Source: Rosistilla oblonga
GTDB lineage: Bacteria > Planctomycetota > Planctomycetia > Pirellulales > Pirellulaceae
Direction of reading: 5' to 3'
NCBI RefSeq assembly: GCF_007751715.1
Contig: NZ_CP036292.1
Span: 1,984,001-2,048,000, forward strand
DNA: 64,000 nucleotides
How positions within the stretch are numbered: position 1 is the first letter of the stretch; each line of letters begins with the position of its first letter. This document shows positions 1 through 64,000 of this stretch, piece by piece. The notes under the pieces are model-generated. The model had not been told where the DNA came from. It searched no databases and saw only the letters and a list, made by a program, of their open reading frames with translations. A program made the translations under genes and the position numbers.

Positions 1-613
1 AAGGGAGATGGTCCGGCGAGAGAAAGACGTTGTCTTTCGCGAACCAGGTTGGCCAGAAGGCTCGAGTCACCACGCCGTGGCGACGATGGTTGGCGGCTGG
101 ATATTTCCGCGAAACGTAGAAATCGACGACGCCGATCAGCCCGCCGGGCTTAAGGATCCGCAGCGCGTTTTCGACCGCTGCAAACCAATCGGGGATCATC
201 GTCAACGAATAGCTGAACGTCACGATGTCGGCGGCGGCGTCAGGCGTAAAAGTTGTCACATCGCAACAATGAGTGACGACATTCTTCCAGCCGCGATCGG
301 CGATCCGTTGCTTGGCAACCTGCAGCAGCGACGGGGAGAGGTCGACGATCTCCAACCGCTCCAGCTGCGGCAATCGGTCGGCGATGCTCTCGACATTAGC
401 TCCGGTCCCGCCGCCAAAATCGACCCATCGACCGCCCTGGGGGATCGGGATCGATTGCCACAGTTGTTCGCGGCCGTGCAGCAAACGTTTGCGAAACAGA
501 TCGTAATTGTCCGCCTGCTTGCCATAAAAACTCTCTAGACGTTGCTGGTGTGTCTCGCCACGAATGGGTAACGCAAGTTGCAGCAAGGTCTTCAGGTCGC
601 TTGATATTGTCAC
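1..613 (-). CDS. BtaB-like SAM methyltransferase (betaine lipid synthesis), partial at left edge
   Basis: The first 204 residues are visible; the gene runs off the left edge. It reads from a GTG at 613, preceded by a GGAG ribosome site about 7 nt upstream; no ATG is usable. Around residues 64-73 is a class I methyltransferase glycine motif (VDFGGGTGAN), followed by an acidic strand end (EIVDLSP) and the post-motif ILKPGG. It starts 29 nt after the BtaA stop on the same strand, so the two are probably one operon. In known BtaA/BtaB systems the second enzyme methylates the amino group of diacylglyceryl-homoserine three times to give the betaine lipid DGTS. The BtaB call rests on this pairing plus the methyltransferase motifs. 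A different N-methyltransferase acting on the same head group cannot be excluded. Confidence 0.75.
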   Translation of the reverse strand, partial: MTISSDLKTLLQLALPIRGETHQQRLESFYGKQADNYDLFRKRLLHGREQLWQSIPIPQGGRWVDFGGGTGANVESIADRLPQLERLEIVDLSPSLLQVAKQRIADRGWKNVVTHCCDVTTFTPDAAADIVTFSYSLTMIPDWFAAVENALRILKPGGLIGVVDFYVSRKYPAANHRRHGVVTRAFWPTWFAKDNVFLSPDHLP

Positions 614-642
614 GCGTGTGCTCCGATCTCAGACGGAAGCCC

Positions 643-1830
643 TCAGCCGGCGAGGTGCCCGATGAAAAACGATCCGTAGGTGCCGACGCGATCCTGTTGG
701 TGCAGCCGCGACGCCAGATCGGTTTGCATCGACAGCAGGTCGGGAACTCTCGTTTTGCGGCCGCGATGATCGACCTGAATGTCGTTCAGGTAATCGGTCC
801 GAAGTCCACCGCTGCGCCAGATCAGTCGCGCATCGGGCCGGGCCCGGTCGGCGATCTGTTGCCATTCCTCGACAAGCGCCGCGTGCCGATGCTCGCTCAT
901 CCAATCCATGTGGTCCAGCAGAACAAAACGGCTTGGTTGCACCGAAGTTTGATTCAGGAAATCGGTGAGCGTTGTCGTATGGACGTTCACGCGGTCGACT
1001 AATCCGCCACGCAACCGATCCAAGTTGGCGGGCTTCAGATATTCCGGGCAACACGTTGGGCTGTATTGTCCGGTCAAATAGACTCGCCAGAAGTAATTGT
1101 CGGACAATGGCAATCTCGCGAATACATGATCGAGAGAATGTTCGATGAAGCCGGCGATCCCGCCGCCAAAATCGCGTTCGACTTGACGTCGTTGTGCACG
1201 AGGCACACCCAACATCGAGAGGGTCGAATCGCGGCCCATCGCCATCCGCACCGGCCGCTTCCAAATCTGGGGGAAGACATGCGTCTGGTATTCATCGCGT
1301 TGTTGTTCCAGCGTCTCTGCATTCAGCATCCGATCGACGCTGCCCCGCGCTTTGGCGACGCGATCGATGTATTTGTTGATCAACCAAGCGAATGCGCCAG
1401 ACGATCCGCGGAAATAAAACGATCGGTCGGGGTTCGCAAAGAATTTGATATAGCGATCCCAATATCCGCGAGCGAAGTCCGAGAGGTCGGTTCGCATGCT
1501 GTCGCGATAGGCTTCGACAGCCGTCGGCAGATAGCCGCGGCCGAACATCGAAAAGACTTCGTCGTTGGGCAACCGGCGAATCGCTGCCAGCTTCAACTCC
1601 AACAATGCATTTTGCCGTGGGTTCATGTCGACCGCATGGACCGATCGAACGTCGCACAACGCGTAATCGAGCGCGTTGCAACCGGCCGAGGTGATCATCA
1701 CGATGTCGTCGCCGGGGCCAAGCCCTAACGCTTCGCGATCCAATCGTGGATCCTCCCAGCAGGTGTTGTAGATTAGCTGGTTTTGATGCACGAAATTGAA
1801 CATCCGTTCGCTTATCCAGCGTCCGATCAT
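643..1830 (-). CDS. btaA: BtaA: S-adenosylmethionine:diacylglycerol 3-amino-3-carboxypropyl transferase (DUF3419)
   Basis: A 395-residue protein of the DUF3419/BtaA family. The enzyme transfers the 3-amino-3-carboxypropyl group of SAM to diacylglycerol, making diacylglyceryl-homoserine, the precursor of phosphorus-free betaine lipids. The family signature NTCWEDPRLD lies at residues 22-31. A SAM-binding stretch (GDDIVMITSAGCNALDY) lies at 40-56, followed by VHAVDMNPRQ. ATG at 1830 was chosen because an AGGA lies 8 nt upstream and the conserved region begins at once; an in-frame TTG at 1875 is less likely. The methyltransferase follows after 29 nt. Such pairs are usually induced by phosphate limitation, but I saw no Pho-box-like site in the 232 nt upstream. 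Confidence 0.88.
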   Translation of the reverse strand: MIGRWISERMFNFVHQNQLIYNTCWEDPRLDREALGLGPGDDIVMITSAGCNALDYALCDVRSVHAVDMNPRQNALLELKLAAIRRLPNDEVFSMFGRGYLPTAVEAYRDSMRTDLSDFARGYWDRYIKFFANPDRSFYFRGSSGAFAWLINKYIDRVAKARGSVDRMLNAETLEQQRDEYQTHVFPQIWKRPVRMAMGRDSTLSMLGVPRAQRRQVERDFGGGIAGFIEHSLDHVFARLPLSDNYFWRVYLTGQYSPTCCPEYLKPANLDRLRGGLVDRVNVHTTTLTDFLNQTSVQPSRFVLLDHMDWMSEHRHAALVEEWQQIADRARPDARLIWRSGGLRTDYLNDIQVDHRGRKTRVPDLLSMQTDLASRLHQQDRVGTYGSFFIGHLAG

Positions 1831-2062
1831 GGTCGCGTTCCTAAACACTCGAGGGATGGGCTGCCGTTCACACAAGCGGCATCGTGCACGATCCCTCGAC
1901 CGCTGGAAACCTTCAAATCCGAGCTTCGCAGAAAATTAAGCAAACCCTCTCGGCAACTAAACGCTGGCCCGCTCAAACGCTTTGTTTGCCACGCCCTACG
2001 GTGAAGATTGGATGAACGCCGGTCGACGCTTATCCGAATCGCGACGCTCGCGAAGAGAGCGA

Positions 2063-2842
2063 TTACCGATCGATCGGAGCTTCCGTGGAGGCCATCGCTT
2101 GGCACCAAGCGGCGATCTTGTCGGGATCGATCTGTGAGTCGCGTCCGCCGCTACAGACGGCGCCGCGAATTCCCAGCAGGTCGGCTCCGAGTGACCTGAG
2201 TGAATCGACGTCCTGCAGCGCCAGCGATCCCGCCAACACCGTGCCGATTCCGTGTTGGCGACCCATCGCGATGACATCGGTTAACTGCCGGGGCGTTAAC
2301 CAGTCCAATAACCGTCGCCCATCTTTGGTCGCTGTGTCGATCAGCAACCACCGGTGTTCCGTCTGAATCGCCAGTTCGGCGATCGTCTCGACGGGGGCGC
2401 AATCGGCCTCGGCATGGTCGGCATAAGCGACAGCCACGGAGGTTGTCGCGTCGGGCATCGCGGCTCGAAACCGTAACATCGCATCGCGGATTTGGCTGGC
2501 GCTACAAAGTCCCGCGGGGCCCGCTTTGGCAAACCGAATTCCCGCTGGCAACGCCAACCGATGCGACTGGAGTTCCCGCAATTCGCCACACGCGGCGCTG
2601 AACCCCAGTCCGGTCGGCTTCAGGCTCGCTACCCGTTGCAAGACGGCGTCGCTGCAGCGTCCCAACGCGCCAGCCTTGGGGTTCTTGAAATCGATGATCG
2701 CCAGCGGAAACTGGCAGGCGATTTTTGCTTCGGCAATCGAACGGACGCTGATCAGCAACGGTACCGCGTCGGTTCGCGCGATGCCGCCGACGGCTGGACT
2801 GGCGATTGGTAGGCCCGCTGATTTGTTGGTGTTCTGAAGCAA
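2063..2842 (-). CDS. mfnB: MfnB-like (5-formylfuran-3-yl)methyl phosphate synthase (DUF556)
   Basis: Matches the DUF556/MfnB family. This enzyme makes the furan precursor of methanofuran from two molecules of glyceraldehyde-3-phosphate. Visible family motifs are LLISVRSIAEA and the lysine-containing strand IIDFKNPKAGALG near the N terminus, LLIDTATKDGR in the middle, and the C-terminal IRGAVCSGGRD. Planctomycetes and methylotrophs use a methanofuran/tetrahydromethanopterin C1 route, which fits. The start is uncertain: the frame is open back to a TTG at 2950, but conserved sequence begins only near 2758. The TTG at 2842 is a compromise with a weak AGAG upstream. It lies 240 nt downstream of dnaE on the same strand. 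No other methanofuran gene is next to it. Confidence 0.8.
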   Translation of the reverse strand: MLQNTNKSAGLPIASPAVGGIARTDAVPLLISVRSIAEAKIACQFPLAIIDFKNPKAGALGRCSDAVLQRVASLKPTGLGFSAACGELRELQSHRLALPAGIRFAKAGPAGLCSASQIRDAMLRFRAAMPDATTSVAVAYADHAEADCAPVETIAELAIQTEHRWLLIDTATKDGRRLLDWLTPRQLTDVIAMGRQHGIGTVLAGSLALQDVDSLRSLGADLLGIRGAVCSGGRDSQIDPDKIAAWCQAMASTEAPIDR

Positions 2843-3082
2843 ACCAAGCTCTTTCGTCGACGATCGATCTATAGGATAGCGGGCTCCTGGGCGAGCAGCG
2901 ATTGTAACATGCCGCCGCGTTTTCCGTCTTGCCCCGGCGCTACGCAGCAAAGATCGAATCCAACGCCCGGCGACGCCGAATCAGTGTCGTACCGCCGCCA
3001 ACGCCCAGCCGGACGGAATCGAAACGACAACCGAAGCAGATGGTTTTGGTTGTCGCCGTTGTTCGATGCGTCAGCCGTTCCG

Positions 3083-6000
3083 CTACGATGAATATTTCTT
3101 CTGCTGCACGCCGGGGGCCACTTTGGGACGCGTGATCAGCAGCTTGTACCGTCCGGGGCCCAGCAGATCGTCGATCCGATCTCGCAGTTCATTGTTGACC
3201 TGGACCTTGTACTTTTGGCTCCGCATCACGACTGCTTCGCCCGTCTTCAGGTGCATCGAGACCATCAGTTCCTGTCCGCCGGGATAACCGCGAAGGACCT
3301 CGCGAACGTGAGGCAACATCTCGTCGTGCGTCGTCTCGTCGAGATCGATCAAGATTCCGCGGGTGTATTTGGCGTCGAGTTCCTCCAGCGGCACCAATTC
3401 GTTGACGATCAAGTTGATCTCGTCGCCACCACCACGCCGATCGACGACACCGCGAACGATCAAGACGGCGTCGGGGACAACCATCTCGCCCATCTTTTGA
3501 TAGCCGTCGGGCCAGAGGATGCAGCGAATCGGACCCTCGACATCCTCGAGGTCAAAGTTCGCATACTTCGACGGCGCACCGGGCTTTGGGTTTTTGGTGT
3601 GGGCGATTTTGATCGAACTCATCATTCCGCCGATGATCACTTCGGTGCGATCCTCGCACTCGATCAATTGGCTGGTTTTGTGCGTCCGGAAAGTGCTCAG
3701 CTTCTGTTCGAATTCGGCCAGCGGATGGCTGGTCAGGTAATATCCCAGCACCTCTTTTTCGGCCAGCATCGCTTGTCGTTCGGGCCAGTCTTCGACGTCG
3801 GGCAAGGCGTTGGTAGGATCCTTCTCCTCTTCCTCCTCGGTCGCGTCTTCAAACTCACCAAACAAGCTCTTCTGGCCACTCTTGCGATCGGCAAGCGCCG
3901 CCGCTCCGCTTTGCAAGGCGCGGTCCAACGCTGCGTGCAGTTGTCCGCGTTTGCCAAAGTCGTCCATCGCACCGGCTTTGATCAACGTTTCGACCGCCGC
4001 GCGATTACATCGTTGCGGATCGACCCGTTCGCAAAAATCGAAGATGTCTTTGAACGGCCCATTGGCGTGCCGTTCCTCCGCGATCGCGACCGCGGTCCCA
4101 CCGCCGCAGCCCTTGATCGCCGACATGCCAAAGATGATCTTTCCGTCGGAAACCGAGAAGTCCGAATCGCTAACGTTGACGTTCGGATTAACGATCTCGA
4201 TGTTCATCCGTTGGCAATCTTCCATGTGCTCGATAAGCGCATCCTTACGCTTAAAGTTCCGCCCGCTGATGTCGCTCGACAGCAACGCCGCCATGAACTC
4301 CACCGGATAGTGGGCTTTGAGATATGCGGTTTGGAAAGCGACAAGCGCATAAGCTGTCGAGTGCGACTTGTTGAAGCCGTAGCCAGCGAACTTTTGGATC
4401 ATCACCCAAATGTCGTCGGCCTCTTTCTTCGTAAGCCCGTTGGCGATCGTCCCCTCGATGAACTTCTCGTGGTTCTGGTTGATCAGCGCTTCTTTTTTCT
4501 TACTGATCGCCTTAATACAGGTGTACGCGTTGGCCAGCGGAATGCCGCCCAAGCGGTTCAAAATCCGCATCACCTGTTCTTGGTAAACCATCACCGAGTT
4601 GGTTTCGGCGAGGATCTCTTCGAGCACCGGGTGCTTGTATTCGGGCTCTTCCTTGCCGTGCTTCACGTTCACGTAGGTATCGACCATACCGCCCTCCAAC
4701 GGGCCGGGACGATACAACGCCGCTGTCGCGATGATGTCGTGGAAGCTATCCGGTTTCATCCGCTGCAACAGGTCGCGAATACCGCCGGATTCCAGCTGGA
4801 AAACACCTTTGGTTTCACCGCGCTGCAGCAGCGCGTAACTCGCTTTGTCGTCCAGCGGGAATTGCTGCGGATCGATCCGCTCGCCGGTCGTCTGTTCGAT
4901 CAAATCGACCGCCTTGCTGAGGATCGTGAGGTTGCGAAGCCCCAGGAAATCCATCTTCAACAGACCGGCAGATTCCACGTCGTTCATCGACCACTGCGTG
5001 ATCACGTCCTGCTTGCCCGGAACCCGGCCGATCGGCAGGTATTCCGACAGCGGTTTATCGGCGATCACAACCGCCGCTGCGTGGGTGCCGACGTTCCGCG
5101 CCAGTCCCTCGATCCGCATCGCTAGGTCCAACAGTTCGCGGACCTCCGAATCGCCGTCGTAAGTCTTCTGCAGCTCCTCGTTCTTTTCGAGCGCTTTGGC
5201 GATCGTGATCTTTAGTTCGTCGGGAACCATCTCGGTGATCTGGTTCACGCGAAACAGCGGGATCCCCAACGCGCGGCCTACATCTTTGATTGCCGCGCGA
5301 GCCGCCAAGGTTCCAAACGTACCGATCTGGCAAACGTTATCGTGTCCGTATTTCTCCTTCACGTAGTCGATTACTTCGACCCGGCGATCCTTGTCGAAGT
5401 CGACGTCGATATCTGGCGGCTCTTTCCGGTTTTCATCCAAGAACCGCTCGAACAGCAGATCGTATTTCAGCGGGCAGACGTGCGACAGATACAACGCATA
5501 ACAAACGATCGCCCCTACACCGCTACCACGAACCGTCGCCCAGATGCCTTTGCTGCGGCCGTGTAATACAAAGTCCCATACGATCAAGAAGTAGGTCGGG
5601 AAACCGAGCTTGTCGATCACGCCCAGTTCGCGTTCGAGCCGCGCGTGCACCTCTTCGGACAGGTCGCCGTCATCTCCATCGGGCAGTCGGTCGCGGTCGC
5701 CCTTGTAACGGTCTTTCAGGCCCGTGATACACAGCTCACGCAGATATTGAGTCGCTGTCTTCCCCTCGGGAACTTCGAAATTTGGAAAGTAGAACTTGCC
5801 GAGGTTGAGTTCCAAGTTGACCGAATCGGCGATCTTCTGGCTGCGCGCAACAGCGTCCTCGAGTCCGGGGAACTTCTCGTACATCTGGTCGGGCGTACGC
5901 AGGAAGTACTGGTTCCCGTCCATCTTCATCCGCGACGTGTCGGTCCGGAAGCGGCCGGTGTTGATGCACAACATCACGTCCTGAGCTTCGGCATCGTCGG

Positions 6001-6658
6001 GATCGACGTAGTGGCAATCGCTGGTCGCGACGACGGGCAAGCCCATCTTGTTGGCGATATCGACGGCGCCGGCCAGTTGCTGGCGTTGGATGTCGACGCC
6101 GTTGTTCATGACTTCGATAAAGTAGCGATCGCCAAAAACGCGTTCGAACCAACTGGCGACTCCCATCGCCTCCTTCTCGATCTCTTCGGTCGAAGATCCC
6201 TTGAGGATCGCGCGGCTGAATTCGCTGCTCACGCAACCCGACAGACAGATGATCCCCTCGCTGAATTCCTCCAGGATCTGTTTGTCGATCCGCGGCTTGA
6301 AGTAGAACCCTTCTAGGCTCGCTTTGGAGGCCAGGCGGATGAGGTTCTGGAAGCCGGTTTTGTTCTGAGCTAGCAGCGTCAGGTGATAGCTGGCGTCGCG
6401 GCTGCCGCCACCAGAACCCTTGTCGAATCGGCTGCCCGGGGCGATGTAGGCTTCGTAGCCGACGATCGGGTTGATGTTGGCAGCTCTTGCCGTGCGGTAG
6501 AACTCAAGCGCACCGTGCAGGTTGCCGTGGTCGGTCAACGCCAGCGCATTCATGCCATGTTCGCTGCAACGTTGGACCAGTTTGGGGATCGAACTGGCAC
6601 CGTCCAACAGGCTGTAGTGGCTGTGACAATGCAAGTGCGTAAATGGTCGAGCGTTCAT
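3083..6658 (-). CDS. dnaE: DNA polymerase III subunit alpha
   Basis: A full-length replicative polymerase of 1191 residues. The N-terminal PHP domain is intact (HLHCHSHYSLLDG at 8-20, LALTDHGNLHGA near 40-50). The polymerase catalytic aspartates are in PDIDVDFD at about 415-422. Helix-hairpin-helix and beta-binding regions follow (AGYGFNKSHS, YQEQVMRI). An OB domain lies near the C terminus (EVIIGGMMSSIK). The palm motif usually written GRGS reads ATVRGSGVGA here, a modest departure. ATG at 6658 was chosen because the PHP sequence follows directly; another in-frame start six codons upstream is possible. This is a DnaE1-type alpha subunit without an internal exonuclease. A 145-nt gap separates it from the upstream FHA gene. 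Confidence 0.97.
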   Translation of the reverse strand: MNARPFTHLHCHSHYSLLDGASSIPKLVQRCSEHGMNALALTDHGNLHGALEFYRTARAANINPIVGYEAYIAPGSRFDKGSGGGSRDASYHLTLLAQNKTGFQNLIRLASKASLEGFYFKPRIDKQILEEFSEGIICLSGCVSSEFSRAILKGSSTEEIEKEAMGVASWFERVFGDRYFIEVMNNGVDIQRQQLAGAVDIANKMGLPVVATSDCHYVDPDDAEAQDVMLCINTGRFRTDTSRMKMDGNQYFLRTPDQMYEKFPGLEDAVARSQKIADSVNLELNLGKFYFPNFEVPEGKTATQYLRELCITGLKDRYKGDRDRLPDGDDGDLSEEVHARLERELGVIDKLGFPTYFLIVWDFVLHGRSKGIWATVRGSGVGAIVCYALYLSHVCPLKYDLLFERFLDENRKEPPDIDVDFDKDRRVEVIDYVKEKYGHDNVCQIGTFGTLAARAAIKDVGRALGIPLFRVNQITEMVPDELKITIAKALEKNEELQKTYDGDSEVRELLDLAMRIEGLARNVGTHAAAVVIADKPLSEYLPIGRVPGKQDVITQWSMNDVESAGLLKMDFLGLRNLTILSKAVDLIEQTTGERIDPQQFPLDDKASYALLQRGETKGVFQLESGGIRDLLQRMKPDSFHDIIATAALYRPGPLEGGMVDTYVNVKHGKEEPEYKHPVLEEILAETNSVMVYQEQVMRILNRLGGIPLANAYTCIKAISKKKEALINQNHEKFIEGTIANGLTKKEADDIWVMIQKFAGYGFNKSHSTAYALVAFQTAYLKAHYPVEFMAALLSSDISGRNFKRKDALIEHMEDCQRMNIEIVNPNVNVSDSDFSVSDGKIIFGMSAIKGCGGGTAVAIAEERHANGPFKDIFDFCERVDPQRCNRAAVETLIKAGAMDDFGKRGQLHAALDRALQSGAAALADRKSGQKSLFGEFEDATEEEEEKDPTNALPDVEDWPERQAMLAEKEVLGYYLTSHPLAEFEQKLSTFRTHKTSQLIECEDRTEVIIGGMMSSIKIAHTKNPKPGAPSKYANFDLEDVEGPIRCILWPDGYQKMGEMVVPDAVLIVRGVVDRRGGGDEINLIVNELVPLEELDAKYTRGILIDLDETTHDEMLPHVREVLRGYPGGQELMVSMHLKTGEAVVMRSQKYKVQVNNELRDRIDDLLGPGRYKLLITRPKVAPGVQQKKYSS

Positions 6659-6802
6659 GAATCCGATTCCCAGCAAAGGTCCTGCTTGACTTGTAACTGC
6701 AATGCCGCGCAGCGAAAACGCGGCCCAGAGCGTCTGGCGCGCGATACCGACTCTACGTTACGACTTCGTCGGCGAGATTTAAACCGGACTTGACGACGAC
6801 GT

Positions 6803-7486
6803 TCAATCCATCCAATCGGGATCGGCCGCCTTGCGTATCATCGTGCCGATTTTGGCTTGTAGATCGATCATCCGTTGCCAAGCCGCATAGTCGATGACGA
6901 CCTCTTGAGTCCGTTCATCGATCTGAGCGTGATCGATCAGTTTTTGCAGCCGCTGGTGCAGGAATTCGAGCACCTCGCACATCTGGGCTGCTTGGCTGGG
7001 AGATAACCGGTCGGGGATTTCCGGGGTTTCGATCATCCCCAAAGTCCCCGCCGACTCGCGATCGGTATTCCGTTCGCCGACTTCGAAATCGAGCGCCGAA
7101 CTACCTTCGCCAGCGGAGAGGTCCTGAGTCATCGTCGCACCGATGTTCTTGTCGCTGGCCGCCTGCAGTGCCGCGACCCGGGCTGCGATCTGTTCCTCGG
7201 TTCCGACCAGCAGCATGCTGCGGCCAACCGAAACCAAATCGCCGTGCCGCAAGATCCGTAGATGGCTCTCCTGGCCATTGACCTTGGTGCCATTGGTGCT
7301 GTCCAGGTCGGTCAACACCAGCCGTTCATTGTCGTATTGGATCTTCAGATGACAGCGGCTGATCCGTTCATCGTTTAACTGGATCGTGTTCCCCTCTTCG
7401 CGCCCGATCGTTACGGGGGGGGCGATGTCGCGGAACACTTTCCCACGATCACTACCATGCAGAACTGTGAGCGTAACCTCGGTCAT
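6803..7486 (-). CDS. FHA-domain protein
   Basis: A 227-residue cytoplasmic protein with an N-terminal forkhead-associated domain. Its signature elements are VTIGREEGNTIQL, RISRCHLKI and LTDLDSTNGTKVNG, within residues 20-75. The FHA phosphothreonine-binding residues (GRE, S-R-x-H, NGT) are all present, so it should bind phosphoproteins. The rest is low-complexity followed by a helical region with no recognised domain. ATG at 7486 is preceded by AGGA 9 nt upstream; the nine codons before it include that ribosome site and are probably not translated. Its partner kinase is not in the window. Confidence 0.85.
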   Translation of the reverse strand: MTEVTLTVLHGSDRGKVFRDIAPPVTIGREEGNTIQLNDERISRCHLKIQYDNERLVLTDLDSTNGTKVNGQESHLRILRHGDLVSVGRSMLLVGTEEQIAARVAALQAASDKNIGATMTQDLSAGEGSSALDFEVGERNTDRESAGTLGMIETPEIPDRLSPSQAAQMCEVLEFLHQRLQKLIDHAQIDERTQEVVIDYAAWQRMIDLQAKIGTMIRKAADPDWMD

Positions 7487-7691
7487 GTCGCCTGTTCCTG
7501 ACTTGTGACCCAATCTGTACTGGCCGACAAAATGAACGTCGAAAAATTATATGTTTCCCCATTAGATTTTGGCATCCAGCGATCTACTGGGCAACTGTCC
7601 ATCTTCAGCATTGATGATAAATTTCTCAGCAACTTCACCTACCCGCCCCCCGATCGACGCTGAACATGGAGAATTGTTGTTTCAACAAACG

Positions 7692-8720
7692 TCATTCCTG
7701 GCCAGGCAGGATCACCGATTTAACGATCTCTCCGTGGTGCATTCGCTCGAACGCCTGCTGCCATTGCCCGATTCCAAACGTCCCGCCAACGATCGGTTGA
7801 ACGTCTAATTGTTTGGAGGTCAACAGGCTGATCACCCGTTCCCAGATCGGCCAATTGTGGCTGAAGCTCCCCTGCAATGTCACATTTTTTTGGACCAGTG
7901 GGTCGATCGAGAAGCCCAGCGGTTTGGGGCCCCAGCCGACTTTGGTGATCCATCCGGCGGGGCGGACCAATTCGATCGCCAATTGCAGCGTGCTGGAAAC
8001 GCCCGCCGCATCGATCACGACGTCGACGCCCAATCCGTCTCCCTGGCGAGCCCATTCGCTGGCGTCGGTGAGCGTCGTGACGCCATATTTCTGGGCGACA
8101 GCAAACCGGTGCGTGTCCGATTCCAGCCCCAGCACGGCGACGTCAGCACCGACAAGTTTTGCCACCGCGGCGCACAGGATCCCGATCGTTCCGGGACCGA
8201 TCACTAGCACGCGGTCTCCCGGTTCGATCCGCGAATTTTTGACGACAGCGTTGTAAGCGACGCAGCACGGTTCGGTGACCGCAGCGTGTTCAAACGCCAG
8301 CGCGTCGGGAACGCGATGCAAACAGCGGCTGGGGACGCGGACAAACCGAGTCATCGCCCCGTCGACTCCATAACCAAAGCCCTTCCGAGTCGGATCCAGG
8401 TTGTACAACCCACGCCGCGACATCGGATTGTCGACGTCGATGATCGCCGCGGTTTCGCTGGCGATCCGGTCCCCTTCGCGCCAGCTGGCAACGTTGGCTC
8501 CCGTTTCGACGATCGTTCCGGCAAATTCGTGTCCCAGCACCACCGGATAGTTGACCGGCCAGCTGTGGGTCGCCGTCCATTGGTGCAAGTCGCTGCCGCA
8601 GACGCCGACCGCGGCGACTTCGACCAGCACGTCGTCGGTCCCGATCGTCGGCCGCTGGAATTCTCGGATCTCGACGCTTCCCGGATCGGGGGCAAAGTTA
8701 ACTATCGCTGGCGATTTCAT
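7692..8720 (-). CDS. Zinc-dependent medium-chain dehydrogenase (sorbitol/threonine dehydrogenase-like)
   Basis: A 342-residue member of the MDR alcohol dehydrogenase superfamily. The catalytic zinc region shows GVCGSDLHQW and the GHEFAG motif. The Rossmann fold follows with VLVIGPGTIGILCA. The usual four-cysteine structural zinc site is not obvious; the stretch after GHEFAG reads DVDNPMSRRGLYNLDP and lacks that cysteine spacing. Its ATG overlaps the stop of the upstream hexulose-phosphate synthase gene by 4 nt (ATGA), so the two are translationally coupled. By analogy with sorbitol and L-threonine dehydrogenases it should oxidise a polyol or sugar-alcohol substrate with NAD(P). The coupling suggests that its product or substrate is linked to the neighbouring aldolase reaction. 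Confidence 0.85.
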   Translation of the reverse strand: MKSPAIVNFAPDPGSVEIREFQRPTIGTDDVLVEVAAVGVCGSDLHQWTATHSWPVNYPVVLGHEFAGTIVETGANVASWREGDRIASETAAIIDVDNPMSRRGLYNLDPTRKGFGYGVDGAMTRFVRVPSRCLHRVPDALAFEHAAVTEPCCVAYNAVVKNSRIEPGDRVLVIGPGTIGILCAAVAKLVGADVAVLGLESDTHRFAVAQKYGVTTLTDASEWARQGDGLGVDVVIDAAGVSSTLQLAIELVRPAGWITKVGWGPKPLGFSIDPLVQKNVTLQGSFSHNWPIWERVISLLTSKQLDVQPIVGGTFGIGQWQQAFERMHHGEIVKSVILPGQE

Positions 8721-9415
8721 CGTTGCACCTCGTCGTAGGCATGTACTTTTTCACAGATCAGGCGAAGCGAACTTTCCAGGTCGCCATCGGCTGTCTTAAA
8801 TGCATCGGCATCGATCGTCAGCGGCGCTCCCAAAACAACCAACGGGGCCCCATAAGCCGGACATTGGATCGCTTCTTCGATCGACAGACCGCCGACAGCT
8901 TGGACGGGAATCTTGACCGCATCGACAACGGCTCGCAGATCGTCCAGTGGGCTCGGCATCCGTCCGCCAGCCGCTGCGATTCCGCGGCGATGATCGTAAC
9001 CGATATGATGGACGATGTAGTCGCAGCCGAGGTCTTCCAGCCGCCGCGCACCATCGACCATCGTGTCGTAGGCCATGTTGTCTCCCATCACGCCGACGCC
9101 GTAATCGCGTCCCGCTTTGACGACGCACTCGATCGTCTCGTCGTGCGCTTGAGCCATCACGACGACGTGCGTCGCACCGGCACCCGCCATCATCTCCGCT
9201 TCCAAGTATCCGCCATCCATCGTCTTCAGGTCGGCGACGATCGGCACGTCGGGGAATCGTTCTCGCAGAGCGCGGATGCCATGCAAGCCTTCGGCCAAGA
9301 TCAGCGGCGTCCCCGCTTCGATCCAGTCGACGCCGGCGCGGATCGCCAGTTCGGCTGTCTCGAGCGCTTCGGCTATCGTCGTCAGGTCCAACGAAATCTG
9401 AACAATCGGTTTCAT
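8717..9415 (-). CDS. 3-hexulose-6-phosphate synthase / 3-keto-gulonate-6-phosphate decarboxylase family
   Basis: A 232-residue TIM-barrel protein of the orotidine-phosphate decarboxylase suprafamily. Visible motifs are the N-terminal ISLDLTTIAEAL, GTPLILAEG and the metal/substrate motif ADLKTMDGG. HHIGYDHR is closer to hexulose-phosphate synthase than to UlaD-type decarboxylases, and the C-terminal AVGGLSIEE and LVVLGAPLT are also present. The synthase condenses formaldehyde with ribulose-5-phosphate; the decarboxylases act in ascorbate/gulonate catabolism. ATG at 9415 is preceded by GAGAG. The frame is open upstream to 9514 but without family similarity. It is coupled to the dehydrogenase downstream. 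No isomerase (PHI) partner is adjacent, so a role in the RuMP cycle is not proven. Confidence 0.8.
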   Translation of the reverse strand: MKPIVQISLDLTTIAEALETAELAIRAGVDWIEAGTPLILAEGLHGIRALRERFPDVPIVADLKTMDGGYLEAEMMAGAGATHVVVMAQAHDETIECVVKAGRDYGVGVMGDNMAYDTMVDGARRLEDLGCDYIVHHIGYDHRRGIAAAGGRMPSPLDDLRAVVDAVKIPVQAVGGLSIEEAIQCPAYGAPLVVLGAPLTIDADAFKTADGDLESSLRLICEKVHAYDEVQR

Positions 9416-9579
9416 CGATCTCTCGCAGCGTTTCGGATAGAAAAGGGGGCGGCTGGCACGCGCAACGGCATCCATGGGATCGCATGTTATACCCGCTGCA
9501 CGCGACGATCGCACGCGTTGCGATCGACATTCTGTCCGAGATAACTATCGACTGATGCGGTGCGTCGACGTGAGACCGA

Positions 9580-11016
9580 TCAAGCCAACAAATCTTTGAC
9601 GACGTGTCCGTGCACATCGGTCAGTCGGAAATCGCGTCCTTGGAAGCGATAGGTCAATTGTTCGTGGTCGAAGCCCAGCAGATGCAGGATCGTCGCCTGC
9701 AGGTCGTGGATGTGGACAGGTTTCTCGGCGACGTTGAAGCCGAGTTCGTCGGAGTTCCCGTAGTCGAAGCCTCCTTTGACGCCGCCGCCAGCCAACCACA
9801 TCGTGAAGGCGTCGGGATAGTGATCGCGGCCCAAGATCTTCCCTTTGGCTGTGCGTCCCTCGCGGAAAGGTGTGCGGCCAAATTCGCCGCCCCAAACGAT
9901 CAGCGTGTCTTCAAACAATCCACGCTGTTTGAGATCCTTGATCAGCGCGGCGATTGGTTTGTCCATCGTCGCACACTTATCGGTCAGCCCTTTCTGGATC
10001 CCCGTCGCTGCACCGGTGCCATGGAAATCCCAACCCCAATCGAACAGTTGGACGAACCGAACGCCCGATTCGACCAGCCGCCGAGCCAACAGGCAGTTGT
10101 TCGCCAAGCTGGCGCCGCCGACCTCCGCACCGTATTCGTCCAGCGTCTTTTGCGATTCCTGTGAGATGTCCATCACTTCGGGAACCGCCGTCTGCATCCG
10201 AAACGCCAGCTCGTACTGCGCGATCCGGGTCATCGTTTCGGGATGCCCCAGTTGTTCGGCTTGGATTTGATTCAGGTCGCGGATGGCATCCAGGCTCATC
10301 CGCCGCATCCCGCGGCTCATCCCCGCCGGGTCGGAGGAATACAAAACCGGATCGCCTTTGCTGCGGCATTGCACTCCTTGATAGACCGACGGCAGGAATC
10401 CGCTGCCAAACGAGTTCTTGCCGCCGTTGGGTTGAACGCCGCTGGAAATTAAGACGACAAAACCGGGGAGGTTTTCGTTTTCGCTGCCCAATCCGTAAGT
10501 CGTCCACGATCCGAGCGAAGGACGTCCCGAACGCGGAGACCCCGTTAATACAAGCAGTTCCGCCGGGGCGTGGTTGAACTGGTCGGTGTACATCGAATGG
10601 ACGATGCACATGTCGTCGGCGGTTTTGTGGAAGTTGGGGATCGCATCGGACATCCAGGTCCCGTTGCTGCCACACTGCTTCCACTTCCGCGGCGATCCCA
10701 GCAGCTTCGGTTTGCCGCTGGTGAATGCAAACGTCTTCCCTTCGATAAAATGGTCGGGACAATCCTGGTCGTCGCGCTGCTCCAGTTCGGGCTTGTAATC
10801 GAACATGTCCAGGTTCGGTGGCGAACCGGTCATGTGCAGGTAGATCACGCGTTTCGCTTTCGCCGGGAAGTGAGGCTTGGCTGCCGCCAGCGGATCGTTG
10901 CCCGAAGCGTCGCCGGCCATCAGACTGGCGAGCGCCATCGCTCCCACGCCCGCTGTCGATTGCTGCAGGAAGTGCCTCCGCGTGCTGAAGGCTGCGTATT
11001 CGATTCGTGGATCCAT
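9580..11016 (-). CDS. Tat-exported DUF1501 protein
   Basis: A 478-residue secreted protein with a twin-arginine signal (TRRHFLQQS followed by a hydrophobic AVG/AMALASL stretch). DUF1501 is related to alkaline phosphatase-fold/sulfatase-like proteins. Characteristic segments are MTGSPPNLDMFDYKPEL, IVWGGEFGRTPF, GRDHYPDAFTMWLAGGG and the C-terminal HIHDLQATILHLLG. The biochemical role is not established. It lies 52 nt downstream of the PSCyt1/DUF1553 gene, the standard planctomycete pairing, so the two probably form an operon. Both would act outside the cytoplasm. Confidence 0.93.
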   Translation of the reverse strand: MDPRIEYAAFSTRRHFLQQSTAGVGAMALASLMAGDASGNDPLAAAKPHFPAKAKRVIYLHMTGSPPNLDMFDYKPELEQRDDQDCPDHFIEGKTFAFTSGKPKLLGSPRKWKQCGSNGTWMSDAIPNFHKTADDMCIVHSMYTDQFNHAPAELLVLTGSPRSGRPSLGSWTTYGLGSENENLPGFVVLISSGVQPNGGKNSFGSGFLPSVYQGVQCRSKGDPVLYSSDPAGMSRGMRRMSLDAIRDLNQIQAEQLGHPETMTRIAQYELAFRMQTAVPEVMDISQESQKTLDEYGAEVGGASLANNCLLARRLVESGVRFVQLFDWGWDFHGTGAATGIQKGLTDKCATMDKPIAALIKDLKQRGLFEDTLIVWGGEFGRTPFREGRTAKGKILGRDHYPDAFTMWLAGGGVKGGFDYGNSDELGFNVAEKPVHIHDLQATILHLLGFDHEQLTYRFQGRDFRLTDVHGHVVKDLLA

Positions 11017-11068
11017 CGAGCTTATCCTTGGTTTTTGCGGCCCGTCAGGGAAAGGGGCAGCGATGCGA

Positions 11069-14000
11069 TCAGCGTTTGAGAAACAGTTCGTCTAGGTTCA
11101 ACAGCACGTTGCCAACAACAGTCATCGCCGCGGCTTCGGCGACATCCATTCCGTCGGGCAGTTCGCCCAGCGGCTCTTCGGCCAGTTGATGAGCCAACGC
11201 CGGATCGGCTTGGAATTCGGTCAACGCTTGCTGATACAACGCAGCCAAACGGTCGACTTCGATTTCCGTAGGCTCTCGCAACAAGCACGTCCGCAGCCCA
11301 AATTCGACCCGACCTCGGACCGACGAATCCGCCGTTAACATCCGCCGAGCCAGAGCTTGAGCCGCTTCGACGTAGACCGGATCGTTGAGTGTCACCAACG
11401 CTTGCAGCGGAGTGTTGGTCCGCCCACGTCGCACCGTGCAGACCTCGCGGTTGGGAGCGTCGAATGTTGCCATCGACGGATAGGGGCTCGAACGCCGCCA
11501 CATCGTATAGATTCCGCGACGGTATTTGTCGTCGCCAGGACTTGTTTTCCAATCGGTCGCCGATCCAAACGCTGCGTTTAACCCGAGGTTGGGTTGCGGC
11601 GGCTTGGCCGGCGGGCCAAACATCTTGTGGCTCAGCAGACCGCTCAACTGCAACGCTTGGTCGCGGACCATCTCTGCCGAGATCCGGTATCGCGGGCCGC
11701 GAGCCAACAACCGATTTGCGGGATCCTTTTCCTGCAACTCCGGCGACGTCACCGAACTCTGCCGGTAGGTCGCCGAGGTGACGATCAATCGCAGCAACGC
11801 CTTCAGATCCCAGCCGCTGTCGCGAAGTTCGACCGCCAGCCAATCCAGTAGCTGCGGATGCGAGGGAAGTTCTCCCTGCGAGCCAAACTCTTCGCTCGAT
11901 TCGACGATTCCGATGCCGAAGATCTCTTCCCAGTGTCGGTTGGCGATCACCCGCGGTGTCAAAGCGTTTTGATCGTCGACCAGCCACTGGGCTAGCGACA
12001 ATCGATCGGCCGGGCGGTCGGCGGACAGCGGATGGAATGCTGCGGGCGTGCCACGATCGACGTCGGCTCCGGCTGACTGATAATCGCCACGCAGATGGAT
12101 GTAAGTCGACCGCTGCTTCTCGCTTGGCAGCTCCTCTTGGATCGGCACGGTCGTATACGGTTTGATGTCGGCGAGTTGTTTTTCAAGCTTCGCCAGTTGG
12201 GTTCGGACCGGCGCCAGTTGCGGCGCGATCGTGCGATAGTAGGCGGCCAACTGGTTCGCTTGCTTCTCATCCAGCGGTTCGGTTTGCAACACGATCGATC
12301 GGATTGCGTTGGGCAAGCTGGCCCATTGTGTCAGGTTGGCCGAATCGCTTGCTCGCACGCGAACCTTGTCTAACAGGTGACGAACGTGTACCGATTTCTG
12401 GTGCAATTGCAGTTCCAGCACGCCGGCGGCGAGGGGCCGCGGTGGATCGAGCGTCAGCGTCAACTGATGCGGTTGGCCAAGTCCACCTGCGATCGCCCAG
12501 CCCTTTTTCGTGTCCTGTTTGTCCAGAATCGTTGTCGCTGCAGGAAAGCCCGACTGTTCATAATCAGCCAACGCGTTTTGGAACCGCAGTTGGACCGCTC
12601 CGCCGAGAGCGATCGATTGGTTGGGGCTGGGGATGGCGTCGGGCGTTTGTTCCCACACGACTTTGCGTCGCGCATCCAGCAGGCTCACCTTGTAACCCTT
12701 CAACCGCTGTTCGATCGAAGCACCTCCGTCGGTTCGGTTCCAGATCACGACTTCGTCGATCGGATGCGATTGCTTCAGGTCGATCTCAAACCATGGGTTG
12801 GCTTCGGCGTTGGTGTGCGTGACCGAATTCTTGTAGAAATCCCCTTCGGTGTTGCCGTCGATGGCTCGCGCCGCCGGTGCGTTATATCCGGTGGAACTCT
12901 GCGAAGCGGCGCTGGCAAGAGCGATGTTCTTCGAATCGCTGAACGCCTGCACTTCGGCCAGATGGATCATCTTTCCTTTGCCCGCCAGTTCGATCCTCAC
13001 GAATCGGGCATCGACAGGTTGTGGTTCGGTGGGCGTCCAGGAAGCGGTCGCTTGTGTGAGGACAAAGTTGGCGCTCTGTTCGGGAGAGATCTCCAACTGC
13101 AATCCCGCCACCTGTTCCCCGGCGGTTTCAAATCGCAGCGTGTAGAGATCGTGGTCGCTCTTGTCGCCGCTGGCCTCGATCCATCCCTCGGCGTCGGTCG
13201 TCAATTGACGATGCTGAGCGGTAGCGGCGGCCGGAATCAGTGGCTTCCAAGTTGGCGGCGTCTTGATTTCGGCGAGCCACTTCGCTTGATCGGCTTCGAT
13301 TTCGGGAGTCGTCTGCTGCAGTGTCGCTTTCAGGTCCGCGATCTGTTCGGCCCATTGCTGCTTCTGAGCTTTCTGTTCGTCGGTCCAGATCGGCAGCGTC
13401 GGCCGTTCGTCTTTGATGTCGGCGTCCAACGTGTTGTTGAAGATCGCAAAGAAGCGAAAGTACTCTTCGTGCGTGATCGGATCATATTTATGCGTGTGGC
13501 ACTGGGCGCAGGCCATCGTCGTTCCCATCCAGACAGACATCGTCGTGTTAACGCGATCGACGACTGCCACGTTGCGGAACTCTTCGTCGTTGGTTCCCCC
13601 TTCGCTGTTGGTCATCGTGTTGCGATGGAAGGCGGTGGCGATCAATTGTTCGTCGGTTGGATTGTCCAACAGGTCGCCAGCGATCTGTTCGATCGTGAAC
13701 TGATCAAACGGCTTGTTGGCGTTCAACGATCGGATCACGTAATCGCGATAGGCCCAGATCGTCCGCGGCGGATCGTCGGCGTATCCGGCGCTGTCGGCGT
13801 ATCGGGCCAGATCCAACCAGACCCGCGCCCAACGTTCACCAAACGCGGGTTGTTCCAATAACGCATCGACATACGATTCGAAGGCATCGTCCCGCGTGTC
13901 TTCTACAAATGCTTGGACCTGTTCCCACTGGGGCGGCAGGCCGGTCAAGTCGATCGCCACGCGGCGGGCCAACGCGTATCGGTCGGCCGCGGGCGATGGC

Positions 14001-14524
14001 TGCAGTCCCTCGGCCTCCAACCTGGCCAGGACAAAATGATCGATCGGGTTGCGCGGCCAATCACCTTGTTTGACTTCGGGCAGCGGAGAACGGACCGGTG
14101 GTTCGTAGGACCAGTGCCGCGCGTAATGCGCTCCCTGTTGGATCCATCGGCGCATCCGATCGATCTCATCGGCGGTCAGTTGTTTGCCTTTGCCCGGGGG
14201 CGGCATCCGCAGGTCTTCGTCGTCGGTCGTCAATCGAGCTATCAGCTCGCTCGCCTCGGGATCGCCCGGCACGATCGCGGCGTAGCCTCCGAGATCGATT
14301 TGCGAACCCGCTTCGGTATCGAAGCGAAGTTCGGTCGAACGAGCGGCTTCATCGGGGCCGTGACACATCACACAATTGTTCGAAAGCAACGAGCGGATTT
14401 CGCGATTAAAATCGACTTGTTGGGCGCGAATGTTATTCACGGACAGCAGTGTGATCGCGAAGACCGCCAGTCGCAGCGAACTGGCTTGTCGTTTCAAGAG
14501 AACACGTTGGCGGTTTTCGATCAT
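11069..14524 (-). CDS. PSCyt1 / DUF1549 / F5-8C / DUF1553 (PSD1) secreted cytochrome-type protein
   Basis: A 1151-residue exported protein. Its Sec signal (MIENRQRVLLKRQ then a hydrophobic stretch ending NIRAQ) sets the start at 14524. The order is: a c-type haem domain with CVMCH around residue 55; DUF1549 (ending near GTTMACAQCHTHKYDPITHEEYF, which adds a second CxxCH); a coagulation factor 5/8-like carbohydrate-binding domain around residues 560-640 (AIDGNTEGDF, WFEIDLKQSHPIDEVVIWNR); and DUF1553 towards the C terminus (TPRVIANRHWEEIFG, RGRTNTPLQALVTLNDP). The family is abundant in planctomycetes and is usually paired with DUF1501, as here. An extracytoplasmic redox role linked to polysaccharide use has been proposed. 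Substrate and electron partner are unknown. Confidence 0.92.
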   Translation of the reverse strand: MIENRQRVLLKRQASSLRLAVFAITLLSVNNIRAQQVDFNREIRSLLSNNCVMCHGPDEAARSTELRFDTEAGSQIDLGGYAAIVPGDPEASELIARLTTDDEDLRMPPPGKGKQLTADEIDRMRRWIQQGAHYARHWSYEPPVRSPLPEVKQGDWPRNPIDHFVLARLEAEGLQPSPAADRYALARRVAIDLTGLPPQWEQVQAFVEDTRDDAFESYVDALLEQPAFGERWARVWLDLARYADSAGYADDPPRTIWAYRDYVIRSLNANKPFDQFTIEQIAGDLLDNPTDEQLIATAFHRNTMTNSEGGTNDEEFRNVAVVDRVNTTMSVWMGTTMACAQCHTHKYDPITHEEYFRFFAIFNNTLDADIKDERPTLPIWTDEQKAQKQQWAEQIADLKATLQQTTPEIEADQAKWLAEIKTPPTWKPLIPAAATAQHRQLTTDAEGWIEASGDKSDHDLYTLRFETAGEQVAGLQLEISPEQSANFVLTQATASWTPTEPQPVDARFVRIELAGKGKMIHLAEVQAFSDSKNIALASAASQSSTGYNAPAARAIDGNTEGDFYKNSVTHTNAEANPWFEIDLKQSHPIDEVVIWNRTDGGASIEQRLKGYKVSLLDARRKVVWEQTPDAIPSPNQSIALGGAVQLRFQNALADYEQSGFPAATTILDKQDTKKGWAIAGGLGQPHQLTLTLDPPRPLAAGVLELQLHQKSVHVRHLLDKVRVRASDSANLTQWASLPNAIRSIVLQTEPLDEKQANQLAAYYRTIAPQLAPVRTQLAKLEKQLADIKPYTTVPIQEELPSEKQRSTYIHLRGDYQSAGADVDRGTPAAFHPLSADRPADRLSLAQWLVDDQNALTPRVIANRHWEEIFGIGIVESSEEFGSQGELPSHPQLLDWLAVELRDSGWDLKALLRLIVTSATYRQSSVTSPELQEKDPANRLLARGPRYRISAEMVRDQALQLSGLLSHKMFGPPAKPPQPNLGLNAAFGSATDWKTSPGDDKYRRGIYTMWRRSSPYPSMATFDAPNREVCTVRRGRTNTPLQALVTLNDPVYVEAAQALARRMLTADSSVRGRVEFGLRTCLLREPTEIEVDRLAALYQQALTEFQADPALAHQLAEEPLGELPDGMDVAEAAAMTVVGNVLLNLDELFLKR

Positions 14525-14866
14525 GAATAGTCGACAGAGCGTAGGAGGGAATGGCGAATTCGGTCCATAGCGGCAGAGCGTCGCGGGGAACGACCGCCGG
14601 CGGAAATCCATTCGCGTCGGCAAACGTTTCGGATGACAGGCGGGAGCGTCAATCGTACGGAAAACTTGGGGAAAGCCGAGGCTTCATGGTACCAGCCCGC
14701 CGAAGGCCAAGCAATTATTTGGCGAATCGCTGCCGCGGTGCCCCGTTGTGGAACTCGTCATGAGTTCCGGGAAGGAGAAGGGAGATCGGCCGTAGATCGA
14801 AAGTCTCGACGGCCTGTTGATTTAATCGCGTGCGAACTTCTTGAATTAGCCGTTTGGGCGTTAGCC

Positions 14867-16352
14867 AAATGGCACTCATTTTCACATTCCAGTAACATTT
14901 CCCTTCCCACCACATGCGATTGGCACTGAATTTGCGCTAGCGGTTTGGTTTTCTTTTGACTGCCAGAAAAAGCCATTCCATGTCGAGCGATGCAAGAACT
15001 CAGAACCTTAGTGCGGCTTTCGAACTGCTCAAACAGTGGACGGACATCGGCGATGCCGATGTGTTTGAAGAGCTTGGGCCAGCGGCCGTCTATAAAACAA
15101 GTGTAGTTCTGTGGCTGATGCTCTTCCAGCGCCTCAACCCCAAGGCGAGTCTGCGAGATGCCGTTCTCCACTTTATCGCAACGGCTCCCCCGGAACTCAA
15201 GACGAACAAGCGACTTCGTGAGGGTTCGCTTTCGACGAAGAGCAGCAGTTACAGCGATGCACGACATCGGCTCAGCTTGAAGGCAGCTCATTGGTTCCAA
15301 GAGCGTGTCGCGTCGTCGATCGTTAACTCGACGGCGCCGACATGGGGTGACCGGCGTGTGTTCTTGATCGATGGAACGACCTTTACACTGGCTCCAGTGG
15401 CCGAGCTTCAGGCCGCTTACCCACCCGCCTCTAACCAGTACGGCGAAAGTGTGTGGCCAATCGCGTATGTGGTTTTCGCACATGAACTCAGCTCGGGGGC
15501 AGCAGTGCCTGAGGAGATTGGAGCTATGTATGGCCCAAACGCCGTCTCAGAAACTCGGCTTGCTCAAACTCTCATGAAGCGACTCCCGGCTAAATCCATC
15601 ATCATGGCCGACGCTGGGTTCGGAATATTTTCGACTGCTTATCATGCCCATTTGAATGGACACAATTTTGTTCTACGGCTAAAGAAAGATCGATTCAATC
15701 GAATTCGGAAGCGGGCAGAGCTAATCCATTCGACAGCCACTTCGAAAAGCTACCGGGTGTCCTGGACTCCTTCGGCCAAGGAACGAGTAACCAATCCAGA
15801 CCTCCCATCCGACTGTGTCATAGCGGCGATGATCCATGAATTGAAGATCGGGGAAGAGAGCCTCTACCTCGTCGAGGATATCGATGCGACGCCCAAGCAA
15901 CTGCGCGATCTGTACTGGAAACGCAACGATATCGAAGTCGATATCCGCAACATCAAACTGGTAATCGGTACCGAAGAGATCCGAGCGAAGTCGAAGGAGA
16001 TGTTTCTCAAAGAGTTCGCCTTGTCGATGGTAGCGTACAATTTAGCGACCCAATTGCGTCGCCAAGCCGCAGTGATTGCCGAGTGTGAGCCCCGCGAATT
16101 AAGCTTTACGGGCGTGTGGTCTGTCTACCGTCACATGCTGCAGGGGATTGAAGTCAGTGACCCCGGTCGTTGGATCGAACGTTTGGATCGCGTGCTGCAC
16201 TACGCCTCAAAGCAAAAGCTTCCCAACCGCCCAGGCCGCAGTTATCCACGCGAGGCCTACGCCCGCCGCCCCAAAACCACCCACTTCCAGAAACGAAGAA
16301 AGAAAAGTAAACCCAACGATCCAGAAGAACCAACGTCAAAGTGAGTGCCATT
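14867..16352 (+). mobile_element. IS4-family insertion sequence, 1486 bp, with 11-bp target duplication
   Basis: The element is bounded by imperfect terminal inverted repeats of about 18 bp: AAATGGCACTCATTTTCAC at the left, and a right end whose complement is AATGGCACTCACTTTGAC. The 11-bp GGGCGTTAGCC flanks it directly on both sides (14856-14866 and 16353-16363), the target size expected for IS4 elements. It carries one intact transposase whose stop lies inside the right inverted repeat. Intact ends, gene and duplication point to a fairly recent, possibly active insertion. Confidence 0.9.
14980..16344 (+). CDS. IS4-family DDE transposase
   Basis: A 454-residue transposase. The DDE triad regions are visible: LIDGTTFTLAP (first Asp), IMADAGFGIF (second Asp), and the IS4 signature Y-(2)-R-(3)-E-(6)-K in YWKRNDIEVDIRNIK with the catalytic Glu. 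ATG at 14980 is preferred over the in-frame TTG at 14956. The C terminus is lysine/arginine-rich. Frame and motifs are intact, so it should be functional. Base usage is a little more A/T-rich and less dominated by GATCG words than in neighbouring genes, as expected for imported DNA. Confidence 0.95.
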   Translation: MSSDARTQNLSAAFELLKQWTDIGDADVFEELGPAAVYKTSVVLWLMLFQRLNPKASLRDAVLHFIATAPPELKTNKRLREGSLSTKSSSYSDARHRLSLKAAHWFQERVASSIVNSTAPTWGDRRVFLIDGTTFTLAPVAELQAAYPPASNQYGESVWPIAYVVFAHELSSGAAVPEEIGAMYGPNAVSETRLAQTLMKRLPAKSIIMADAGFGIFSTAYHAHLNGHNFVLRLKKDRFNRIRKRAELIHSTATSKSYRVSWTPSAKERVTNPDLPSDCVIAAMIHELKIGEESLYLVEDIDATPKQLRDLYWKRNDIEVDIRNIKLVIGTEEIRAKSKEMFLKEFALSMVAYNLATQLRRQAAVIAECEPRELSFTGVWSVYRHMLQGIEVSDPGRWIERLDRVLHYASKQKLPNRPGRSYPREAYARRPKTTHFQKRRKKSKPNDPEEPTSK

Positions 16353-16401
16353 GGGCGTTAGCCCCGGTTTAGCGGTGTTTGAACCGGGGCTAACGCCCAA
16401 T
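16350..16401. repeat. Perfect 20-bp inverted repeat (hairpin)
   Basis: ATTGGGCGTTAGCCCCGGTT at 16350-16369 is exactly complementary to the run ending at 16401, with a loop of about 12 nt. The first bases of the left arm are supplied by the IS end and target site. It lies downstream of the DUF1552 gene and could act as a terminator-like or REP-like structure, though there is no T-run. Confidence 0.75.
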
Positions 16402-16463
16402 CGGCTGATTAAATCGACAGGCCGTCGACGACTTCCGATACGGCTGAGATGCAACTTAATGGA

Positions 16464-17837
16464 TCAGCTGAGCCGATCGATCGCGGCGTTGCTGTCGCCG
16501 AACGATTCGCTCGGCGCACCGGCTTGCTGCAGCATCCACAGATAGAGATTGCAGAGCGGCGTTTTCTTCGGATAAACGATGTGTCGTCCGGTTTGAATCC
16601 GGCCCCCGGCTCGGCCGGCTAACAAGATCGGTAGATCGTAATGGTTGTGGCGGTCGCCGTCGGAGATGCCGCTGCCGTAAACGATCGCCGAATGATCCAG
16701 CAGCGTTCCGTCTCCTTCGGGCACCTGCTTCAAACGCTCTAAGAAGTAGGCGAACCGCTGCGCGTAGAAGCGATTGATCGTGGCGATCTTGGTTTGCTTC
16801 TCCTCGCTCTTGCCGTGGTGCGACAGTTCGTGGTGCCCTTCGCGAACGTCCAGTTCGGGGTAGCCGCGGTTGCTGCCGGCGTTGGTGAACATAAACGAAA
16901 TCACGCGGGTGCTGTCGGTCTGCATCGCCAACGTCATCATGTCCAACATCAGGTCGGCGTGCTTCTGCATCTCGCGTGGAACGCCCGCCGGACGCGGGTA
17001 ATCGGGGACGCCTTCTTCGGTCGCGTCCAGTTTGTCCGTTCCGACGATTCGCTTTTCAATGCTGCGGACCGAATAGAGGTATTCATCCAGCTTGCGGCGA
17101 TCCAAAACGCCCAGTTGATCCTTCAGTTGGTTGGCTTCTTGCAAAGCGAAATCGAGGACACTCTTGCGGTACTTGTGACGCGTGGCGCGAGCTTCGCGAA
17201 CCGCTCCGCCGTCGCCGTGGCCAAACAAGCGGTCGAAGACCTTGGCCGGATCGATCTCTTTGGCGACGGGAGAAGTTGCGTTCCGCCACGACATGTTCGA
17301 CGAGTAGGCGCAACTGTAACCGCTGTCGCAGGTTCCCGCTTGGGCACTGTTCTCGAGTCCCAATTCCAGCGAAGCAAATCGAGTCGCCGATCCGATCGCA
17401 TCGGCAGCAACTTGATCGACCGAGACGCCGTTTTGGATGTTCGCGCCGTCGGTCTTCTTGGGATGCGCGCCGGTCAAAAATGCGGCGACGCTGCGGGCGT
17501 GATCGCCACCGCCATCGCCTTGCGCTTCGGCTCCCTTCAGCGCCAGGCCGGTCATCACGTTGAAGTCGGATCGATGGGCTGCCAGTTCTTTCAGCGTCCG
17601 CGGCAGCTCATAATCGCTCCCCTCTTTCGTAGGTTTCCAATCGGGCATGTGCATTCCGTTGGGAACGTACAAAAACGCCATCCGCATTGGAATCGCGGTG
17701 TTTGTTGGGGCCGCGGCGGCGGTCAGGCAGCGGGTCGGCGACATCGCGTCGAGCAGCGGCAGGGCGATCGCGGTGCCGAGGCCACGCAGCAGGGTGCGTC
17801 GATTCAGAGTCGTTGCATGGGTATTCATCCGTCTCAT
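16464..17837 (-). CDS. Tat-exported DUF1552 protein
   Basis: A DUF1552 protein of about 457 residues with a twin-arginine signal (LNRRTLLRG followed by a hydrophobic segment). Family features are MAFLYVPNGMHMPDW near the N terminus, SSNMSWRN in the middle and the C-terminal YGSGISDGDRHNHYDLPILLAG. ATG at 17837 or 17828 could be used; the signal is intact either way. It begins within a few nt of the stop of the DUF1592-type cytochrome gene, so the pair is almost certainly one transcript. DUF1552 proteins are found mainly in planctomycetes and relatives and have no established biochemical function. They are thought to work outside the cytoplasm with the cytochrome partner. Confidence 0.92.
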   Translation of the reverse strand: MRRMNTHATTLNRRTLLRGLGTAIALPLLDAMSPTRCLTAAAAPTNTAIPMRMAFLYVPNGMHMPDWKPTKEGSDYELPRTLKELAAHRSDFNVMTGLALKGAEAQGDGGGDHARSVAAFLTGAHPKKTDGANIQNGVSVDQVAADAIGSATRFASLELGLENSAQAGTCDSGYSCAYSSNMSWRNATSPVAKEIDPAKVFDRLFGHGDGGAVREARATRHKYRKSVLDFALQEANQLKDQLGVLDRRKLDEYLYSVRSIEKRIVGTDKLDATEEGVPDYPRPAGVPREMQKHADLMLDMMTLAMQTDSTRVISFMFTNAGSNRGYPELDVREGHHELSHHGKSEEKQTKIATINRFYAQRFAYFLERLKQVPEGDGTLLDHSAIVYGSGISDGDRHNHYDLPILLAGRAGGRIQTGRHIVYPKKTPLCNLYLWMLQQAGAPSESFGDSNAAIDRLS

Positions 17838-17841
17838 CACT

Positions 17842-20238
17842 CTATTGCCTCACGCCTTGCTTCTGGAATGGATCGCTTTGCACGATCCCCAAGATCAGTT
17901 CGGAGAATCGATAGTCGTTGGCCGCCAATCGATTCTGAATTTTGTCGACCGCGCACTTGTCATAATATTCCAATCCGCGACCCAGTGCGAAGGTCAGCAG
18001 TTTCTCGGTCACACAGCGAACAAATTGCTCGCGCTGCTGTTCGACCAAGACCTTCCGCAGGTCTTCGACTCCGGTAATCTTGATGCCGCCGGGCAGTTCG
18101 CCGCTGGCATCGACCGGCAGCCCATCCTGCTGCTGTCGCCATTGGCCGATCGCGTCGAAGTTTTCCAACGCGAAGCCCAATGGGTCCATCAATTTATGAC
18201 ACGATGCGCAGGCCGGGTTGTCGCGGTGTTGAACCAGTCGTTGCCGCATGGTGCCCGTCAATTCGGAGCGTTCCAGTTCGGGAACGTTGGGCGGTGCCGG
18301 AGGTGGCGGCGTCCCCAAGATGTTGTCCAGGATCCATTTGCCGCGTTTGACGGGCGAAGTGCGTGTTGGATTGCTGGTGACGGTCAAGATGCTCGCTTGA
18401 GTCAGCAGGCCACCGCGAACTCCATCTTCGAAACGAACGAATTGAAATTCATCGCCACTGATTCCCGGCACGCCGTAGAACTTGGCCAGCCGTTCATTGA
18501 GATAGGTGAAGCGACCATCGAGCAGTTCGGTGATCGGGCGATCGTACCGCATCACCGCAGCGAAAAAGGTGAGCGTTTCGCGACGCAACAAGCCGCGGAT
18601 CTCGTCGTCGAACTCGGGGAATTGGCTCTGGTCGGGATTCGATTTGCTGAGGTTCCGAAGCTGCAACCACTGGCTGGCAAAGTTGTCGACCATCAGCACC
18701 GAACGGGGATCTTTGAGCATCCGGTGAACCTGGCCAGCCAACACCTCGGGATCGTGCAGCGAATCGTTCCAAGCAAGCTTGAACAATTCCTCGTCGGGCA
18801 TGCTGGACCACAGGAAATAGGAGAGCCGAGCGGCCAATTCAAACGCATTGACCGGCGGATAGACTCCGTTGGCATCGGGCTGGCGCGGCTGTTCGAATTT
18901 GTATAAGAAGTGGGGGGAGACGAGGACGGCTTGGAACGCGACTTGGATACTCTCATCAAACGTTCCGCCGTCGCTGCGGACTTCGGCCGCCAACATCCCC
19001 AAGCGACGAATTTCATCGTTTGTCGCGGGGCGGCGGAACGCGCGGCTGGCAAATCGCTGGATGACTTCAGCCGCGGCCGACTCGGGTGTCCTGTCGCGAC
19101 TGGGAGTGACAAAGATTAACTTGCGATGCGTCGCGGGAAGATCGCCGACGACTTTGGAATTGTCGACTTTCGATTCGCCACTCAACATCACGTGGGCGAT
19201 CGCAGCGTTGCGGTCTTCGCCTTTCTTGCCATCGGTGGCAGGCTTGTAATAGTCGTTTGTGAAGGCAAACGAGATCTTGTGCTTCCCTTTGGACAGTCTG
19301 AGTTTGATCGTGTAGTCGGTCGGATCGGACGCGGGAACATTGACGATTCGTTGCAGCTTGCCGTCGACCTTGACCTCGAACTTCACCGGTTCGTCGCCCG
19401 CTTGATCGCCGTACGCGGTTAGGCGGAGTTCGAACTGACCGCCGAAAGGGATCTTTTCCTGCAGGTAGACCTCGCCGGAGGAACTCAGCCTCACACTCCC
19501 GTTCCGCGTGCTGTACTTGTCCGCGTCGCCCAGGTTTTCGCCTGGGCGTTGGACGCTGAACAACTGAGCTCCCGGAGCGGTCTTGATCGCTTGGCCCATG
19601 ATCTCTTCGGCCGCTTGCAGATACTTTTCCAACAGCAGCGGCGGCAGCGACAAGACGTCGCCGATGTTGTCGAAACCGTAACCGACGTCGTCGCCGGGAA
19701 AGTTTGCCGCCGGGGTGTAATCGACGCCGGTTAGTTCACGAATCGTGTTGCGGTATTCGCTGCTGTTGAGTCGGCGCAGCGTGATCTTGCCGGGATTGAC
19801 GTTGGGGCCACAGTCGACCGAATTGGCGACTTCATCGATCAGGTGGATCATCGCGGCGCGATCGGCCGCGGGCATTTCGGGCGAGTCCGACGGCGGCATG
19901 ACTTCGGCCTGCACCTGCCGCAGGGCTCGCATCCAAGTCTCGCGATCCATCCGCATCGCGAGCGCCGACGCGGGAGTCTCCAAGGCAACACCACCTTCTG
20001 CGGAAGCGGCGTCATGGCAATCCAAGCAGTACGTCTTAAGAAGCGGTTGCAGTTCCGATTTCAGAATCTTATCGAGATCGGCGGCGCTACAAGTCGTAGC
20101 GAAAACGGAGAGCAACAGGCTTGGCAGCAGCCAACGAAATTGCAGATGCACCGATCGGGAACGGTTTGCGATCCGATGATGTTTCGCGGCGACTGAAGAG
20201 AAGAGAGAAGAGTCGTTCACGTTGGCTGAGGGTTCCAA
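17842..20238 (-). CDS. DUF1587/1595/1592/1588/1585 secreted c-type cytochrome protein
   Basis: A large exported protein (up to 798 residues). After the signal sequence (hydrophobic core LLPSLLLSVFATTCSA) comes a haem site CLDCH. Planctomycete PSD domains follow: a DUF1587-like region (LRRLNSSEYRNTIRELTG), DUF1592 (FASRAFRRPATNDEI, YKFEQPRQ, LSYFLWSSMPDEEL), DUF1588 with a second haem site CASCH (RGKWILDNILGTPPPPAPP), and the C-terminal DUF1585 (FALGRGLEYYDKCAVDKI). A carbohydrate-binding-like insert may lie in the middle (SGEVYLQEKIPFGG). The listed start is a TTG; GTG at 20220 or a GTG about 30 codons in would also keep the signal. Partnered with DUF1552 downstream. Confidence 0.9.
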   Translation of the reverse strand: MEPSANVNDSSLFSSVAAKHHRIANRSRSVHLQFRWLLPSLLLSVFATTCSAADLDKILKSELQPLLKTYCLDCHDAASAEGGVALETPASALAMRMDRETWMRALRQVQAEVMPPSDSPEMPAADRAAMIHLIDEVANSVDCGPNVNPGKITLRRLNSSEYRNTIRELTGVDYTPAANFPGDDVGYGFDNIGDVLSLPPLLLEKYLQAAEEIMGQAIKTAPGAQLFSVQRPGENLGDADKYSTRNGSVRLSSSGEVYLQEKIPFGGQFELRLTAYGDQAGDEPVKFEVKVDGKLQRIVNVPASDPTDYTIKLRLSKGKHKISFAFTNDYYKPATDGKKGEDRNAAIAHVMLSGESKVDNSKVVGDLPATHRKLIFVTPSRDRTPESAAAEVIQRFASRAFRRPATNDEIRRLGMLAAEVRSDGGTFDESIQVAFQAVLVSPHFLYKFEQPRQPDANGVYPPVNAFELAARLSYFLWSSMPDEELFKLAWNDSLHDPEVLAGQVHRMLKDPRSVLMVDNFASQWLQLRNLSKSNPDQSQFPEFDDEIRGLLRRETLTFFAAVMRYDRPITELLDGRFTYLNERLAKFYGVPGISGDEFQFVRFEDGVRGGLLTQASILTVTSNPTRTSPVKRGKWILDNILGTPPPPAPPNVPELERSELTGTMRQRLVQHRDNPACASCHKLMDPLGFALENFDAIGQWRQQQDGLPVDASGELPGGIKITGVEDLRKVLVEQQREQFVRCVTEKLLTFALGRGLEYYDKCAVDKIQNRLAANDYRFSELILGIVQSDPFQKQGVRQ

Positions 20239-20332
20239 TTTTTGAGATGTCAGTTGTCAGGATTCCCCCGCCCGCCAGATGGCGGTGCGGGGAGAATTCC
20301 GATGAATCAACAGACATCCATTGTAATCGCGG

Positions 20333-21667
20333 TTAGACCAATTTGGTCTTACCTGGAATGGCGTATTCGCCGGCCGGACGTTTTCCGTCCCAAGCCAATT
20401 CTTTCGGGAACAGGTCGAGCGTCGATTCTTTGCTGGCGAAGTCCCAGCTGACCAATTGCCCGGTGTAAGCGGCCATGCGGCCCATCACGGCGGTCAACGA
20501 ACTCTCGGCGGTCTGCTTGAGTTCGACGATCGGTTGGTTGCTGCGGACCGCATCGATCAGATCCTTGTGCTCCTGCTTGTAAGCATCGGCGATGCTGCCT
20601 TTCATCGACCACAGTTCCTTGCCGTTGCGATCGACGATCCGCGAACCGGTGCTGCCGGCGCCGATGTGACAATTCGCTTCGGTTCCGTAGATCACGTTGC
20701 TGTTGTCGCCACGGGTGCCAGGGACTTGGCGGCACATGAACGACAGGTTGCGATCGCCGGGATACATGTAATCGATTTCCATGTTGTCCCACATCTCGCT
20801 GTCGTCGGGACGCGTGAAGCGGCCGCCGGAACCGTAAGCCGAGATGGGAGCCGAGCCCATGACCCAGTTCATCGTGTCGATGTTGTGAACGGCTTGTTCG
20901 GTGATCTGATCGCCCGAGAGCCAGATGAAGTGCATCCAGTTGTTCAGTTGGTACTCGGTGTCGCTCATTCCTTCGGTACGGTTCTTGTACCAGATACCGG
21001 TCGAGCAATAGCGGCTGGTCGCGCTAACGATATCGCCGATCATTCCGCTGCGGATCTTGTCGACCGCACCGACGTAGTTGACTTGGCGACGATACTGCGT
21101 ACCGGTGACGATCGAGGTGCCGTTCTTTTCGGCCAATTCGTGAGCCTTCAAGCAGATCTGGTAGCCTGCAGGATCGACGCACGAAGGCTTCTCGGCGAAG
21201 ACGTGCTTGCCAGCTTCGACAGCTTCGAGAATGTGGTAGGGGCGGAAGCCAGGCGATGTGGTCAGCAGCACGACGTCGACATCGGGATCTTCCAGAACCT
21301 TTTTGTACCCGTCCAAACCGGTGTACATTTTGTTCTCTTCCAACGCGATCTTTTCGGGATGGCGGCGGGTCAGAGTCGACTTCAGTCGTTCGTTTTTATC
21401 GGCGTACAGATCGGCTGCAGCGACCAATTTGATGCCTTCATTGATCGACAGCGAATCGTTGATCGCGCCTGATCCGCGACCGCCACAACCGACGATGCCC
21501 AGATTGATCGTTTGCTTTTTAGTTGCTTCTTCGGAATGGACCATCGACGGGACGGTCATCGCGGCGAATGTCGATGCCGCTGCGGTCGAACGCAAGAAAT
21601 TGCGACGATCGGTGTGGGATTTGGCGGGTTGAACTGTGCTGTGATCGGATGCATCTTCGATTGGCAT
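20333..21667 (-). CDS. Tat-exported Gfo/Idh/MocA family oxidoreductase
   Basis: A 444-residue NAD(P)-dependent oxidoreductase. The twin-arginine signal (DRRNFLRSTAAAS) indicates export with folded cofactor. The Rossmann dinucleotide motif is NLGIVGCGGRGSG. The conserved Gfo/Idh lysine region is VFAEKPSCVD. The C-terminal half contains SYMCRQ-like strands typical of the planctomycete secreted subfamily. Substrates are normally sugars or sugar derivatives; the specificity here is unknown. It stands alone between the DUF1592 operon (94 nt downstream) and DUF3467. Confidence 0.92.
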   Translation of the reverse strand: MPIEDASDHSTVQPAKSHTDRRNFLRSTAAASTFAAMTVPSMVHSEEATKKQTINLGIVGCGGRGSGAINDSLSINEGIKLVAAADLYADKNERLKSTLTRRHPEKIALEENKMYTGLDGYKKVLEDPDVDVVLLTTSPGFRPYHILEAVEAGKHVFAEKPSCVDPAGYQICLKAHELAEKNGTSIVTGTQYRRQVNYVGAVDKIRSGMIGDIVSATSRYCSTGIWYKNRTEGMSDTEYQLNNWMHFIWLSGDQITEQAVHNIDTMNWVMGSAPISAYGSGGRFTRPDDSEMWDNMEIDYMYPGDRNLSFMCRQVPGTRGDNSNVIYGTEANCHIGAGSTGSRIVDRNGKELWSMKGSIADAYKQEHKDLIDAVRSNQPIVELKQTAESSLTAVMGRMAAYTGQLVSWDFASKESTLDLFPKELAWDGKRPAGEYAIPGKTKLV

Positions 21668-21833
21668 GATTCTTTAACTTTACAAAGCTTGAGGAGGGGA
21701 AACGGGCGGGATAGAAAGCTGTATTATAACTCCCCGCGTTCCGCCAAACCATTGATGACCGCGCCGGAACGCGCGGATCGAGCTTCTCGATTGGCGACGC
21801 AGCTGGCAGCATTGTAAGTATATCTCACAATAA

Positions 21834-21872
21834 TGCAAAATGCCCTTCCGTAGTGAGCTACGGAAGGGCATG
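21834..21872 (-). terminator. Rho-independent terminator after DUF3467 gene
   Basis: A perfect 13-bp stem (TGCCCTTCCGTAG, 21841-21853, and its complement 21858-21870) with a 4-nt loop. On the minus strand it is followed by TTTTGCATT. It lies 37 nt downstream of the DUF3467 stop. Confidence 0.85.
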
Positions 21873-21907
21873 ATCGGAGCCGGCAGGTTCTTGGGGAGAA
21901 CGATTGC

Positions 21908-22294
21908 CTATTTGTTTTCGCCTTGCTTTTGTTGCGCGGGGCGAACGCGCTTGTTGATGTCGGTTTCCAACACGCCGAAGACAGCTTCGTGACGTGCGAC
22001 CGACATCTGCAGTGCAGCCAACAGACGCTTCGCAGTGAAGAAGTTCACGATGATGCGTTGGTTGACGTTGATCGGATCTTTAGGAACACCGATCGGTTGT
22101 GGGTTCAGACCGAAATCGATGATCAGTTCTTCAGGCGAACCGGTTACGCGACAGAAGTTCGCATAACAGGCTTGTGCGTTTTCGTCGGTGACTTGCACTT
22201 GAACTGGCTGTGATTGCGCTTGTGCGGCTGGGGCTGCGGGGGCAGCAGCTGCTTCGGCCGCTGGCGCTTCTGGTGTTTCCGCGTCTTTGGTCAT
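21908..22294 (-). CDS. DUF3467 protein
   Basis: A 128-residue cytoplasmic protein. After an alanine/proline/glutamine-rich N terminus (residues 5-30) it carries a DUF3467 core: ACYANFCRVTGSPEELIIDF, then IVNFFTAKRLLAALQ and VFGVLETD. The function of this family is not known. It forms a single-gene unit with a strong terminator. The upstream gap contains no other gene. Confidence 0.85.
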   Translation of the reverse strand: MTKDAETPEAPAAEAAAAPAAPAAQAQSQPVQVQVTDENAQACYANFCRVTGSPEELIIDFGLNPQPIGVPKDPINVNQRIIVNFFTAKRLLAALQMSVARHEAVFGVLETDINKRVRPAQQKQGENK

Positions 22295-22683
22295 TCTATC
22301 TTCTCCAATAGGATGTCATTTTCCACCGTATGCGCGGCGGGCTGGCCGCACGCACCCACGATCACAAAACTTGAGGGTTGTTGCCACATTCACTTAAATT
22401 CAATCAACTATCTAATGGCAACACGAGATAGTTGTTGTTTCGTTAGATCGACCAGAGGGGTGTCAAGTTCCAGTGAATACCCACCCAGAGGTCATTTATC
22501 CTATAGTTGTTAAGGGCACAAACGAGCTTGAAGTTGTTGCCCGAACAACCGGAATGACCAGCATTGCTTTTCCTGGGCACCATCGCTGTTAAACAGGAAG
22601 GAACAGGTAGAGCAGTCAAAGTGTGCGGGCGTTTTTCAGTCGTTGTGGCGACGCTTCGTCTGGTGGTCGCAAGAACCCTACTT
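22295..22683. other. Intergenic region with a 9-bp inverted repeat
   Basis: No supported gene. CAACTATCT at 22405-22413 and AGATAGTTG at 22426-22434 form a perfect 9-bp inverted repeat with a 12-nt spacer. It lies between the stop of the M50/HlyD gene and the start of DUF3467. The minus-strand copy is not followed by a T-run, so it may be an operator or mRNA hairpin rather than a classical terminator. Confidence 0.5.
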
Positions 22684-24921
22684 CTAAAAATCAAACTGGA
22701 ATGTTTTGTTCAAGAACCTGTAGAACCGCCAGCCGAGCGATTTGGGAGCCGCGCTGATCTTCGCGGTACCGCGGTATCCAACTCGCATCCCTTCGGAGAC
22801 TTCGGGCAACGGCACTCGGGCTTGGTACGACGCGTTGATCGGTCGCATGTTTCCCGTCTCGGGATCGACCTGAGTATCGAGATCGCCACCGCTCTGACTG
22901 GACAAGCTGGCAGGCGAATATTTCATTTCGGTTCGCGAGACTTGGTCGATCTTCCCGTGCAAGACTTCTAATCGCCTCGCATCGGGCTTCAGTTCCACCG
23001 AGTCGCCCTCTTGGATCAACTGGATGTCGCCCTGATCGACGATCAGGACCGCTTCGATATGACGCGGATCGCCGATCATGCAGATCAGACTCTCCTGAGT
23101 CATCAGCGCGCCAATGTTTTCGGTATCTAGCGGCGATCCCGACCACTCGGGCAAGCGTCCATCCTGCGGGTCTTCGTCGGGTTTATCCGGCGGTGGAATG
23201 ATCACGCCCGAGATCGGCGCTTTGATCTGCAGTTGATCGATCTCTTCTTGAGCTTTGCGGCGCAGTTCGGTGACCGAATCGAGCATCTTCTTTTGCGTCG
23301 TCGTCTGTCCGCTGAGCGACGAATCGTAGCGTTTCAGACGAGACAAGCTGGCTAGTCGAACATCTGCGATTCGCTCTTCGCTTTCCAGGTCCGCCAGTTT
23401 CAGGGTCAGTTGCGAATTCTTCAGGATCGCCAGCGTATCGCCTTCGCGAACCTCGTCGCCTGGTTTGACCAACACCTGCTCGATCTGACCGGGCGTGCCG
23501 GCGTAGACCGAACGCGGATCGGCGGGGCGAACTTCAAACGCACACTTGATGTGGTAGGGCAACGGCACGAAACAGAATGCCGCGATCACGGTGCCAGCGA
23601 CCGCAACGGTAGCGGCCAATCGAGAGCGTTTCACTTTTTGCATTCTCCCCGGAGTGCGAATGAATTTGATCGATTCCCAGATCGGTTTGGCGATCAAGCC
23701 GCCGAAGCCGATGATCGCAAACAAGCGACCGATGACCCGCAAACCGTACGGTTCGAGAACTTGGTTTAAGAACATCACGATGCCGATCACCACGACCCAG
23801 CGGTAGATCACCGACGCGACGGTGAACATTCCAAACATGAACCGGTTCCGCTGCGGCAGGAACGGATTCTCCTGCAGTTCCAAACCGAGGCAGGTTTCCT
23901 GAAACCAACGCTTTAAGGTTTCGGTAGCCTTCTGACGCAGGTTGGGAATCTCCAGCCAATCCATCAGGATGTAATAGCCGTCGAATCGCAGCAGCGGGTT
24001 GGCGTTAAAGACAACCGTGCTGACCGAGCAGATAAACATCGTTGCCAGGAAGGTGAAGTTCAGCAGGCCCGGTTCGCTGAACCACCATAACCAGGTCGCA
24101 AACGATGCCAGGATTAATTCGACATACATTCCACCGGCACCGATCCAGACTCGCTTCCATTTATTGGGAAGCATCCAGGAGTCCGATACGTTGCAATACA
24201 GGCAGGGTGTAAAGACTAGTAACATGAACCCCAGTTCATGGCACTCTCCACCAAACCGTTTACACGACAGACCGTGGCCAAATTCGTGGCAGATCTTCAC
24301 GACCGCCATCAACAAGCCCATGTACAGCCAGTTTTCGGCGGCGAAAAATTCTTGGAACGACGGCAGTTTCGAGCGGAACAACTCAAAGTTCATTCCGACA
24401 AGAATCAGCGTGATCAATCCAAAGCCGACGAAAAAGATAAGTGCAGGAACGGTGAAGACCCATCCCAACACGGGGTTCATACGACGCAGGATTCCCTCGG
24501 GATCGATCCCGCGAAATCGAATCGCAAAGATGTTGGCCAGTTTGCCCAGCAGTTCCTTCTTCTTTTTTTCGCTGCCACGTTTTCGCAGTTGGCCGCCTTG
24601 GCCGGGAGAGTTGGAGATCACCAGCCCGCTGCGGTGCAGCATGCCGAGGAATTGTTGCAGGTCGCCGAATGTGATTTTCTGCGGAGCGAATTCCTGTTCA
24701 AACCCATCCTTGATCTGCTGCAGACTGACGTGCCCATCGAGCATCTGCAGGATGAAATATTCCTCGTCGTGGAAGCGGAAATACTGCAGCCCCACAGGTT
24801 CCTTGACGACCCAATAACTGGTCCCCTGATACATGTGACGACTGCTCGTCAAATCAGGACGCTTCCGAACCGAAAGCGGTCTTGATGAGCTGCTGATCAG
24901 GCTATCGGCGAGCGTTGTCAT
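22684..24921 (-). CDS. PqqD-like / M50 site-2-protease-like / HlyD fusion membrane protein
   Basis: A 745-residue multipass protein. Residues 30-100 resemble a PqqD-type peptide-binding fold (YWVVKEPVGLQYF, LDGHVSLQQIKDGF, FLGMLHRSGLV). An M50 metalloprotease core follows with about eight membrane segments: HEFGH at 212-216 gives the two His and the Glu, and NPLLRFDG at 308-315 supplies the third zinc ligand. After the last membrane segment is a HlyD/biotinyl-lipoyl adaptor domain (GTPGQIEQVLVKPGDEVREG, then LQIKAPISGVII). The C terminus is aromatic-rich (GWRFYRFLNKTFQFDF). It is the last gene of a three-gene run with two other HlyD-domain proteins. Related proteins are annotated as peptide zinc metalloproteases; the substrate is unknown. 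Confidence 0.88.
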   Translation of the reverse strand: MTTLADSLISSSSRPLSVRKRPDLTSSRHMYQGTSYWVVKEPVGLQYFRFHDEEYFILQMLDGHVSLQQIKDGFEQEFAPQKITFGDLQQFLGMLHRSGLVISNSPGQGGQLRKRGSEKKKKELLGKLANIFAIRFRGIDPEGILRRMNPVLGWVFTVPALIFFVGFGLITLILVGMNFELFRSKLPSFQEFFAAENWLYMGLLMAVVKICHEFGHGLSCKRFGGECHELGFMLLVFTPCLYCNVSDSWMLPNKWKRVWIGAGGMYVELILASFATWLWWFSEPGLLNFTFLATMFICSVSTVVFNANPLLRFDGYYILMDWLEIPNLRQKATETLKRWFQETCLGLELQENPFLPQRNRFMFGMFTVASVIYRWVVVIGIVMFLNQVLEPYGLRVIGRLFAIIGFGGLIAKPIWESIKFIRTPGRMQKVKRSRLAATVAVAGTVIAAFCFVPLPYHIKCAFEVRPADPRSVYAGTPGQIEQVLVKPGDEVREGDTLAILKNSQLTLKLADLESEERIADVRLASLSRLKRYDSSLSGQTTTQKKMLDSVTELRRKAQEEIDQLQIKAPISGVIIPPPDKPDEDPQDGRLPEWSGSPLDTENIGALMTQESLICMIGDPRHIEAVLIVDQGDIQLIQEGDSVELKPDARRLEVLHGKIDQVSRTEMKYSPASLSSQSGGDLDTQVDPETGNMRPINASYQARVPLPEVSEGMRVGYRGTAKISAAPKSLGWRFYRFLNKTFQFDF

Positions 24922-25019
24922 CGAATCTCGATCTCACGTGGGCCGGCTTGTCGCGAGTCGGCGGAATAGTATGTGGTGGCTGTCGGCGATGCGACTTGAA
25001 AAGAGGAGCCGTCTGGGGA

Positions 25020-25949
25020 TTAGTTCAAGCTGACGTTGGATGGCGGCATGATTTGCATCTCCGCTTGCATCCCCGGGCTGACCAGATACCGGCCGCCTTC
25101 GACGCGATTGACGATCTTCGCCCAAACGCGATAGGTGTTGTCGCTTTCCAGGATCGGGCTGACGTATTCCAAGCGGCTTTCGAAATCGACGTAGCGGTTG
25201 CCGCCAACGTGAACGCGGATCGCTACGGGAGCTCCCATCACGATTCGTTCGGGGGCGTCGAGTCCTTTGACGTCTCCTTCGACCTTGATCTCATCGATTC
25301 TCACGACGCGGACGATCGGTGTGCCAGCTTGCACCCATTCGCCGCTCTTGGCATACCGTCGTGCGATGATGCCATCGAAGGTTGCCGTGATCTGGCGTCG
25401 TTTGATTTCGTGTTCGGCCAATCGACGCTCTGCGGTTTTGGCAGCAAAGGTCGCCACGGCGACTTGTTGTTCGTTTTTCGCCATCTCGATCGCCAGCTTC
25501 GATCGCTCGGCTTCGAGGACTTCGCGACGCATGTCCCAGTAGGGCATGGCTTGTTTCTTGTGCAGTTCCTCGGCCGACTTGGCTTCCGCCCATTCGTATT
25601 CCATCGATTTCTCGGCGGCCCGAATGTTGACGTCGTTTTCGGCTTGCAGCCGAGCCTGCTGCTCCTCCGCCTCTTTCAACACCAGGTTCAGCTTTGCTTG
25701 CTCGGGATCGATCATCGCGATCACCTTTCCCGTCTGAACCAGCTTGCCCTCTTCGACATCTTGGTTGTCGAGGAACAAGATTCCGTCGGCACCGGCGGAG
25801 ATCTTGATGTCGTCGATCGCTTCGACCAAGCTGTCGCGGACTGGGATCGGAGAGTTATCCGATTGAGCCGAGGCGAGGTTGTCCAGCAATCCGATCGATG
25901 TCGCCAGCAGGGCGATGGCCAAGGGTTTGTGGTTTGCGAGGATATTCAT
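25020..25949 (-). CDS. Periplasmic HlyD/RND-type membrane fusion protein
   Basis: A 309-residue adaptor with a cleavable signal (hydrophobic core AIALLATSIGLL, ending near NLASAQ). The first half of the lipoyl domain (ADGILFLDNQDVEEG) is followed by an alpha-helical coiled-coil hairpin of about 100 residues (rich in A, E, K, Q). The second lipoyl half (ITATFDGIIARRYAKSGEWV) and a beta-barrel complete the fold. Such proteins bridge inner-membrane transporters to outer-membrane channels. It sits between the M50/HlyD gene (98 nt downstream) and the GAF-HlyD gene (131 nt upstream), all co-directional. No ABC or RND pump or TolC homologue is adjacent. Confidence 0.9.
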   Translation of the reverse strand: MNILANHKPLAIALLATSIGLLDNLASAQSDNSPIPVRDSLVEAIDDIKISAGADGILFLDNQDVEEGKLVQTGKVIAMIDPEQAKLNLVLKEAEEQQARLQAENDVNIRAAEKSMEYEWAEAKSAEELHKKQAMPYWDMRREVLEAERSKLAIEMAKNEQQVAVATFAAKTAERRLAEHEIKRRQITATFDGIIARRYAKSGEWVQAGTPIVRVVRIDEIKVEGDVKGLDAPERIVMGAPVAIRVHVGGNRYVDFESRLEYVSPILESDNTYRVWAKIVNRVEGGRYLVSPGMQAEMQIMPPSNVSLN

Positions 25950-26080
25950 TCAGTTCACCGTTGATGTTGAGATAAGTGCGGAATCGGCGATGCAGTGGAG
26001 AGGACGTCGATCGCAATGTGGAGGCGTGCGGTAGCGGACCGGGGGAACAGGTTGTTTGATCTCCCGAGCGAAACCCAGAC

Positions 26081-28135
26081 CTAAAACCATTTGAAGAGAA
26101 TTGTTTGGAACCATTCGTAGGCGCCGTGGAACCAGACGAATCCGGCAGCTCGGCGGCCGCAGTAGACGTCCGCAGTCACCTTCGCACCTGGGCGAGGTTG
26201 CAGCGTCGAGAGATCGATCGGATCGGCTCGCAGCGTGACAACGTTCCCTTCCTCCTGATCGGGTTCGGCTCGCAATTCACGTGCGGTCAGCACGGCTTTC
26301 ATCTCGTGATCCGGATCGGTCGCGAGGATGAAGGTGACCGGCAACGGTTCGCCGCCAGCCGCCGCGACGGCGCGATCCAGGTGATCCATCTTCTTTTCGG
26401 GCATCTTCAATTTCAGATGCATCGGCTTGGAAAGATCGGCAATCGTCAACAGCACTTGGCCGGTGACAACCGGACGCGAACGGAGTGTCTTTTCAACATC
26501 CCAGGTCACGATCTGGCCGTCGATCGGAGCGGTGATGATCAATTGTGAGAGGCGTTCGTCGAGCAATTCTTGCTTCAGCAGCAGGCTGTTCAGCTCGGTC
26601 CGCTTCTCCGCCTCTTCACCCTTCAGCCGCGTTTCTTCCTGCTCTTCGCCCTTTCGCGATTTGCGGACGTCGTCCAATTCGTATCGGATCCGCGTCAGCG
26701 AAGCTTGGGCGGTGCGAATGCGGCCCATCGTCTCGGCATAGTCTTCTTCGACTTGGCGATTTCGCAGCTTCACCAACACCTGGCCCTTGGTGACGTTCAT
26801 ACCGTGGGCTGCGGCGACTTCGATGATCTCGCCATCGATCGGCGCGAAGACCTCTTGCCGGATCGTGGGCTGCAACGTGCCGGGGCAATCGAGCGCGAAG
26901 TCCAAGGGGACAAAGATCATCCCCAGGATTGCAGCGGTCAGAAGCGCCACGACAGCAAGTGTTTTGGGGAGCGTACGCGCTTTGATGATCCAAGCCGCTT
27001 TGCCCAAGGTGCGCCAGACGGGCATCAAGAACAAACTGTTGTGTTGCATCGAGTTGGCGATGGCTCGCGTGCCGTGTTCGTAAACCAGGTTCACGCGGCT
27101 GCGGAAGACTTCATCGGGCAGACTGCTTTCGATCTGTTCGACGATCAACGCTCCGATCACGTCGCCGCGATGCGCGTTATCGCGTTCGATCTCGCCGACG
27201 TTCTTGTTAAGTGCGTCATCGTTGCCGCGGCTCGGTTCTCGCAGCGGCAGGACTGCGATGTGGCGACCGTAAGATTGATCGACGTAGTCTTCGACGGCTT
27301 CTTCGATCTGCGGAGGCAAATCCTCGGTGGATCCATCGTGCCACAGCGGTTCACCCGCGGCGACGACGCGCGTCGCCAGATTGTTCAGCGAAGAGACGAT
27401 GTTGGAGCGGTTTTCGATCGTGTCCTGGCCACTGATCGCCAGCACCTTGCATTTGCGGCCGCGCATCGTCGCCACGCTCACGCGGTCGCAACCGATCAGA
27501 CGCCGGCCTTCGTTAGCGATCACGTAAGCGGTTTCTTTCAGGTCCAACGATTCGTGAGCGGCTCGCGCGAAACCATCGGCTTGCTGCCACAAGACTTGAC
27601 GATCGGAGAACAATCGCAGTTGTTGCCCCTTGAGCCAGTCGCCGGCGAGGTCGGACATCTGCCCCAAAAAACGCAGATAACCCTTTTGCGTTTCGGGAGG
27701 CGAATCGGGGCGTTGGAAGACTTCGATCAGCCCTTCGACCTGATGCTCGCTGCGAAGTGGCGAGAGGACCAACAGGAAGCGGGTCGGATTCCCTTCGGCC
27801 TCGCCATCGGTGGTTCCCGAATAGGGTGGAACCAGCAATTGTTGGCCCGCTCCAGCGACGCGGCGCAGCAAGCGGTTGTGCTTGTTGGCGTCGTCCGAAT
27901 CGGTCTCCAGCAGCGATTGACTGGTGTTGATCTGGTATTCCAGCTTCAATTGACGGTCGTCATCGAACAACCAGATCGCACCTCCCACCGCCGCCAGCGC
28001 AGAGATCACCCGCTGAAGCAATTGAGGGTAGTACTCCTCCGCCGGAGCTCCGCTCTTGGACAGCGCCGCGATCTCGTTGACCAAGCCGCGGATCTGATTT
28101 TTGGTTTGTTCAACCGTTTCTTGATTGACAGCCAT
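26081..28135 (-). CDS. GAF-GAF-TM-HlyD fusion protein
   Basis: A 684-residue protein with two predicted cytoplasmic GAF-like domains (about 35-175 and 190-375). In the second, YVIANEGRRLIGCDRVSVA and HIAVLPLRE are typical GAF strands. One membrane segment lies at 391-411 (TLAVVALLTAAILGMIF). A periplasmic HlyD adaptor follows (FAPIDGEIIEVAAAHGMNV, coiled coil about 465-545, then LIITAPIDGQIV). The C terminus ends in an aromatic segment (YEWFQTILFKWF) like that of the M50 partner. GAF domains bind small ligands or sense redox state, so ligand state may gate the adaptor. It is first in the minus-strand run and divergent from a second GAF-like gene. Confidence 0.87.
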   Translation of the reverse strand: MAVNQETVEQTKNQIRGLVNEIAALSKSGAPAEEYYPQLLQRVISALAAVGGAIWLFDDDRQLKLEYQINTSQSLLETDSDDANKHNRLLRRVAGAGQQLLVPPYSGTTDGEAEGNPTRFLLVLSPLRSEHQVEGLIEVFQRPDSPPETQKGYLRFLGQMSDLAGDWLKGQQLRLFSDRQVLWQQADGFARAAHESLDLKETAYVIANEGRRLIGCDRVSVATMRGRKCKVLAISGQDTIENRSNIVSSLNNLATRVVAAGEPLWHDGSTEDLPPQIEEAVEDYVDQSYGRHIAVLPLREPSRGNDDALNKNVGEIERDNAHRGDVIGALIVEQIESSLPDEVFRSRVNLVYEHGTRAIANSMQHNSLFLMPVWRTLGKAAWIIKARTLPKTLAVVALLTAAILGMIFVPLDFALDCPGTLQPTIRQEVFAPIDGEIIEVAAAHGMNVTKGQVLVKLRNRQVEEDYAETMGRIRTAQASLTRIRYELDDVRKSRKGEEQEETRLKGEEAEKRTELNSLLLKQELLDERLSQLIITAPIDGQIVTWDVEKTLRSRPVVTGQVLLTIADLSKPMHLKLKMPEKKMDHLDRAVAAAGGEPLPVTFILATDPDHEMKAVLTARELRAEPDQEEGNVVTLRADPIDLSTLQPRPGAKVTADVYCGRRAAGFVWFHGAYEWFQTILFKWF

Positions 28136-28699
28136 ATTCTGCTGTGTTCCGGAACGAGGAAGAGAGCCTATCGAATGTTTTACCGACCCTAGCGAGCTGG
28201 GTGCCTGCTTCAGACAACTTCAACCTATCGCAAACTTGTTGGATCTCCACCGCCAAACGTTGGGCATGTAGATTTCTTAAATCTTCGATGCGGAAATTGT
28301 CGAATGTTAGGATTCTTGCCAGGTGTTGCTTTAATGCAACGCCGACATCTACGACCCTCCAGCTGCCACAAGAGTTCCCTAGCTAGAATTACCTATCGGC
28401 AGCAGCTTATACTAAATGTATAAGCAGTATGTCGGATTGCAACCGATTTGCCGAAATTGCGGGGAACAAAACTTCAGCGTTTTCCGTCACAATCGCTCAC
28501 AAACCGTCTCGTCCACCGCCGCCGATGCGCCAGCAAATCGCAGGCGTTATGTCCGTTGCGATCGCGACGATTTGCCATCATTTTCTGCAAATTCGTTGCC
28601 GACCACCGGATCGGGCTCGAACTTGCCGGTGCGGTCGGCCAAGTTGTTGGTTGATTGAGTCGGACAGATTTCGCTTTTCGGATCGCTTGGACGTAGTGC
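28136..28699. promoter_or_regulatory. 564-bp divergent intergenic region with palindrome
   Basis: No supported gene. GCTTATAC (28405-28412) and GTATAAGC (28418-28425) form a perfect 8-bp inverted repeat around TAAAT. It lies between the GAF-HlyD gene (minus) and the GAF-like gene (plus), where a shared regulator could act. The region is more A/T-rich than the flanking genes, as expected for promoters. Confidence 0.45.
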
Positions 28700-29587
28700 A
28701 TGAACGAAGCAACGCTCGTAGAAGCTTTCCGCGGGATTCCGCGTCGCGATTCGGTGCGGATCGGAATCCAGGTCGGTAAGCTGCGCAAGGTCTGTATGGG
28801 AGACCAAGCGTTGGAGGCCTTTTTTCCTGAAGCGTTAGACATTTTGTTGCGGTTGTTCCATGCGCCAGCCGGTGCGTTCTGGTTTCGGCCGTTTAACGCG
28901 ACCACGCTGTTCCCGATCTCGCGGGTCGGGTTTGAACAGTTGTCGCTCTCGAATTCCTGTCTGTCGGCGTGCGAACAGATGGTGCGTGGGGCTTGGCAGT
29001 CGCTGGCGCCTCAGGTGCGTCCGATCGACCGATCGTTTGTCTCGTTGATCGGTCCGATCCGCGACGGTTCGACATCGATCGGAGCGCTGCAGTTGGTCGC
29101 CGATAGTGGTGGCGATGAAGATCAGCAGCCGAAGTTGGTCTACGCCCGCGCCATGGCGGGTGTGCTGTCGTTGATCCAGCCGGCGATCCATCGGCGGATG
29201 CAGGTCGGCGAGACGTCGATCCGCGAAGCGACCGACCGATTGGCTCAGTTAGCCGATCAGCTGACGGGACTGCAGCAATCGATGCGGCATGCGATCGACC
29301 AGACCTTGGGGCAATTGCGAGGCGCATCGTTTGGGTCGCTGGAGGCGAATCAGCAGTTCACTCGCGTGATCCACGAGTTGCTGGAAACGCACGGCCTGCG
29401 CGTCGTCTGTCCCGAGTGTGGTGCGGCGGCGATCCTTCGCTGCTCCAAAAATCCCCGCACCCGCGACGGCGTCTTTGTGTTCGACCACAGCGTTGCAGGC
29501 CGGCGAACGTTCCACGGCGGATACACGACGCTGCCGGTACTGCAGGTCGTCAGCAAGCCGCCGCGGCGCGGTAAATCGCTGGCTTGA
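28700..29587 (+). CDS. GAF-like protein with C-terminal zinc-ribbon motif
   Basis: A 295-residue soluble protein. Residues about 40-160 resemble a GAF domain (LDILLRLFHAPAGAFWF, FVSLIGPIRDG, IGALQLVAD). A helical linker (REATDRLAQLADQLTGLQQ) follows, and the C terminus has CPECG at 237-241 with another Cys at 248, suggesting a small zinc ribbon. No signal peptide. It is divergent from, and shares its GAF-type fold with, the GAF-HlyD fusion, so it may be a cytoplasmic sensor or regulator of that operon. No catalytic domain was recognised. Confidence 0.65.
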   Translation: MNEATLVEAFRGIPRRDSVRIGIQVGKLRKVCMGDQALEAFFPEALDILLRLFHAPAGAFWFRPFNATTLFPISRVGFEQLSLSNSCLSACEQMVRGAWQSLAPQVRPIDRSFVSLIGPIRDGSTSIGALQLVADSGGDEDQQPKLVYARAMAGVLSLIQPAIHRRMQVGETSIREATDRLAQLADQLTGLQQSMRHAIDQTLGQLRGASFGSLEANQQFTRVIHELLETHGLRVVCPECGAAAILRCSKNPRTRDGVFVFDHSVAGRRTFHGGYTTLPVLQVVSKPPRRGKSLA

Positions 29588-29599
29588 TCGGTCGTCTGC

Positions 29600-30442
29600 T
29601 TATGCGGAGCTAAGGCCCGAGCGGACGTCGTCGGGGCCAGGCCCGCCGCCAAACGAATCCAAGTCGTTCGCCCAGACGCTCATCTCGACGCTTTCCGCCG
29701 CGCCAACCAGCGTAGCAAAGGCGACGTCGGCCGCGTCGCGCCCCGTGCCGATCCGAACAAATCCGCCGACGGGAGCCATCCGCGTGGCATCGAACAGGAA
29801 CCATCGCCCGTCCAAAAACGCTTCGAAGAAGCCGTGGAAGTCGGGCGGCTGCAGATGGACCGCGTAACCGGCGACGTATCGCGCCGGGATCCCCATCGCG
29901 CGGCATAGGCTGATCGCGACGTGCGCGTAGTCGCGGCAGACGCCAGCTCGCTGCAACAGCACGTCGCAGGCTGTCGTCGACGGACCGGTACTTCCCGGTG
30001 TGTAGGTCAGGTGGTCGAAGGTCCAGTTGCAGATCGCGGTGACTCGCGAATAACCGGGCAACAGCCAGCCGAACTCGTTCATCGCAAAGCGATTCAGTTT
30101 GTCCGATTCGCAGTAGCGGCTGGGGTTCAGAAAGATCAGCACCTCCGGCGGCAGGCTGCTGTAATTCGATTCGCCGACGTTGTTCGAATCGACTGCCGCG
30201 GATCGCAGTTCCACCTCCGCTTGGTAACCGATGCTCAGCGGTCCCGGTTGGCCGATCAAGCGAAACAGGCGATTTCCCAGCGGCCCGACCTGGCATTGTT
30301 CCAGCGGTTGGTCGGGGGTGACTTCGATCCGTTCGTTGCAGATCCTTTGGAAATCGTTCATCGCCGCCGAGATGTTCAGCAGAAAGCTGGTCGGCGTGTG
30401 GACGTAATATTTGAGTTGGCAGCCAACGTAGATCGTTTTCAT
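29600..30442 (-). CDS. Transglutaminase-like cysteine protease family protein
   Basis: A 280-residue cytoplasmic protein with a transglutaminase core. The active-site regions are CDVLLQRAGVCRDYAHVAI (Cys), ARYVAGYAVH and HGFFEAFLDGRWFLFDATR (His and Asp). An N-terminal beta domain precedes it (YYVHTPTSFLLNI). ATG at 30442 (MKTIYVG) was chosen because the upstream codons show no family similarity. The 3' end lies 12 nt from the convergent end of the GAF-like gene. It is downstream of rplI but separated from it by a terminator, so it is transcribed independently. Confidence 0.88.
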   Translation of the reverse strand: MKTIYVGCQLKYYVHTPTSFLLNISAAMNDFQRICNERIEVTPDQPLEQCQVGPLGNRLFRLIGQPGPLSIGYQAEVELRSAAVDSNNVGESNYSSLPPEVLIFLNPSRYCESDKLNRFAMNEFGWLLPGYSRVTAICNWTFDHLTYTPGSTGPSTTACDVLLQRAGVCRDYAHVAISLCRAMGIPARYVAGYAVHLQPPDFHGFFEAFLDGRWFLFDATRMAPVGGFVRIGTGRDAADVAFATLVGAAESVEMSVWANDLDSFGGGPGPDDVRSGLSSA

Positions 30443-30537
30443 CGAAACCGCCTTGTTGTAGCGACACACCCGCAAGCGGGCCGAGGCGCAAGCCAACGAG
30501 TCCCGCATCAGCGGAGGCCAAACATAAAACGTCCAAC

Positions 30538-30578
30538 CACAAAAAAACGACCCAACGTGATCCGCTGGGTCGTTTCAG
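30538..30578 (-). terminator. Rho-independent terminator after rplI
   Basis: A 10-bp stem (AAACGACCCA, 30545-30554, and TGGGTCGTTT, 30566-30575) with an 11-nt loop. On the minus strand it is followed by seven consecutive T residues (A-run at 30541-30547). It marks the end of the rplY-pth-rpsF-ssb-rplI unit. Confidence 0.9.
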
Positions 30579-30617
30579 AAGTTTGTTTACGCTGCGGCGA
30601 TCGACGCCCGGCTGCGA

Positions 30618-31145
30618 TTATTCGCCAGCGGTAACGGTTGGAACAACCCAGACCTTCAAGTCGACTTCGACTTCCGAGTGCAGGTGAACCTTGACCGTGT
30701 AAAGTCCCAATTCTTTCAGTGGGCCTTGCAGGCGGATTTGGTCGTCGGCGAGGGTGAATCCAACTTCCTTCAACGCTTCGACGATCTCGTGTTGGCCGAC
30801 GCTGCCATACAGGTGACCTTCGTCGTTGGCGTTGGCTTCGATCGTGATCGACTGAGTCGCGATCTGATCGGCGTATTGGCGCAACTCGCTCAGCTTCTCC
30901 AATTCCAATTGGTGCAGCTTCTCGCGGTGCTTCTCGACCATTCGCTTGTGGTGATCGGTGGCGATGGTTGCCAAGCCTTGAGGCATCAGGTAGTTCATCG
31001 CGTAGCCGCGGCGGACTTCGACGATGTCGCCTTGACGGCCCAGGTGCTCGACGTTGTGGATCAACAGCAGGCGGATACCGCCGTTTTCGCCCTTAGGGAG
31101 ACGTTTGTGGGCACGGTGCAGTTTTTTTTCGGTGGTTCGTGGCAT
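30618..31145 (-). CDS. rplI: 50S ribosomal protein L9
   Basis: Ribosomal protein bL9, 175 residues. The N-terminal signature is LLLIHNVEHLGRQGDIVEVRRGYAMNYLMPQGLA; a connecting helix and a C-terminal rRNA-binding domain (TIEANANDEGHLYGSVG) follow. It has a basic N-terminal extension of about 20 residues (RTTEKKLHRAHKR) before the usual start. It is the last gene of the ribosomal/replication run and is followed by a terminator. Confidence 0.97.
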   Translation of the reverse strand: MPRTTEKKLHRAHKRLPKGENGGIRLLLIHNVEHLGRQGDIVEVRRGYAMNYLMPQGLATIATDHHKRMVEKHREKLHQLELEKLSELRQYADQIATQSITIEANANDEGHLYGSVGQHEIVEALKEVGFTLADDQIRLQGPLKELGLYTVKVHLHSEVEVDLKVWVVPTVTAGE

Positions 31146-31245
31146 TTCAAGTGCTTTCGCAGTGAATCAATCGGTATTAGTGAGGAAGCCAAGTCCGCTC
31201 CTCGAACCTGGCAATGTTTCAATCGAGGCTTCCGCCGACGTCCCG

Positions 31246-31713
31246 CTAGAACGGGATGTTGGGGTCGCTGAAATCGTCTCCGCGCGATCCGCTTGGGCTC
31301 GCCGCCGGGTTGCTGGGTGGGGCGGAGTGATGGGACGGTTCTTGAAGCGAGTTGTCGTCGCCGCCGACCTCGCGGTGGGAACCGCCGCCAGAGCCAAGCA
31401 TTTGCATCCGATCGCAGACAACGCGGAGCTTGCTCCGTTTCTGCCCTTCGGTTTCCCAGGTATCCAGTTTCAATCGACCTTCGACCAGCACGGGAGAGCC
31501 TTTGCTGAGGTATTCGCTGGCGACTTCCGCCGTGCGTCCCCAAAGCGTGACATCGACGAAGGTGGTTTCGTCGACCCATTCTCCCGTCTGCGACTTGCGT
31601 CGGTCATTAACGGCAAGGCCGATATCGGTCACCGCGGTGCCACCTTGGGTGTAACGCAGTTCGACGTCGCGCGTCATATTGCCTAGCAGTATCACACGAT
31701 TGTAGCTTGCCAT
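31246..31713 (-). CDS. ssb: Single-stranded DNA-binding protein
   Basis: A 155-residue SSB with an N-terminal OB fold ([21 protein letters not shown]), a Gly/Ser/Pro-rich linker and the canonical acidic tip [10 protein letters not shown] that recruits repair and replication partners. It lies between rpsF (35 nt) and rplI (100 nt). The usual rpsR gene is absent from the ssb-rplI gap. Confidence 0.97.
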
Positions 31714-31748
31714 GATTTGCCTCGCACTCCGGCTCCGATGAGCTTCGC

Positions 31749-32153
31749 TTAGGTAGCTGCGACTTCGGCAGCCTCAACTTCAGTCGATTCTTCGCCGGTG
31801 CCTTCAGTGGAGATCGATTCGCCACGTGCGTGAGCGACCATCGGTTCGACCAATCGCTTGTCGAGCTTAAGCGACATGTGACGGACGATCGATTCGCTCA
31901 ATTGGCATGCGCGATTCAATTCGGTCAGCTTGGTCCCTTCCATTTCGAAGTAGGCCAGCCAGTAGGTTCCCTTGAAGTGACCATCGATTGGATAAGCCAG
32001 CTTTTGTTCAGCCCACAATCGGCTGACCAAAACCTTGCCACCCACCTCTTCGATCATCGCAGCGACGGATTTTCCGACGCCGTTTGGATCGCGAGCATAA
32101 TGATTGCTGTCAAGAATGAACAATGTTTCGTAAGTGCTGATGTGGGTGACCAC
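31749..32153 (-). CDS. rpsF: 30S ribosomal protein S6
   Basis: Ribosomal protein bS6, 134 residues, starting at GTG 32153 with GGAG 7 nt upstream. Its motifs are YETLFILDS, the strand [19 protein letters not shown] and [14 protein letters not shown]. The C-terminal tail is acidic (residues 115-134, mostly E, T and A), as in many S6 proteins. First of the S6-SSB-L9 part of the operon, with pth 41 nt upstream. Confidence 0.95.
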
Positions 32154-32194
32154 CAAGTTTCTCCTAGGATCTAGCGATACGCGCGTAAGGTTTA

Positions 32195-32770
32195 TTATTT
32201 GTCGAGTTCAGTGCCATTGTAGGCATTCATGCAAAAGGCAACGTCGTGCCTGACAAAATCGTGTGCCGCTTGGGCGGCGCGATCCGTCACCCGTTCCACG
32301 TCGACCTCTTCGTCGGAGCGGAACTTGCTGAGCACATAATCGGGGATGTTCCAACCCGCTGGCGGCGGGCTGATGCCGATTCGCAAGCGAGGTACCTCTT
32401 CGGTCCCTAGCAGGCGGATGATGTCAGCCAACCCTTTCTGGCCACCGCTGGAACCTTTTGCTCTGACTCGCAGTCTGCCCAAAGCCAGATTAAAGTCGTC
32501 GCAAATGACCAACACATCGGCGGGATCTATCTTGTAAAAGCCAACCGCCTTGCGGACGCTGCCGCCGCTGGCGTTCATGTAGGTGCTGGGGCACAACACG
32601 ATCGCCTTGGTGCCGGCGACCTGACCTTCAGCGACCTCACCATCAAATCGGTTCCTCGTTTCAGAGGCACCGATCTGTTGGGCGAATTTGGCCGCAGCCA
32701 TGAACCCGATGTTGTGCCGCGTGTGGGCATACCGGATACCGGGGTTTCCCAGTCCGACGATCAGCTTCAT
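32195..32770 (-). CDS. pth: Peptidyl-tRNA hydrolase
   Basis: A 191-residue Pth1-type hydrolase that releases peptidyl groups from stalled tRNA. Motifs are MKLIVGLGNPGIRYAHTRHNIGF (catalytic His and Asn), STYMNASGGSV, ICDDFNLALG and SSGGQKGLADI. Directly downstream of rplY (17 nt), an arrangement seen in many bacteria. Confidence 0.97.
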   Translation of the reverse strand: MKLIVGLGNPGIRYAHTRHNIGFMAAAKFAQQIGASETRNRFDGEVAEGQVAGTKAIVLCPSTYMNASGGSVRKAVGFYKIDPADVLVICDDFNLALGRLRVRAKGSSGGQKGLADIIRLLGTEEVPRLRIGISPPPAGWNIPDYVLSKFRSDEEVDVERVTDRAAQAAHDFVRHDVAFCMNAYNGTELDK

Positions 32771-32787
32771 GGCAATTCTAACAAATC

Positions 32788-33408
32788 CTACTCGTTTTCG
32801 TCTTCTTTCTTCGCACCGATGACTTCCGGTTCGGTTGCAGCTTCTGCATCCTCGTCGGTCGCCTTTTCGCCAGCTGCTGCGTTCATTTGAACAACAACAG
32901 CCGTCGGATCGGTCGTCAATTCAGCCCCTTCGGGCAATTCGATATCGGCAGCCGTCTTCGATTGGCCGACATCGAGATCGTTTACGTTCAATTCGACAAA
33001 TTCGGGAATCTTCAAAGCGGGAACGTTGATCTCGACCGAGTGCAAGATTTCGTTCATCACGCCGTGATGGTTCAATCCGATCGCCACGCCGTGCAGCTTG
33101 ACAGGTACCGTGATGGTGACCTTCTCGGACAGCGAAACGCGCAACAGGTCCATATGGAGAACTTCGATTCCCAACGGATCCCACTGAACATCTTTCAACA
33201 ATACGTGATCGTTAGCCGCTCCGGCCAACTGAACGTGCTTGCTGTGGTGACGCAGCAGCAATTCCACCTCTTTGCGAGGAACCGACAGATGCTGATTTTC
33301 ACCTCCGTGGCCGTAAACGACCGCGGGGATACGGCCCGTGTCACGCAATTTGCGTGTCGCGGCGGTCCCCATGTTCTCGCGAACCTCAACGTTCAATACG
33401 TCGGACAT
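32788..33408 (-). CDS. rplY: 50S ribosomal protein L25, general stress (CTC) form
   Basis: Ribosomal protein bL25 of the long CTC type, 206 residues. The 5S-rRNA-binding N-terminal domain (TAATRKLRDTGRIPAVVYGHG) is followed by the C-terminal TL5 domain (VKLHGVAIGLNHHGVMNEIL) and an acidic tail. First gene of the run with pth, rpsF, ssb and rplI. It is divergent from the GroES-like gene. Confidence 0.95.
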   Translation of the reverse strand: MSDVLNVEVRENMGTAATRKLRDTGRIPAVVYGHGGENQHLSVPRKEVELLLRHHSKHVQLAGAANDHVLLKDVQWDPLGIEVLHMDLLRVSLSEKVTITVPVKLHGVAIGLNHHGVMNEILHSVEINVPALKIPEFVELNVNDLDVGQSKTAADIELPEGAELTTDPTAVVVQMNAAAGEKATDEDAEAATEPEVIGAKKEDENE

Positions 33409-33687
33409 TGACTTTTCCTAATGCTATCCCTGTGATTTGGCTCGACATATCGCTAGCGTCTGCGGGCAGTATCCTGCGTGGCGACGGCTTTGATGTGATT
33501 TAGAATCGGCTAGTATTGCGAGTTTCCTGATTATTGCAAGCCCAACCGTTGAGCTTTAGCTAGTCTGCGCGGGGAATGTGGCTTGCCGATTCCGATTCGG
33601 GCCGTTAAACATGATTTCAAACACCCGGGACAGTTAGGGTGCGCTCAAATCACATTATATACGACAGCAGTCGATTTAGGATCTTTG

Positions 33688-34020
33688 ATGGCGAAAAAGC
33701 GACCGCAGGCCTTTGAATACGTCGAACCGATCGGTCCTCGCGTATTGGTCCGCAAGGACGAACCAAAACGAGAAACCAAAGGCGGAATCGCGCTCCCCGA
33801 TGCCGCTGAGATCCCGACTATCACCGGACGGATCGTGACGATCAGCGCCATGGTCGAACAAGACGATGAAATGCCGCTGCGGCAATACGATAAAATCCTG
33901 TTTCACCCCAAAGACGCGATCCCCGTCGACTTCGAATCGGACAACCAGCTGTTTGTCGTCCCCGTCGAAGATGTCGTCGCCGTCTTCAGACGAAACGATC
34001 CTAGCGAAGACGCCAGCTAG
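33688..34020 (+). CDS. GroES-like co-chaperonin (solitary)
   Basis: A 110-residue GroES-family protein. ATG at 33688 follows an AGGA site; codons before it are not conserved. The mobile-loop region reads KGGIALPDAAE, matching the GroES GGI-hydrophobic loop that binds GroEL. IGPRVLVRKDE and the C-terminal VEDVVAVF are also present. No groEL is adjacent. A canonical groES is normally next to groEL, so this is probably a second, divergent co-chaperonin. Confidence 0.8.
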   Translation: MAKKRPQAFEYVEPIGPRVLVRKDEPKRETKGGIALPDAAEIPTITGRIVTISAMVEQDDEMPLRQYDKILFHPKDAIPVDFESDNQLFVVPVEDVVAVFRRNDPSEDAS

Positions 34021-34094
34021 GATCTGCGCTTCGCCGATCCCACCCAGTCCCGCCGCTTTAACGGCGAACCAGCGTGTCATTACTTAATAGTTAG

Positions 34095-34595
34095 TCAATC
34101 GGCAGCTTGGCCCCCCACCGCGATCCATTGTTGCACGATCTCTTCAACCTCTTCCCCCTCGAGCGTTTCGTGGGCCAACAGATTGTCGACGATCGTCGCC
34201 AGCGCCGCCCAGAAATCGTCTTGAGCGAGAATTCGATACGCTCGGGCGGTGATTTGCTCTAGATACGCTAGTCTTTTGCGAGGATCGGGAAATCGCGGGG
34301 CGGCCGCTTCCCATGCGAGTTCCCAGTCGGATGTCCATTCGGCGATCAATCCGGGGTGATAGGGATCCCCTGTATGGATCATCTCCGCCGCGGGACCTGC
34401 CAGAGCTACCATCGCGAGTTTTTCGGAGAGTTCGCGAGAATCGAACCGCTCCGTCGGCCATTGGATCTGAATATCGGCGTGTCGTTGGGGGCCATCATCC
34501 CAGTCGGGTTCGATCGTGACGCTCAGGATCCGCGCCCCGGCGATCATCGCCATCATTGCGTGGCCGGCTTCGTGGTAGGCGGAGATTTCACTCAT
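34095..34595 (-). CDS. Stand-alone M41-like (FtsH protease domain) peptidase
   Basis: A 166-residue protein that resembles only the peptidase part of FtsH. HEAGHAMMAMIAG gives the zinc-binding HExxH. ALAGPAAEM and the downstream SDWELAWEAA segment correspond to the FtsH helix carrying the third Asp ligand. No AAA ATPase or membrane segment is present. ATG at 34595 was chosen because HEAGH follows within 8 residues. It starts 16 nt after the ECF sigma factor stop, so the two are co-transcribed; it might cleave a regulator of that sigma factor (inference). Confidence 0.75.
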   Translation of the reverse strand: MSEISAYHEAGHAMMAMIAGARILSVTIEPDWDDGPQRHADIQIQWPTERFDSRELSEKLAMVALAGPAAEMIHTGDPYHPGLIAEWTSDWELAWEAAAPRFPDPRKRLAYLEQITARAYRILAQDDFWAALATIVDNLLAHETLEGEEVEEIVQQWIAVGGQAAD

Positions 34596-34611
34596 GGGCC
34601 GCAGTTTGCAC

Positions 34612-35178
34612 TTATTCGCAGGCCATGGCAACACGCAGTTTTTCGATCGCCCGCATGTAAAGCTTACTCGCCGCTTTTTCGGACAGCTCGAGATAGGAAC
34701 TCACCTGTTTGTTGCTGAACGCTTGGAAATGCCGCAGTTCGATCACCAATCGATAGCGATACGGCAGCCGGCTGAGCGCCCCGCCGAGCCGCCGGTTGGT
34801 TTCTTTTCTGGCAAAACACTGGCTGGGCGTCGATTGGTCGCTGCCAACGCCCTGCAACGCGTCGGCATCGTGTTCGCGGCGTGCGTCGCGCTTCTTGGCC
34901 AACAGATGATGGTGGTTGGTTTCGAAAGCTTTCATCTTGGCTAGATAGAACAGCCACTGTCGGACCGGCATCGGTTGTTCGTTCAAGTAGCGTTCGACGC
35001 GTTTACTGGCATCGATGAAGGTGCTTTGCACGATATCCGACGCGTCGACCCTGCGGCGGATGCGGACATCGAGATGCCTTTCGATCATCTGTTTGATCTC
35101 CGGCCTCAGCTCGCTGAACATCCGTACGATCGCGATCGTCTCGCGTTCTAACGTTCGATCCGAAAATAGCGGTTTCAT
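34612..35178 (-). CDS. ECF-type RNA polymerase sigma factor
   Basis: A 188-residue sigma-70 family factor with only regions 2 and 4. Region 2 shows VDASDIVQSTFIDA and RQWLFYLAKMKAFETN. Region 4 is LPYRYRLVIELRHFQAFSNKQVSSYLELSEKAASKLYMRAIEKLR, a good helix-turn-helix. It matches the planctomycete/Verrucomicrobium-type sigma subfamily. No anti-sigma gene adjoins it; the M41-like protease does. It is divergent from the exopolysaccharide cluster that starts at 35359, which it could control (inference). Confidence 0.9.
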   Translation of the reverse strand: MKPLFSDRTLERETIAIVRMFSELRPEIKQMIERHLDVRIRRRVDASDIVQSTFIDASKRVERYLNEQPMPVRQWLFYLAKMKAFETNHHHLLAKKRDARREHDADALQGVGSDQSTPSQCFARKETNRRLGGALSRLPYRYRLVIELRHFQAFSNKQVSSYLELSEKAASKLYMRAIEKLRVAMACE

Positions 35179-35358
35179 CGAATGTCCTTGCGGCTAGTCG
35201 AAGAAGAAAATTTCTAAAAATGAATGGCGACAAAGTTTCCAGTTTACCGGACTAATCTAAGATCCAGCTTGAACAGGCGTACCGTAGGTTCAAGCGAATT
35301 CCGGCTCAGCGGAAAATTTTTTGAGTCATCGATGCAATGTTTGCCCCGTTAAAAATCA

Positions 35359-36096
35359 ATGCGAAGTGAAGAGAGCTGTCTGTTGGAACAACCTTTGCAA
35401 ACGGCTGAAGGCACGCTGACCCGGCGAGATCGTCGCGGCGGTTCGTTTGTCGGCAGTCGCGTTGCAGAGGCGCCCCCGTTGCCCGAATGCCTTGGTACGC
35501 CATGGTGGAAGCGGGGGTGCGATATCGTCGGAGCTTCGCTGTTGCTGTGCCTTTTGCTCCCTTTTCTGCTCGCCGTCGCATGTTACATCCGGATCGTTTC
35601 GAAGGGACCCGCTCTCTTTTTCCAACGCCGCGTCGGTGAGGGGGGCAAGCATTTCAACATCATCAAATTCCGCACGATGGATGTTCGACCCGAAGCGACC
35701 GCCGAACACCGAGTCTACGTGGAGCGGTTGACCACGCAAGACGCTCCGATCGAAAAGCCTGATCATACGAACAGAATCATTCCCGGGGGAAACTTTCTGC
35801 GACGCAATTCGATCGACGAATTCCCCCAGCTTTTGAACGTCCTGTTCGGGACGATGAGCTTGGTCGGCCCACGCCCCGATCTGCTGGAAATCGAAGACTA
35901 CGAACCCTGGCAGCTGCGACGATTTGCAGTCCTGCCCGGGATGACGGGACTCTGGCAGGTGAGCGGCAAGAACCGGCTGACGTTCCGCGAGATGATTCAA
36001 TTGGACATCCAATACGTCGAAGCCCGTTCGTTTGCGTTGGACCTGCGGATCTTGTTGAAGACCTTTTCGGTCGTCGTCCAACAGGACAACGATTGA
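35359..36096 (+). CDS. Polyprenyl-phosphate sugar-1-phosphate transferase (priming enzyme)
   Basis: A 245-residue bacterial sugar transferase of the WcaJ/WbaP catalytic-domain type. It transfers a sugar-1-phosphate to undecaprenyl phosphate to start repeat-unit synthesis. One membrane segment (ASLLLCLLLPFLLAVACYI) is followed by FNIIKFRTMDV, IDEFPQLLNVL, MSLVGPRPDL and LPGMTGLWQVSGKN. The N-terminal 45 residues are basic/polar and not conserved. First gene of the plus-strand polysaccharide cluster. Confidence 0.95.
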   Translation: MRSEESCLLEQPLQTAEGTLTRRDRRGGSFVGSRVAEAPPLPECLGTPWWKRGCDIVGASLLLCLLLPFLLAVACYIRIVSKGPALFFQRRVGEGGKHFNIIKFRTMDVRPEATAEHRVYVERLTTQDAPIEKPDHTNRIIPGGNFLRRNSIDEFPQLLNVLFGTMSLVGPRPDLLEIEDYEPWQLRRFAVLPGMTGLWQVSGKNRLTFREMIQLDIQYVEARSFALDLRILLKTFSVVVQQDND

Positions 36097-36167
36097 TCCA
36101 GGGCCGCCCGCATCCGCCCACCACTGTTTGACTGCCTGAACTGAATAAACACCAAGAGCTTACTTCT

Positions 36168-37202
36168 ATGATTCGTGTTGGTATCGTTGGCCTCGGCTAT
36201 TGGGGACCTAATCTGGTCCGTTGTTTTTCGGATATTGAAGGAGCCAAAGTGACGGCCGTCTGCGACCAGAGTCGCGACAACCTGTGCCGCATCACCGATC
36301 ACTTCCGTGGCGTCACCCCGTTTGAGAGCTTCCAAGAGATGCTCGATCGCGATGTGATCGATGCCGTTGTGATCGCGACTCCCACGGCGACTCACTTTCA
36401 ACTGGCCAGCGACGCCCTCAAGCACGGCTTGCACGTATTTGTCGAGAAGCCGCTGGCGAAGACCTCCGAAGAGTGTCGCAAGTTGATCGATCTGGCTGAA
36501 CAACACAACCGCACGCTGTTTGTTGGGCACGTCTTCCTGCACAGCGCCCCGGTCATGAAGCTCCGCGAAATCATCGCCTCGGGCGAACTGGGGAACATCA
36601 ATTACATCAGCAGTCGCCGGTTGAACCTGGGCCCCGTGCGGACCGATGTCAGCGCCCTGTACGACCTCGCGCCGCACGACATTTCGATGATGCTGTATCT
36701 GTTGGATCAGCAACCCGAAACCGTCACCTGCAGCGGATTCGATCGGCTCAACCCTGGGATTCACGACGTTTGCAACGTCTCGATGAAGTTCGCCGGCAAC
36801 CGCATGGGAATGATCCACGTCAGCTGGTTGGACCCGCGCAAGGAGCGTGTCTTGACTGTCGTTGGCGACAAAAAAATGGCGATCTACGACGACCTGGAAC
36901 AGGAGAAGATCAAGATCTTCGATAAGGGAATCGATGCGCCGCCGCCGGCCAGTGGTGACTTTGCCGATTTCCAAATGTCCTACCGCTACGGCGGCAGTTA
37001 CAGCCCGTTCGTTCAGGAACGCGAACCGCTGAAAGCCGAGTGCGCGGATTTCATTCGTTGCATCGTCGACGACGACGTGCCACTGACCGATGGCGTCAAC
37101 GGCTTGCAAGTCGTCGAGGTCCTCGAAGCGGCTCACCATTCGTTGCACCAGGGCGGCCAGCCGGTCGATCTGGTCGCCGCCCGATCGATTGCGACTTCTT
37201 AG
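36168..37202 (+). CDS. Gfo/Idh/MocA oxidoreductase, WbpB/WlbA-like sugar dehydrogenase
   Basis: A 344-residue cytoplasmic NAD-dependent sugar oxidoreductase. IRVGIVGLGYWGPNL is the Rossmann motif, and VFVEKPLAKT contains the catalytic Lys. RTDVSALYDLAPHDIS is characteristic of 3-dehydrogenases for UDP-N-acetyl-glucuronate. With the aminotransferase and acetyltransferase that follow, it fits the WbpB-WbpE-WbpD route to a 2,3-diacetamido-uronic acid nucleotide sugar. The 6-dehydrogenase (WbpA) is not in the window. Confidence 0.9.
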   Translation: MIRVGIVGLGYWGPNLVRCFSDIEGAKVTAVCDQSRDNLCRITDHFRGVTPFESFQEMLDRDVIDAVVIATPTATHFQLASDALKHGLHVFVEKPLAKTSEECRKLIDLAEQHNRTLFVGHVFLHSAPVMKLREIIASGELGNINYISSRRLNLGPVRTDVSALYDLAPHDISMMLYLLDQQPETVTCSGFDRLNPGIHDVCNVSMKFAGNRMGMIHVSWLDPRKERVLTVVGDKKMAIYDDLEQEKIKIFDKGIDAPPPASGDFADFQMSYRYGGSYSPFVQEREPLKAECADFIRCIVDDDVPLTDGVNGLQVVEVLEAAHHSLHQGGQPVDLVAARSIATS

Positions 37203-37258
37203 ATCGACGATCGCGGCGTTGTCTCGACTCATCCCATTTACCTCGGAGAAGTGATCCC

Positions 37259-37837
37259 TTGCACCACGCCACTGCAATCGTTGAAACCGACACCATCGGT
37301 CCCGAAACCAACGTTTGGGCCTACGCCCATGTGATGCCCGGCGCTATCGTCGGAAACCGAGTTAACATCGGTGATCATGCGTTTGTCGAAGGAGGCGCTG
37401 TCATTGGTGACAACGTGACGCTCAAGAACAGCGTTTGCGTCTGGGAAGGGATCACGATCGAAGACGATTGTTTCATCGGCCCAGCAGTCACGTTCACCAA
37501 CGATCGCAATCCCCGTTCGCCACGCATGGACGCCGCCGCGCAGCGTTACGCCGAACGGGACAACTGGTTGGCCAAGACCGTTGTTCGCCGCGGTTGTTCG
37601 ATCGGCGCGGCGTCGACGATTTGCCCGGGATTGGACCTGGGAACGTTTTCGATGATCGCCGCTGGCAGCGTGGTCACTCGCGATGTTCCCGCGTTTGCGT
37701 TGGTGATGGGCTCGCCCGCCCGACGCGTCGCCGATGTCTGCAGTTGTGGTCAACGCTTGCCCGGCAAGTTCGACGATTGCGATTGCGAAACCTGTGGCGA
37801 AACGGCAACCCAACGCGTTCAACGCGGATTCAAATAG
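37259..37837 (+). CDS. Hexapeptide acetyltransferase (WbpD-like)
   Basis: A 192-residue left-handed beta-helix acyltransferase. Repeats include VWAYAHVMPGAIVGN, IGDHAFVEGGAVIGDN and SIGAASTICPGLDLG. The start is a TTG at 37259 with GGAG 10 nt upstream; the frame is open to an ATG at 37040, but that overlaps the previous gene. The C terminus holds five cysteines (CSCGQRL, then CDCETCG), a zinc-ribbon-like tail seen in this family. It would acetylate the amino group added by the downstream aminotransferase. Confidence 0.88.
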   Translation: MHHATAIVETDTIGPETNVWAYAHVMPGAIVGNRVNIGDHAFVEGGAVIGDNVTLKNSVCVWEGITIEDDCFIGPAVTFTNDRNPRSPRMDAAAQRYAERDNWLAKTVVRRGCSIGAASTICPGLDLGTFSMIAAGSVVTRDVPAFALVMGSPARRVADVCSCGQRLPGKFDDCDCETCGETATQRVQRGFK

Positions 37838-37908
37838 TACCGACCGTTGGCTGGGCCAAACCAACCGAAACCTAATCTATTCCTTGTCTCCAAGATGCAC
37901 ACAACAAC

Positions 37909-39042
37909 ATGATCCGCCAACTCGATACCGATCTCGAAATCAGCTCGATCCCGCTCGTCGATCTGGCCACCCAATCGCGTCAGATCAAAGAAGACGTTTT
38001 GCGACGGATGTCCGACGTGATCGATTCGGCTCGCTACATCCTCGGACAAGAGGTCCAGGAGTTCGAAGAGCAGTTTGCCGCCTACTGCGGTGTCGATCAT
38101 TGCGTCGGTTTGGCCAATGGAACCGACGCCCTGCACATGGCGCTGCGAGCTCTCGAAGTCGGCGAAGGCGACGAAGTCATCACCGCCGGCAACTCGTTTG
38201 CTGCGACAGCCTTTGCGATCGCTTACTGCGGAGCCCAAGCGGTTTTCGTCGACATCGATCCGGTCGACTTCAACATCGATCCCAATCGGATCGAAGACGC
38301 GATCACGCCGCGAACCAAAGCGATCATCCCGGTCCATCTGTACGGGCAACCGGCGCAGATGGCTGCGATTCGCGAGATCGCCGACCGACATGGCTTAAAG
38401 ATTATCGAAGACGCCGCCCAGGCGCACGGTGCCGAGAGCAACGGTCAACGCTGCGGATCGTTTGGCGACATCGGATGTTTCAGTTTTTATCCCGGCAAAA
38501 ATCTGGGAGCCTTCGGCGACGCCGGGGCCGCGGTCACCAACGATCCCGAATTGGCTGATCGTCTGCGGTTGCTGCGAAACTACGGCCAAAAGGTCAAGAA
38601 TCGCCACGATTGCTTGGGTTACAACTGCCGCATGGACACGTTGCAGGCGTGCGTGCTGCTTTCGAAAATGCAGCATATCGAGGACTGGACCAACAGCCGC
38701 CGGCAGGTTGCGGCTTGGTACGGCGAGGCCCTTGCTGGCACCGATCTGCAGTTGCCGGTCGAGCGCGACGACGCTCGGCACGTCTACCATCTGTACGTCG
38801 TTCGGCATCCGCAGCGCGACGCGATCATCGAGTCGTTGTCGGCGAAGAAGATCTTCTGCGGAGTCCACTATCCGCATCCGCTGGCGACTGCGACGCCGTT
38901 CCAGGATGCCAAAACCTTCCCGGAAGGTTTGCCAGTCTGCACAAGTGCTGCCTCCGCAATTTTGTCGTTGCCGATGTATCCCGAGATGACACAACAGCAT
39001 GTGTCGATGGTTGCCAAGGCTTTAGTTGATTTTGGGTGCTAG
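37909..39042 (+). CDS. DegT/DnrJ/EryC1/StrS aminotransferase (WbpE-like)
   Basis: A 377-residue PLP-dependent sugar aminotransferase. Visible motifs are VGLANGTDALHMAL, VITAGNSFAATAF, VHLYGQPAQM, IEDAAQAHGAE and SFYPGKNLGAFGDAGA, which contains the PLP-binding lysine. It acts on a 3-keto nucleotide sugar. Its position between the dehydrogenase/acetyltransferase pair and the Wzc gene supports a role in making an amino sugar for the polysaccharide. Confidence 0.95.
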   Translation: MIRQLDTDLEISSIPLVDLATQSRQIKEDVLRRMSDVIDSARYILGQEVQEFEEQFAAYCGVDHCVGLANGTDALHMALRALEVGEGDEVITAGNSFAATAFAIAYCGAQAVFVDIDPVDFNIDPNRIEDAITPRTKAIIPVHLYGQPAQMAAIREIADRHGLKIIEDAAQAHGAESNGQRCGSFGDIGCFSFYPGKNLGAFGDAGAAVTNDPELADRLRLLRNYGQKVKNRHDCLGYNCRMDTLQACVLLSKMQHIEDWTNSRRQVAAWYGEALAGTDLQLPVERDDARHVYHLYVVRHPQRDAIIESLSAKKIFCGVHYPHPLATATPFQDAKTFPEGLPVCTSAASAILSLPMYPEMTQQHVSMVAKALVDFGC

Positions 39043-39057
39043 ACCGAGAACCGACGA

Positions 39058-41421
39058 ATGACTTCAAAAAAACAACGTAACCTGAGCCACGATCCGGCTG
39101 TCTTTTTCTCGCACCGCGCGTCGGGAATCGATCAATCGACAGTGATCATGGCGCGTGCCAGCCACGATTCGTTCACCGAATCGGCGGCCCATCATGGCGA
39201 TGGCCGTCACTCCGCCAGCCTGCGCTCGTATTTGGAGTTGCCGTTTGTTTACAAGCGATTGATCATCGGATGCCTTGTGGCTGCGATCCTCTTGGGCTGG
39301 GCAGCGCTGCTTGTCTGGCCGCGGAAGTATGAATCCGAAGCCAAGCTGATGTTGCGGGTCGGCCGCGAGAGCGTTTCGCTGGACCCGACGGCAACGACCA
39401 GCCAGACTCTGATGTTGCAGAAGACGCAAGAGGAAGAAGTCGTTTCGGCGCTGGAAATGTTGGGCAGCCGTCAGATCGCCGAAGGCGTGGTCGATGAGCT
39501 CGGCGAGTCTTCGATCCTCAATGGCAGCCTGCCAAGCGAAGGCGGCGAGCCGGCCGGTCCAACCGTTGTCGATCGCGTCAAAGGTTTGGTGAGTGGTGCG
39601 ATCGATCTGGTCGCGACGACGTCCGGTCTTCGCGACGAAATCTCCAACCACGAAGTTGCGGTTCGCCGCGTCCAAGGCGCCGTCGAAATCAAGGCTCAAA
39701 AGAAGTCGAACGTGATCTCGGTGCAAGCCTCTGCCAAGACGCCCGAGATGGCTCAAGCGTTGGTTCAACAAACTTGCGACACCTATCTGAAACAACATCT
39801 ACTGAATTCGCAAACCGCCGGATCGCATGACTTCTTCGTGCAACAGGTCGATGCCGCGGAAGCTCATCTGAATGCGTTGACCGATCGTAAATCGGACTAC
39901 ATGAAAAAGCGTGGCATCGTTTCGGTCGAAGCGAACCGAGAGTTGTTGCAAGAACAACTGGCGACTTGCGAACGCGAGCTGCTGATGGCCACTGGTTCGC
40001 TGGAACAGGTGAACGCCGAAATGGCCGATCTTCGCCGCAAGATCGCCGACACCGAAGAAGAGATTGTCGCCGAACGCAAGGAAGGTTCCGACAGCACCTG
40101 GAGCGGCATGCGTCAGCAGGTCTACGAACTGGAACTGCAAGAGAAAAGCCTGGCGGCCAAATACACGCCGCAGCATCGGCGGTTGATCGAAACTCGCGAA
40201 CAATTGGACGGGGCGCGGATGATCATGGCAAAGCTGCGCAGCGAACGAGTCGACCATAGCATGACGCCCAACCCGATGAAGCGTCGTATGGAAGACGATC
40301 TGCAGCGGTCGCAAACTCAGGTCGTTGGATTGCAGAGCGTCGTGCTGGAGAAAGAACGTCAGCGGGTCCAGTTGGCTCAACAGGTCCGCGAGCTGCACGA
40401 CTGGGAAATCGAACTGACACAAATGGATCGCGACATCGAATCCTCCGCCGCCAGCCTGAAGAAGCTGGTCGAAAAACTGGAGGAGGCTCGCGTGATCGAA
40501 GAGCTTCGCAACCAACAGATCTCCAACGTGAGCGTCTTTCAACCGGCGACGTTTGTCGAACGTCCCGCCAGCCCCAACAAGCGGATCCTCGCCGCGGGAT
40601 TTGTGATGTTGGGATTGTGCAGCGGCGTGGGACTGGCGTTCCTGCGTGAAATCGGCAGCGACACGATGCGGACCGCCGAACATGTCGAATCGAGCTTGCG
40701 ATATCCCGTGCTGACAAAAATCCCGCACCAACCGCGGTTGGAACTCGGCAATTCGATCCGTCGACTCGACGATGCAGGCGATATCCGCACGCGTTGTCGA
40801 TCGATCATCGGCGACCTGATGCTCTCGCGTGCCCAACCGATCGGTGAACCGCCGCGAGGTCGCTCGCTGGGCGTGATCGGGATCGATCCAGGTTGTGGAG
40901 CGAGCACGTTGGCCGCGGCGTTGGCGATGGTCAGCAGCGACGATTGCGGACTGAAAACAATATTGATCGATGCCGACGGTCGAACCCGTTCGGTTTCCAA
41001 GGCCTTCGGTTTGCAAAACGCTCCCGGACTGTTGGAGCTATCTGCAGGGGACGCCGCCGTCGAACAGTGCGTTCAGCAATTGTCCGACAGCAAGCTGGCG
41101 CTGTTGCCTTACGCATCCCCAACCGTGAACGATTCGGAATCGAAATCTGCCGAACGCCACGATCCACGGCAGACGATCGAAGCGTTCGGGCAAGCCAACG
41201 ATCTGGTGATCATCGACTTCCCGCCAGCGTCGCTCCCCGACCAAGCCTTGTCGCTCGCCCAGACGTTGGATTACGTCGTGGTCGTGGTCGAATCGGAAAA
41301 GACCAAAGTTGCCCAAGCCCAGCGGTTTTTGAATCGCTTTGCCGGTAGCGATACCGAAGTGATTGGTATCGTTCTCAACAAGACGCGTAACTATGCTCCG
41401 GCGATGTTCTCGGGCGCGTAA
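39058..41421 (+). CDS. Wzc/GumC-like chain-length determinant with degenerate BY-kinase domain
   Basis: A 787-residue inner-membrane protein. Membrane segments lie at about 68-87 (LIIGCLVAAILLGWAALLVW) and 511-529. Between them is a long periplasmic coiled coil (about 260-490). The cytoplasmic part has an IDAD Walker A'-like site (637-640) and a Walker B strand LVIIDFPP (716-723). The Walker A site reads DPGCGAST at 610-617, with Ala at 615 instead of the essential Lys. The C terminus has a single Tyr rather than a tyrosine cluster. It should control chain length and assembly but may not autophosphorylate. An internal ATG at 39148 is a possible alternative start. Confidence 0.92.
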   Translation: MTSKKQRNLSHDPAVFFSHRASGIDQSTVIMARASHDSFTESAAHHGDGRHSASLRSYLELPFVYKRLIIGCLVAAILLGWAALLVWPRKYESEAKLMLRVGRESVSLDPTATTSQTLMLQKTQEEEVVSALEMLGSRQIAEGVVDELGESSILNGSLPSEGGEPAGPTVVDRVKGLVSGAIDLVATTSGLRDEISNHEVAVRRVQGAVEIKAQKKSNVISVQASAKTPEMAQALVQQTCDTYLKQHLLNSQTAGSHDFFVQQVDAAEAHLNALTDRKSDYMKKRGIVSVEANRELLQEQLATCERELLMATGSLEQVNAEMADLRRKIADTEEEIVAERKEGSDSTWSGMRQQVYELELQEKSLAAKYTPQHRRLIETREQLDGARMIMAKLRSERVDHSMTPNPMKRRMEDDLQRSQTQVVGLQSVVLEKERQRVQLAQQVRELHDWEIELTQMDRDIESSAASLKKLVEKLEEARVIEELRNQQISNVSVFQPATFVERPASPNKRILAAGFVMLGLCSGVGLAFLREIGSDTMRTAEHVESSLRYPVLTKIPHQPRLELGNSIRRLDDAGDIRTRCRSIIGDLMLSRAQPIGEPPRGRSLGVIGIDPGCGASTLAAALAMVSSDDCGLKTILIDADGRTRSVSKAFGLQNAPGLLELSAGDAAVEQCVQQLSDSKLALLPYASPTVNDSESKSAERHDPRQTIEAFGQANDLVIIDFPPASLPDQALSLAQTLDYVVVVVESEKTKVAQAQRFLNRFAGSDTEVIGIVLNKTRNYAPAMFSGA

Positions 41422-41494
41422 CCCTATCTGCGATGAAGTCGACCCGGGCTTCCGCCAAACTTATCAACCGACGCTTCGGCGGATCTAGCGATTC

Positions 41495-42805
41495 ATGTCT
41501 CTTGCACTCACCTCACCCGCAACCGCACGGCGACCATCGTTCGACCGCTTGCTGATGTTTTGGGTGCCCGTGATCGTGCTGGCGGTCTTGGTGATCCGCA
41601 ACGATGCTCGTATGGCGTACGCTCAATCGGCCAACGGTGCCGCGGTCGAAGCGGCCGATCTAGCCGAAAACGCCGGCACCGGAACACGCGAACGCCAGTT
41701 GTTGTTCCTCGCCTTGGGAGCGACCGGAGGGATGTTGCTGTGGCGCGATCAAAGGACCAACCGACGGCCGATCTATTGGCCGATCATGCTGCTGTTGGGG
41801 CTGTTGTTCGCCTACGGTTGCTGTTCGGTCGTCTGGTCCGATTCCCCTTTCTTAACCGTCAAGCGGATGATCGTGTTGGGCTGTCTCGCGCTCGGTGCGA
41901 TCGGGATCGGCAAGGTCTGGAGCACCCGCGATTTCTGTCTGGCTTTAATCGGTTGGACGTTGCTGTTTGTCCTGATCAGCGTCGCCGCCGAACTCGCCAA
42001 CGGCGTCTTCCTGCGCGGCGGAGACTACCGGTTTTCGGGAGTCTTTCATCCAAACAAGCAGGTCTTTTTCTGCGCGTTTCTGTTCCTGTGCAGTTCGTGC
42101 ATGTATCAAAGCGAACGCAAGCGGATCTATCTGGCGATCGCGATCTTCGCTCTGATCGCAGTCATCTTAACGAAGTCGCGAACCGGCACGGCCGCCTGTC
42201 TGTTGGCGGGGGCTTGGTTGTGGTGGAGTTATCTGCCGCGGAACTGGATCGTCAACGTGGCCGTCGCCGGATCGATCTTGTTCAGCATCGGATTGATCGG
42301 ACTTGGGGCGAGCGGCGAAGAGGTCTCGTTGCTTTCGGCCGCGAGGATGGGCCGCGAGGATGAACTCTCCGATCCGACCAAGTTGACAGGCCGGTTGCCG
42401 ATCTGGACCGAGACCCTTTCCGCCTTCATCAACCAGCCGCTGTTAGGCTTTGGGTACGGCGCGTTTTGGTCTCCCGAACGGATTCGATATTTCGAATCGC
42501 AGAACGGTTGGGCGTTCAGCCACGCCCATTCGATCTACATCGAATCGGCGGTCAATTGGGGACTGTTGGGCGTCTTTATCATGCTGATGATCGTTGTCGC
42601 CACGGTGCGACGCGCGAAATACCTGCTGCGAACCCACGAACGGATGGCGGGTCGTTGGATGATCGCGCTGTTGATCCTCGCCGCCATCGCGGGGCTCGCC
42701 GAATCGGCGTTTGTCGCCGACGGATTTGAAGCGATCGTGTTGTGTGCCAGTATCGGATTGGTCGCCTGCCATGGTCCAGTTCCTCCCGCCCGAGGAACGC
42801 GATGA
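41495..42805 (+). CDS. O-antigen ligase/polymerase family (Wzy-like) membrane protein
   Basis: A 436-residue polytopic protein with about ten or more hydrophobic helices (for example WPIMLLLGLLFAYGCCSVVW, LYLAIAIFALIAVIL). A large periplasmic loop contains FGYGAFWSPERI and WAFSHAHSIYIE, matching the Wzy_C/O-antigen ligase motif with its conserved His. It would polymerise repeat units in the periplasm. Its stop overlaps the flippase start by 4 nt (ATGA). Confidence 0.92.
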   Translation: MSLALTSPATARRPSFDRLLMFWVPVIVLAVLVIRNDARMAYAQSANGAAVEAADLAENAGTGTRERQLLFLALGATGGMLLWRDQRTNRRPIYWPIMLLLGLLFAYGCCSVVWSDSPFLTVKRMIVLGCLALGAIGIGKVWSTRDFCLALIGWTLLFVLISVAAELANGVFLRGGDYRFSGVFHPNKQVFFCAFLFLCSSCMYQSERKRIYLAIAIFALIAVILTKSRTGTAACLLAGAWLWWSYLPRNWIVNVAVAGSILFSIGLIGLGASGEEVSLLSAARMGREDELSDPTKLTGRLPIWTETLSAFINQPLLGFGYGAFWSPERIRYFESQNGWAFSHAHSIYIESAVNWGLLGVFIMLMIVVATVRRAKYLLRTHERMAGRWMIALLILAAIAGLAESAFVADGFEAIVLCASIGLVACHGPVPPARGTR

Positions 42806-44268
42806 CAACGATGGGCAAGATCCGCCGCAATGCGGTTGCAATTTTCACGGGCGATCTGGTCAACAAGGCGAGCACGTTTGCTGTCTATGCGATGCTGTCG
42901 CGGTACACGAGCCTGGAGTCCTTCGGGCTTCTGCAGTTCGGCCTGCTGGTGCTGTATACCTTTAATGTCTTCGCCGCCGCGGGGCTGCCAACGCTGTTGA
43001 CCCGCCGCGTCGCGCGGCACGCCAATCGTTCGCGGCATCTGCTGTATCACGGCTACGCTGGCGCACTGGCCTCTTCGCTTTTGGCGATGCTGGGAATGAT
43101 CCTGTTTGCTTTTGTGATGCGGTACGACGCCGAGATGCGGTGGGTGCTGTGTCTGCTGTCGATCGCGATCGTTCCCTACGCGTTGACCTTAGTCGCCGAG
43201 GCGGTGATCCGCGGCCGCGAGCGGATGCATTTGATCGCCCTGGCGAATCTGCCCGGCAACGCTTTGCTAGTCGGCGGCGCGTTTGCGGTGCTGTCGCTGG
43301 GCTACAGTATCTATTGGTTGGCCGCCGTGGTGATCACCGCTCGAACCGCGACGTTTCTGCTGACACATGCGATGGCGTCTTACTGCTGTCAGCATTCCCT
43401 GGCCGTCCCTGGCGTCGGGTTCCGCGTCGGCATGAAACAACTGAAACACTCGTTGGTCTTTTTCGGCAACGACGGCGTCAACGCGATCTGGTCGGCGCTG
43501 GACCAAGTGATGCTGTCGAAGTTTGCCAGCGAGCGAGAGATCGGTCTGCTCGGTTCTTCGTATCAAATCCTGCAACCGATTCTGATGGTCTACCGTGCCG
43601 TTGGGACCAGTGCGTTCCCAACCCTGTGCTACACCGCGTCGCGCGATGCGATTGCCGAGATGGTTCAGGCGCTGATCGGACTGCTGTGGCGGTTGAGTAC
43701 GCCGGCGGCGATCGGATTGTTCCTGTTGGCCGACGAAATCCTCGTGTTTGCGTACGGCAATGAAGAGTTCCGCGCCGCCGCGGTCGTGATCCGAATCCTT
43801 GTCTTCACGCTCTTCCTCGATCCGGTGACTCCATTGTTAGGTCACGCGTTGTGGGCGACTAAAAACGAGGCAGTGGTGCTGCGGATCGTGTTGGTCAACC
43901 TGATGGCGAACGTCGTCGTCGGATGCCTGTTGATCAGCCAATTCGGTTTGATCGGAGCCGCAGTGACTTACGTGAGCATCAATTTCTTCAACGTTTTACA
44001 ACACAAATATTACTTCCGTCGCGAGATCGCTCCATTGGCCTTGGGCCGAGAATGGCTGCGTGGTCTCCCCGCGACCCTCTGCCTGTTGGCGATCGTCGCC
44101 TGTTTTGTGCAATGGGATGCGGTGCGTTCTGGACAGCATCATTGGATCAGTATCGGGCAGGCAATCATCGCGCTGACTCTGGGAATGATCGTCTACGTGC
44201 CGCTGGCCTTCCCCGGGCTGTGTTCGCACGGCGTTCGCATGGTCACTGGAAAATTGGAAAAGGCATAA
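42802..44268 (+). CDS. Wzx-like oligosaccharide flippase
   Basis: A 488-residue protein of the polysaccharide transport/MOP family with about 12-14 hydrophobic segments. KIRRNAVAIFTGDLVNKAST opens the first helix. FFGNDGVNAIWSALDQVML and FLLADEILVFAYG are typical positions. It flips undecaprenyl-linked repeat units. ATG at 42802 overlaps the Wzy stop; an in-frame upstream start is unlikely. The next gene starts 1 nt after its stop. Confidence 0.93.
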   Translation: MTTMGKIRRNAVAIFTGDLVNKASTFAVYAMLSRYTSLESFGLLQFGLLVLYTFNVFAAAGLPTLLTRRVARHANRSRHLLYHGYAGALASSLLAMLGMILFAFVMRYDAEMRWVLCLLSIAIVPYALTLVAEAVIRGRERMHLIALANLPGNALLVGGAFAVLSLGYSIYWLAAVVITARTATFLLTHAMASYCCQHSLAVPGVGFRVGMKQLKHSLVFFGNDGVNAIWSALDQVMLSKFASEREIGLLGSSYQILQPILMVYRAVGTSAFPTLCYTASRDAIAEMVQALIGLLWRLSTPAAIGLFLLADEILVFAYGNEEFRAAAVVIRILVFTLFLDPVTPLLGHALWATKNEAVVLRIVLVNLMANVVVGCLLISQFGLIGAAVTYVSINFFNVLQHKYYFRREIAPLALGREWLRGLPATLCLLAIVACFVQWDAVRSGQHHWISIGQAIIALTLGMIVYVPLAFPGLCSHGVRMVTGKLEKA

Positions 44269-44269
44269 G

Positions 44270-45433
44270 ATGCGAATCGCTTGGATATCATACGGGTTCG
44301 AAGAGCTGTGCGTGCAGAACGTCAATGCGCTCGCCGAAGAGCACGAGGTGCTGTTGGTGATGCCTCATCCGCAGCCGGGGGAAACGCAATACGCGATCTC
44401 CGACCGGGTGAAGCATTTCGGTTTTGACGAGCCACGGTTGCGCCAACCGCTGCGGCAGCTGAGCTGTGTCGCGGCGATCCGCCGCCAGATCGATGCGTTC
44501 AAGCCCGACGTGGTCCATTTCCAACAGGGACACATGTGGTTCAACACCGCCCTGCGATCGCTGAAACGGTATCCGTTGGTGGCGACGATCCACGACCCGC
44601 GGCACCACGCCGGCGACATGTCATCGCGGAAGACGCCGCAATGGGTGATGGATTACGGATTTCGCAAAGCCGATCATGTGATCGTTCATGGGGAGGCGTT
44701 GGCAGCGCAAGTGCAGCAGTTGTTCGGTTTCGCCAGCGATCGCGTGCACGTCGTCGCTCACGTCGCGATGGGCCAAGTCGAAGGAGCGACCGCCGTCGCC
44801 GAAGAGCCTCACAATGTGTTGTTCTTCGGAAGGATCTGGGACTACAAAGGCTTGGAATATCTGATCGCCGCCGAGCCGTTGATCGCAAAAGAAGTCCCCG
44901 ATTCGAAGATCGTGATCGCGGGGCGAGGCGACGATTTTTCGCGGTACCAGAAACTGATCGGCGATTCGCCGCGGTTCGAGATCCACAATCGATGGATCAG
45001 CGATCAGCAGCGGGCTGAATTTTTTCAACGCGCCGCCATCGTGGTTCTCCCTTATACCGAAGCGACGCAAAGTGGAGTCGTCCCGGTCGCGCAGATGTAT
45101 GCCAAACCTGTCGTCGCCACGCGCGTCGGCGCGTTGGCCGAATGCGTGCTCGATCGGCAGACCGGCTTGCTCGTCCCACCTCGCGATCCGCAAGCGCTGG
45201 CGACGGCGATCATTCAACTGTTAAAAGACCCTGCTCAGCGGCGGGCCTTGGGGGATGCTGGTTTCGATCGCTTGCAAGCCGAAGCGTCCCCCGCGGTTGT
45301 CGCGCGGCAGACGGTTGCTGTTTATGAACAAGCGATCGCCGATCGGCAGCGCGGATCCAAACCTTCGCCGGCGCAAGCGTCCGCGACGCAGCCAACGCAA
45401 ACTTTAGGGAGCCCCAGTCATGTCAACCAATAA
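44270..45433 (+). CDS. Glycosyltransferase family 4 (1st)
   Basis: A 387-residue GT-B fold transferase. The C-terminal domain shows NVLFFGRIWDYKGLEYL, the acidic/Glu region LPYTEATQSGVVPVAQMYAKPVVAT and TGLLVPPRDP, as in GT4 retaining transferases. The N-terminal domain contains VHFQQGHMW. It starts immediately after the flippase stop and overlaps the next transferase by 14 nt. The sugar is unknown. Confidence 0.9.
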   Translation: MRIAWISYGFEELCVQNVNALAEEHEVLLVMPHPQPGETQYAISDRVKHFGFDEPRLRQPLRQLSCVAAIRRQIDAFKPDVVHFQQGHMWFNTALRSLKRYPLVATIHDPRHHAGDMSSRKTPQWVMDYGFRKADHVIVHGEALAAQVQQLFGFASDRVHVVAHVAMGQVEGATAVAEEPHNVLFFGRIWDYKGLEYLIAAEPLIAKEVPDSKIVIAGRGDDFSRYQKLIGDSPRFEIHNRWISDQQRAEFFQRAAIVVLPYTEATQSGVVPVAQMYAKPVVATRVGALAECVLDRQTGLLVPPRDPQALATAIIQLLKDPAQRRALGDAGFDRLQAEASPAVVARQTVAVYEQAIADRQRGSKPSPAQASATQPTQTLGSPSHVNQ

Positions 45434-46634
45434 CGCGATGCATCTGGGAGTCGTGGCGTCGGTCAAACACGGCTTCGAGCACTTCGTCCATCGGGAGCTT
45501 TCGTTTTTCGAGAGCCGCGGCGCGAAGATCAGCGTCTATCCGACGAAGTTCCAAGCGGGGTTGTACGGCCCGCGTCCGACGTGGAACGTCTATCGGTGGG
45601 GCTTGATCTCGCTGATGTTTGCGAATCTGGGCACGCTGCTATCGCGGCCGGCCAGCTATCTGCGACTGCTTGCCGAAGCGATCCGCCATCGCGCGGTCGT
45701 CGACTTTGTCCTGGCGGTCTATTTCGCCGGCAAGATGCACGACGTCGATCTGATCTACGCCACCTTTGGCGATCGCAAATTGTTTATCGCCTACTTCTGC
45801 AAACAACTGCTCGACAAACCGCTGATCTGCACGATCCACGCCTACGAGATCTACGAGAATCCAAACCCGGCGATGTTCGCTCGCGCGGTTGCTGCTTGCG
45901 ACCAGATCACGACGGTGACCAATTACAACCGCGAGCAGCTGAAGTCGCGGTATGGGATCGATCCAGCGCGGATCGAGGTCGTGCGGCTCTCGATCGATCT
46001 GCAGACCTACCGACCGGAGCGTAAGTTTGTCGTCTTGATCGTCGGCTACTTCGCTCAGAAAAAGGGACATCGCATCCTGTTGGAAGCGCTTCGCAAGATC
46101 GACAACTCCGAATTTGAACTGTGGGTCGTCGGCACCGGTCGCGATTCGGCCGATTCGGTCGACGTCAAAGCCCTCGTGGCGGAGATGGGATTGGAATCGC
46201 AGGTCGCGTTTTTCAACGGCCTCTCGGGAACCGCGCTTCGAGCGGTCTACCACGCTTGCGACGTCTTCTGCCTGCCCAGTCATCACGACGACCACGGCGG
46301 GGCGGAAGGTTTTCCGACGGTGATCATCGAAGCGATGGCCTGTGGCAAACCGGTGATCAGCACGCGGCACGTCGAGATTCCGGCGATCGTCGAACAGATT
46401 CTGGTCGATGAAAAAGATGTCGATGGCCTGGCCGACGCTTTATTGCAAACGTATCGTTCGGCAGACCTGCGCGAACAGATGGGGGAACGAAATCGCGAAC
46501 TTGCTGCGGAACATTTCTCGCATTCGAATGTTAAAAGAACCGAAGCGATGATGCGCGCCGCCTGCGGTCTGCCGCCGCTGGTTGAACCGGAAGCGAGTCC
46601 GGTCGAGATGCAACATGAGTCACTGACAACGTGA
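45420..46634 (+). CDS. Glycosyltransferase family 4 (2nd)
   Basis: A 404-residue GT4-like transferase (WcaL type). Motifs are HAYEIYENPNPAMFA, VGYFAQKKGHRILLEAL and the nucleotide-sugar region GGAEGFPTVIIEAMACGKPV. The ATG lies inside the end of the previous gene, indicating coupling. It overlaps the third transferase by 4 nt (GTGA). Confidence 0.92.
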   Translation: MSTNNAMHLGVVASVKHGFEHFVHRELSFFESRGAKISVYPTKFQAGLYGPRPTWNVYRWGLISLMFANLGTLLSRPASYLRLLAEAIRHRAVVDFVLAVYFAGKMHDVDLIYATFGDRKLFIAYFCKQLLDKPLICTIHAYEIYENPNPAMFARAVAACDQITTVTNYNREQLKSRYGIDPARIEVVRLSIDLQTYRPERKFVVLIVGYFAQKKGHRILLEALRKIDNSEFELWVVGTGRDSADSVDVKALVAEMGLESQVAFFNGLSGTALRAVYHACDVFCLPSHHDDHGGAEGFPTVIIEAMACGKPVISTRHVEIPAIVEQILVDEKDVDGLADALLQTYRSADLREQMGERNRELAAEHFSHSNVKRTEAMMRAACGLPPLVEPEASPVEMQHESLTT

Positions 46635-47890
46635 ATAGCCCGATGAAATCCAAGCCCTACCGGATCTTAATGCTGCTCGAAAACGAGAGCGTTCCGGACG
46701 ACTGCCGCGTGTTGCTGGAAGCCGAAGCGCTGATCGATGCCGGATATGCGGTGACGATCATCTGCCCAACAGGGGAGGTGACGAAAAAGGTCGACCGAAT
46801 CGGAGAGATCCGCGTCTATCGATACCCGCAGGCGTGGGAGATGAGTGGCGTGCTGGGGTATCTGTTGGAGTACGGTTACAGCCTGGTCGCCGCTTTTGTC
46901 CTTTCATGGTTTGTCCTGCTGAGGCACGGTTTCGACGCAGTCCATGTGCACACGCCGCCGGATCTGATGGGATTGGTCGCGATCTTCTTCAAGTTGTTGG
47001 GAAAGCGGTTTGTCTTCGATCATCACGACCTGTCGCCGGAGCTGTATCTGGCGCAGAAACCGGGGCGCAGCGAGGGGACCGTCTATCGGGCGTTGCGATT
47101 TTTCGAGCGACTGTCGTGTCGCAAAGCCGATCGTTTGATCGCCACCAACGACACGCAGCGCTCGATACAAATCGACCGTTGTGGAGCCGATCCTGAGGCC
47201 TGCTACATCGTTCGCAATGGCCCCAACGCGTTGTTTTTGAGCGACGTCCAGCCGCTCGAATCGATTCGCACGCCGGGCTGTCTCACGATTGGATATGTCG
47301 GCGTGATCGGCGTCCAAGATGGCGTCGACTTTATGGTTCGGGCATTGCACGAAGTGAAGACGAAGCACGGCCGCGACGACTTCCGCGGCGTGATCGTTGG
47401 CAGCGGACCGGCGATCGCCGATCTCAAGCGTTTGGCGGCCAAGCTCGATCTGGCGGACAAGATCCTGTTCACGGGAATGATTCCGTTTGCAACCGTCCCA
47501 TCGCACATCGCCGCGTTTGACATCTGCCTGACTCCCGATCCCAGCAACGCTTACAACGACAGCTGCACGACGATCAAGACGATGGAATACATGGCGCTGC
47601 GAAAGCCGACGGTCTGTTTCCGCACGCGCGAGAATCAAATCACCGCCGGCGACGCGGCGGTCTACGCCGACAACAACGACATCCCCGCGTATGCCGATGC
47701 GATCGTGCAATTGATGGACGACCCGGCGCTTCGCCATACGATGGGCCAGACGGCTCGGCAACGGATCGACAACGGGCTGACTTGGCAACATCAAGCGGTC
47801 CGCCTGATCGAACTCTACGACAACCTGTTCGACGTCGTCCGAGATCCAGCCGACTGCGACGCCCCCGCCGCAGTCGCAAGCGTTTCTTAG
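46631..47890 (+). CDS. Glycosyltransferase family 4 (3rd, WbuB-like)
   Basis: A 419-residue GT4-type transferase. RILMLLENESVPDDCRVL opens the N-terminal domain. FVFDHHDLSPELYLAQK and IGYVGVIGVQDGVDFMVRAL follow, then DICLTPDPSNAYNDSCTTIKTMEYMA in the donor-binding region. A hydrophobic stretch near residues 77-97 could attach it to the membrane. GTG at 46631 gives a 4-nt overlap with the preceding gene; an ATG lies four codons further. Last gene of the cluster. Confidence 0.92.
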   Translation: MNSPMKSKPYRILMLLENESVPDDCRVLLEAEALIDAGYAVTIICPTGEVTKKVDRIGEIRVYRYPQAWEMSGVLGYLLEYGYSLVAAFVLSWFVLLRHGFDAVHVHTPPDLMGLVAIFFKLLGKRFVFDHHDLSPELYLAQKPGRSEGTVYRALRFFERLSCRKADRLIATNDTQRSIQIDRCGADPEACYIVRNGPNALFLSDVQPLESIRTPGCLTIGYVGVIGVQDGVDFMVRALHEVKTKHGRDDFRGVIVGSGPAIADLKRLAAKLDLADKILFTGMIPFATVPSHIAAFDICLTPDPSNAYNDSCTTIKTMEYMALRKPTVCFRTRENQITAGDAAVYADNNDIPAYADAIVQLMDDPALRHTMGQTARQRIDNGLTWQHQAVRLIELYDNLFDVVRDPADCDAPAAVASVS

Positions 47891-47998
47891 CCAACCGCGC
47901 TGCACCGCAATATCGCCCCAATCGAGGGCCGCAGGCCCGACGATTTACATCGCCAAGCCATCGGCTGGATGGGGCTGCTTGCCCTGGGGACGCGGTGG

Positions 47999-50626
47999 CT
48001 ATTGCGCCAGTTCGAGGTCGTCGAGGTAGACGACGGCGTTGTCTTTGGCTTGGCTGACGAAGCCGACCCAGTCGAGATTTTGCCAACCGGGACTGGTCGT
48101 TGTCAGGTCGCGGAACGTTTGCGGTTCCTGTCCTGGCACGGTCACTCGCAGATGCCAATGTCCCGCCTCTTGCCCCAGCTGCGCCGCGACTTCGATTCGG
48201 ATCCATTGATCGACGGGCATTTTGACCGAGACGCCATCTTTCGCTTTCAAGACGCCTTTCTCGATCCACAGACTTGGACCGATCTGAAACGGTTTGGCCG
48301 CGTCGCGCCATTCGTGCTGAAAGACAGCTCCTTCACCTAGCCGAATCATGAATCGGCATCGCGTCGTCCCGCTGCTGTGCTTGGGTGCCAGCGACATCAT
48401 CGGATAATAGGCGTGTGGTTGGTCGGGAGTGTCGGTGAAACGGAGTGCTTTGCTGCCATGCTGGGCAAAGTCGACTTCGACGACTTCGATACCACCTCGC
48501 TCTTTGTCGGCGCTCACTCTTGCTCCCAACGGCAGTTCGCCGGATTCAAAGTCCTCGCGGACCGAATAGGCACGCGGCTCGGGAGCCTTCAACATCTCGG
48601 GCATCGGCAGCGATGCGGCTTTTTCCTTCCATGCCGGTTCGCCGTAAACGCCCGCTGCCGAAACATCAAACGGCTTGAAACCGATTTTGTCGGCGGCGGT
48701 GGTGTCGATGAATCGGAAGTCGTCGTGCTTGGGATCGACAAATCGCGGATCGGCAATCACCGACTCGCCACTCGTGTCCGCTTTGCTGATGTCGACCTCC
48801 GCTCCTCCACGCCAATAAAGGTTCCGCCCGACCTTCACGCCATCGTCTCCCCAACGGCCGTGGAACAGTTCCTCGCTGTCGAACAGCACGATGTTCTGTT
48901 CGTACGTGAACGATAGATGGTCTTCGACGCGGCTGCGTCGCACTTGGTATTCGCGTCCGTAGGCGAAGATGTTGTTGCGGATGATGTTGTCGCGTCCGTA
49001 GTGCTGGTGGTAACCGCCCGATTTGGTTCGGTAGACCAAGTTGTTTTCCAGCAGGATGTCGGTGCTTCCTTCATCGTTGTACAAGCCCCAGCCGCCGTAG
49101 CCCCACGAATCGATGTCGTGGATTCGGTTGCCGCGAAGGACCGTTCCGGGAGCTGGCCCCAGCGTGTAGATGCCTCCCATATCGCTCAGCCAACCCTGGC
49201 CGATGTGATGAATATGGTTGTGTTCGATGCGATTCCGCGCGGCCAAGCTTTCGGAATATCCCCAGCGCCAGCCGACGGAGATGCCGGTGTAAAACAGATC
49301 GGCGATCTCGTTATGCGTGATTTGATTGTCGCCACTATGACCGATCCAGATCCCCACGGCACAGGGGAACATGTGACCGCCGTGATTGACGATGCTGTTG
49401 TCGACGACGATATGGCTGGTCCGTTCCGCGAGGTTCTTGGCGATTCGGGTTTCGCCGATTCGCACGCCACCGGCACCCAGGTCGTGGATCCAACATCGCT
49501 CGATGCGGCTGTCGCGACAACCCTTGCGAAACCAGAGACCGTACTGGCCGGTGTGGCCGATTTCACAATCGGCGAAGACGATGCCCTGGGCTCCGTCGAT
49601 CTGTACCGCCGCTTCGATCGGTGATGCGGCTTGCGAAGGCTCAAATCCCTCGCGCGGCGTGATCAGCCCGCTGTGCCGAAATGCCAAGCCGTGGAACTCA
49701 AGATTCTCCACCGATTTGTCGCTGGCGGCATCGCCAAGGATCACAACCAGCTTTTCGCTGACCGGCGCGATGCACTCGATCGTGTCCATCGATTCCCCTT
49801 CGCGAGGTCGGTAGCTGAGCAGACCATCGGGGGCGAGGAACCATTCGCCCGGTTCGTCCATCGCTTCGCGGTAGTTCTCTAAGATGTAGCCGGTGTTCAG
49901 AGTCAGCGGATTGTGCGACTTCATCCCACGTCCAACGCTGACCAAGCGGCCCGCGGCAGTATCCGCCGATTCGAGGAACCGCCGCGTGGTGTCCCATTTA
50001 TGGAAGGCCAGGAATTGCACGTTGCGGATCTGTTCGGGGCTGAGTCCTTGCAAGCTGGCGATGTCGTCGGGATCGACAGTCAGCGTCTGCCGCGCGCGAC
50101 GCGCGTTTTCGATCAACGTCTCTTGGCCGCGCAACATGTAGTGGAAAAAGTGATCCGGTTCGCGGGCTCGCGTCGCGTGGTTGCCGTTGATCCAGAGTTG
50201 ATCGAAACGCCAATCCTGAGGCAACTGAGTCGACCAGACGCCCGAATCGGTGGCGGTCCATGGAGTTGTGATTTGGCGGCCGCCGGAGATCACCGGGGCA
50301 GCTCCTTCGGCGGCTTGGTAGACCACGTTGCCGTCTTGGGCTTCGAATACGATCGGTTCGCTGATTTCATAGCGTCCATCGGCGACGATCACTCGAAACT
50401 TTTCGTCCGGTGCGTCGGCGCGTCGCTGGCGAATCTCGTCGCGAGCTTCGGTCAGCGAATGGAGCGGACCGGCGGGCGAAACATGCAGCGTCGTTTCCGC
50501 CGCGTCGCAGGCAACCGCCGCACTGATCAGGATCGCGATCGCCACGCTTTGGCGGCTGACGCATCGAACGGCTGAAGATTTAGAGGAGAACCTATCAGGG
50601 ATCGCTTGCGCGAACTTTGAAATCAT
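47999..50626 (-). CDS. Large secreted right-handed beta-helix protein
   Basis: An 875-residue exported protein with a Sec signal (hydrophobic core VAIAILISAAVA, cleavage near CDAA). Residues about 40-560 form parallel beta-helix turns (IEAAVQIDGAQGIVFADCEIG, GRDNIIRNNIFAYGR and many NxI repeats). The C-terminal 200 residues look like a jelly-roll carbohydrate-binding or LamG-type domain (MSLAPKHSSGTTRCRFMIRL). The opening VSPAGPLHSLTEARDEI resembles GH141-type polysaccharide hydrolases, but catalytic residues were not identified. It is convergent with the glycosyltransferase cluster; a role in polysaccharide cleavage is an inference. Confidence 0.8.
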   Translation of the reverse strand: MISKFAQAIPDRFSSKSSAVRCVSRQSVAIAILISAAVACDAAETTLHVSPAGPLHSLTEARDEIRQRRADAPDEKFRVIVADGRYEISEPIVFEAQDGNVVYQAAEGAAPVISGGRQITTPWTATDSGVWSTQLPQDWRFDQLWINGNHATRAREPDHFFHYMLRGQETLIENARRARQTLTVDPDDIASLQGLSPEQIRNVQFLAFHKWDTTRRFLESADTAAGRLVSVGRGMKSHNPLTLNTGYILENYREAMDEPGEWFLAPDGLLSYRPREGESMDTIECIAPVSEKLVVILGDAASDKSVENLEFHGLAFRHSGLITPREGFEPSQAASPIEAAVQIDGAQGIVFADCEIGHTGQYGLWFRKGCRDSRIERCWIHDLGAGGVRIGETRIAKNLAERTSHIVVDNSIVNHGGHMFPCAVGIWIGHSGDNQITHNEIADLFYTGISVGWRWGYSESLAARNRIEHNHIHHIGQGWLSDMGGIYTLGPAPGTVLRGNRIHDIDSWGYGGWGLYNDEGSTDILLENNLVYRTKSGGYHQHYGRDNIIRNNIFAYGREYQVRRSRVEDHLSFTYEQNIVLFDSEELFHGRWGDDGVKVGRNLYWRGGAEVDISKADTSGESVIADPRFVDPKHDDFRFIDTTAADKIGFKPFDVSAAGVYGEPAWKEKAASLPMPEMLKAPEPRAYSVREDFESGELPLGARVSADKERGGIEVVEVDFAQHGSKALRFTDTPDQPHAYYPMMSLAPKHSSGTTRCRFMIRLGEGAVFQHEWRDAAKPFQIGPSLWIEKGVLKAKDGVSVKMPVDQWIRIEVAAQLGQEAGHWHLRVTVPGQEPQTFRDLTTTSPGWQNLDWVGFVSQAKDNAVVYLDDLELAQ

Positions 50627-50945
50627 TGTCGGGGAACTTTCAAACAGGGTGAGTATCAAGTTGGGGACCGCACAAATTAGGCGGATCGTTGAACGAGCTC
50701 AACGGGATGGCGATGCGGCGTTGGATGGCACTGCCCGCGATTGCCGGGGGAGCTGGCAAAACTCTACGTCGCTGTCGCGGGCTGCCTTTCCCGCAGCGCA
50801 TCAAACCAATTGCTTGTCGTTTTCGCGGTTGTGGTCGACCCGCGAAGTGGTAACGTCATTTTAAGTCAGCCGTCCAAAAATTGGAGGGCTTTCGAAGTTG
50901 ATTGTTCCTAAACCTGCTGGGTTTAACGAGTAAAGCGAAGATCGC
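50627..50945. other. Intergenic region upstream of ada
   Basis: No gene seen. Near the 3' end is TAAACC-TGCTG-GGTTTA (about 50912-50928), a 6-bp inverted repeat shortly before the Ada start, which might be an operator. Confidence 0.35.
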
Positions 50946-52034
50946 ATGAAGAGAGTTTCCCCAAACGAACTACCATCGCTGCCAAGCCGCGAGACGATGT
51001 ACGCCGCGCTGGTCGCCAAGGACTCCCGTTTTGAGGGGGTGTTTCTGGCGGGGATTCGCACGACGGGGATCTTCTGTCGCCCTTCGTGTACGGCGCGGAA
51101 ACCGAAGCCGGAGAATGTCGAGTACTTTCGCGATGCCAAGTCGGCGATGGCTCACGGTTTTCGAGCGTGCAAAGTCTGCCGCCCGTTGGCGGCGCTGGGG
51201 GCTTCGCCCGATTGGCTGGAGCCGTTGATCGATGATCTCCAGCGCGACGCCAATCTTCGTTTGCGAAGCGAAGATCTGCGATCCCGGGGACTCGATCCCG
51301 CTCGCGTTCGCCGTTGGTTTCAAAAGACCCACGGGATGACGTTTACGGCTTATCAGCGGATGCGGCGGATCAATCAGGCCTTTGGTCAGATTCGCGAGCG
51401 CCAGTCGGTGACCGAGGTCGCATTGGAGAGCGGATACGAATCGCTGAGCGGATTTGGGGACGGATTCAAACGAGCGATCGGCGCGGCGCCGGCCAAAAGC
51501 GACGACCGACAAGTGATTGCGATCTCGCGACTGCTGACACCTCTTGGTCCGATGCTGGCGGGCGCATCGGACGCGGGGATCTGTCTGCTGGAATTTGCAG
51601 ATCGGCCGATGTTGGAAACGCAGTTGGATCGGCTGCGAAAGCGGCGCGGAGCGACGTTGCTGCCGGGGCCAAGTCCATTGTTTGCAACGCTGCAGTCTCA
51701 GTTGCAAGAATACTTTGCCGGTCGACGGACTCGATTTGAGATCCCCTTGGATACCACCGGGACTCCATTCCAACAAAGGGTTTGGGAAGCGCTGCGGCAG
51801 ATTCCATTTGGCGAGACGCGCTCGTATGCTCAGCAAGCCACGGCGATCGGCAAGCCGACAGCGGTCCGCGCGGTAGCGCGGGCCAACGGCGACAACCGGA
51901 TCGCGATCCTGATCCCTTGTCACCGAGTGATCGGCGCCGACGGAACGCTGACCGGATACGGCGGCGGACTATGGCGAAAACAGCGACTGTTGGAGATCGA
52001 GCGTCAGCAGCCAGCGACGGCGAACCGAGCTTAG
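50946..52034 (+). CDS. ada: Ada: bifunctional DNA-alkylation regulator / O6-methylguanine methyltransferase
   Basis: A 362-residue full-length Ada. The N-terminal zinc domain repairs methylphosphotriesters (FCRPSC and CKVC supply four Cys). An AraC-type helix-turn-helix follows (VTEVALESGYESLSGFGDGF). The C-terminal MGMT domain has the active-site PCHRVIGADG. Methylation of the N-terminal Cys turns the protein into an activator of its own gene in E. coli. It is monocistronic here. Confidence 0.95.
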   Translation: MKRVSPNELPSLPSRETMYAALVAKDSRFEGVFLAGIRTTGIFCRPSCTARKPKPENVEYFRDAKSAMAHGFRACKVCRPLAALGASPDWLEPLIDDLQRDANLRLRSEDLRSRGLDPARVRRWFQKTHGMTFTAYQRMRRINQAFGQIRERQSVTEVALESGYESLSGFGDGFKRAIGAAPAKSDDRQVIAISRLLTPLGPMLAGASDAGICLLEFADRPMLETQLDRLRKRRGATLLPGPSPLFATLQSQLQEYFAGRRTRFEIPLDTTGTPFQQRVWEALRQIPFGETRSYAQQATAIGKPTAVRAVARANGDNRIAILIPCHRVIGADGTLTGYGGGLWRKQRLLEIERQQPATANRA

Positions 52035-52140
52035 GCTCGTCCAAGACCTCGTGGTTTTGGGCGATCCCAAAAACGGGCCTGTGCACTTATGCACCGGCCC
52101 GCCGTTGAATCAAAAATCGTCGGCGTGTGATTCGTTCGGT

Positions 52141-52788
52141 TTAGAACTTGAAACGCAGTCCCGATTCCCATTCGTTCACGAACAATTTGTCGCTGAACTG
52201 ACCAAGGTCGTCATCTTGAAGCGCCATGGTTTCGGTTCCGAGGAATCGGTATCCGCTGAACAGTTCAACGCGTTGGGTTAGGTCAAACGAAACGCCAGCG
52301 CGAGCCTGATACGCGAAACCGAGTTCGCTGATCGCACTGGCGGATCCTGCAGGAACAGACAAGCTGTTGGCGGAGGTTTGAGCGACACCCAATCCCGCCC
52401 CTGCGTATCCGGTCAAACGCGATGTCACGGGGACGTCGATGTAGGCATTGACCATCCATGTATCGAGAGATTGGCTGCCGTCTGCGTCGAATGTGCTGGT
52501 ACCGACCCCGACGCTGTCGTAATCGAAATCGAATTTGCTGTATTCAAATTCAACCCTTCCAAATTTTTCTTGCCATCCCAGCGCGATGTTGGCGTTGAAG
52601 CCCGCATTAAAGTCAGCGGAAAAACCGCCGTCGTCTAAATCGGAAAGAAACGTCCAACCAGACGATACCGAAACATAGAAGGCATCGCAGTCGCAGTTAC
52701 CATTTGCAAGCCGTTGGCCGAGTGTCTCGGCTTTGGCTGAACTGCATACCGCAAGCATTGCAACGCACAGAAAGAGAATCCGTCTCAT
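52141..52788 (-). CDS. Outer-membrane beta-barrel protein
   Basis: A 215-residue protein with a signal peptide (MRRILFLCVAMLAVCSSAKA). About eight amphipathic beta strands alternate polar and aromatic residues (AFYVSVSSGWTFLSD, VEFEYSKFDFDYDSV, TGYAGAGLGVAQ, VELFSGYRFLGTE). The terminal Phe (ESGLRFKF) is typical of BAM-assembled barrels. Resembles OmpA/OmpW-type small barrels. No partner gene is adjacent. Confidence 0.85.
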   Translation of the reverse strand: MRRILFLCVAMLAVCSSAKAETLGQRLANGNCDCDAFYVSVSSGWTFLSDLDDGGFSADFNAGFNANIALGWQEKFGRVEFEYSKFDFDYDSVGVGTSTFDADGSQSLDTWMVNAYIDVPVTSRLTGYAGAGLGVAQTSANSLSVPAGSASAISELGFAYQARAGVSFDLTQRVELFSGYRFLGTETMALQDDDLGQFSDKLFVNEWESGLRFKF

Positions 52789-53650
52789 CGTGAAAGTCCT
52801 TTTCGCATTTGGGTTCGTACTGAAGTGCGATCCGTTCCGCGGAAGGTTGTGTTGGGGATCTCAACCGGCCGTTAAAAACAGCTCGCCTGCAAACAGTCAC
52901 TCTGGTCTGCTTGCCACCCTTGGAGTCGGCGGATTCTTGTCGGGGCAGTGAAGAGTTTACGTTAATAGCCCGTATGGTTGGCGCGCTCCGCCGCACTAAC
53001 TGGTGCAATTGGTCTCACTGTACATAGTGATACTATGGCTGCGAGCATTTTCTTGCCTCGATGGGAGCCGTTTTCGCTGCGCTGCGATGCTGGTGTCTGT
53101 GCAAGTCGCGAGAGCAGTCGAGGAAGAGTGCTCTCGCGAAGAGAGTTCGGTCGAGCCGATCGACTGCTGCGATCTGGTTTCACTGTTGGATCGCGGGACG
53201 AAGCTCACATCTCGGGAGATCTAGATGTGGCAGATTGTCGTACTGGCCACATCACCGACGCGATGACTCGGTCGTGGCAGACCAGACACAAGGCGCAAGA
53301 CAAAGACGTTGCGGTGCTACCTTAAACACAACCGTCTCCTCGAGGTGTCTCGTTACAAACTTGCGAAGTCCCGCGATCAAGGACCTCGTCGCGTCGTCAC
53401 ATCGTCGGGTTAACGATCAGCAGAAGAAGTGTGCTCCGATTTTGATCTGGAGCCAGCGGGGGCGGGAGATCGACAAGTTGGCATCCGCGCGCCGCTTGAA
53501 CGATTGCCAGAGTCCGGTTGTTGAGTCCCGCGGCCGGCCCGCTGGAGACGCGGTTTGGCGGGGGGCGAACGGCTGAAGCCTAATCTCTAGCGCCGTCCGC
53601 TTCGTTTACCCCACGCGTTTTGCAGTTTGAATTCGCGGAGCGTTGGACCC
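52789..53650. other. 862-bp region without a confident gene
   Basis: It contains several short open frames, none with recognisable similarity. The most protein-like is at 53003-53224 (73 codons, Cys-rich middle, acidic patch AVEEECSREESS), but no ribosome site or homologue is evident. The longer frames at 52978-53325 and 53061-53576 overlap it in other phases and look random. Confidence 0.4.
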
Positions 53651-53694
53651 ACGAAAAAACCCGCAGGAGGTTTAATTCCTGCGGGTTTCTTTTA
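53651..53694 (-). terminator. Rho-independent terminator after tRNA-Cys
   Basis: A perfect 12-bp stem (AAACCCGCAGGA, 53657-53668, and TCCTGCGGGTTT, 53677-53688) with an 8-nt loop. On the minus strand it continues into six T residues. It lies about 20 nt downstream of the tRNA. Confidence 0.9.
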
Positions 53695-53708
53695 TACGCA
53701 ACGTTTAG

Positions 53709-53780
53709 AGGCGCCGGCCGGATTCGAACCGGCGATGGTGGATTTGCAATCCACTGCCTTAGCCACTTGGCCACGGCGCC
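53709..53780 (-). tRNA. tRNA-Cys (anticodon GCA)
   Basis: All cloverleaf arms are readable on the minus strand. The acceptor GGCGCCG pairs with CGGCGCC. The anticodon stem GTGGA/TCCAC encloses loop TTGCAAA with anticodon GCA. The T arm is GCCGG-TTCGAAT-CCGGC. Discriminator base T73 is the usual tRNA-Cys identity base. The CCA end is not encoded. Confidence 0.97.
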
Positions 53781-53910
53781 TTGAGGAGTCGTACGATAGG
53801 AGAATCGGCAAATCTGGTCAAGTCGCTTTAACTTAATTTGCCTGCCCAATCAAAAAAACTAACCCAGTCTGCGTTAGTCCTGTGATTGTACCGTACCGGC
53901 ATGGAGTGAA

Positions 53911-54549
53911 CTATCGGTCGTATTGGTCGGCGATCGCCAGTGCTTCTTCGATTGCCGACTGAAAATCTTCTTCGCTCAATCCCAGCGTTCGCCGGACCGC
54001 CACCAAGGCCTCCAACTGCTCGGGGGTAAGGTCACCCTCCGCACTAGCCGCCATGAAGATCGCTTTCATCGCCAGGTACTTCTGATCGCGGTCCCATCGC
54101 GGCACGACACTGCGCAAATAGTTGTGAGCCTTGTAGCCGACCTGCGTCGCCGCGGCGCACATTCGCCCGAGGTCTTCGCGGTCGGCCGGTTCACCAAACA
54201 GCAGCTCGGCAACATGCCCCAGCGACTTAATCTCCGCCTCCGTGATCTCGCCATCGGCAACAACGGTCAGGACCGCCACGTTCATCACCTCTTGATGGAA
54301 CTGCTGTTGTTCCAAATGGACGGCGGTCGATGGATCGATCTCCAACACCGCCGGCTCAAACGCCTGCCGGCACTCGTCGCACTCGACGTAATGTTGCACC
54401 GCCCCCATCGGAATCGTGGGGATAAAGTAGAGCGTCAGGAACGGCCGGACGCTCTTCAGTCGATACGGTTGCAGCTGCCGACACTGGGGACAGCGAAAAT
54501 CGCCGCGGTCGCGCGTGCGACGCAAATCGGTTGTCCCAATCAGAAGCAT
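53911..54549 (-). CDS. Zinc-ribbon plus TerB-like protein
   Basis: A 212-residue cytoplasmic protein. The N-terminal zinc ribbon has paired CxxC sites (FRCPQCRQL and VECDECRQAF). A hydrophobic stretch (FLTLYFIPTIPM) separates them. The C-terminal half is a TerB-type helical domain (VAVLTVVADGEITEAEI, AIFMAASAEGDLTPEQ) with the acidic loop residues of that fold. ATG at 54549 is preceded by GGAG. Role unknown; TerB proteins occur in tellurite-resistance and stress systems. The DUF1080 gene ends 13 nt upstream, so the two may be co-transcribed. Confidence 0.8.
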   Translation of the reverse strand: MLLIGTTDLRRTRDRGDFRCPQCRQLQPYRLKSVRPFLTLYFIPTIPMGAVQHYVECDECRQAFEPAVLEIDPSTAVHLEQQQFHQEVMNVAVLTVVADGEITEAEIKSLGHVAELLFGEPADREDLGRMCAAATQVGYKAHNYLRSVVPRWDRDQKYLAMKAIFMAASAEGDLTPEQLEALVAVRRTLGLSEEDFQSAIEEALAIADQYDR

Positions 54550-54562
54550 CGGCCTTCTCCTT

Positions 54563-55738
54563 CTAGCGAACAAAAATGTTAGCAACGTCGACGGGGCCGT
54601 CGGGGACCAGCGTCAGTGGCCCCTTGGCGTCGGCGGATCCCGTCGCCGCAAACGGCTCGATCTCCTTGCCGTTAATCGTCAGCGAAACCTTGTCGCCGCG
54701 AACCTCTCCTTCGATCCGATTCCACTTGCCCACCTTATCCAGATGAGGCGTCAGCGGCGAATCGTCACCCGCGATCGATATCGCGGCCGCATCGCCACGC
54801 AGACGAATCTGTGGCGAGCCCGAATCCTTGTTCAGTCGGAAGTCGACGACAAATCCATAATCGCCAAAGGCTTCGTCGGAGGCAAGTGGCAGGTTCGCGC
54901 CGGCGGCTCCGGTGCAGGAGAGAACCCAGTCGCTCGGCTTCCAATGGCCAGCAGCCTCTTCCGCCGTCTGCTTCGCCGCACCTTCGGGCTGCTGCACGTT
55001 CCAACCGGTCAAGTCGATGCCGGTGTACAGGCAGCGGTAACCGCGATCGGCGATCGCGATCATGTTGGCTTCGATCGGCGTATCGGGCAGCTCTTTGATC
55101 TTCACGTTGCGGTAATGGACGACGCCGCCTTCGGATTCGATGCACAGATAGCCCTTGCGCGGGTTGCAGTCGGTGCCACGGGTGACGACTTTGCCATTGA
55201 CCGCCAGCGAGATCGTGCCATCGATCGCTTCGATCCGATAGTGATTCCACTGCGGCGTCGGCAGCGAACGCATTTCCGTCGGAAAAGCGCGACTGCCACC
55301 GCGATCGTTGACCGGAGTCATCTTGGCCCCATGGATCGGAAAGATATCGCCATGCGTGGTGAACCAATCGGCTTTGCCGTAGGCGTTCTCGAGGATTTGG
55401 ACTTCGATCCCGCGATGAAACGGCTGTCCCTTGGCGGTGATATCGTCGGCCCAGACAAAGATTCCGGCGTTCCCTTTCGGGACCATGTGCCGCCACTCGA
55501 CTTCCATGATGAAGTTCTGATACATCCGATCGGTCCGCAGTTCGCCGATCGGTTTTCCGCTGCAGATCAGCATCCCATCTTCGACCGACCAGGTGCGAGG
55601 ATCGGTGTTGACCAGTTGCCAGCCCGACAGGTCCTTGCCGTTAAACATCGGGACAAAACCGTCGTCCTCCTGTTGCGACCAGAGGTTCGCTGTGGGGGCG
55701 AGCAGCAATACGAGAGCGACAATCCAGCTGCGATGCAT
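54563..55738 (-). CDS. Secreted protein with two DUF1080 domains
   Basis: A 391-residue exported protein with a Sec signal (SWIVALVLLLAPTANLWSQ). It contains two concanavalin-like DUF1080 (3-keto-disaccharide hydrolase) domains. The first, residues about 25-205, has FNGKDLSGWQLVN, FIMEVEWRHMVPKGNAGIF and YRIEAIDGTISLAVNGK. The second is about 215-390 (YTGIDLTGWNVQQ, YGFVVDFRLNKDSGSPQI). ATG at 55738 is preferred to a TTG four codons earlier. Some DUF1080 proteins cleave 3-keto-glycosides; the Gfo/Idh protein encoded divergently could produce or use such keto-sugars (inference). Confidence 0.85.
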   Translation of the reverse strand: MHRSWIVALVLLLAPTANLWSQQEDDGFVPMFNGKDLSGWQLVNTDPRTWSVEDGMLICSGKPIGELRTDRMYQNFIMEVEWRHMVPKGNAGIFVWADDITAKGQPFHRGIEVQILENAYGKADWFTTHGDIFPIHGAKMTPVNDRGGSRAFPTEMRSLPTPQWNHYRIEAIDGTISLAVNGKVVTRGTDCNPRKGYLCIESEGGVVHYRNVKIKELPDTPIEANMIAIADRGYRCLYTGIDLTGWNVQQPEGAAKQTAEEAAGHWKPSDWVLSCTGAAGANLPLASDEAFGDYGFVVDFRLNKDSGSPQIRLRGDAAAISIAGDDSPLTPHLDKVGKWNRIEGEVRGDKVSLTINGKEIEPFAATGSADAKGPLTLVPDGPVDVANIFVR

Positions 55739-55979
55739 GTTTCGACTCAAATCAATGGAAGGGAGATCGGGTTGCCGGCGATCAGGCGGCGGCCAACCAG
55801 GGGTGGGGAGAGAGGTTTCGATTGTACTTTACCCACCGGCCAGCTACATCCTGGATGGGCGAAACTCCCCAAGATCGACTATTATGAGTTTTTGCCAGCG
55901 TCTGATATCGGACCGCCATCAGCTGATAGCCGCTGCTTATCTCCCCTAACGCTCTTGTTTCATTCGAGGACTTTTAAAC

Positions 55980-57425
55980 ATGACTCAAGCAACACGACGA
56001 CAGTTCGTCGCTTCTGGGCTCGCCGCGGGCGCTGTCGCGACGCTCCCCGGCCGCCGTGCCAATGCCGCTCTCGCCAACGACGAAATCAACGTCGGCTTCA
56101 TCAGCTGTGGCGGACGTTCGAACGAATTGATGGGCTACTTCGAAAAAGTCCCCGGGGTCAACATCGCCGGTCTTTGCGATCCCGATCAGGCTCGCTTGAG
56201 CCGCACCAGCCGAAGGTTTCCCAAAGCGCAAACTTGGAAAGACCTTCGCGATCTGATCGCATCGGACAGCATCGATGCGGTCGTCGTCGCCACCTGCAAC
56301 CACTGGCACTGCTTGGCAACGATTTGGGCGATGGAAGCGGGCAAAGACGTGTACGTCGAAAAGCCGTTGTCGCACAGCCAATGGGAAGGTCGGCAGACCG
56401 TCGCGGCGGCGCGGAAGTACGATCGGATCTGTCAGGTCGGAACTCAGCAGCGTTCGGATCCGATGCAGGCAGAGATTCAAAAGTACTTGCACGACGACAA
56501 GGCGTTGGGAGCGATCCAAGCGGTCCGCGTCAACCGCTACGGTCTGCGAGGTTCGATCGGACGCCGGACGGAGCCGCTGCAGATCGACAAATCGGTGGCT
56601 TACGATCTGTGGCTCGGCCCGGCTCAAGACGAACCGATCTTCCGCAATAATTTGCAATACGATTGGCACTGGGATTGGAACACCGGATCGGGCGAGATGG
56701 GCAACTGGGGCGTCCACGTCCTGGACGACGTTCGCAACAACGTCTTCCAAGACCAGGTCGCGTTGCCCAAACAAATTCTTGGTGGCGGCGGACGTGTGGT
56801 CCTGGGCGACGCGGGGCAAACGCCCAACGTCCACTTTGCGTATTTCGACACCGGATCGATTCCGGTCGTGATCGGACTGTCGAATCTTCCCGACAAAGCT
56901 GGCAGCAAAAAGAGCCCGGCGCATCCGGGCCCCGGCAGCGGATACGTCGTCTATTGCGAAGGGGGCCGTTTGGAAGGCCAACGCGGCCGCGCTCAAGCGT
57001 TTGATGCCGACGGGAAAAAGCTCGCCAGCTTCAAGGGATCGGGGGGCAACGTGTTGCATCAAGCGAACTTCATCGATGCGGTTCGCGCTCACGACCGTTC
57101 GCTGTTGAATACCGAAGTGGCTGTTGGCAACGACAGCACTGGTTGGTGCAACCTGGCCAATATCGCGTTCCGCGCCGGCCGACCGTATTCGCCGCAAGAT
57201 GCCGCATCGGTCGAGTTGCCCCAGTGGAACACATTGATCGGCGAGATGGATCAGCATCTGAAATCGCACGAACTGTCGTTGGACAACAGTGCGATTCAGA
57301 TGAGTCATCTGTTGACGCTCGACGAGAAGACCGAGCAGTTTGTTGGCGACGATGCCGATGCAGCAAACGCCTTCTTGAAACGGAAATACCGCGAAGGTTA
57401 CGAAGTGCCAACGATCCAAGCGTAG
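55980..57425 (+). CDS. Tat-exported Gfo/Idh/MocA family oxidoreductase (2nd)
   Basis: A 481-residue protein. A twin-arginine signal (TRRQFVASGLAAGAVATL) precedes a Rossmann motif (NVGFISCGGRSNE) and the catalytic-Lys region VYVEKPLSHS. The C-terminal half carries NWGVHVLDDVRNNVF, typical of the planctomycete periplasmic subfamily. It is divergent from the DUF1080 gene, from which it is separated by 241 nt, and it ends before a putative terminator. Confidence 0.92.
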   Translation: MTQATRRQFVASGLAAGAVATLPGRRANAALANDEINVGFISCGGRSNELMGYFEKVPGVNIAGLCDPDQARLSRTSRRFPKAQTWKDLRDLIASDSIDAVVVATCNHWHCLATIWAMEAGKDVYVEKPLSHSQWEGRQTVAAARKYDRICQVGTQQRSDPMQAEIQKYLHDDKALGAIQAVRVNRYGLRGSIGRRTEPLQIDKSVAYDLWLGPAQDEPIFRNNLQYDWHWDWNTGSGEMGNWGVHVLDDVRNNVFQDQVALPKQILGGGGRVVLGDAGQTPNVHFAYFDTGSIPVVIGLSNLPDKAGSKKSPAHPGPGSGYVVYCEGGRLEGQRGRAQAFDADGKKLASFKGSGGNVLHQANFIDAVRAHDRSLLNTEVAVGNDSTGWCNLANIAFRAGRPYSPQDAASVELPQWNTLIGEMDQHLKSHELSLDNSAIQMSHLLTLDEKTEQFVGDDADAANAFLKRKYREGYEVPTIQA

Positions 57426-57448
57426 GCTTGGGGGCACATTGGAATAAC

Positions 57449-57490
57449 GCAAACGGGGACTCTGGTTTATTCGGAGGCCCCGTTTCTTGT
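57449..57490 (+). terminator. Possible terminator after Gfo/Idh gene
   Basis: AAACGGGG (57451-57458) pairs with CCCCGTTT (57478-57485); inner bases can extend the stem partially. It is followed by CTTGTATA, a weak T-tract, 25 nt after the stop. Confidence 0.6.
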
Positions 57491-57562
57491 ATACTCATCG
57501 CCTGATTCCGTTTCGATGCGTCCTATGATTTTCCCACCGTTTCCAACAACCCGAATCCGCCG

Positions 57563-58943
57563 ATGATTGTTCCTGTTAACCGCGAGCGACTGCTGCAACG
57601 TTTCCTGCAATATGTTCAGATCGGCACTGCGGCCGACCCGCACAGCGAGACCTATCCCAGCAGTCCGCAGCAGAAGGATTTGAGCCGCGTGTTGGCGGAG
57701 CAATTGGTTGCGTTGGGCGTAGCCGATGCGCACATGGACGACCACGGTTTGGTCTGGGGAACGGTCCCGGCAAACGTCGCCGGCGCTCCGGCGATCGCGC
57801 TGAACTCCCATGTCGATACATCGCCCGAAGCTCCCGGGGACGATGTGAAGCCGCAGGTGATCGTTTATCAGGGAGGCGATATTCCGCTGCCCGAAGACAA
57901 TCAAGTCATCCGCGTCGCCGACTGTCCCGAACTGGCCGATCTGGTCGGCAAGACCTTGATCACCACCGATGGCACGACGCTGTTGGGAGGCGATGACAAA
58001 GCGGGAGTGGCGATCATCATGGAATTGGGTGGCGACGCTGATCGAAAATCCGCAACTGCCCCACGGTCCGGTCAAGATCCTGTTCAGCTGCGACGAAGAG
58101 ATCGGACACGGCACCGACAAGATCGACTTGGCTCAATTGGATGCCGTCGCCGCTTACACGTTGGACGGTGGCGGAGCGGGAGATTTGGACGTCGAAACTT
58201 TTTCAGCCGATGGAGTTCTGGTCACCTTTACCGGGCGGAACATCCATCCGTCGATCGGCAAAGGGCGGATGGTCAACGCGACGCGGGCGGCGGGCTTCTT
58301 TCTGCAGCAGTTGCCCGACGATTCGCTCTCGCCCGAATCGACCGATGGCCGCGACGGATTCATCCATCCGTATGAGACCGAAGGAGGCGTCGGCCGGGCG
58401 GAATTACGCGTGCTGTTGAGGAGCTTCGATACGGCGGAGCTGACTCAATACGCCGATCGACTGCGACAAGCGGCAACGGCGACTGAACAACAATATCCCG
58501 GTCTCGCGGTCCGCGTCGAAGTCAAACCGCAATACCGCAACATGGCCGACGGTTTGCGAGAGAATCCGCGGGTGGCCGATCTGGCGGAGCAGGCGTTCCG
58601 AAACCTGGGCCGCCCGGTCCGACGCAGCATCATCCGCGGCGGGACCGATGGTTCGGCGTTGACGGAGAAGGGACTGCCGACGCCAAACCTGTCCAGCGGT
58701 CAGCACGCGATCCATTCGCTACACGAATTCGCATGCCTGGAAGAGATGATCGAGGCGGTCGAGCACCTGCAGGAATTGCTGCGGTTGTGGTCCGGAAACG
58801 ACGGAGTAGCGGGAGCCATTGCGGTTGCCGAGGAAATTTTTGTTGCGGCACGATGCCTAGCTCGTGCGTTTGTCGCCCCGGCCGAGAATCGTTGTACTAT
58901 GATGTGTAGACGCTGCATTGCACTACGCCTTCCCACCTACTGA
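57563..58943 (+). pseudogene. pepT: Peptidase T (tripeptide aminopeptidase), frameshifted
   Basis: The N-terminal part reads from ATG 57563 (NSHVDTSPE with metal His/Asp, GGDDKAGVAIIMEL). The frame is then lost at GGG 58027-58029. Removing one G restores MELVATLIENPQLPHGPVK and the rest of the enzyme: FSCDEEIGHGTD (catalytic Glu), HPSIGKGRMVNA, and GGTDGSALTEKG near the C terminus. Apart from the indel all metal ligands are present. The restored product (459 residues) is about 45 residues longer than usual at the C terminus (after LQELLRLW), so a further indel or lost stop is possible. Peptidase T releases N-terminal residues from tripeptides. A real inactivation or a sequencing error both fit. 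Confidence 0.85.
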
Positions 58944-58954
58944 CGAGACTCGCC

Positions 58955-61432
58955 ATGGTCGTGTTCTTTCGACGATCCTCTCTTCCGATTCTGACCTTTG
59001 CGATCTTGATCGCTCACGCAGTCTGCCAGCCGGTCGTCAGCCAGGCTCAACCGCGGCCGAACAATAAATACGGTCAGACCGATGATTTTCGGCAGATCGA
59101 CCAGTGGCTGCCAACGCCCAATAAATACCGCTCCGCATCGGGAATGCCGGGCCCGGAATATTGGCAGCAGCGAGCTGACTACAAGATCGACGTGCGGTTG
59201 GACGATCAGAACCAGAAGATCACCGGCAGCGAAACGATCGACTACCACAACCCACGCTCCAGAGCCGCTGGGGTTCCTGTGGATCCAATTGGACCAGAAC
59301 ATCTTTGAACCGGGATCCGACGCGATCGCAACCGCGACGGCGCCGAATCTCTCCGACCGCGCATCCTTTAATACGATCCGATCGCTGTTGGCGCGGGAAT
59401 CGTTTGAAGGAGGCTTCAAGATCCACGGCGTGACCGACGCCGAGGGCGGGCCGCTGAAATACACGATCGTCAAGACGATGATGCGGATCGATCTGCCCAC
59501 GCCACTGCCGCCGGCGAATCGACGACCGTCAAAATTCGCTTCGACTACTTGATCAATGACAGTAAATTAATCCACGCCCGGACGGGGTACGAGTTCTTCG
59601 AGAAAGACGGCAACTACATCTACGAGATCGCGCACTGGTATCCGCGCGTCGCCGCGTTCACCGATTACGAAGGCTGGCAGAACAAGCAGTTCTTGGGACG
59701 CGGTGAGTTCACGCTGGAGCTGGGCGATTTCGAGGTCCGGATCACCGCTCCGGAGGATCACATCGTCGCGGCGACCGGCGTTTTGCAAAACGGCGAAGAA
59801 GTGCTCACCGAAACGCAGCGGCAGCGTCTGGAAAAGGCGAAGACCGCTAAGGAGCCCGTCTTCGTCGTCACGCCCGAAGAGGCTTTGAAGAACCAGAAGG
59901 ATCGCAGCAAGCAGGACAAGACTTGGGTCTACCATGCCGAGAACGTTCGCGATTTCGCATGGGCCAGCAGCCGCAAGTTCATCTGGGACGCTCAAGGTCA
60001 CGACCAGAACGAGAATCCCGTGATGGCGATGTCGTATTATCCGAACGAAGCCGAACCATTGTGGAGCAAATATTCGACGCACGCGATCATCCATACGTTG
60101 GATGTCTACAGCCGCTACACCTTCGACTACCCCTACCCGATCGCGATCAGTGTCAACGGTCCGGTCTACGGGATGGAGTATCCGATGATCTGTTTCAACG
60201 GCCCGCGCCCGGAGGAGGATAAAACCTACACCGCGCGGACCAAATACGGATTGATCTCGGTGATCATCCACGAGGTCGGGCACAATTATTTCCCGATGAT
60301 CGTCAACAGCGACGAGCGTCAGTGGACGTGGATGGACGAGGGACTGAATACGTTTCTGCAGTACCTCGCCGAACAGGAATGGGAAGATGATTACCCGAGC
60401 AAGCGAGGCGAGCCAGCCGATATCACCGGTTACATGCGCAGCAGCGGCCAGGTGCCGATCATGACTAACAGCGAATCGATTCTGCAGTTTGGCAGCAACG
60501 CCTACGGCAAACCGGCGACGGCGCTGAACATCTTGCGGGAAACGATCCTGGGCCGCGAGCTGTTCGATTTTGCCTTCCGCGAATACGCCCGTCGCTGGAA
60601 ATTCAAACGCCCCACGCCCGCCGATTTCTTCCGCACGATGGAAGATGCTTCGGGCGTCGATCTGGATTGGTTTTGGAACGGATGGTTTTACAGCACCGAC
60701 CACGTCGATCTCGCGATCCGCGACGTCAAACTGTATCAGATCGACAGCTCCGATCCCGATGAAGAGGCCGAACGCAAGCGTCAGGAAAAAGATAAACGCC
60801 GGCCATCGCTGTCGGCTGAGCGGAACGAACCGCTGCAAAAACGGATCGATCTGTTCCCTGGCCTGAAAGACTTTTACAACGACTTCGACGAACTGGAAGT
60901 CACCGAGGATTCACGGAAAGCGTTTCAGAAGTTTGTCGAAAGCCTGAACGCCGAAGAGAAACAACTGATCCGTCGCAAGACGAACTTCTACGTCCTGACC
61001 TTCGAAAACGTCGGCGGTCTGGTGATGCCGATCATCGCCGAGATCCGCTACACCGACGGATCGAAGCAGATGTTGGAGATCCCGGCGGAGATCTGGCGGA
61101 CGAACAACAAAACGGTTTCGAAGCTGGTGATCACCGATAAAGAACTCGACCGAATCGAGATCGATCCGCGACGCCAATTGGCCGACACCGACGCGTCGAA
61201 CAACTTCTATCCGCCGCGGATCGTCCCCAGCCGATTCAAGTTGTATAAGAGCAAGAAATCGTCCAACCCGATGCGGAAAGCAAACGAAGCGAATAAGAAG
61301 TCGGACGCTGAGAAGGGGAAAGAATCGAGCAAGGAAGAGGCTGCGGAGAAGAAGCCTGCGGCCAAAGCGGAAGCTGCCAAGCCAGCCGCGGCCGCAGTGG
61401 CGAAGCCCGCAACTGCGGAGGCGGCCGAATGA
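58955..61432 (+). pseudogene. Secreted M1-family aminopeptidase, two compensating frameshifts
   Basis: It starts at ATG 58955 with a Sec signal (PILTFAILIAHAVCQ). The reading frame shifts by +1 at CCC 59251-59253; YHN is followed in the other phase by HAPEPLGFLWIQLDQN. It returns near 59505-59510, where AGESTTVKIRF continues in the first phase. With both corrected, one 825-residue protein results. The gluzincin site HEVGH (nt 60269-60283) is followed after 18 residues by the third ligand Glu in WMDEGLNTF, and YGMEYPMICFNG precedes it as in M1 enzymes. The C-terminal tail is rich in Lys, Ala and Glu (about 590-625 of the last frame). It overlaps the DUF6702 gene by 4 nt. Confidence 0.85.
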
Positions 61433-61941
61433 TCCTTCCTCTACTGTTATCGATGTTGATGCACCCGTTTCACGTCAGTTTGGCGGAAGGGGAATGGAAT
61501 CCGCAGTCGGGGCGATTTGAAATCGCGATCCGCTTGGAGCCTCGCGATTTTCAGCTTGCGTTATCGAAGCACGCTGGCAAACGGATCGATCTCGAAACGA
61601 CGGATCGCGACCAATTGCAAGCCGCGATCATGGCCTACGTGAAAGCCAAGTTCGTCGCCGTCGATGGCCAAGACCGCCCCGCGCGATGGCACTGGGTTGG
61701 GATGGAGAACGAGACGAAATACGTCTGGGTTTACCTGGAACTGCAACCCGATGCGGCTTCGCGCGAACTGCGGATCAGCCATCGGATGTTGCACGAAGTC
61801 GCTCCGACGCAGGTCAACACGCTGTTGTTGGTGGGAGCGGATGAAAAACAGACGCTCCGTTTCACCAAGGCCCAGCCAACGCAAACGCTCCGCCGCGACG
61901 GAGCCAAAGCCCCGTGGGAATTGGTTGTCCCGAAGACCTAG
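61429..61941 (+). CDS. DUF6702-like small exported protein
   Basis: A 170-residue protein with a short hydrophobic N terminus (MILPLLLSMLMHPFHVS). HPFHVSLAEGEWN and FEIAIRLEPRDFQLAL match the DUF6702 opening, and YVWVYLELQPDAAS follows. It is coupled to the M1 peptidase by an ATGA overlap, a frequent neighbour arrangement. Function unknown. Confidence 0.75.
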   Translation: MILPLLLSMLMHPFHVSLAEGEWNPQSGRFEIAIRLEPRDFQLALSKHAGKRIDLETTDRDQLQAAIMAYVKAKFVAVDGQDRPARWHWVGMENETKYVWVYLELQPDAASRELRISHRMLHEVAPTQVNTLLLVGADEKQTLRFTKAQPTQTLRRDGAKAPWELVVPKT

Positions 61942-61951
61942 AGTCTCGGTG

Positions 61952-62033
61952 AATTGTGCGCGGACTCGCCTCCCCGAACGTCGCTTCGCTGGTTCGACCC
62001 TCCCCTTCAAACTTCGTTTGGCGGAGGGTGAAG
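61952..62033. repeat. 82-bp direct repeat, copy 1
   Basis: Identical to 62147-62228. It contains ACCCTCC and GGAGGGT arms that can form a hairpin. Neither strand encodes a recognisable protein. Confidence 0.9.
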
Positions 62034-62146
62034 TTGGTCGATTGCGATGCCAGACTACACCCGCCCAGCGGAACGCTGGGAGGGTCGGAAAACGAGCCTT
62101 CAGCCAGTTTTTCGGGGAGGGCCTTGCGAGGGCTCGAGCGTCTGGA
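62034..62146. repeat. Spacer between repeats with hairpin
   Basis: Contains CCCAGCG-GAA-CGCTGGG, a 7-bp stem with a 3-nt loop, and further GAGGG motifs. No gene. Confidence 0.6.
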
Positions 62147-62228
62147 AATTGTGCGCGGACTCGCCTCCCCGAACGTCGCTTCGCTGGTTCGACCCTCCCC
62201 TTCAAACTTCGTTTGGCGGAGGGTGAAG
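62147..62228. repeat. 82-bp direct repeat, copy 2
   Basis: An exact second copy of 61952-62033, offset by 195 bp. It lies between the convergent ends of the DUF6702 gene and the cupredoxin/cytochrome gene. Confidence 0.9.
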
Positions 62229-62291
62229 GTTCGCCCCTCGCTTCCATCCTGCGGAGGGTGAAGCGTTGGCTGGTTGACCTCGTGTCGAGGG

Positions 62292-64000
62292 CTAAGGCTT
62301 CGCGGCTTCGGCTGCTTCTAGGTAGGACATCAGTTCGTAGATCTCATCTTGAGTGAAGCGATCCATCAGCGCCTTGGGCATCATCGACTGCGATGATTTG
62401 TTCATGATGTCGATGTCGTCGCGATCGATCACCGTCGGCTCTTTCGACTCGGGATTGGCTAACAGCGAGATCGTCTTCTTGTCCTCTTCGACGACGATTC
62501 CCGAGATCGCTTTGCCGTCGAGGGTCAGGACGACGTGGACGACATATTTGGGGTCGATCTTGTGGGAAGGATCGAGGATCTCCTGCAGCACGCCCAACCG
62601 GTCTCCCTTCCAACGCGCGACGACGTCGGTCAGGTCGGGGCCGACCGCGCCCCCTTCGCCATGCATCTTGTGGCACTGAGCACAGCTCGCTTCGGTGAAG
62701 ATTCGCTTGCCGATCTCGGGGGACCGACCGCGGAGAGCGAGGTCGAGATCCTGTTTGAAATCATCGACAGTCCAACTCTTGATAAACGCCCGATCGTTGC
62801 CGATCGGATCCTTTGGCTCGACAGGATTCTTCAGCCACATATCGAGATCTTCAACCACAACCATCACGCCGTACATCCGCATCCAGTGACGGGGAAAGGT
62901 GCAGACGTAAGGGTATTCCCCCGGCTGCTCCGGAGCGGTGAAGGTCAGCGCCTCGCGTTGGTGCGCTCCGACCATCGATGTCGAATGCAGTACTTTGTCG
63001 CTGTCGGGAACGTGCATTTTTCCGGACGGCCCGGGAGTCGAATCCATGGCCGAACCAAGCTCCGCAACCTCCTTCAGATCGCCCGGCGTAGTGATCACCA
63101 AGTTGTGCGGCATCAGGTCTTCGTTGATCAAAACGACCTGCACCTCGCTGCCCGCTTGGACGACGAAATAGGGAACGTCGTATCGCATCTCCTCTTCCAC
63201 CGCGTGGATCTGGACGACGCGGACGGCGATTTCACTGAGACGCTTGCGGACGGCGCGGGCTTGGTCGACTGGCATCAGACCGATCAATTGATCGACCAAT
63301 TGCATCGCGTTCAAAAAAGCTGGTTTGGTCCGATCGGCGGCGGGCGTCGCTTCGGCCAACTGCATCAGCTTGGCGACCACTTGTTGAGCGATCGAGGGAT
63401 CGCGGTCGTCGGCGGGGACCTTTAACAGTGTCGAGACCGCTTCGGCGACCAGCGGCTTTTCGGCGATCGTCTTGGCAACGCGGCTGAACGTGTCGGCTTG
63501 GTCGGCGGGAATGCTGCGGAGTGCACCGATCGCGGCGCGACGCATTTCCTTCTCTTTCGATTGCTCGAACAGTTCGATCACATGCGCTCGCTGCGACGAT
63601 CGCAACTTCGGTTTGGGGAGCAGCGCGATCGAGTGCAAATAGTCGAGCTTGCTGTCCGAGCTGGCGGTTGCCAGCTCCCATGCCTGATCCGATTGATCAC
63701 CCGCGATCAAACCGGCGTATCCGGCAGCGCGAAGCATCGCTGAATCGGAAGCGACCGCGTCGATCAAGGCTTGTTTCTGATCCGCCAGGTCTTCGGACGA
63801 CTGAGCCAGCAGCATCGCGGCCAACTGGCGGCCGACTTCTTTCTCTTCGGAATCGCTTTCATCGAGCCCCGAAATCGCGGCGAGTAGTTCGGTCGCCGGG
63901 CTGGTGCCGTTGATCACCGCCAGACCTTCGGCGGCTTGTTGGCGGTCCTGTCGCGAGAGGCCGCCGCGAGTCAGGATCGTGGCGAAGACAGGTTTGTATT
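62292..64000 (-). CDS. Cupredoxin/cytochrome c fusion protein (planctomycete haem-binding family), partial at right edge
   Basis: The frame is open through the right edge; at least 568 residues are visible. HEAT-like helical repeats (about 100-230) come first. An azurin-like cupredoxin domain follows, with its copper ligands visible: His in LMPHNLVI, and C-x4-H-x3-M in VCTFPRHWMRM. The C terminus carries a c-type haem domain (CAQCHKMHGEGGAVGPDLTDV) and the family motif ILDPSHKIDPKYVVHVVLT. Proteins of this type are periplasmic redox proteins in planctomycetes; the N-terminal sugar-dehydrogenase-like part often found would lie outside the window. Confidence 0.88.
   Translation of the reverse strand, partial: YKPVFATILTRGGLSRQDRQQAAEGLAVINGTSPATELLAAISGLDESDSEEKEVGRQLAAMLLAQSSEDLADQKQALIDAVASDSAMLRAAGYAGLIAGDQSDQAWELATASSDSKLDYLHSIALLPKPKLRSSQRAHVIELFEQSKEKEMRRAAIGALRSIPADQADTFSRVAKTIAEKPLVAEAVSTLLKVPADDRDPSIAQQVVAKLMQLAEATPAADRTKPAFLNAMQLVDQLIGLMPVDQARAVRKRLSEIAVRVVQIHAVEEEMRYDVPYFVVQAGSEVQVVLINEDLMPHNLVITTPGDLKEVAELGSAMDSTPGPSGKMHVPDSDKVLHSTSMVGAHQREALTFTAPEQPGEYPYVCTFPRHWMRMYGVMVVVEDLDMWLKNPVEPKDPIGNDRAFIKSWTVDDFKQDLDLALRGRSPEIGKRIFTEASCAQCHKMHGEGGAVGPDLTDVVARWKGDRLGVLQEILDPSHKIDPKYVVHVVLTLDGKAISGIVVEEDKKTISLLANPESKEPTVIDRDDIDIMNKSSQSMMPKALMDRFTQDEIYELMSYLEAAEAAKP

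What the first reader, a model, noticed from the sequence alone, without database searches (positions are those of the whole stretch)
22684..29587. Three HlyD-domain proteins, an M50 protease and GAF sensors in one locus without a pump
Seen: a minus-strand run of GAF-GAF-TM-HlyD, periplasmic HlyD, and PqqD-like/M50/HlyD proteins, with a divergent GAF-like/zinc-ribbon gene. Three adaptor domains, a membrane protease and ligand sensors occur together with no ABC, RND or TolC gene. Established: HlyD adaptors join inner- and outer-membrane transport components, M50 enzymes cleave membrane substrates, and PqqD folds bind peptides. Inference: a sensor-gated peptide processing or export machine, or a regulated-intramembrane-proteolysis system, typical of planctomycetes but undescribed.
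Basis: partly seen in the sequence, partly recalled or inferred. Interest (0 to 1): 0.75.

Follow-up and report, generated by a model that had tools for sequence, protein, structure and literature searches.

The report
Split export machine for giant proteins
These genes look like the membrane half of a bacterial export machine whose missing motor, a spare copy of the protein-pushing ATPase SecA, lies elsewhere in the genome, and the machine probably exports the giant surface proteins of these bacteria by reading and cutting a short tag at their front end.

Summary
The core genes are conserved together across planctomycete relatives. No ABC, RND or TolC gene was found in the 28 window ORFs scanned. 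The class was described in silico by Kamneva et al. 2015 (PMC4452313): secondary SecA with M50-HlyD, HlyD and GAF-HlyD; role unknown.

Added here: (1) The motor. In seven related loci the order is SecA>GAF-HlyD>HlyD>M50-HlyD>DUF3467; in this genome the orthologous SecA is at 4.109 Mb. All 24 of 24 genomes with the window-type gene have a second SecA. (2) A BBP7 outer-membrane barrel gene is divergent from secA in 27 of 30 relatives' loci. (3) The M50 protein combines a leader-binding RRE fold, a site-2 protease with intact active site, and an adaptor. (4) Large surface proteins with a basic LExRxLLA N-terminus (Planc_extracel/LEPR-XLL) flank several such loci, though not this one, and co-occur with the machine.

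Best reading: a SecA-driven, leader-cleaving, type-I-like exporter of LExR proteins. Cargo, cleavage and exit channel are inferred.

The parts
26081..28135 (-). GAF-GAF-TM-HlyD protein (P0003, 684 aa): cytoplasmic GAF domains, one TM (by eye), periplasmic adaptor
   Evidence: Pfam GAF 8e-7, HlyD_3 4e-9; found in 56 of 64 loci
25020..25949 (-). periplasmic HlyD adaptor (P0002, 309 aa) with an apparent Sec signal peptide (read by eye)
   Evidence: HlyD_3 1e-14; found in 58 of 64 loci; the TolC-docking RLS pattern (recalled) is absent in P0002 and in 61 of 62 orthologues
22684..24921 (-). RRE/PqqD + site-2 protease + adaptor protein (P0001, 745 aa)
   Evidence: one of 8 M50-HlyD copies in this genome
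24607..24876 (-). P0001 residues 16-105: RRE (PqqD-like) leader-binding fold
   Evidence: VIA-align 5v1v (TbiB1 with leader) Z 10.2, 86 aligned of 88, rmsd 3.0; 6jx3 Z 10.0; 8vpo Z 9.4; NF041824 daptide_HExxH 4.9e-50 over 31-394, below cut-off
23947..24522 (-). P0001 residues 134-325: site-2 (M50) protease core
   Evidence: 8vjl SpoIVFB Z 9.9, 3b4r S2P Z 9.6 (Z under 13 is weak for helical folds, but Pfam M50 agrees); H212 E213 H216 and N308 P309 D314 G315 invariant in 22 of 22 aligned sequences
22717..23625 (-). P0001 residues 433-735: periplasmic adaptor (MexA/MacA/HlyD type) with hairpin
   Evidence: 1vf7 MexA Z 13.9, 222 aligned; Foldseek 3fpp MacA 2.6e-12
21908..22294 (-). DUF3467 protein (P0008, 128 aa), last gene of the run; role unknown
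   Evidence: PF11950 7.6e-25; in 45 of 64 loci; beside SecA-bearing operons too
21840..21871 (-). terminator-like hairpin (14 pairs) after DUF3467
   Evidence: 11 such sites found against 10.0 expected in shuffles; this one has the longest stem
28700..29587 (+). divergent zinc-ribbon-like protein (P0004); accessory, possibly regulatory
   Evidence: weak zinc-ribbon matches; in 36 of 64 loci; not found by tblastn beside the SecA-bearing operons examined

Best explanation
The operon encodes the inner-membrane and periplasmic half of a SecA-driven, type-I-like secretion machine. The motor (a shortened second SecA, 682 aa, genome 4108633-4110678) and a candidate outer-membrane channel (BBP7 beta-barrel, divergent from that secA) are encoded about 2.1 Mb away. 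Proposed working: the RRE/PqqD domain of P0001 binds the basic N-terminus with the motif xExLExRxLLA found on large surface proteins. The SecA-like ATPase pushes the unfolded chain. The site-2 protease domain of P0001 cuts the leader in the membrane. The HlyD adaptor domains (on P0001, P0002 and P0003) form the periplasmic conduit to an outer-membrane barrel. The GAF domains gate the machine on a cytosolic ligand. Shown here: gene set, order, orthology and parallel descent with SecA, folds of P0001, intact protease residues, clustering and co-occurrence with LExR proteins. Inferred: physical assembly, leader recognition and cleavage, BBP7 as the exit, GAF gating, the role of DUF3467.
For: Motor: the order SecA>GAFH>HlyD>M50>DUF3467 on one strand occurs in L138, L139, L140, L146, L147, L148 and L051; in L143 and L149 SecA follows M50. 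All 24 of 24 genomes with a P0001-type protein have 2 or more SecA_DEAD proteins, and each has a short one, against 5 of 13 other genomes of the class (Fisher 3e-5). Outside the class 30 of 41 genomes with M50-HlyD have a second SecA against 8 of 214 without (1e-22). The secA orthologue is present in 37 of 40 relatives searched. The SecA and M50 trees put this genome's pair in the same place (own+G217, then G264+Anammoximicrobium); pairwise identities correlate at r 0.98 over 66 non-independent pairs. Outer membrane: BBP7 (1.7e-81) is divergent from secA in this genome, with homologues at the same place in L138, L139, L146, L147, L148, L051 and L144 and in 27 of 30 secA loci of relatives (two of the 27 are the L144 and L051 genomes again). 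Leader logic: RRE + S2P + adaptor in one chain, catalytic residues invariant in 22 of 22. Cargo: LExR N-termini in 18 of 84 ORFs around nine cis-SecA loci, against 5 of 490 in flanks of window-type relatives. The independent Pfam profile PF07595 finds large proteins within about 33 kb of the operon in G177, G250, G246, G254 and G107. In this genome 28 of 30 such N-termini could be read; 21 of the 28 have no hydrophobic stretch before the motif. Outside the class 20 of 41 M50-HlyD genomes have LExR hits against 14 of 214 others (Fisher 4e-10).
Against: No biochemical link. No LExR protein is encoded near the window operon (0 of 32 ORFs), nor near eight other loci that hold only one half of the set or a lone SecA (0 of 78). 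15 of the 18 motif ORFs near cis-SecA loci are three families shared by five related genomes, and one (L051) does not look like a leader. The LExR profile A3 held 6 of 30 rows from genes near such loci: of 14 hits within 12 kb, 10 lie in genomes that supplied rows and 1 is an equivalent of such a row; only G197 (two) and G046 are free of this. With the independent profile PF07595 at E<=0.01 outside the class only 3 of 12 genomes have M50-HlyD, about 2 expected. Seven of the 28 N-termini read have a mildly hydrophobic stretch (0.7 to 1.9) before the motif. Related genomes are counted repeatedly, so the Fisher values are too strong. Three of 40 relatives (metagenome assemblies) show no secA orthologue. 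BBP7 was not seen beside secA in G145, G268 and G280, and paralogous clusters L085, L086 and L087 carry a TolC-like OEP. SecA lies next to the P0001-type gene in only 7 of 24 genomes (contig breaks hide some).
Confidence: 0.65

Rival explanations
1. Same SecA-driven machine, but its cargo is not the LExR proteins: it exports other (unknown) proteins or serves outer-membrane proteins such as BBP7, and LExR genes lie near it because surface-protein genes cluster.
For: No LExR gene near the window operon or near eight split or lone loci; BBP7 stays with secA even when secA has left the operon; PF07595 shows no excess of co-occurrence outside the class.
Against: LExR proteins recur near M50-HlyD loci of different lineages: L082, L085, L087 of this genome, L074, L080, L143, L149, G197 and G046. 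An RRE domain implies a peptide leader, and LExR is the recurrent N-terminal motif on these neighbours.
Confidence: 0.21
2. A membrane protease signalling system (regulated intramembrane proteolysis): M50 cuts a membrane-bound regulator, the HlyD-like domains act as sensors or scaffold and the GAF domains as ligand sensors; no export.
For: Site-2 protease fold with intact active site; GAF domain; a divergent zinc-ribbon-like gene.
Against: Three adaptor domains, the association with a SecA ATPase and an RRE fold are not expected of such a system. The conserved neighbours seen were not annotated one by one, so a regulator gene is not strictly excluded.
Confidence: 0.07
3. A RiPP-type small-peptide maturation and export system (like daptide or epipeptide loci) using M50 to cut peptide leaders.
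For: Residues 31-394 match the daptide_HExxH model at 4.9e-50; RRE fold.
Against: Score 170.7 is under the cut-off of 300; no recurrent small ORF near 64 relatives (ORFs of 50 aa and more only); no ABC exporter in the window ORFs scanned; large LExR proteins instead.
Confidence: 0.05

Closest known systems
Secondary SecA_DEAD / type-I-related loci (Kamneva, Poudel and Ward 2015, PMC4452313)
   Same: Same protein classes: M50 with HlyD, HlyD, GAF-HlyD, and a second SecA. The authors noted that partners can lie elsewhere in the genome, proposed SecA as ATPase and M50 as membrane pore, and called the role unknown (outline, passages and sections 16-18 read).
   Different: In the window genome SecA is in trans. 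The terms DUF4347, PqqD, LEPR, BBP7, giant, porin and DUF3467 do not occur in its main text (figures and supplements not seen). The RRE fold, the BBP7 partner of secA, DUF3467 and the LExR link are added here.
Type I secretion (HlyB-HlyD-TolC)
   Same: Periplasmic HlyD adaptors; giant RTX/cadherin-type proteins beside the paralogous loci L085 and L087; TolC-like OEP in L085, L086 and L087.
   Different: SecA-like ATPase and M50 protein instead of an ABC exporter; the proposed signal is N-terminal, not C-terminal; no OEP gene seen at the window locus.
Daptide (NF041824) and YydH/LiaK (NF058609) M50 proteases of RiPP pathways
   Same: PqqD/RRE plus site-2 protease: daptide model over residues 31-394 (4.9e-50), LiaK model over 162-332 (1.9e-14).
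   Different: Below both cut-offs; fused to an adaptor; no RiPP precursor seen.
Accessory Sec (SecA2)
   Same: A second, shorter SecA thought to serve a subset of proteins; SecA2 models match.
   Different: All SecA and SecA2 models score below their cut-offs; partners are adaptors and a protease.

Membership tests
Secondary-SecA/type-I-related locus (Kamneva 2015) | M50-HlyD, HlyD and GAF-HlyD proteins encoded together | tested here: met
Secondary-SecA/type-I-related locus (Kamneva 2015) | secondary SecA_DEAD protein in the same locus | tested here: not met
   No SecA_DEAD in the window; in trans at 4.109 Mb; next to the P0001-type gene in 7 of 24 genomes. The 2015 paper allows partners elsewhere in the genome.
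Secondary-SecA/type-I-related locus (Kamneva 2015) | secondary SecA present in the genome and orthologous to the in-cis one | tested here: met
Type I secretion system | ABC exporter (HlyB) in the locus | tested here: not met
   none in the 28 window ORFs scanned; trans not tested
Type I secretion system | HlyD-family membrane fusion protein | tested here: met
Type I secretion system | TolC-type outer-membrane factor | tested here: inconclusive
   none in the 28 window ORFs scanned; RLS pattern (recalled) absent in 61 of 62 HlyD orthologues, but also absent in L086, whose cluster has an OEP; a trans TolC is not excluded
Type I secretion system | C-terminal secretion signal on the cargo | not testable with these tools
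   cargo unproven
Daptide/epipeptide M50 proteases | family model score over the curated cut-off | tested here: not met
   170.7 of 300 and 53.9 of 225 bits
Site-2 protease (M50) | HExxH and NPxxxxDG with the S2P fold | tested here: met
   22 of 22 aligned sequences; Pfam M50; 8vjl and 3b4r Z 9.6-9.9
RRE (RiPP recognition element) | PqqD-like winged-helix fold | tested here: met
   (predicted model); PqqD Pfam score 16.3 is below cut-off 23.4
RRE (RiPP recognition element) | binds a leader peptide | not testable with these tools
   needs a binding assay
LEPR-XLL / Planc_extracel proteins as cargo | N-terminal LExRxLL proteins encoded beside the machine | tested here: inconclusive
   near cis-SecA and some paralogous loci; not near the window operon (0 of 32) nor near eight split or lone loci (0 of 78)
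Accessory Sec SecA2 | SecA2 model over cut-off | tested here: not met

The most novel reading that the evidence does not exclude
A distinct secretion route for giant proteins: an N-terminal basic LExRxLLA leader (the Planc_extracel / LEPR-XLL motif) is read by an RRE domain, as in RiPP biosynthesis, cut inside the membrane by a site-2 protease fused to a periplasmic adaptor, and the chain, in some cases thousands of residues long, is driven by a dedicated SecA through HlyD adaptors to a BBP7 barrel rather than TolC.
Probability: 0.44. Interest if true: 0.88.

Novelty: new variant of a known kind. Interest (0 to 1): 0.71.

Why it matters
Planctomycetes encode many giant surface-type proteins; this genome has LExR N-termini on open frames of up to 10,282 aa. 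How they leave a two-membrane cell, and what the LEPR-XLL/Planc_extracel motif does, are open to my knowledge. The reading gives a motor, a leader reader, a leader protease, adaptors and an exit channel in one testable scheme, and it joins three bodies of knowledge that are otherwise separate: SecA paralogues, RiPP leader recognition and type I adaptors. It also shows that such a machine can be split, with the motor gene about 2.1 Mb from its channel genes, so that a search of one neighbourhood would call it pump-less.

Tried and rejected
Search for a motor or substrate beside the window-type operons: in flanks of 64 relatives (at most 10 kb a side) the only widely shared genes are the five named; further clusters reach at most 17 loci, and the 17-locus one lies on the other strand of DUF3467. 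Of these relatives only L051 showed the orthologous SecA in its flank; L047 and L077 showed a more distant SecA fragment at the edge. The trans motor appeared when whole genomes were searched for SecA.

Pairing with the closest paralogue: SecA 4979434 next to M50-HlyD 4981288 was considered as the window's motor. It was set aside because SecA 4108633 falls with the in-cis SecAs of P0001 orthologues while 4979 falls outside (long branches). The identity correlation, 0.90 against 0.80, separates them only weakly.

DUF3467 as a SecB-like chaperone: my guess from memory. The model is poor (pLDDT 57.6), so no fold search was made; role left unknown. P0004 as a GAF relative of P0003: not supported (BLASTP E 0.064 over 24 residues). 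Defence role: no PADLOC match for 6 proteins.

TolC docking: the recalled RLS pattern is near the hairpin tip in the HlyD proteins of L085 and L087 but not of L086, which also has an OEP; L083 has it elsewhere. So the pattern is weak evidence.

Papers: ten searches listed no paper that by its title or abstract links LEPR-XLL, Planc_extracel, DUF4347 or BBP7 to this machine. Only PMC4452313 was opened (outline, passages, sections 16, 17, 18); the rest were seen as listings. Many subscription papers are not in the library.

Limits: the profiles NF012209 and PF07595 are too short to count proteins reliably. One search scored at most 29 and at most 28 candidates per genome, so counts for this genome are lower bounds; the lists of single hits were cut (150 rows used). 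Searches scored only 3 M50 candidates per genome, so M50 presence is counted, not number; this genome has 8. One search scored at most 7 SecA candidates. ORF lists come from my own simple gene caller. Of the 30 N-terminal regions fetched, L164 and L171 gave no readable line.
Full report
What is there. The window lies at G000:C1:1984001-2048000 of a one-contig 7.25 Mb planctomycete genome. On the minus strand run P0003 (26081-28135, GAF-GAF-TM-HlyD), P0002 (25020-25949, HlyD with an apparent signal peptide, read by eye), P0001 (22684-24921, PqqD-like, M50, HlyD) and DUF3467 (21908-22294), followed by a 14-pair terminator-like hairpin at 21871-21840. Gaps between genes are 131, 98 and 389 bases. 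The divergent gene P0004 (28700-29587) has only weak zinc-ribbon matches. Flanking genes are ordinary: an oxidoreductase and a planctomycete cytochrome-type protein to one side, a transglutaminase-like protein and translation genes (named by eye) to the other. No ABC, RND or OEP domain is in the 28 window ORFs scanned with Pfam.

Conservation. A scan of genome contigs with P0001 gave 64 loci, all titled as planctomycetes, 63 of them at 41-64% identity in the best segment. P0003 is found in 56, P0002 in 58, DUF3467 in 45 and P0004 in 36 of the 64, with GAFH>HlyD>M50 on one strand. All-against-all clustering of ORFs of 50 aa and more in the flanks found no other gene in more than 17 loci, and the 17-locus cluster lies on the other strand of DUF3467.

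The known class. This genome has eight M50-HlyD genes. Three of their clusters carry a short SecA (L081, L085, L086); several carry further HlyD proteins, with GAF in L083, L084 and L085; L085, L086 and L087 carry a TolC-like OEP; and L085 and L087 have a divergent gene for a giant DUF4347 protein with RTX or cadherin repeats. Kamneva, Poudel and Ward 2015 (PMC4452313; outline, passages and sections 16-18 read) described secondary SecA_DEAD proteins next to these three classes (M50-HlyD, HlyD, GAF-HlyD), sometimes with OEP. They proposed SecA as ATPase and M50 as the membrane part, noted that partners may lie apart, and called the broader role completely unknown. So the class is not new. Its cargo, its leader logic, the BBP7 partner and DUF3467 are not in that paper's main text and were not found in the searches named under Tried and rejected.

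The missing motor. In 292 genomes of the phylum, 24 have a P0001-type protein at E<=1e-160, and all 24 have two or more SecA_DEAD proteins, a short one in each, against 5 of 13 other genomes of the class (Fisher 3e-5). For the wider M50-HlyD family (E<=1e-30, 76 genomes) outside the class, 30 of 41 have a second SecA against 8 of 214 without M50-HlyD (1e-22). Relatedness inflates these values, and split SecA genes may count twice. Searching 37 genomes with this genome's SecA 4108633-4110678 showed the orthologue about 3.4 kb upstream of the P0001 orthologue, same strand, in six genomes of the same family (G264, G254, G107, G177, G250, G246). The DNA shows SecA>GAFH>HlyD>M50>DUF3467 in these and in L051. 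In G280 SecA follows M50 at two loci. So SecA is next to the P0001-type gene in 7 of 24 genomes. In G000, G217 and G145 the two halves are apart; in several draft genomes contig breaks leave it open. The orthologue is present in 37 of 40 relatives with the window-type or a near locus, once in 35 of them; the three misses are metagenome assemblies. Trees of SecA and M50 place this genome's two genes alike, with G217 and then with G264 and Anammoximicrobium.

An outer-membrane partner. Divergent from secA in this genome is a 490-aa BBP7 barrel (PF07585, 1.7e-81). Homologues lie in the same place in L144, L051, L138, L139, L146, L147 and L148 and in 27 of 30 secA loci of relatives (two of the 27 are the L144 and L051 genomes again); of the three misses, two lie near contig ends. 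It was not seen in G145, G268 and G280, and the G264 contig ends there. It stays with secA even where secA has left the operon. The window-type HlyD protein lacks the TolC-docking pattern R...L......[ST] (recalled motif) in 61 of 62 orthologues. Among six paralogous HlyD proteins L085 and L087, both from clusters with an OEP gene, have it near the hairpin tip, but L086, also with an OEP, does not. This suggests, and does not prove, that BBP7 and not TolC is the exit here.

P0001 is three machines in one chain. An AlphaFold2 model from 22 sequences (pLDDT 80.3, pTM 0.56) matches, by VIA-align, RRE domains bound to leader peptides over residues 16-105 (TbiB1 Z 10.2; lasso B1 Z 10.0; TigE Z 9.4), site-2 proteases over 134-325 (SpoIVFB Z 9.9; archaeal S2P Z 9.6), and periplasmic adaptors over 433-735 (MexA Z 13.9; MacA 12.5). 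The tool warns that Z under about 13 is weak for helical folds; for the protease part Pfam agrees. HExGH and NPLxRxDG are invariant in 22 of 22. The best family model over residues 31-394 is the daptide leader protease (4.9e-50, below cut-off). A protein that binds a leader, cuts in the membrane and continues as an adaptor implies a cargo with an N-terminal leader.

The likely cargo. Genes near the cis-SecA operons encode large surface-type proteins (cyclophilin/dockerin, Big_9, SdrD_B in those scanned) whose N-termini carry LExR motifs such as MEALEPRAML, METLETRSML and VESLEDRLNL. Counted over ORFs of at least 250 aa, the motif occurs in 18 of 84 around nine cis-SecA loci, 3 of 84 in this genome's paralogous loci (L082, L085, L087), 5 of 490 in flanks of window-type relatives (including L074 and L080), 0 of 78 around eight loci with one half of the set or a lone SecA, and 0 of 32 in the window. 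Fifteen of the 18 are three protein families shared by L138, L139, L146, L147 and L148, so independent events are far fewer than 18, and the L051 hit does not look like a leader. The Pfam profile Planc_extracel (PF07595), independent of this work, finds proteins of 824 to 4,899 aa within about 33 kb of the operon in G177, G250, G246, G254 and G107, and 29 candidates (the scoring limit) in this genome, on open frames of up to 10,282 aa. Thirty regions of this genome were fetched; 28 N-termini could be read and share a basic stretch and then a motif close to xExLExRxLLA. In 21 of 28 the most hydrophobic 12 residues before the motif average below 0; in 7 they reach 0.7-1.9, with uncertain start codons. 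A profile of 30 such N-termini hits 61 of 292 genomes. Outside the class 20 of 41 M50-HlyD genomes have hits against 14 of 214 others (Fisher 4e-10), and all 19 genomes with three or more hits have M50-HlyD. Of 150 listed hits 14 lie within 12 kb of an M50-HlyD hit, 1.7 expected; but 6 of the 30 profile rows came from such neighbours, so only the hits in G197 (two) and G046 are clearly independent. With PF07595 at E<=0.01 the co-occurrence outside the class is not seen (3 of 12, about 2 expected).

Mechanism. Best reading: SecA pushes, the RRE domain holds the LExR leader, the site-2 protease removes it, the adaptors and a barrel lead the chain out, and GAF domains gate. Shown: gene set, order, orthology, parallel descent, predicted folds, catalytic residues, clustering. 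Inferred: assembly, binding, cleavage, exit channel, gating, DUF3467. Confidence is about 0.85 that the window operon is the SecA-less half of such an exporter, and about 0.55 that LExR proteins are its cargo. On checking, the count of readable N-termini (28, not 30) and the silence of split loci (0 of 78) were added; the odds of the cargo reading were lowered by a point or so for that.

Verdict. Observation confirmed; interpretation partly supported; a split variant of a machine class known only in silico, with a testable new proposal for its cargo and leader.

Noticed in passing
L085:15675-20000 and L087:15815-19999 (G000 4.69 Mb and 2.72 Mb): Giant DUF4347 proteins with RTX/FG-GAP or cadherin repeats are divergent from M50-HlyD clusters with a TolC-like OEP, and their N-termini carry LEDR motifs; likely cargo of the paralogous machines.
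   Followed up: partly
G000:C1:1821237 (L153): A LExR N-terminus opens a reading frame of 10,282 aa.
   Followed up: no
L106:8045-9802 (G000 6.553 Mb): A secondary SecA-like protein (585 aa) with no partner gene recognised by eye in 20 kb.
   Followed up: no
L088:9794-12355 and 12651-15002: GAF-HlyD protein of 853 aa next to another HlyD ORF and divergent from a gene with a sub-threshold OEP match; no M50 or SecA seen there: a possible reduced relative of the machine.
   Followed up: no
L138:2165-5590 and relatives in L139, L146, L147, L148: Proteins of 1141-1177 aa with a hydrophobic segment before the LExR motif; the L138 one has cyclophilin, a weak thioredoxin match, Big_9 and dockerin domains; the others are 36-66% identical to it.
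   Followed up: partly
window 35359-47890: Exopolysaccharide cluster: sugar transferase, GFO/IDH oxidoreductase, GNVR/AAA chain-length-type protein, Wzy-like ligase, flippase-like protein; later ORFs look like glycosyltransferases by eye.
   Followed up: partly
window 14956-16344; L088:16934-18358 and L106:2326-3750: A DDE transposase in the window, and ORFs of 474 aa with the same start and end in two other places of this genome, probably copies of one insertion element (not tested).
   Followed up: no
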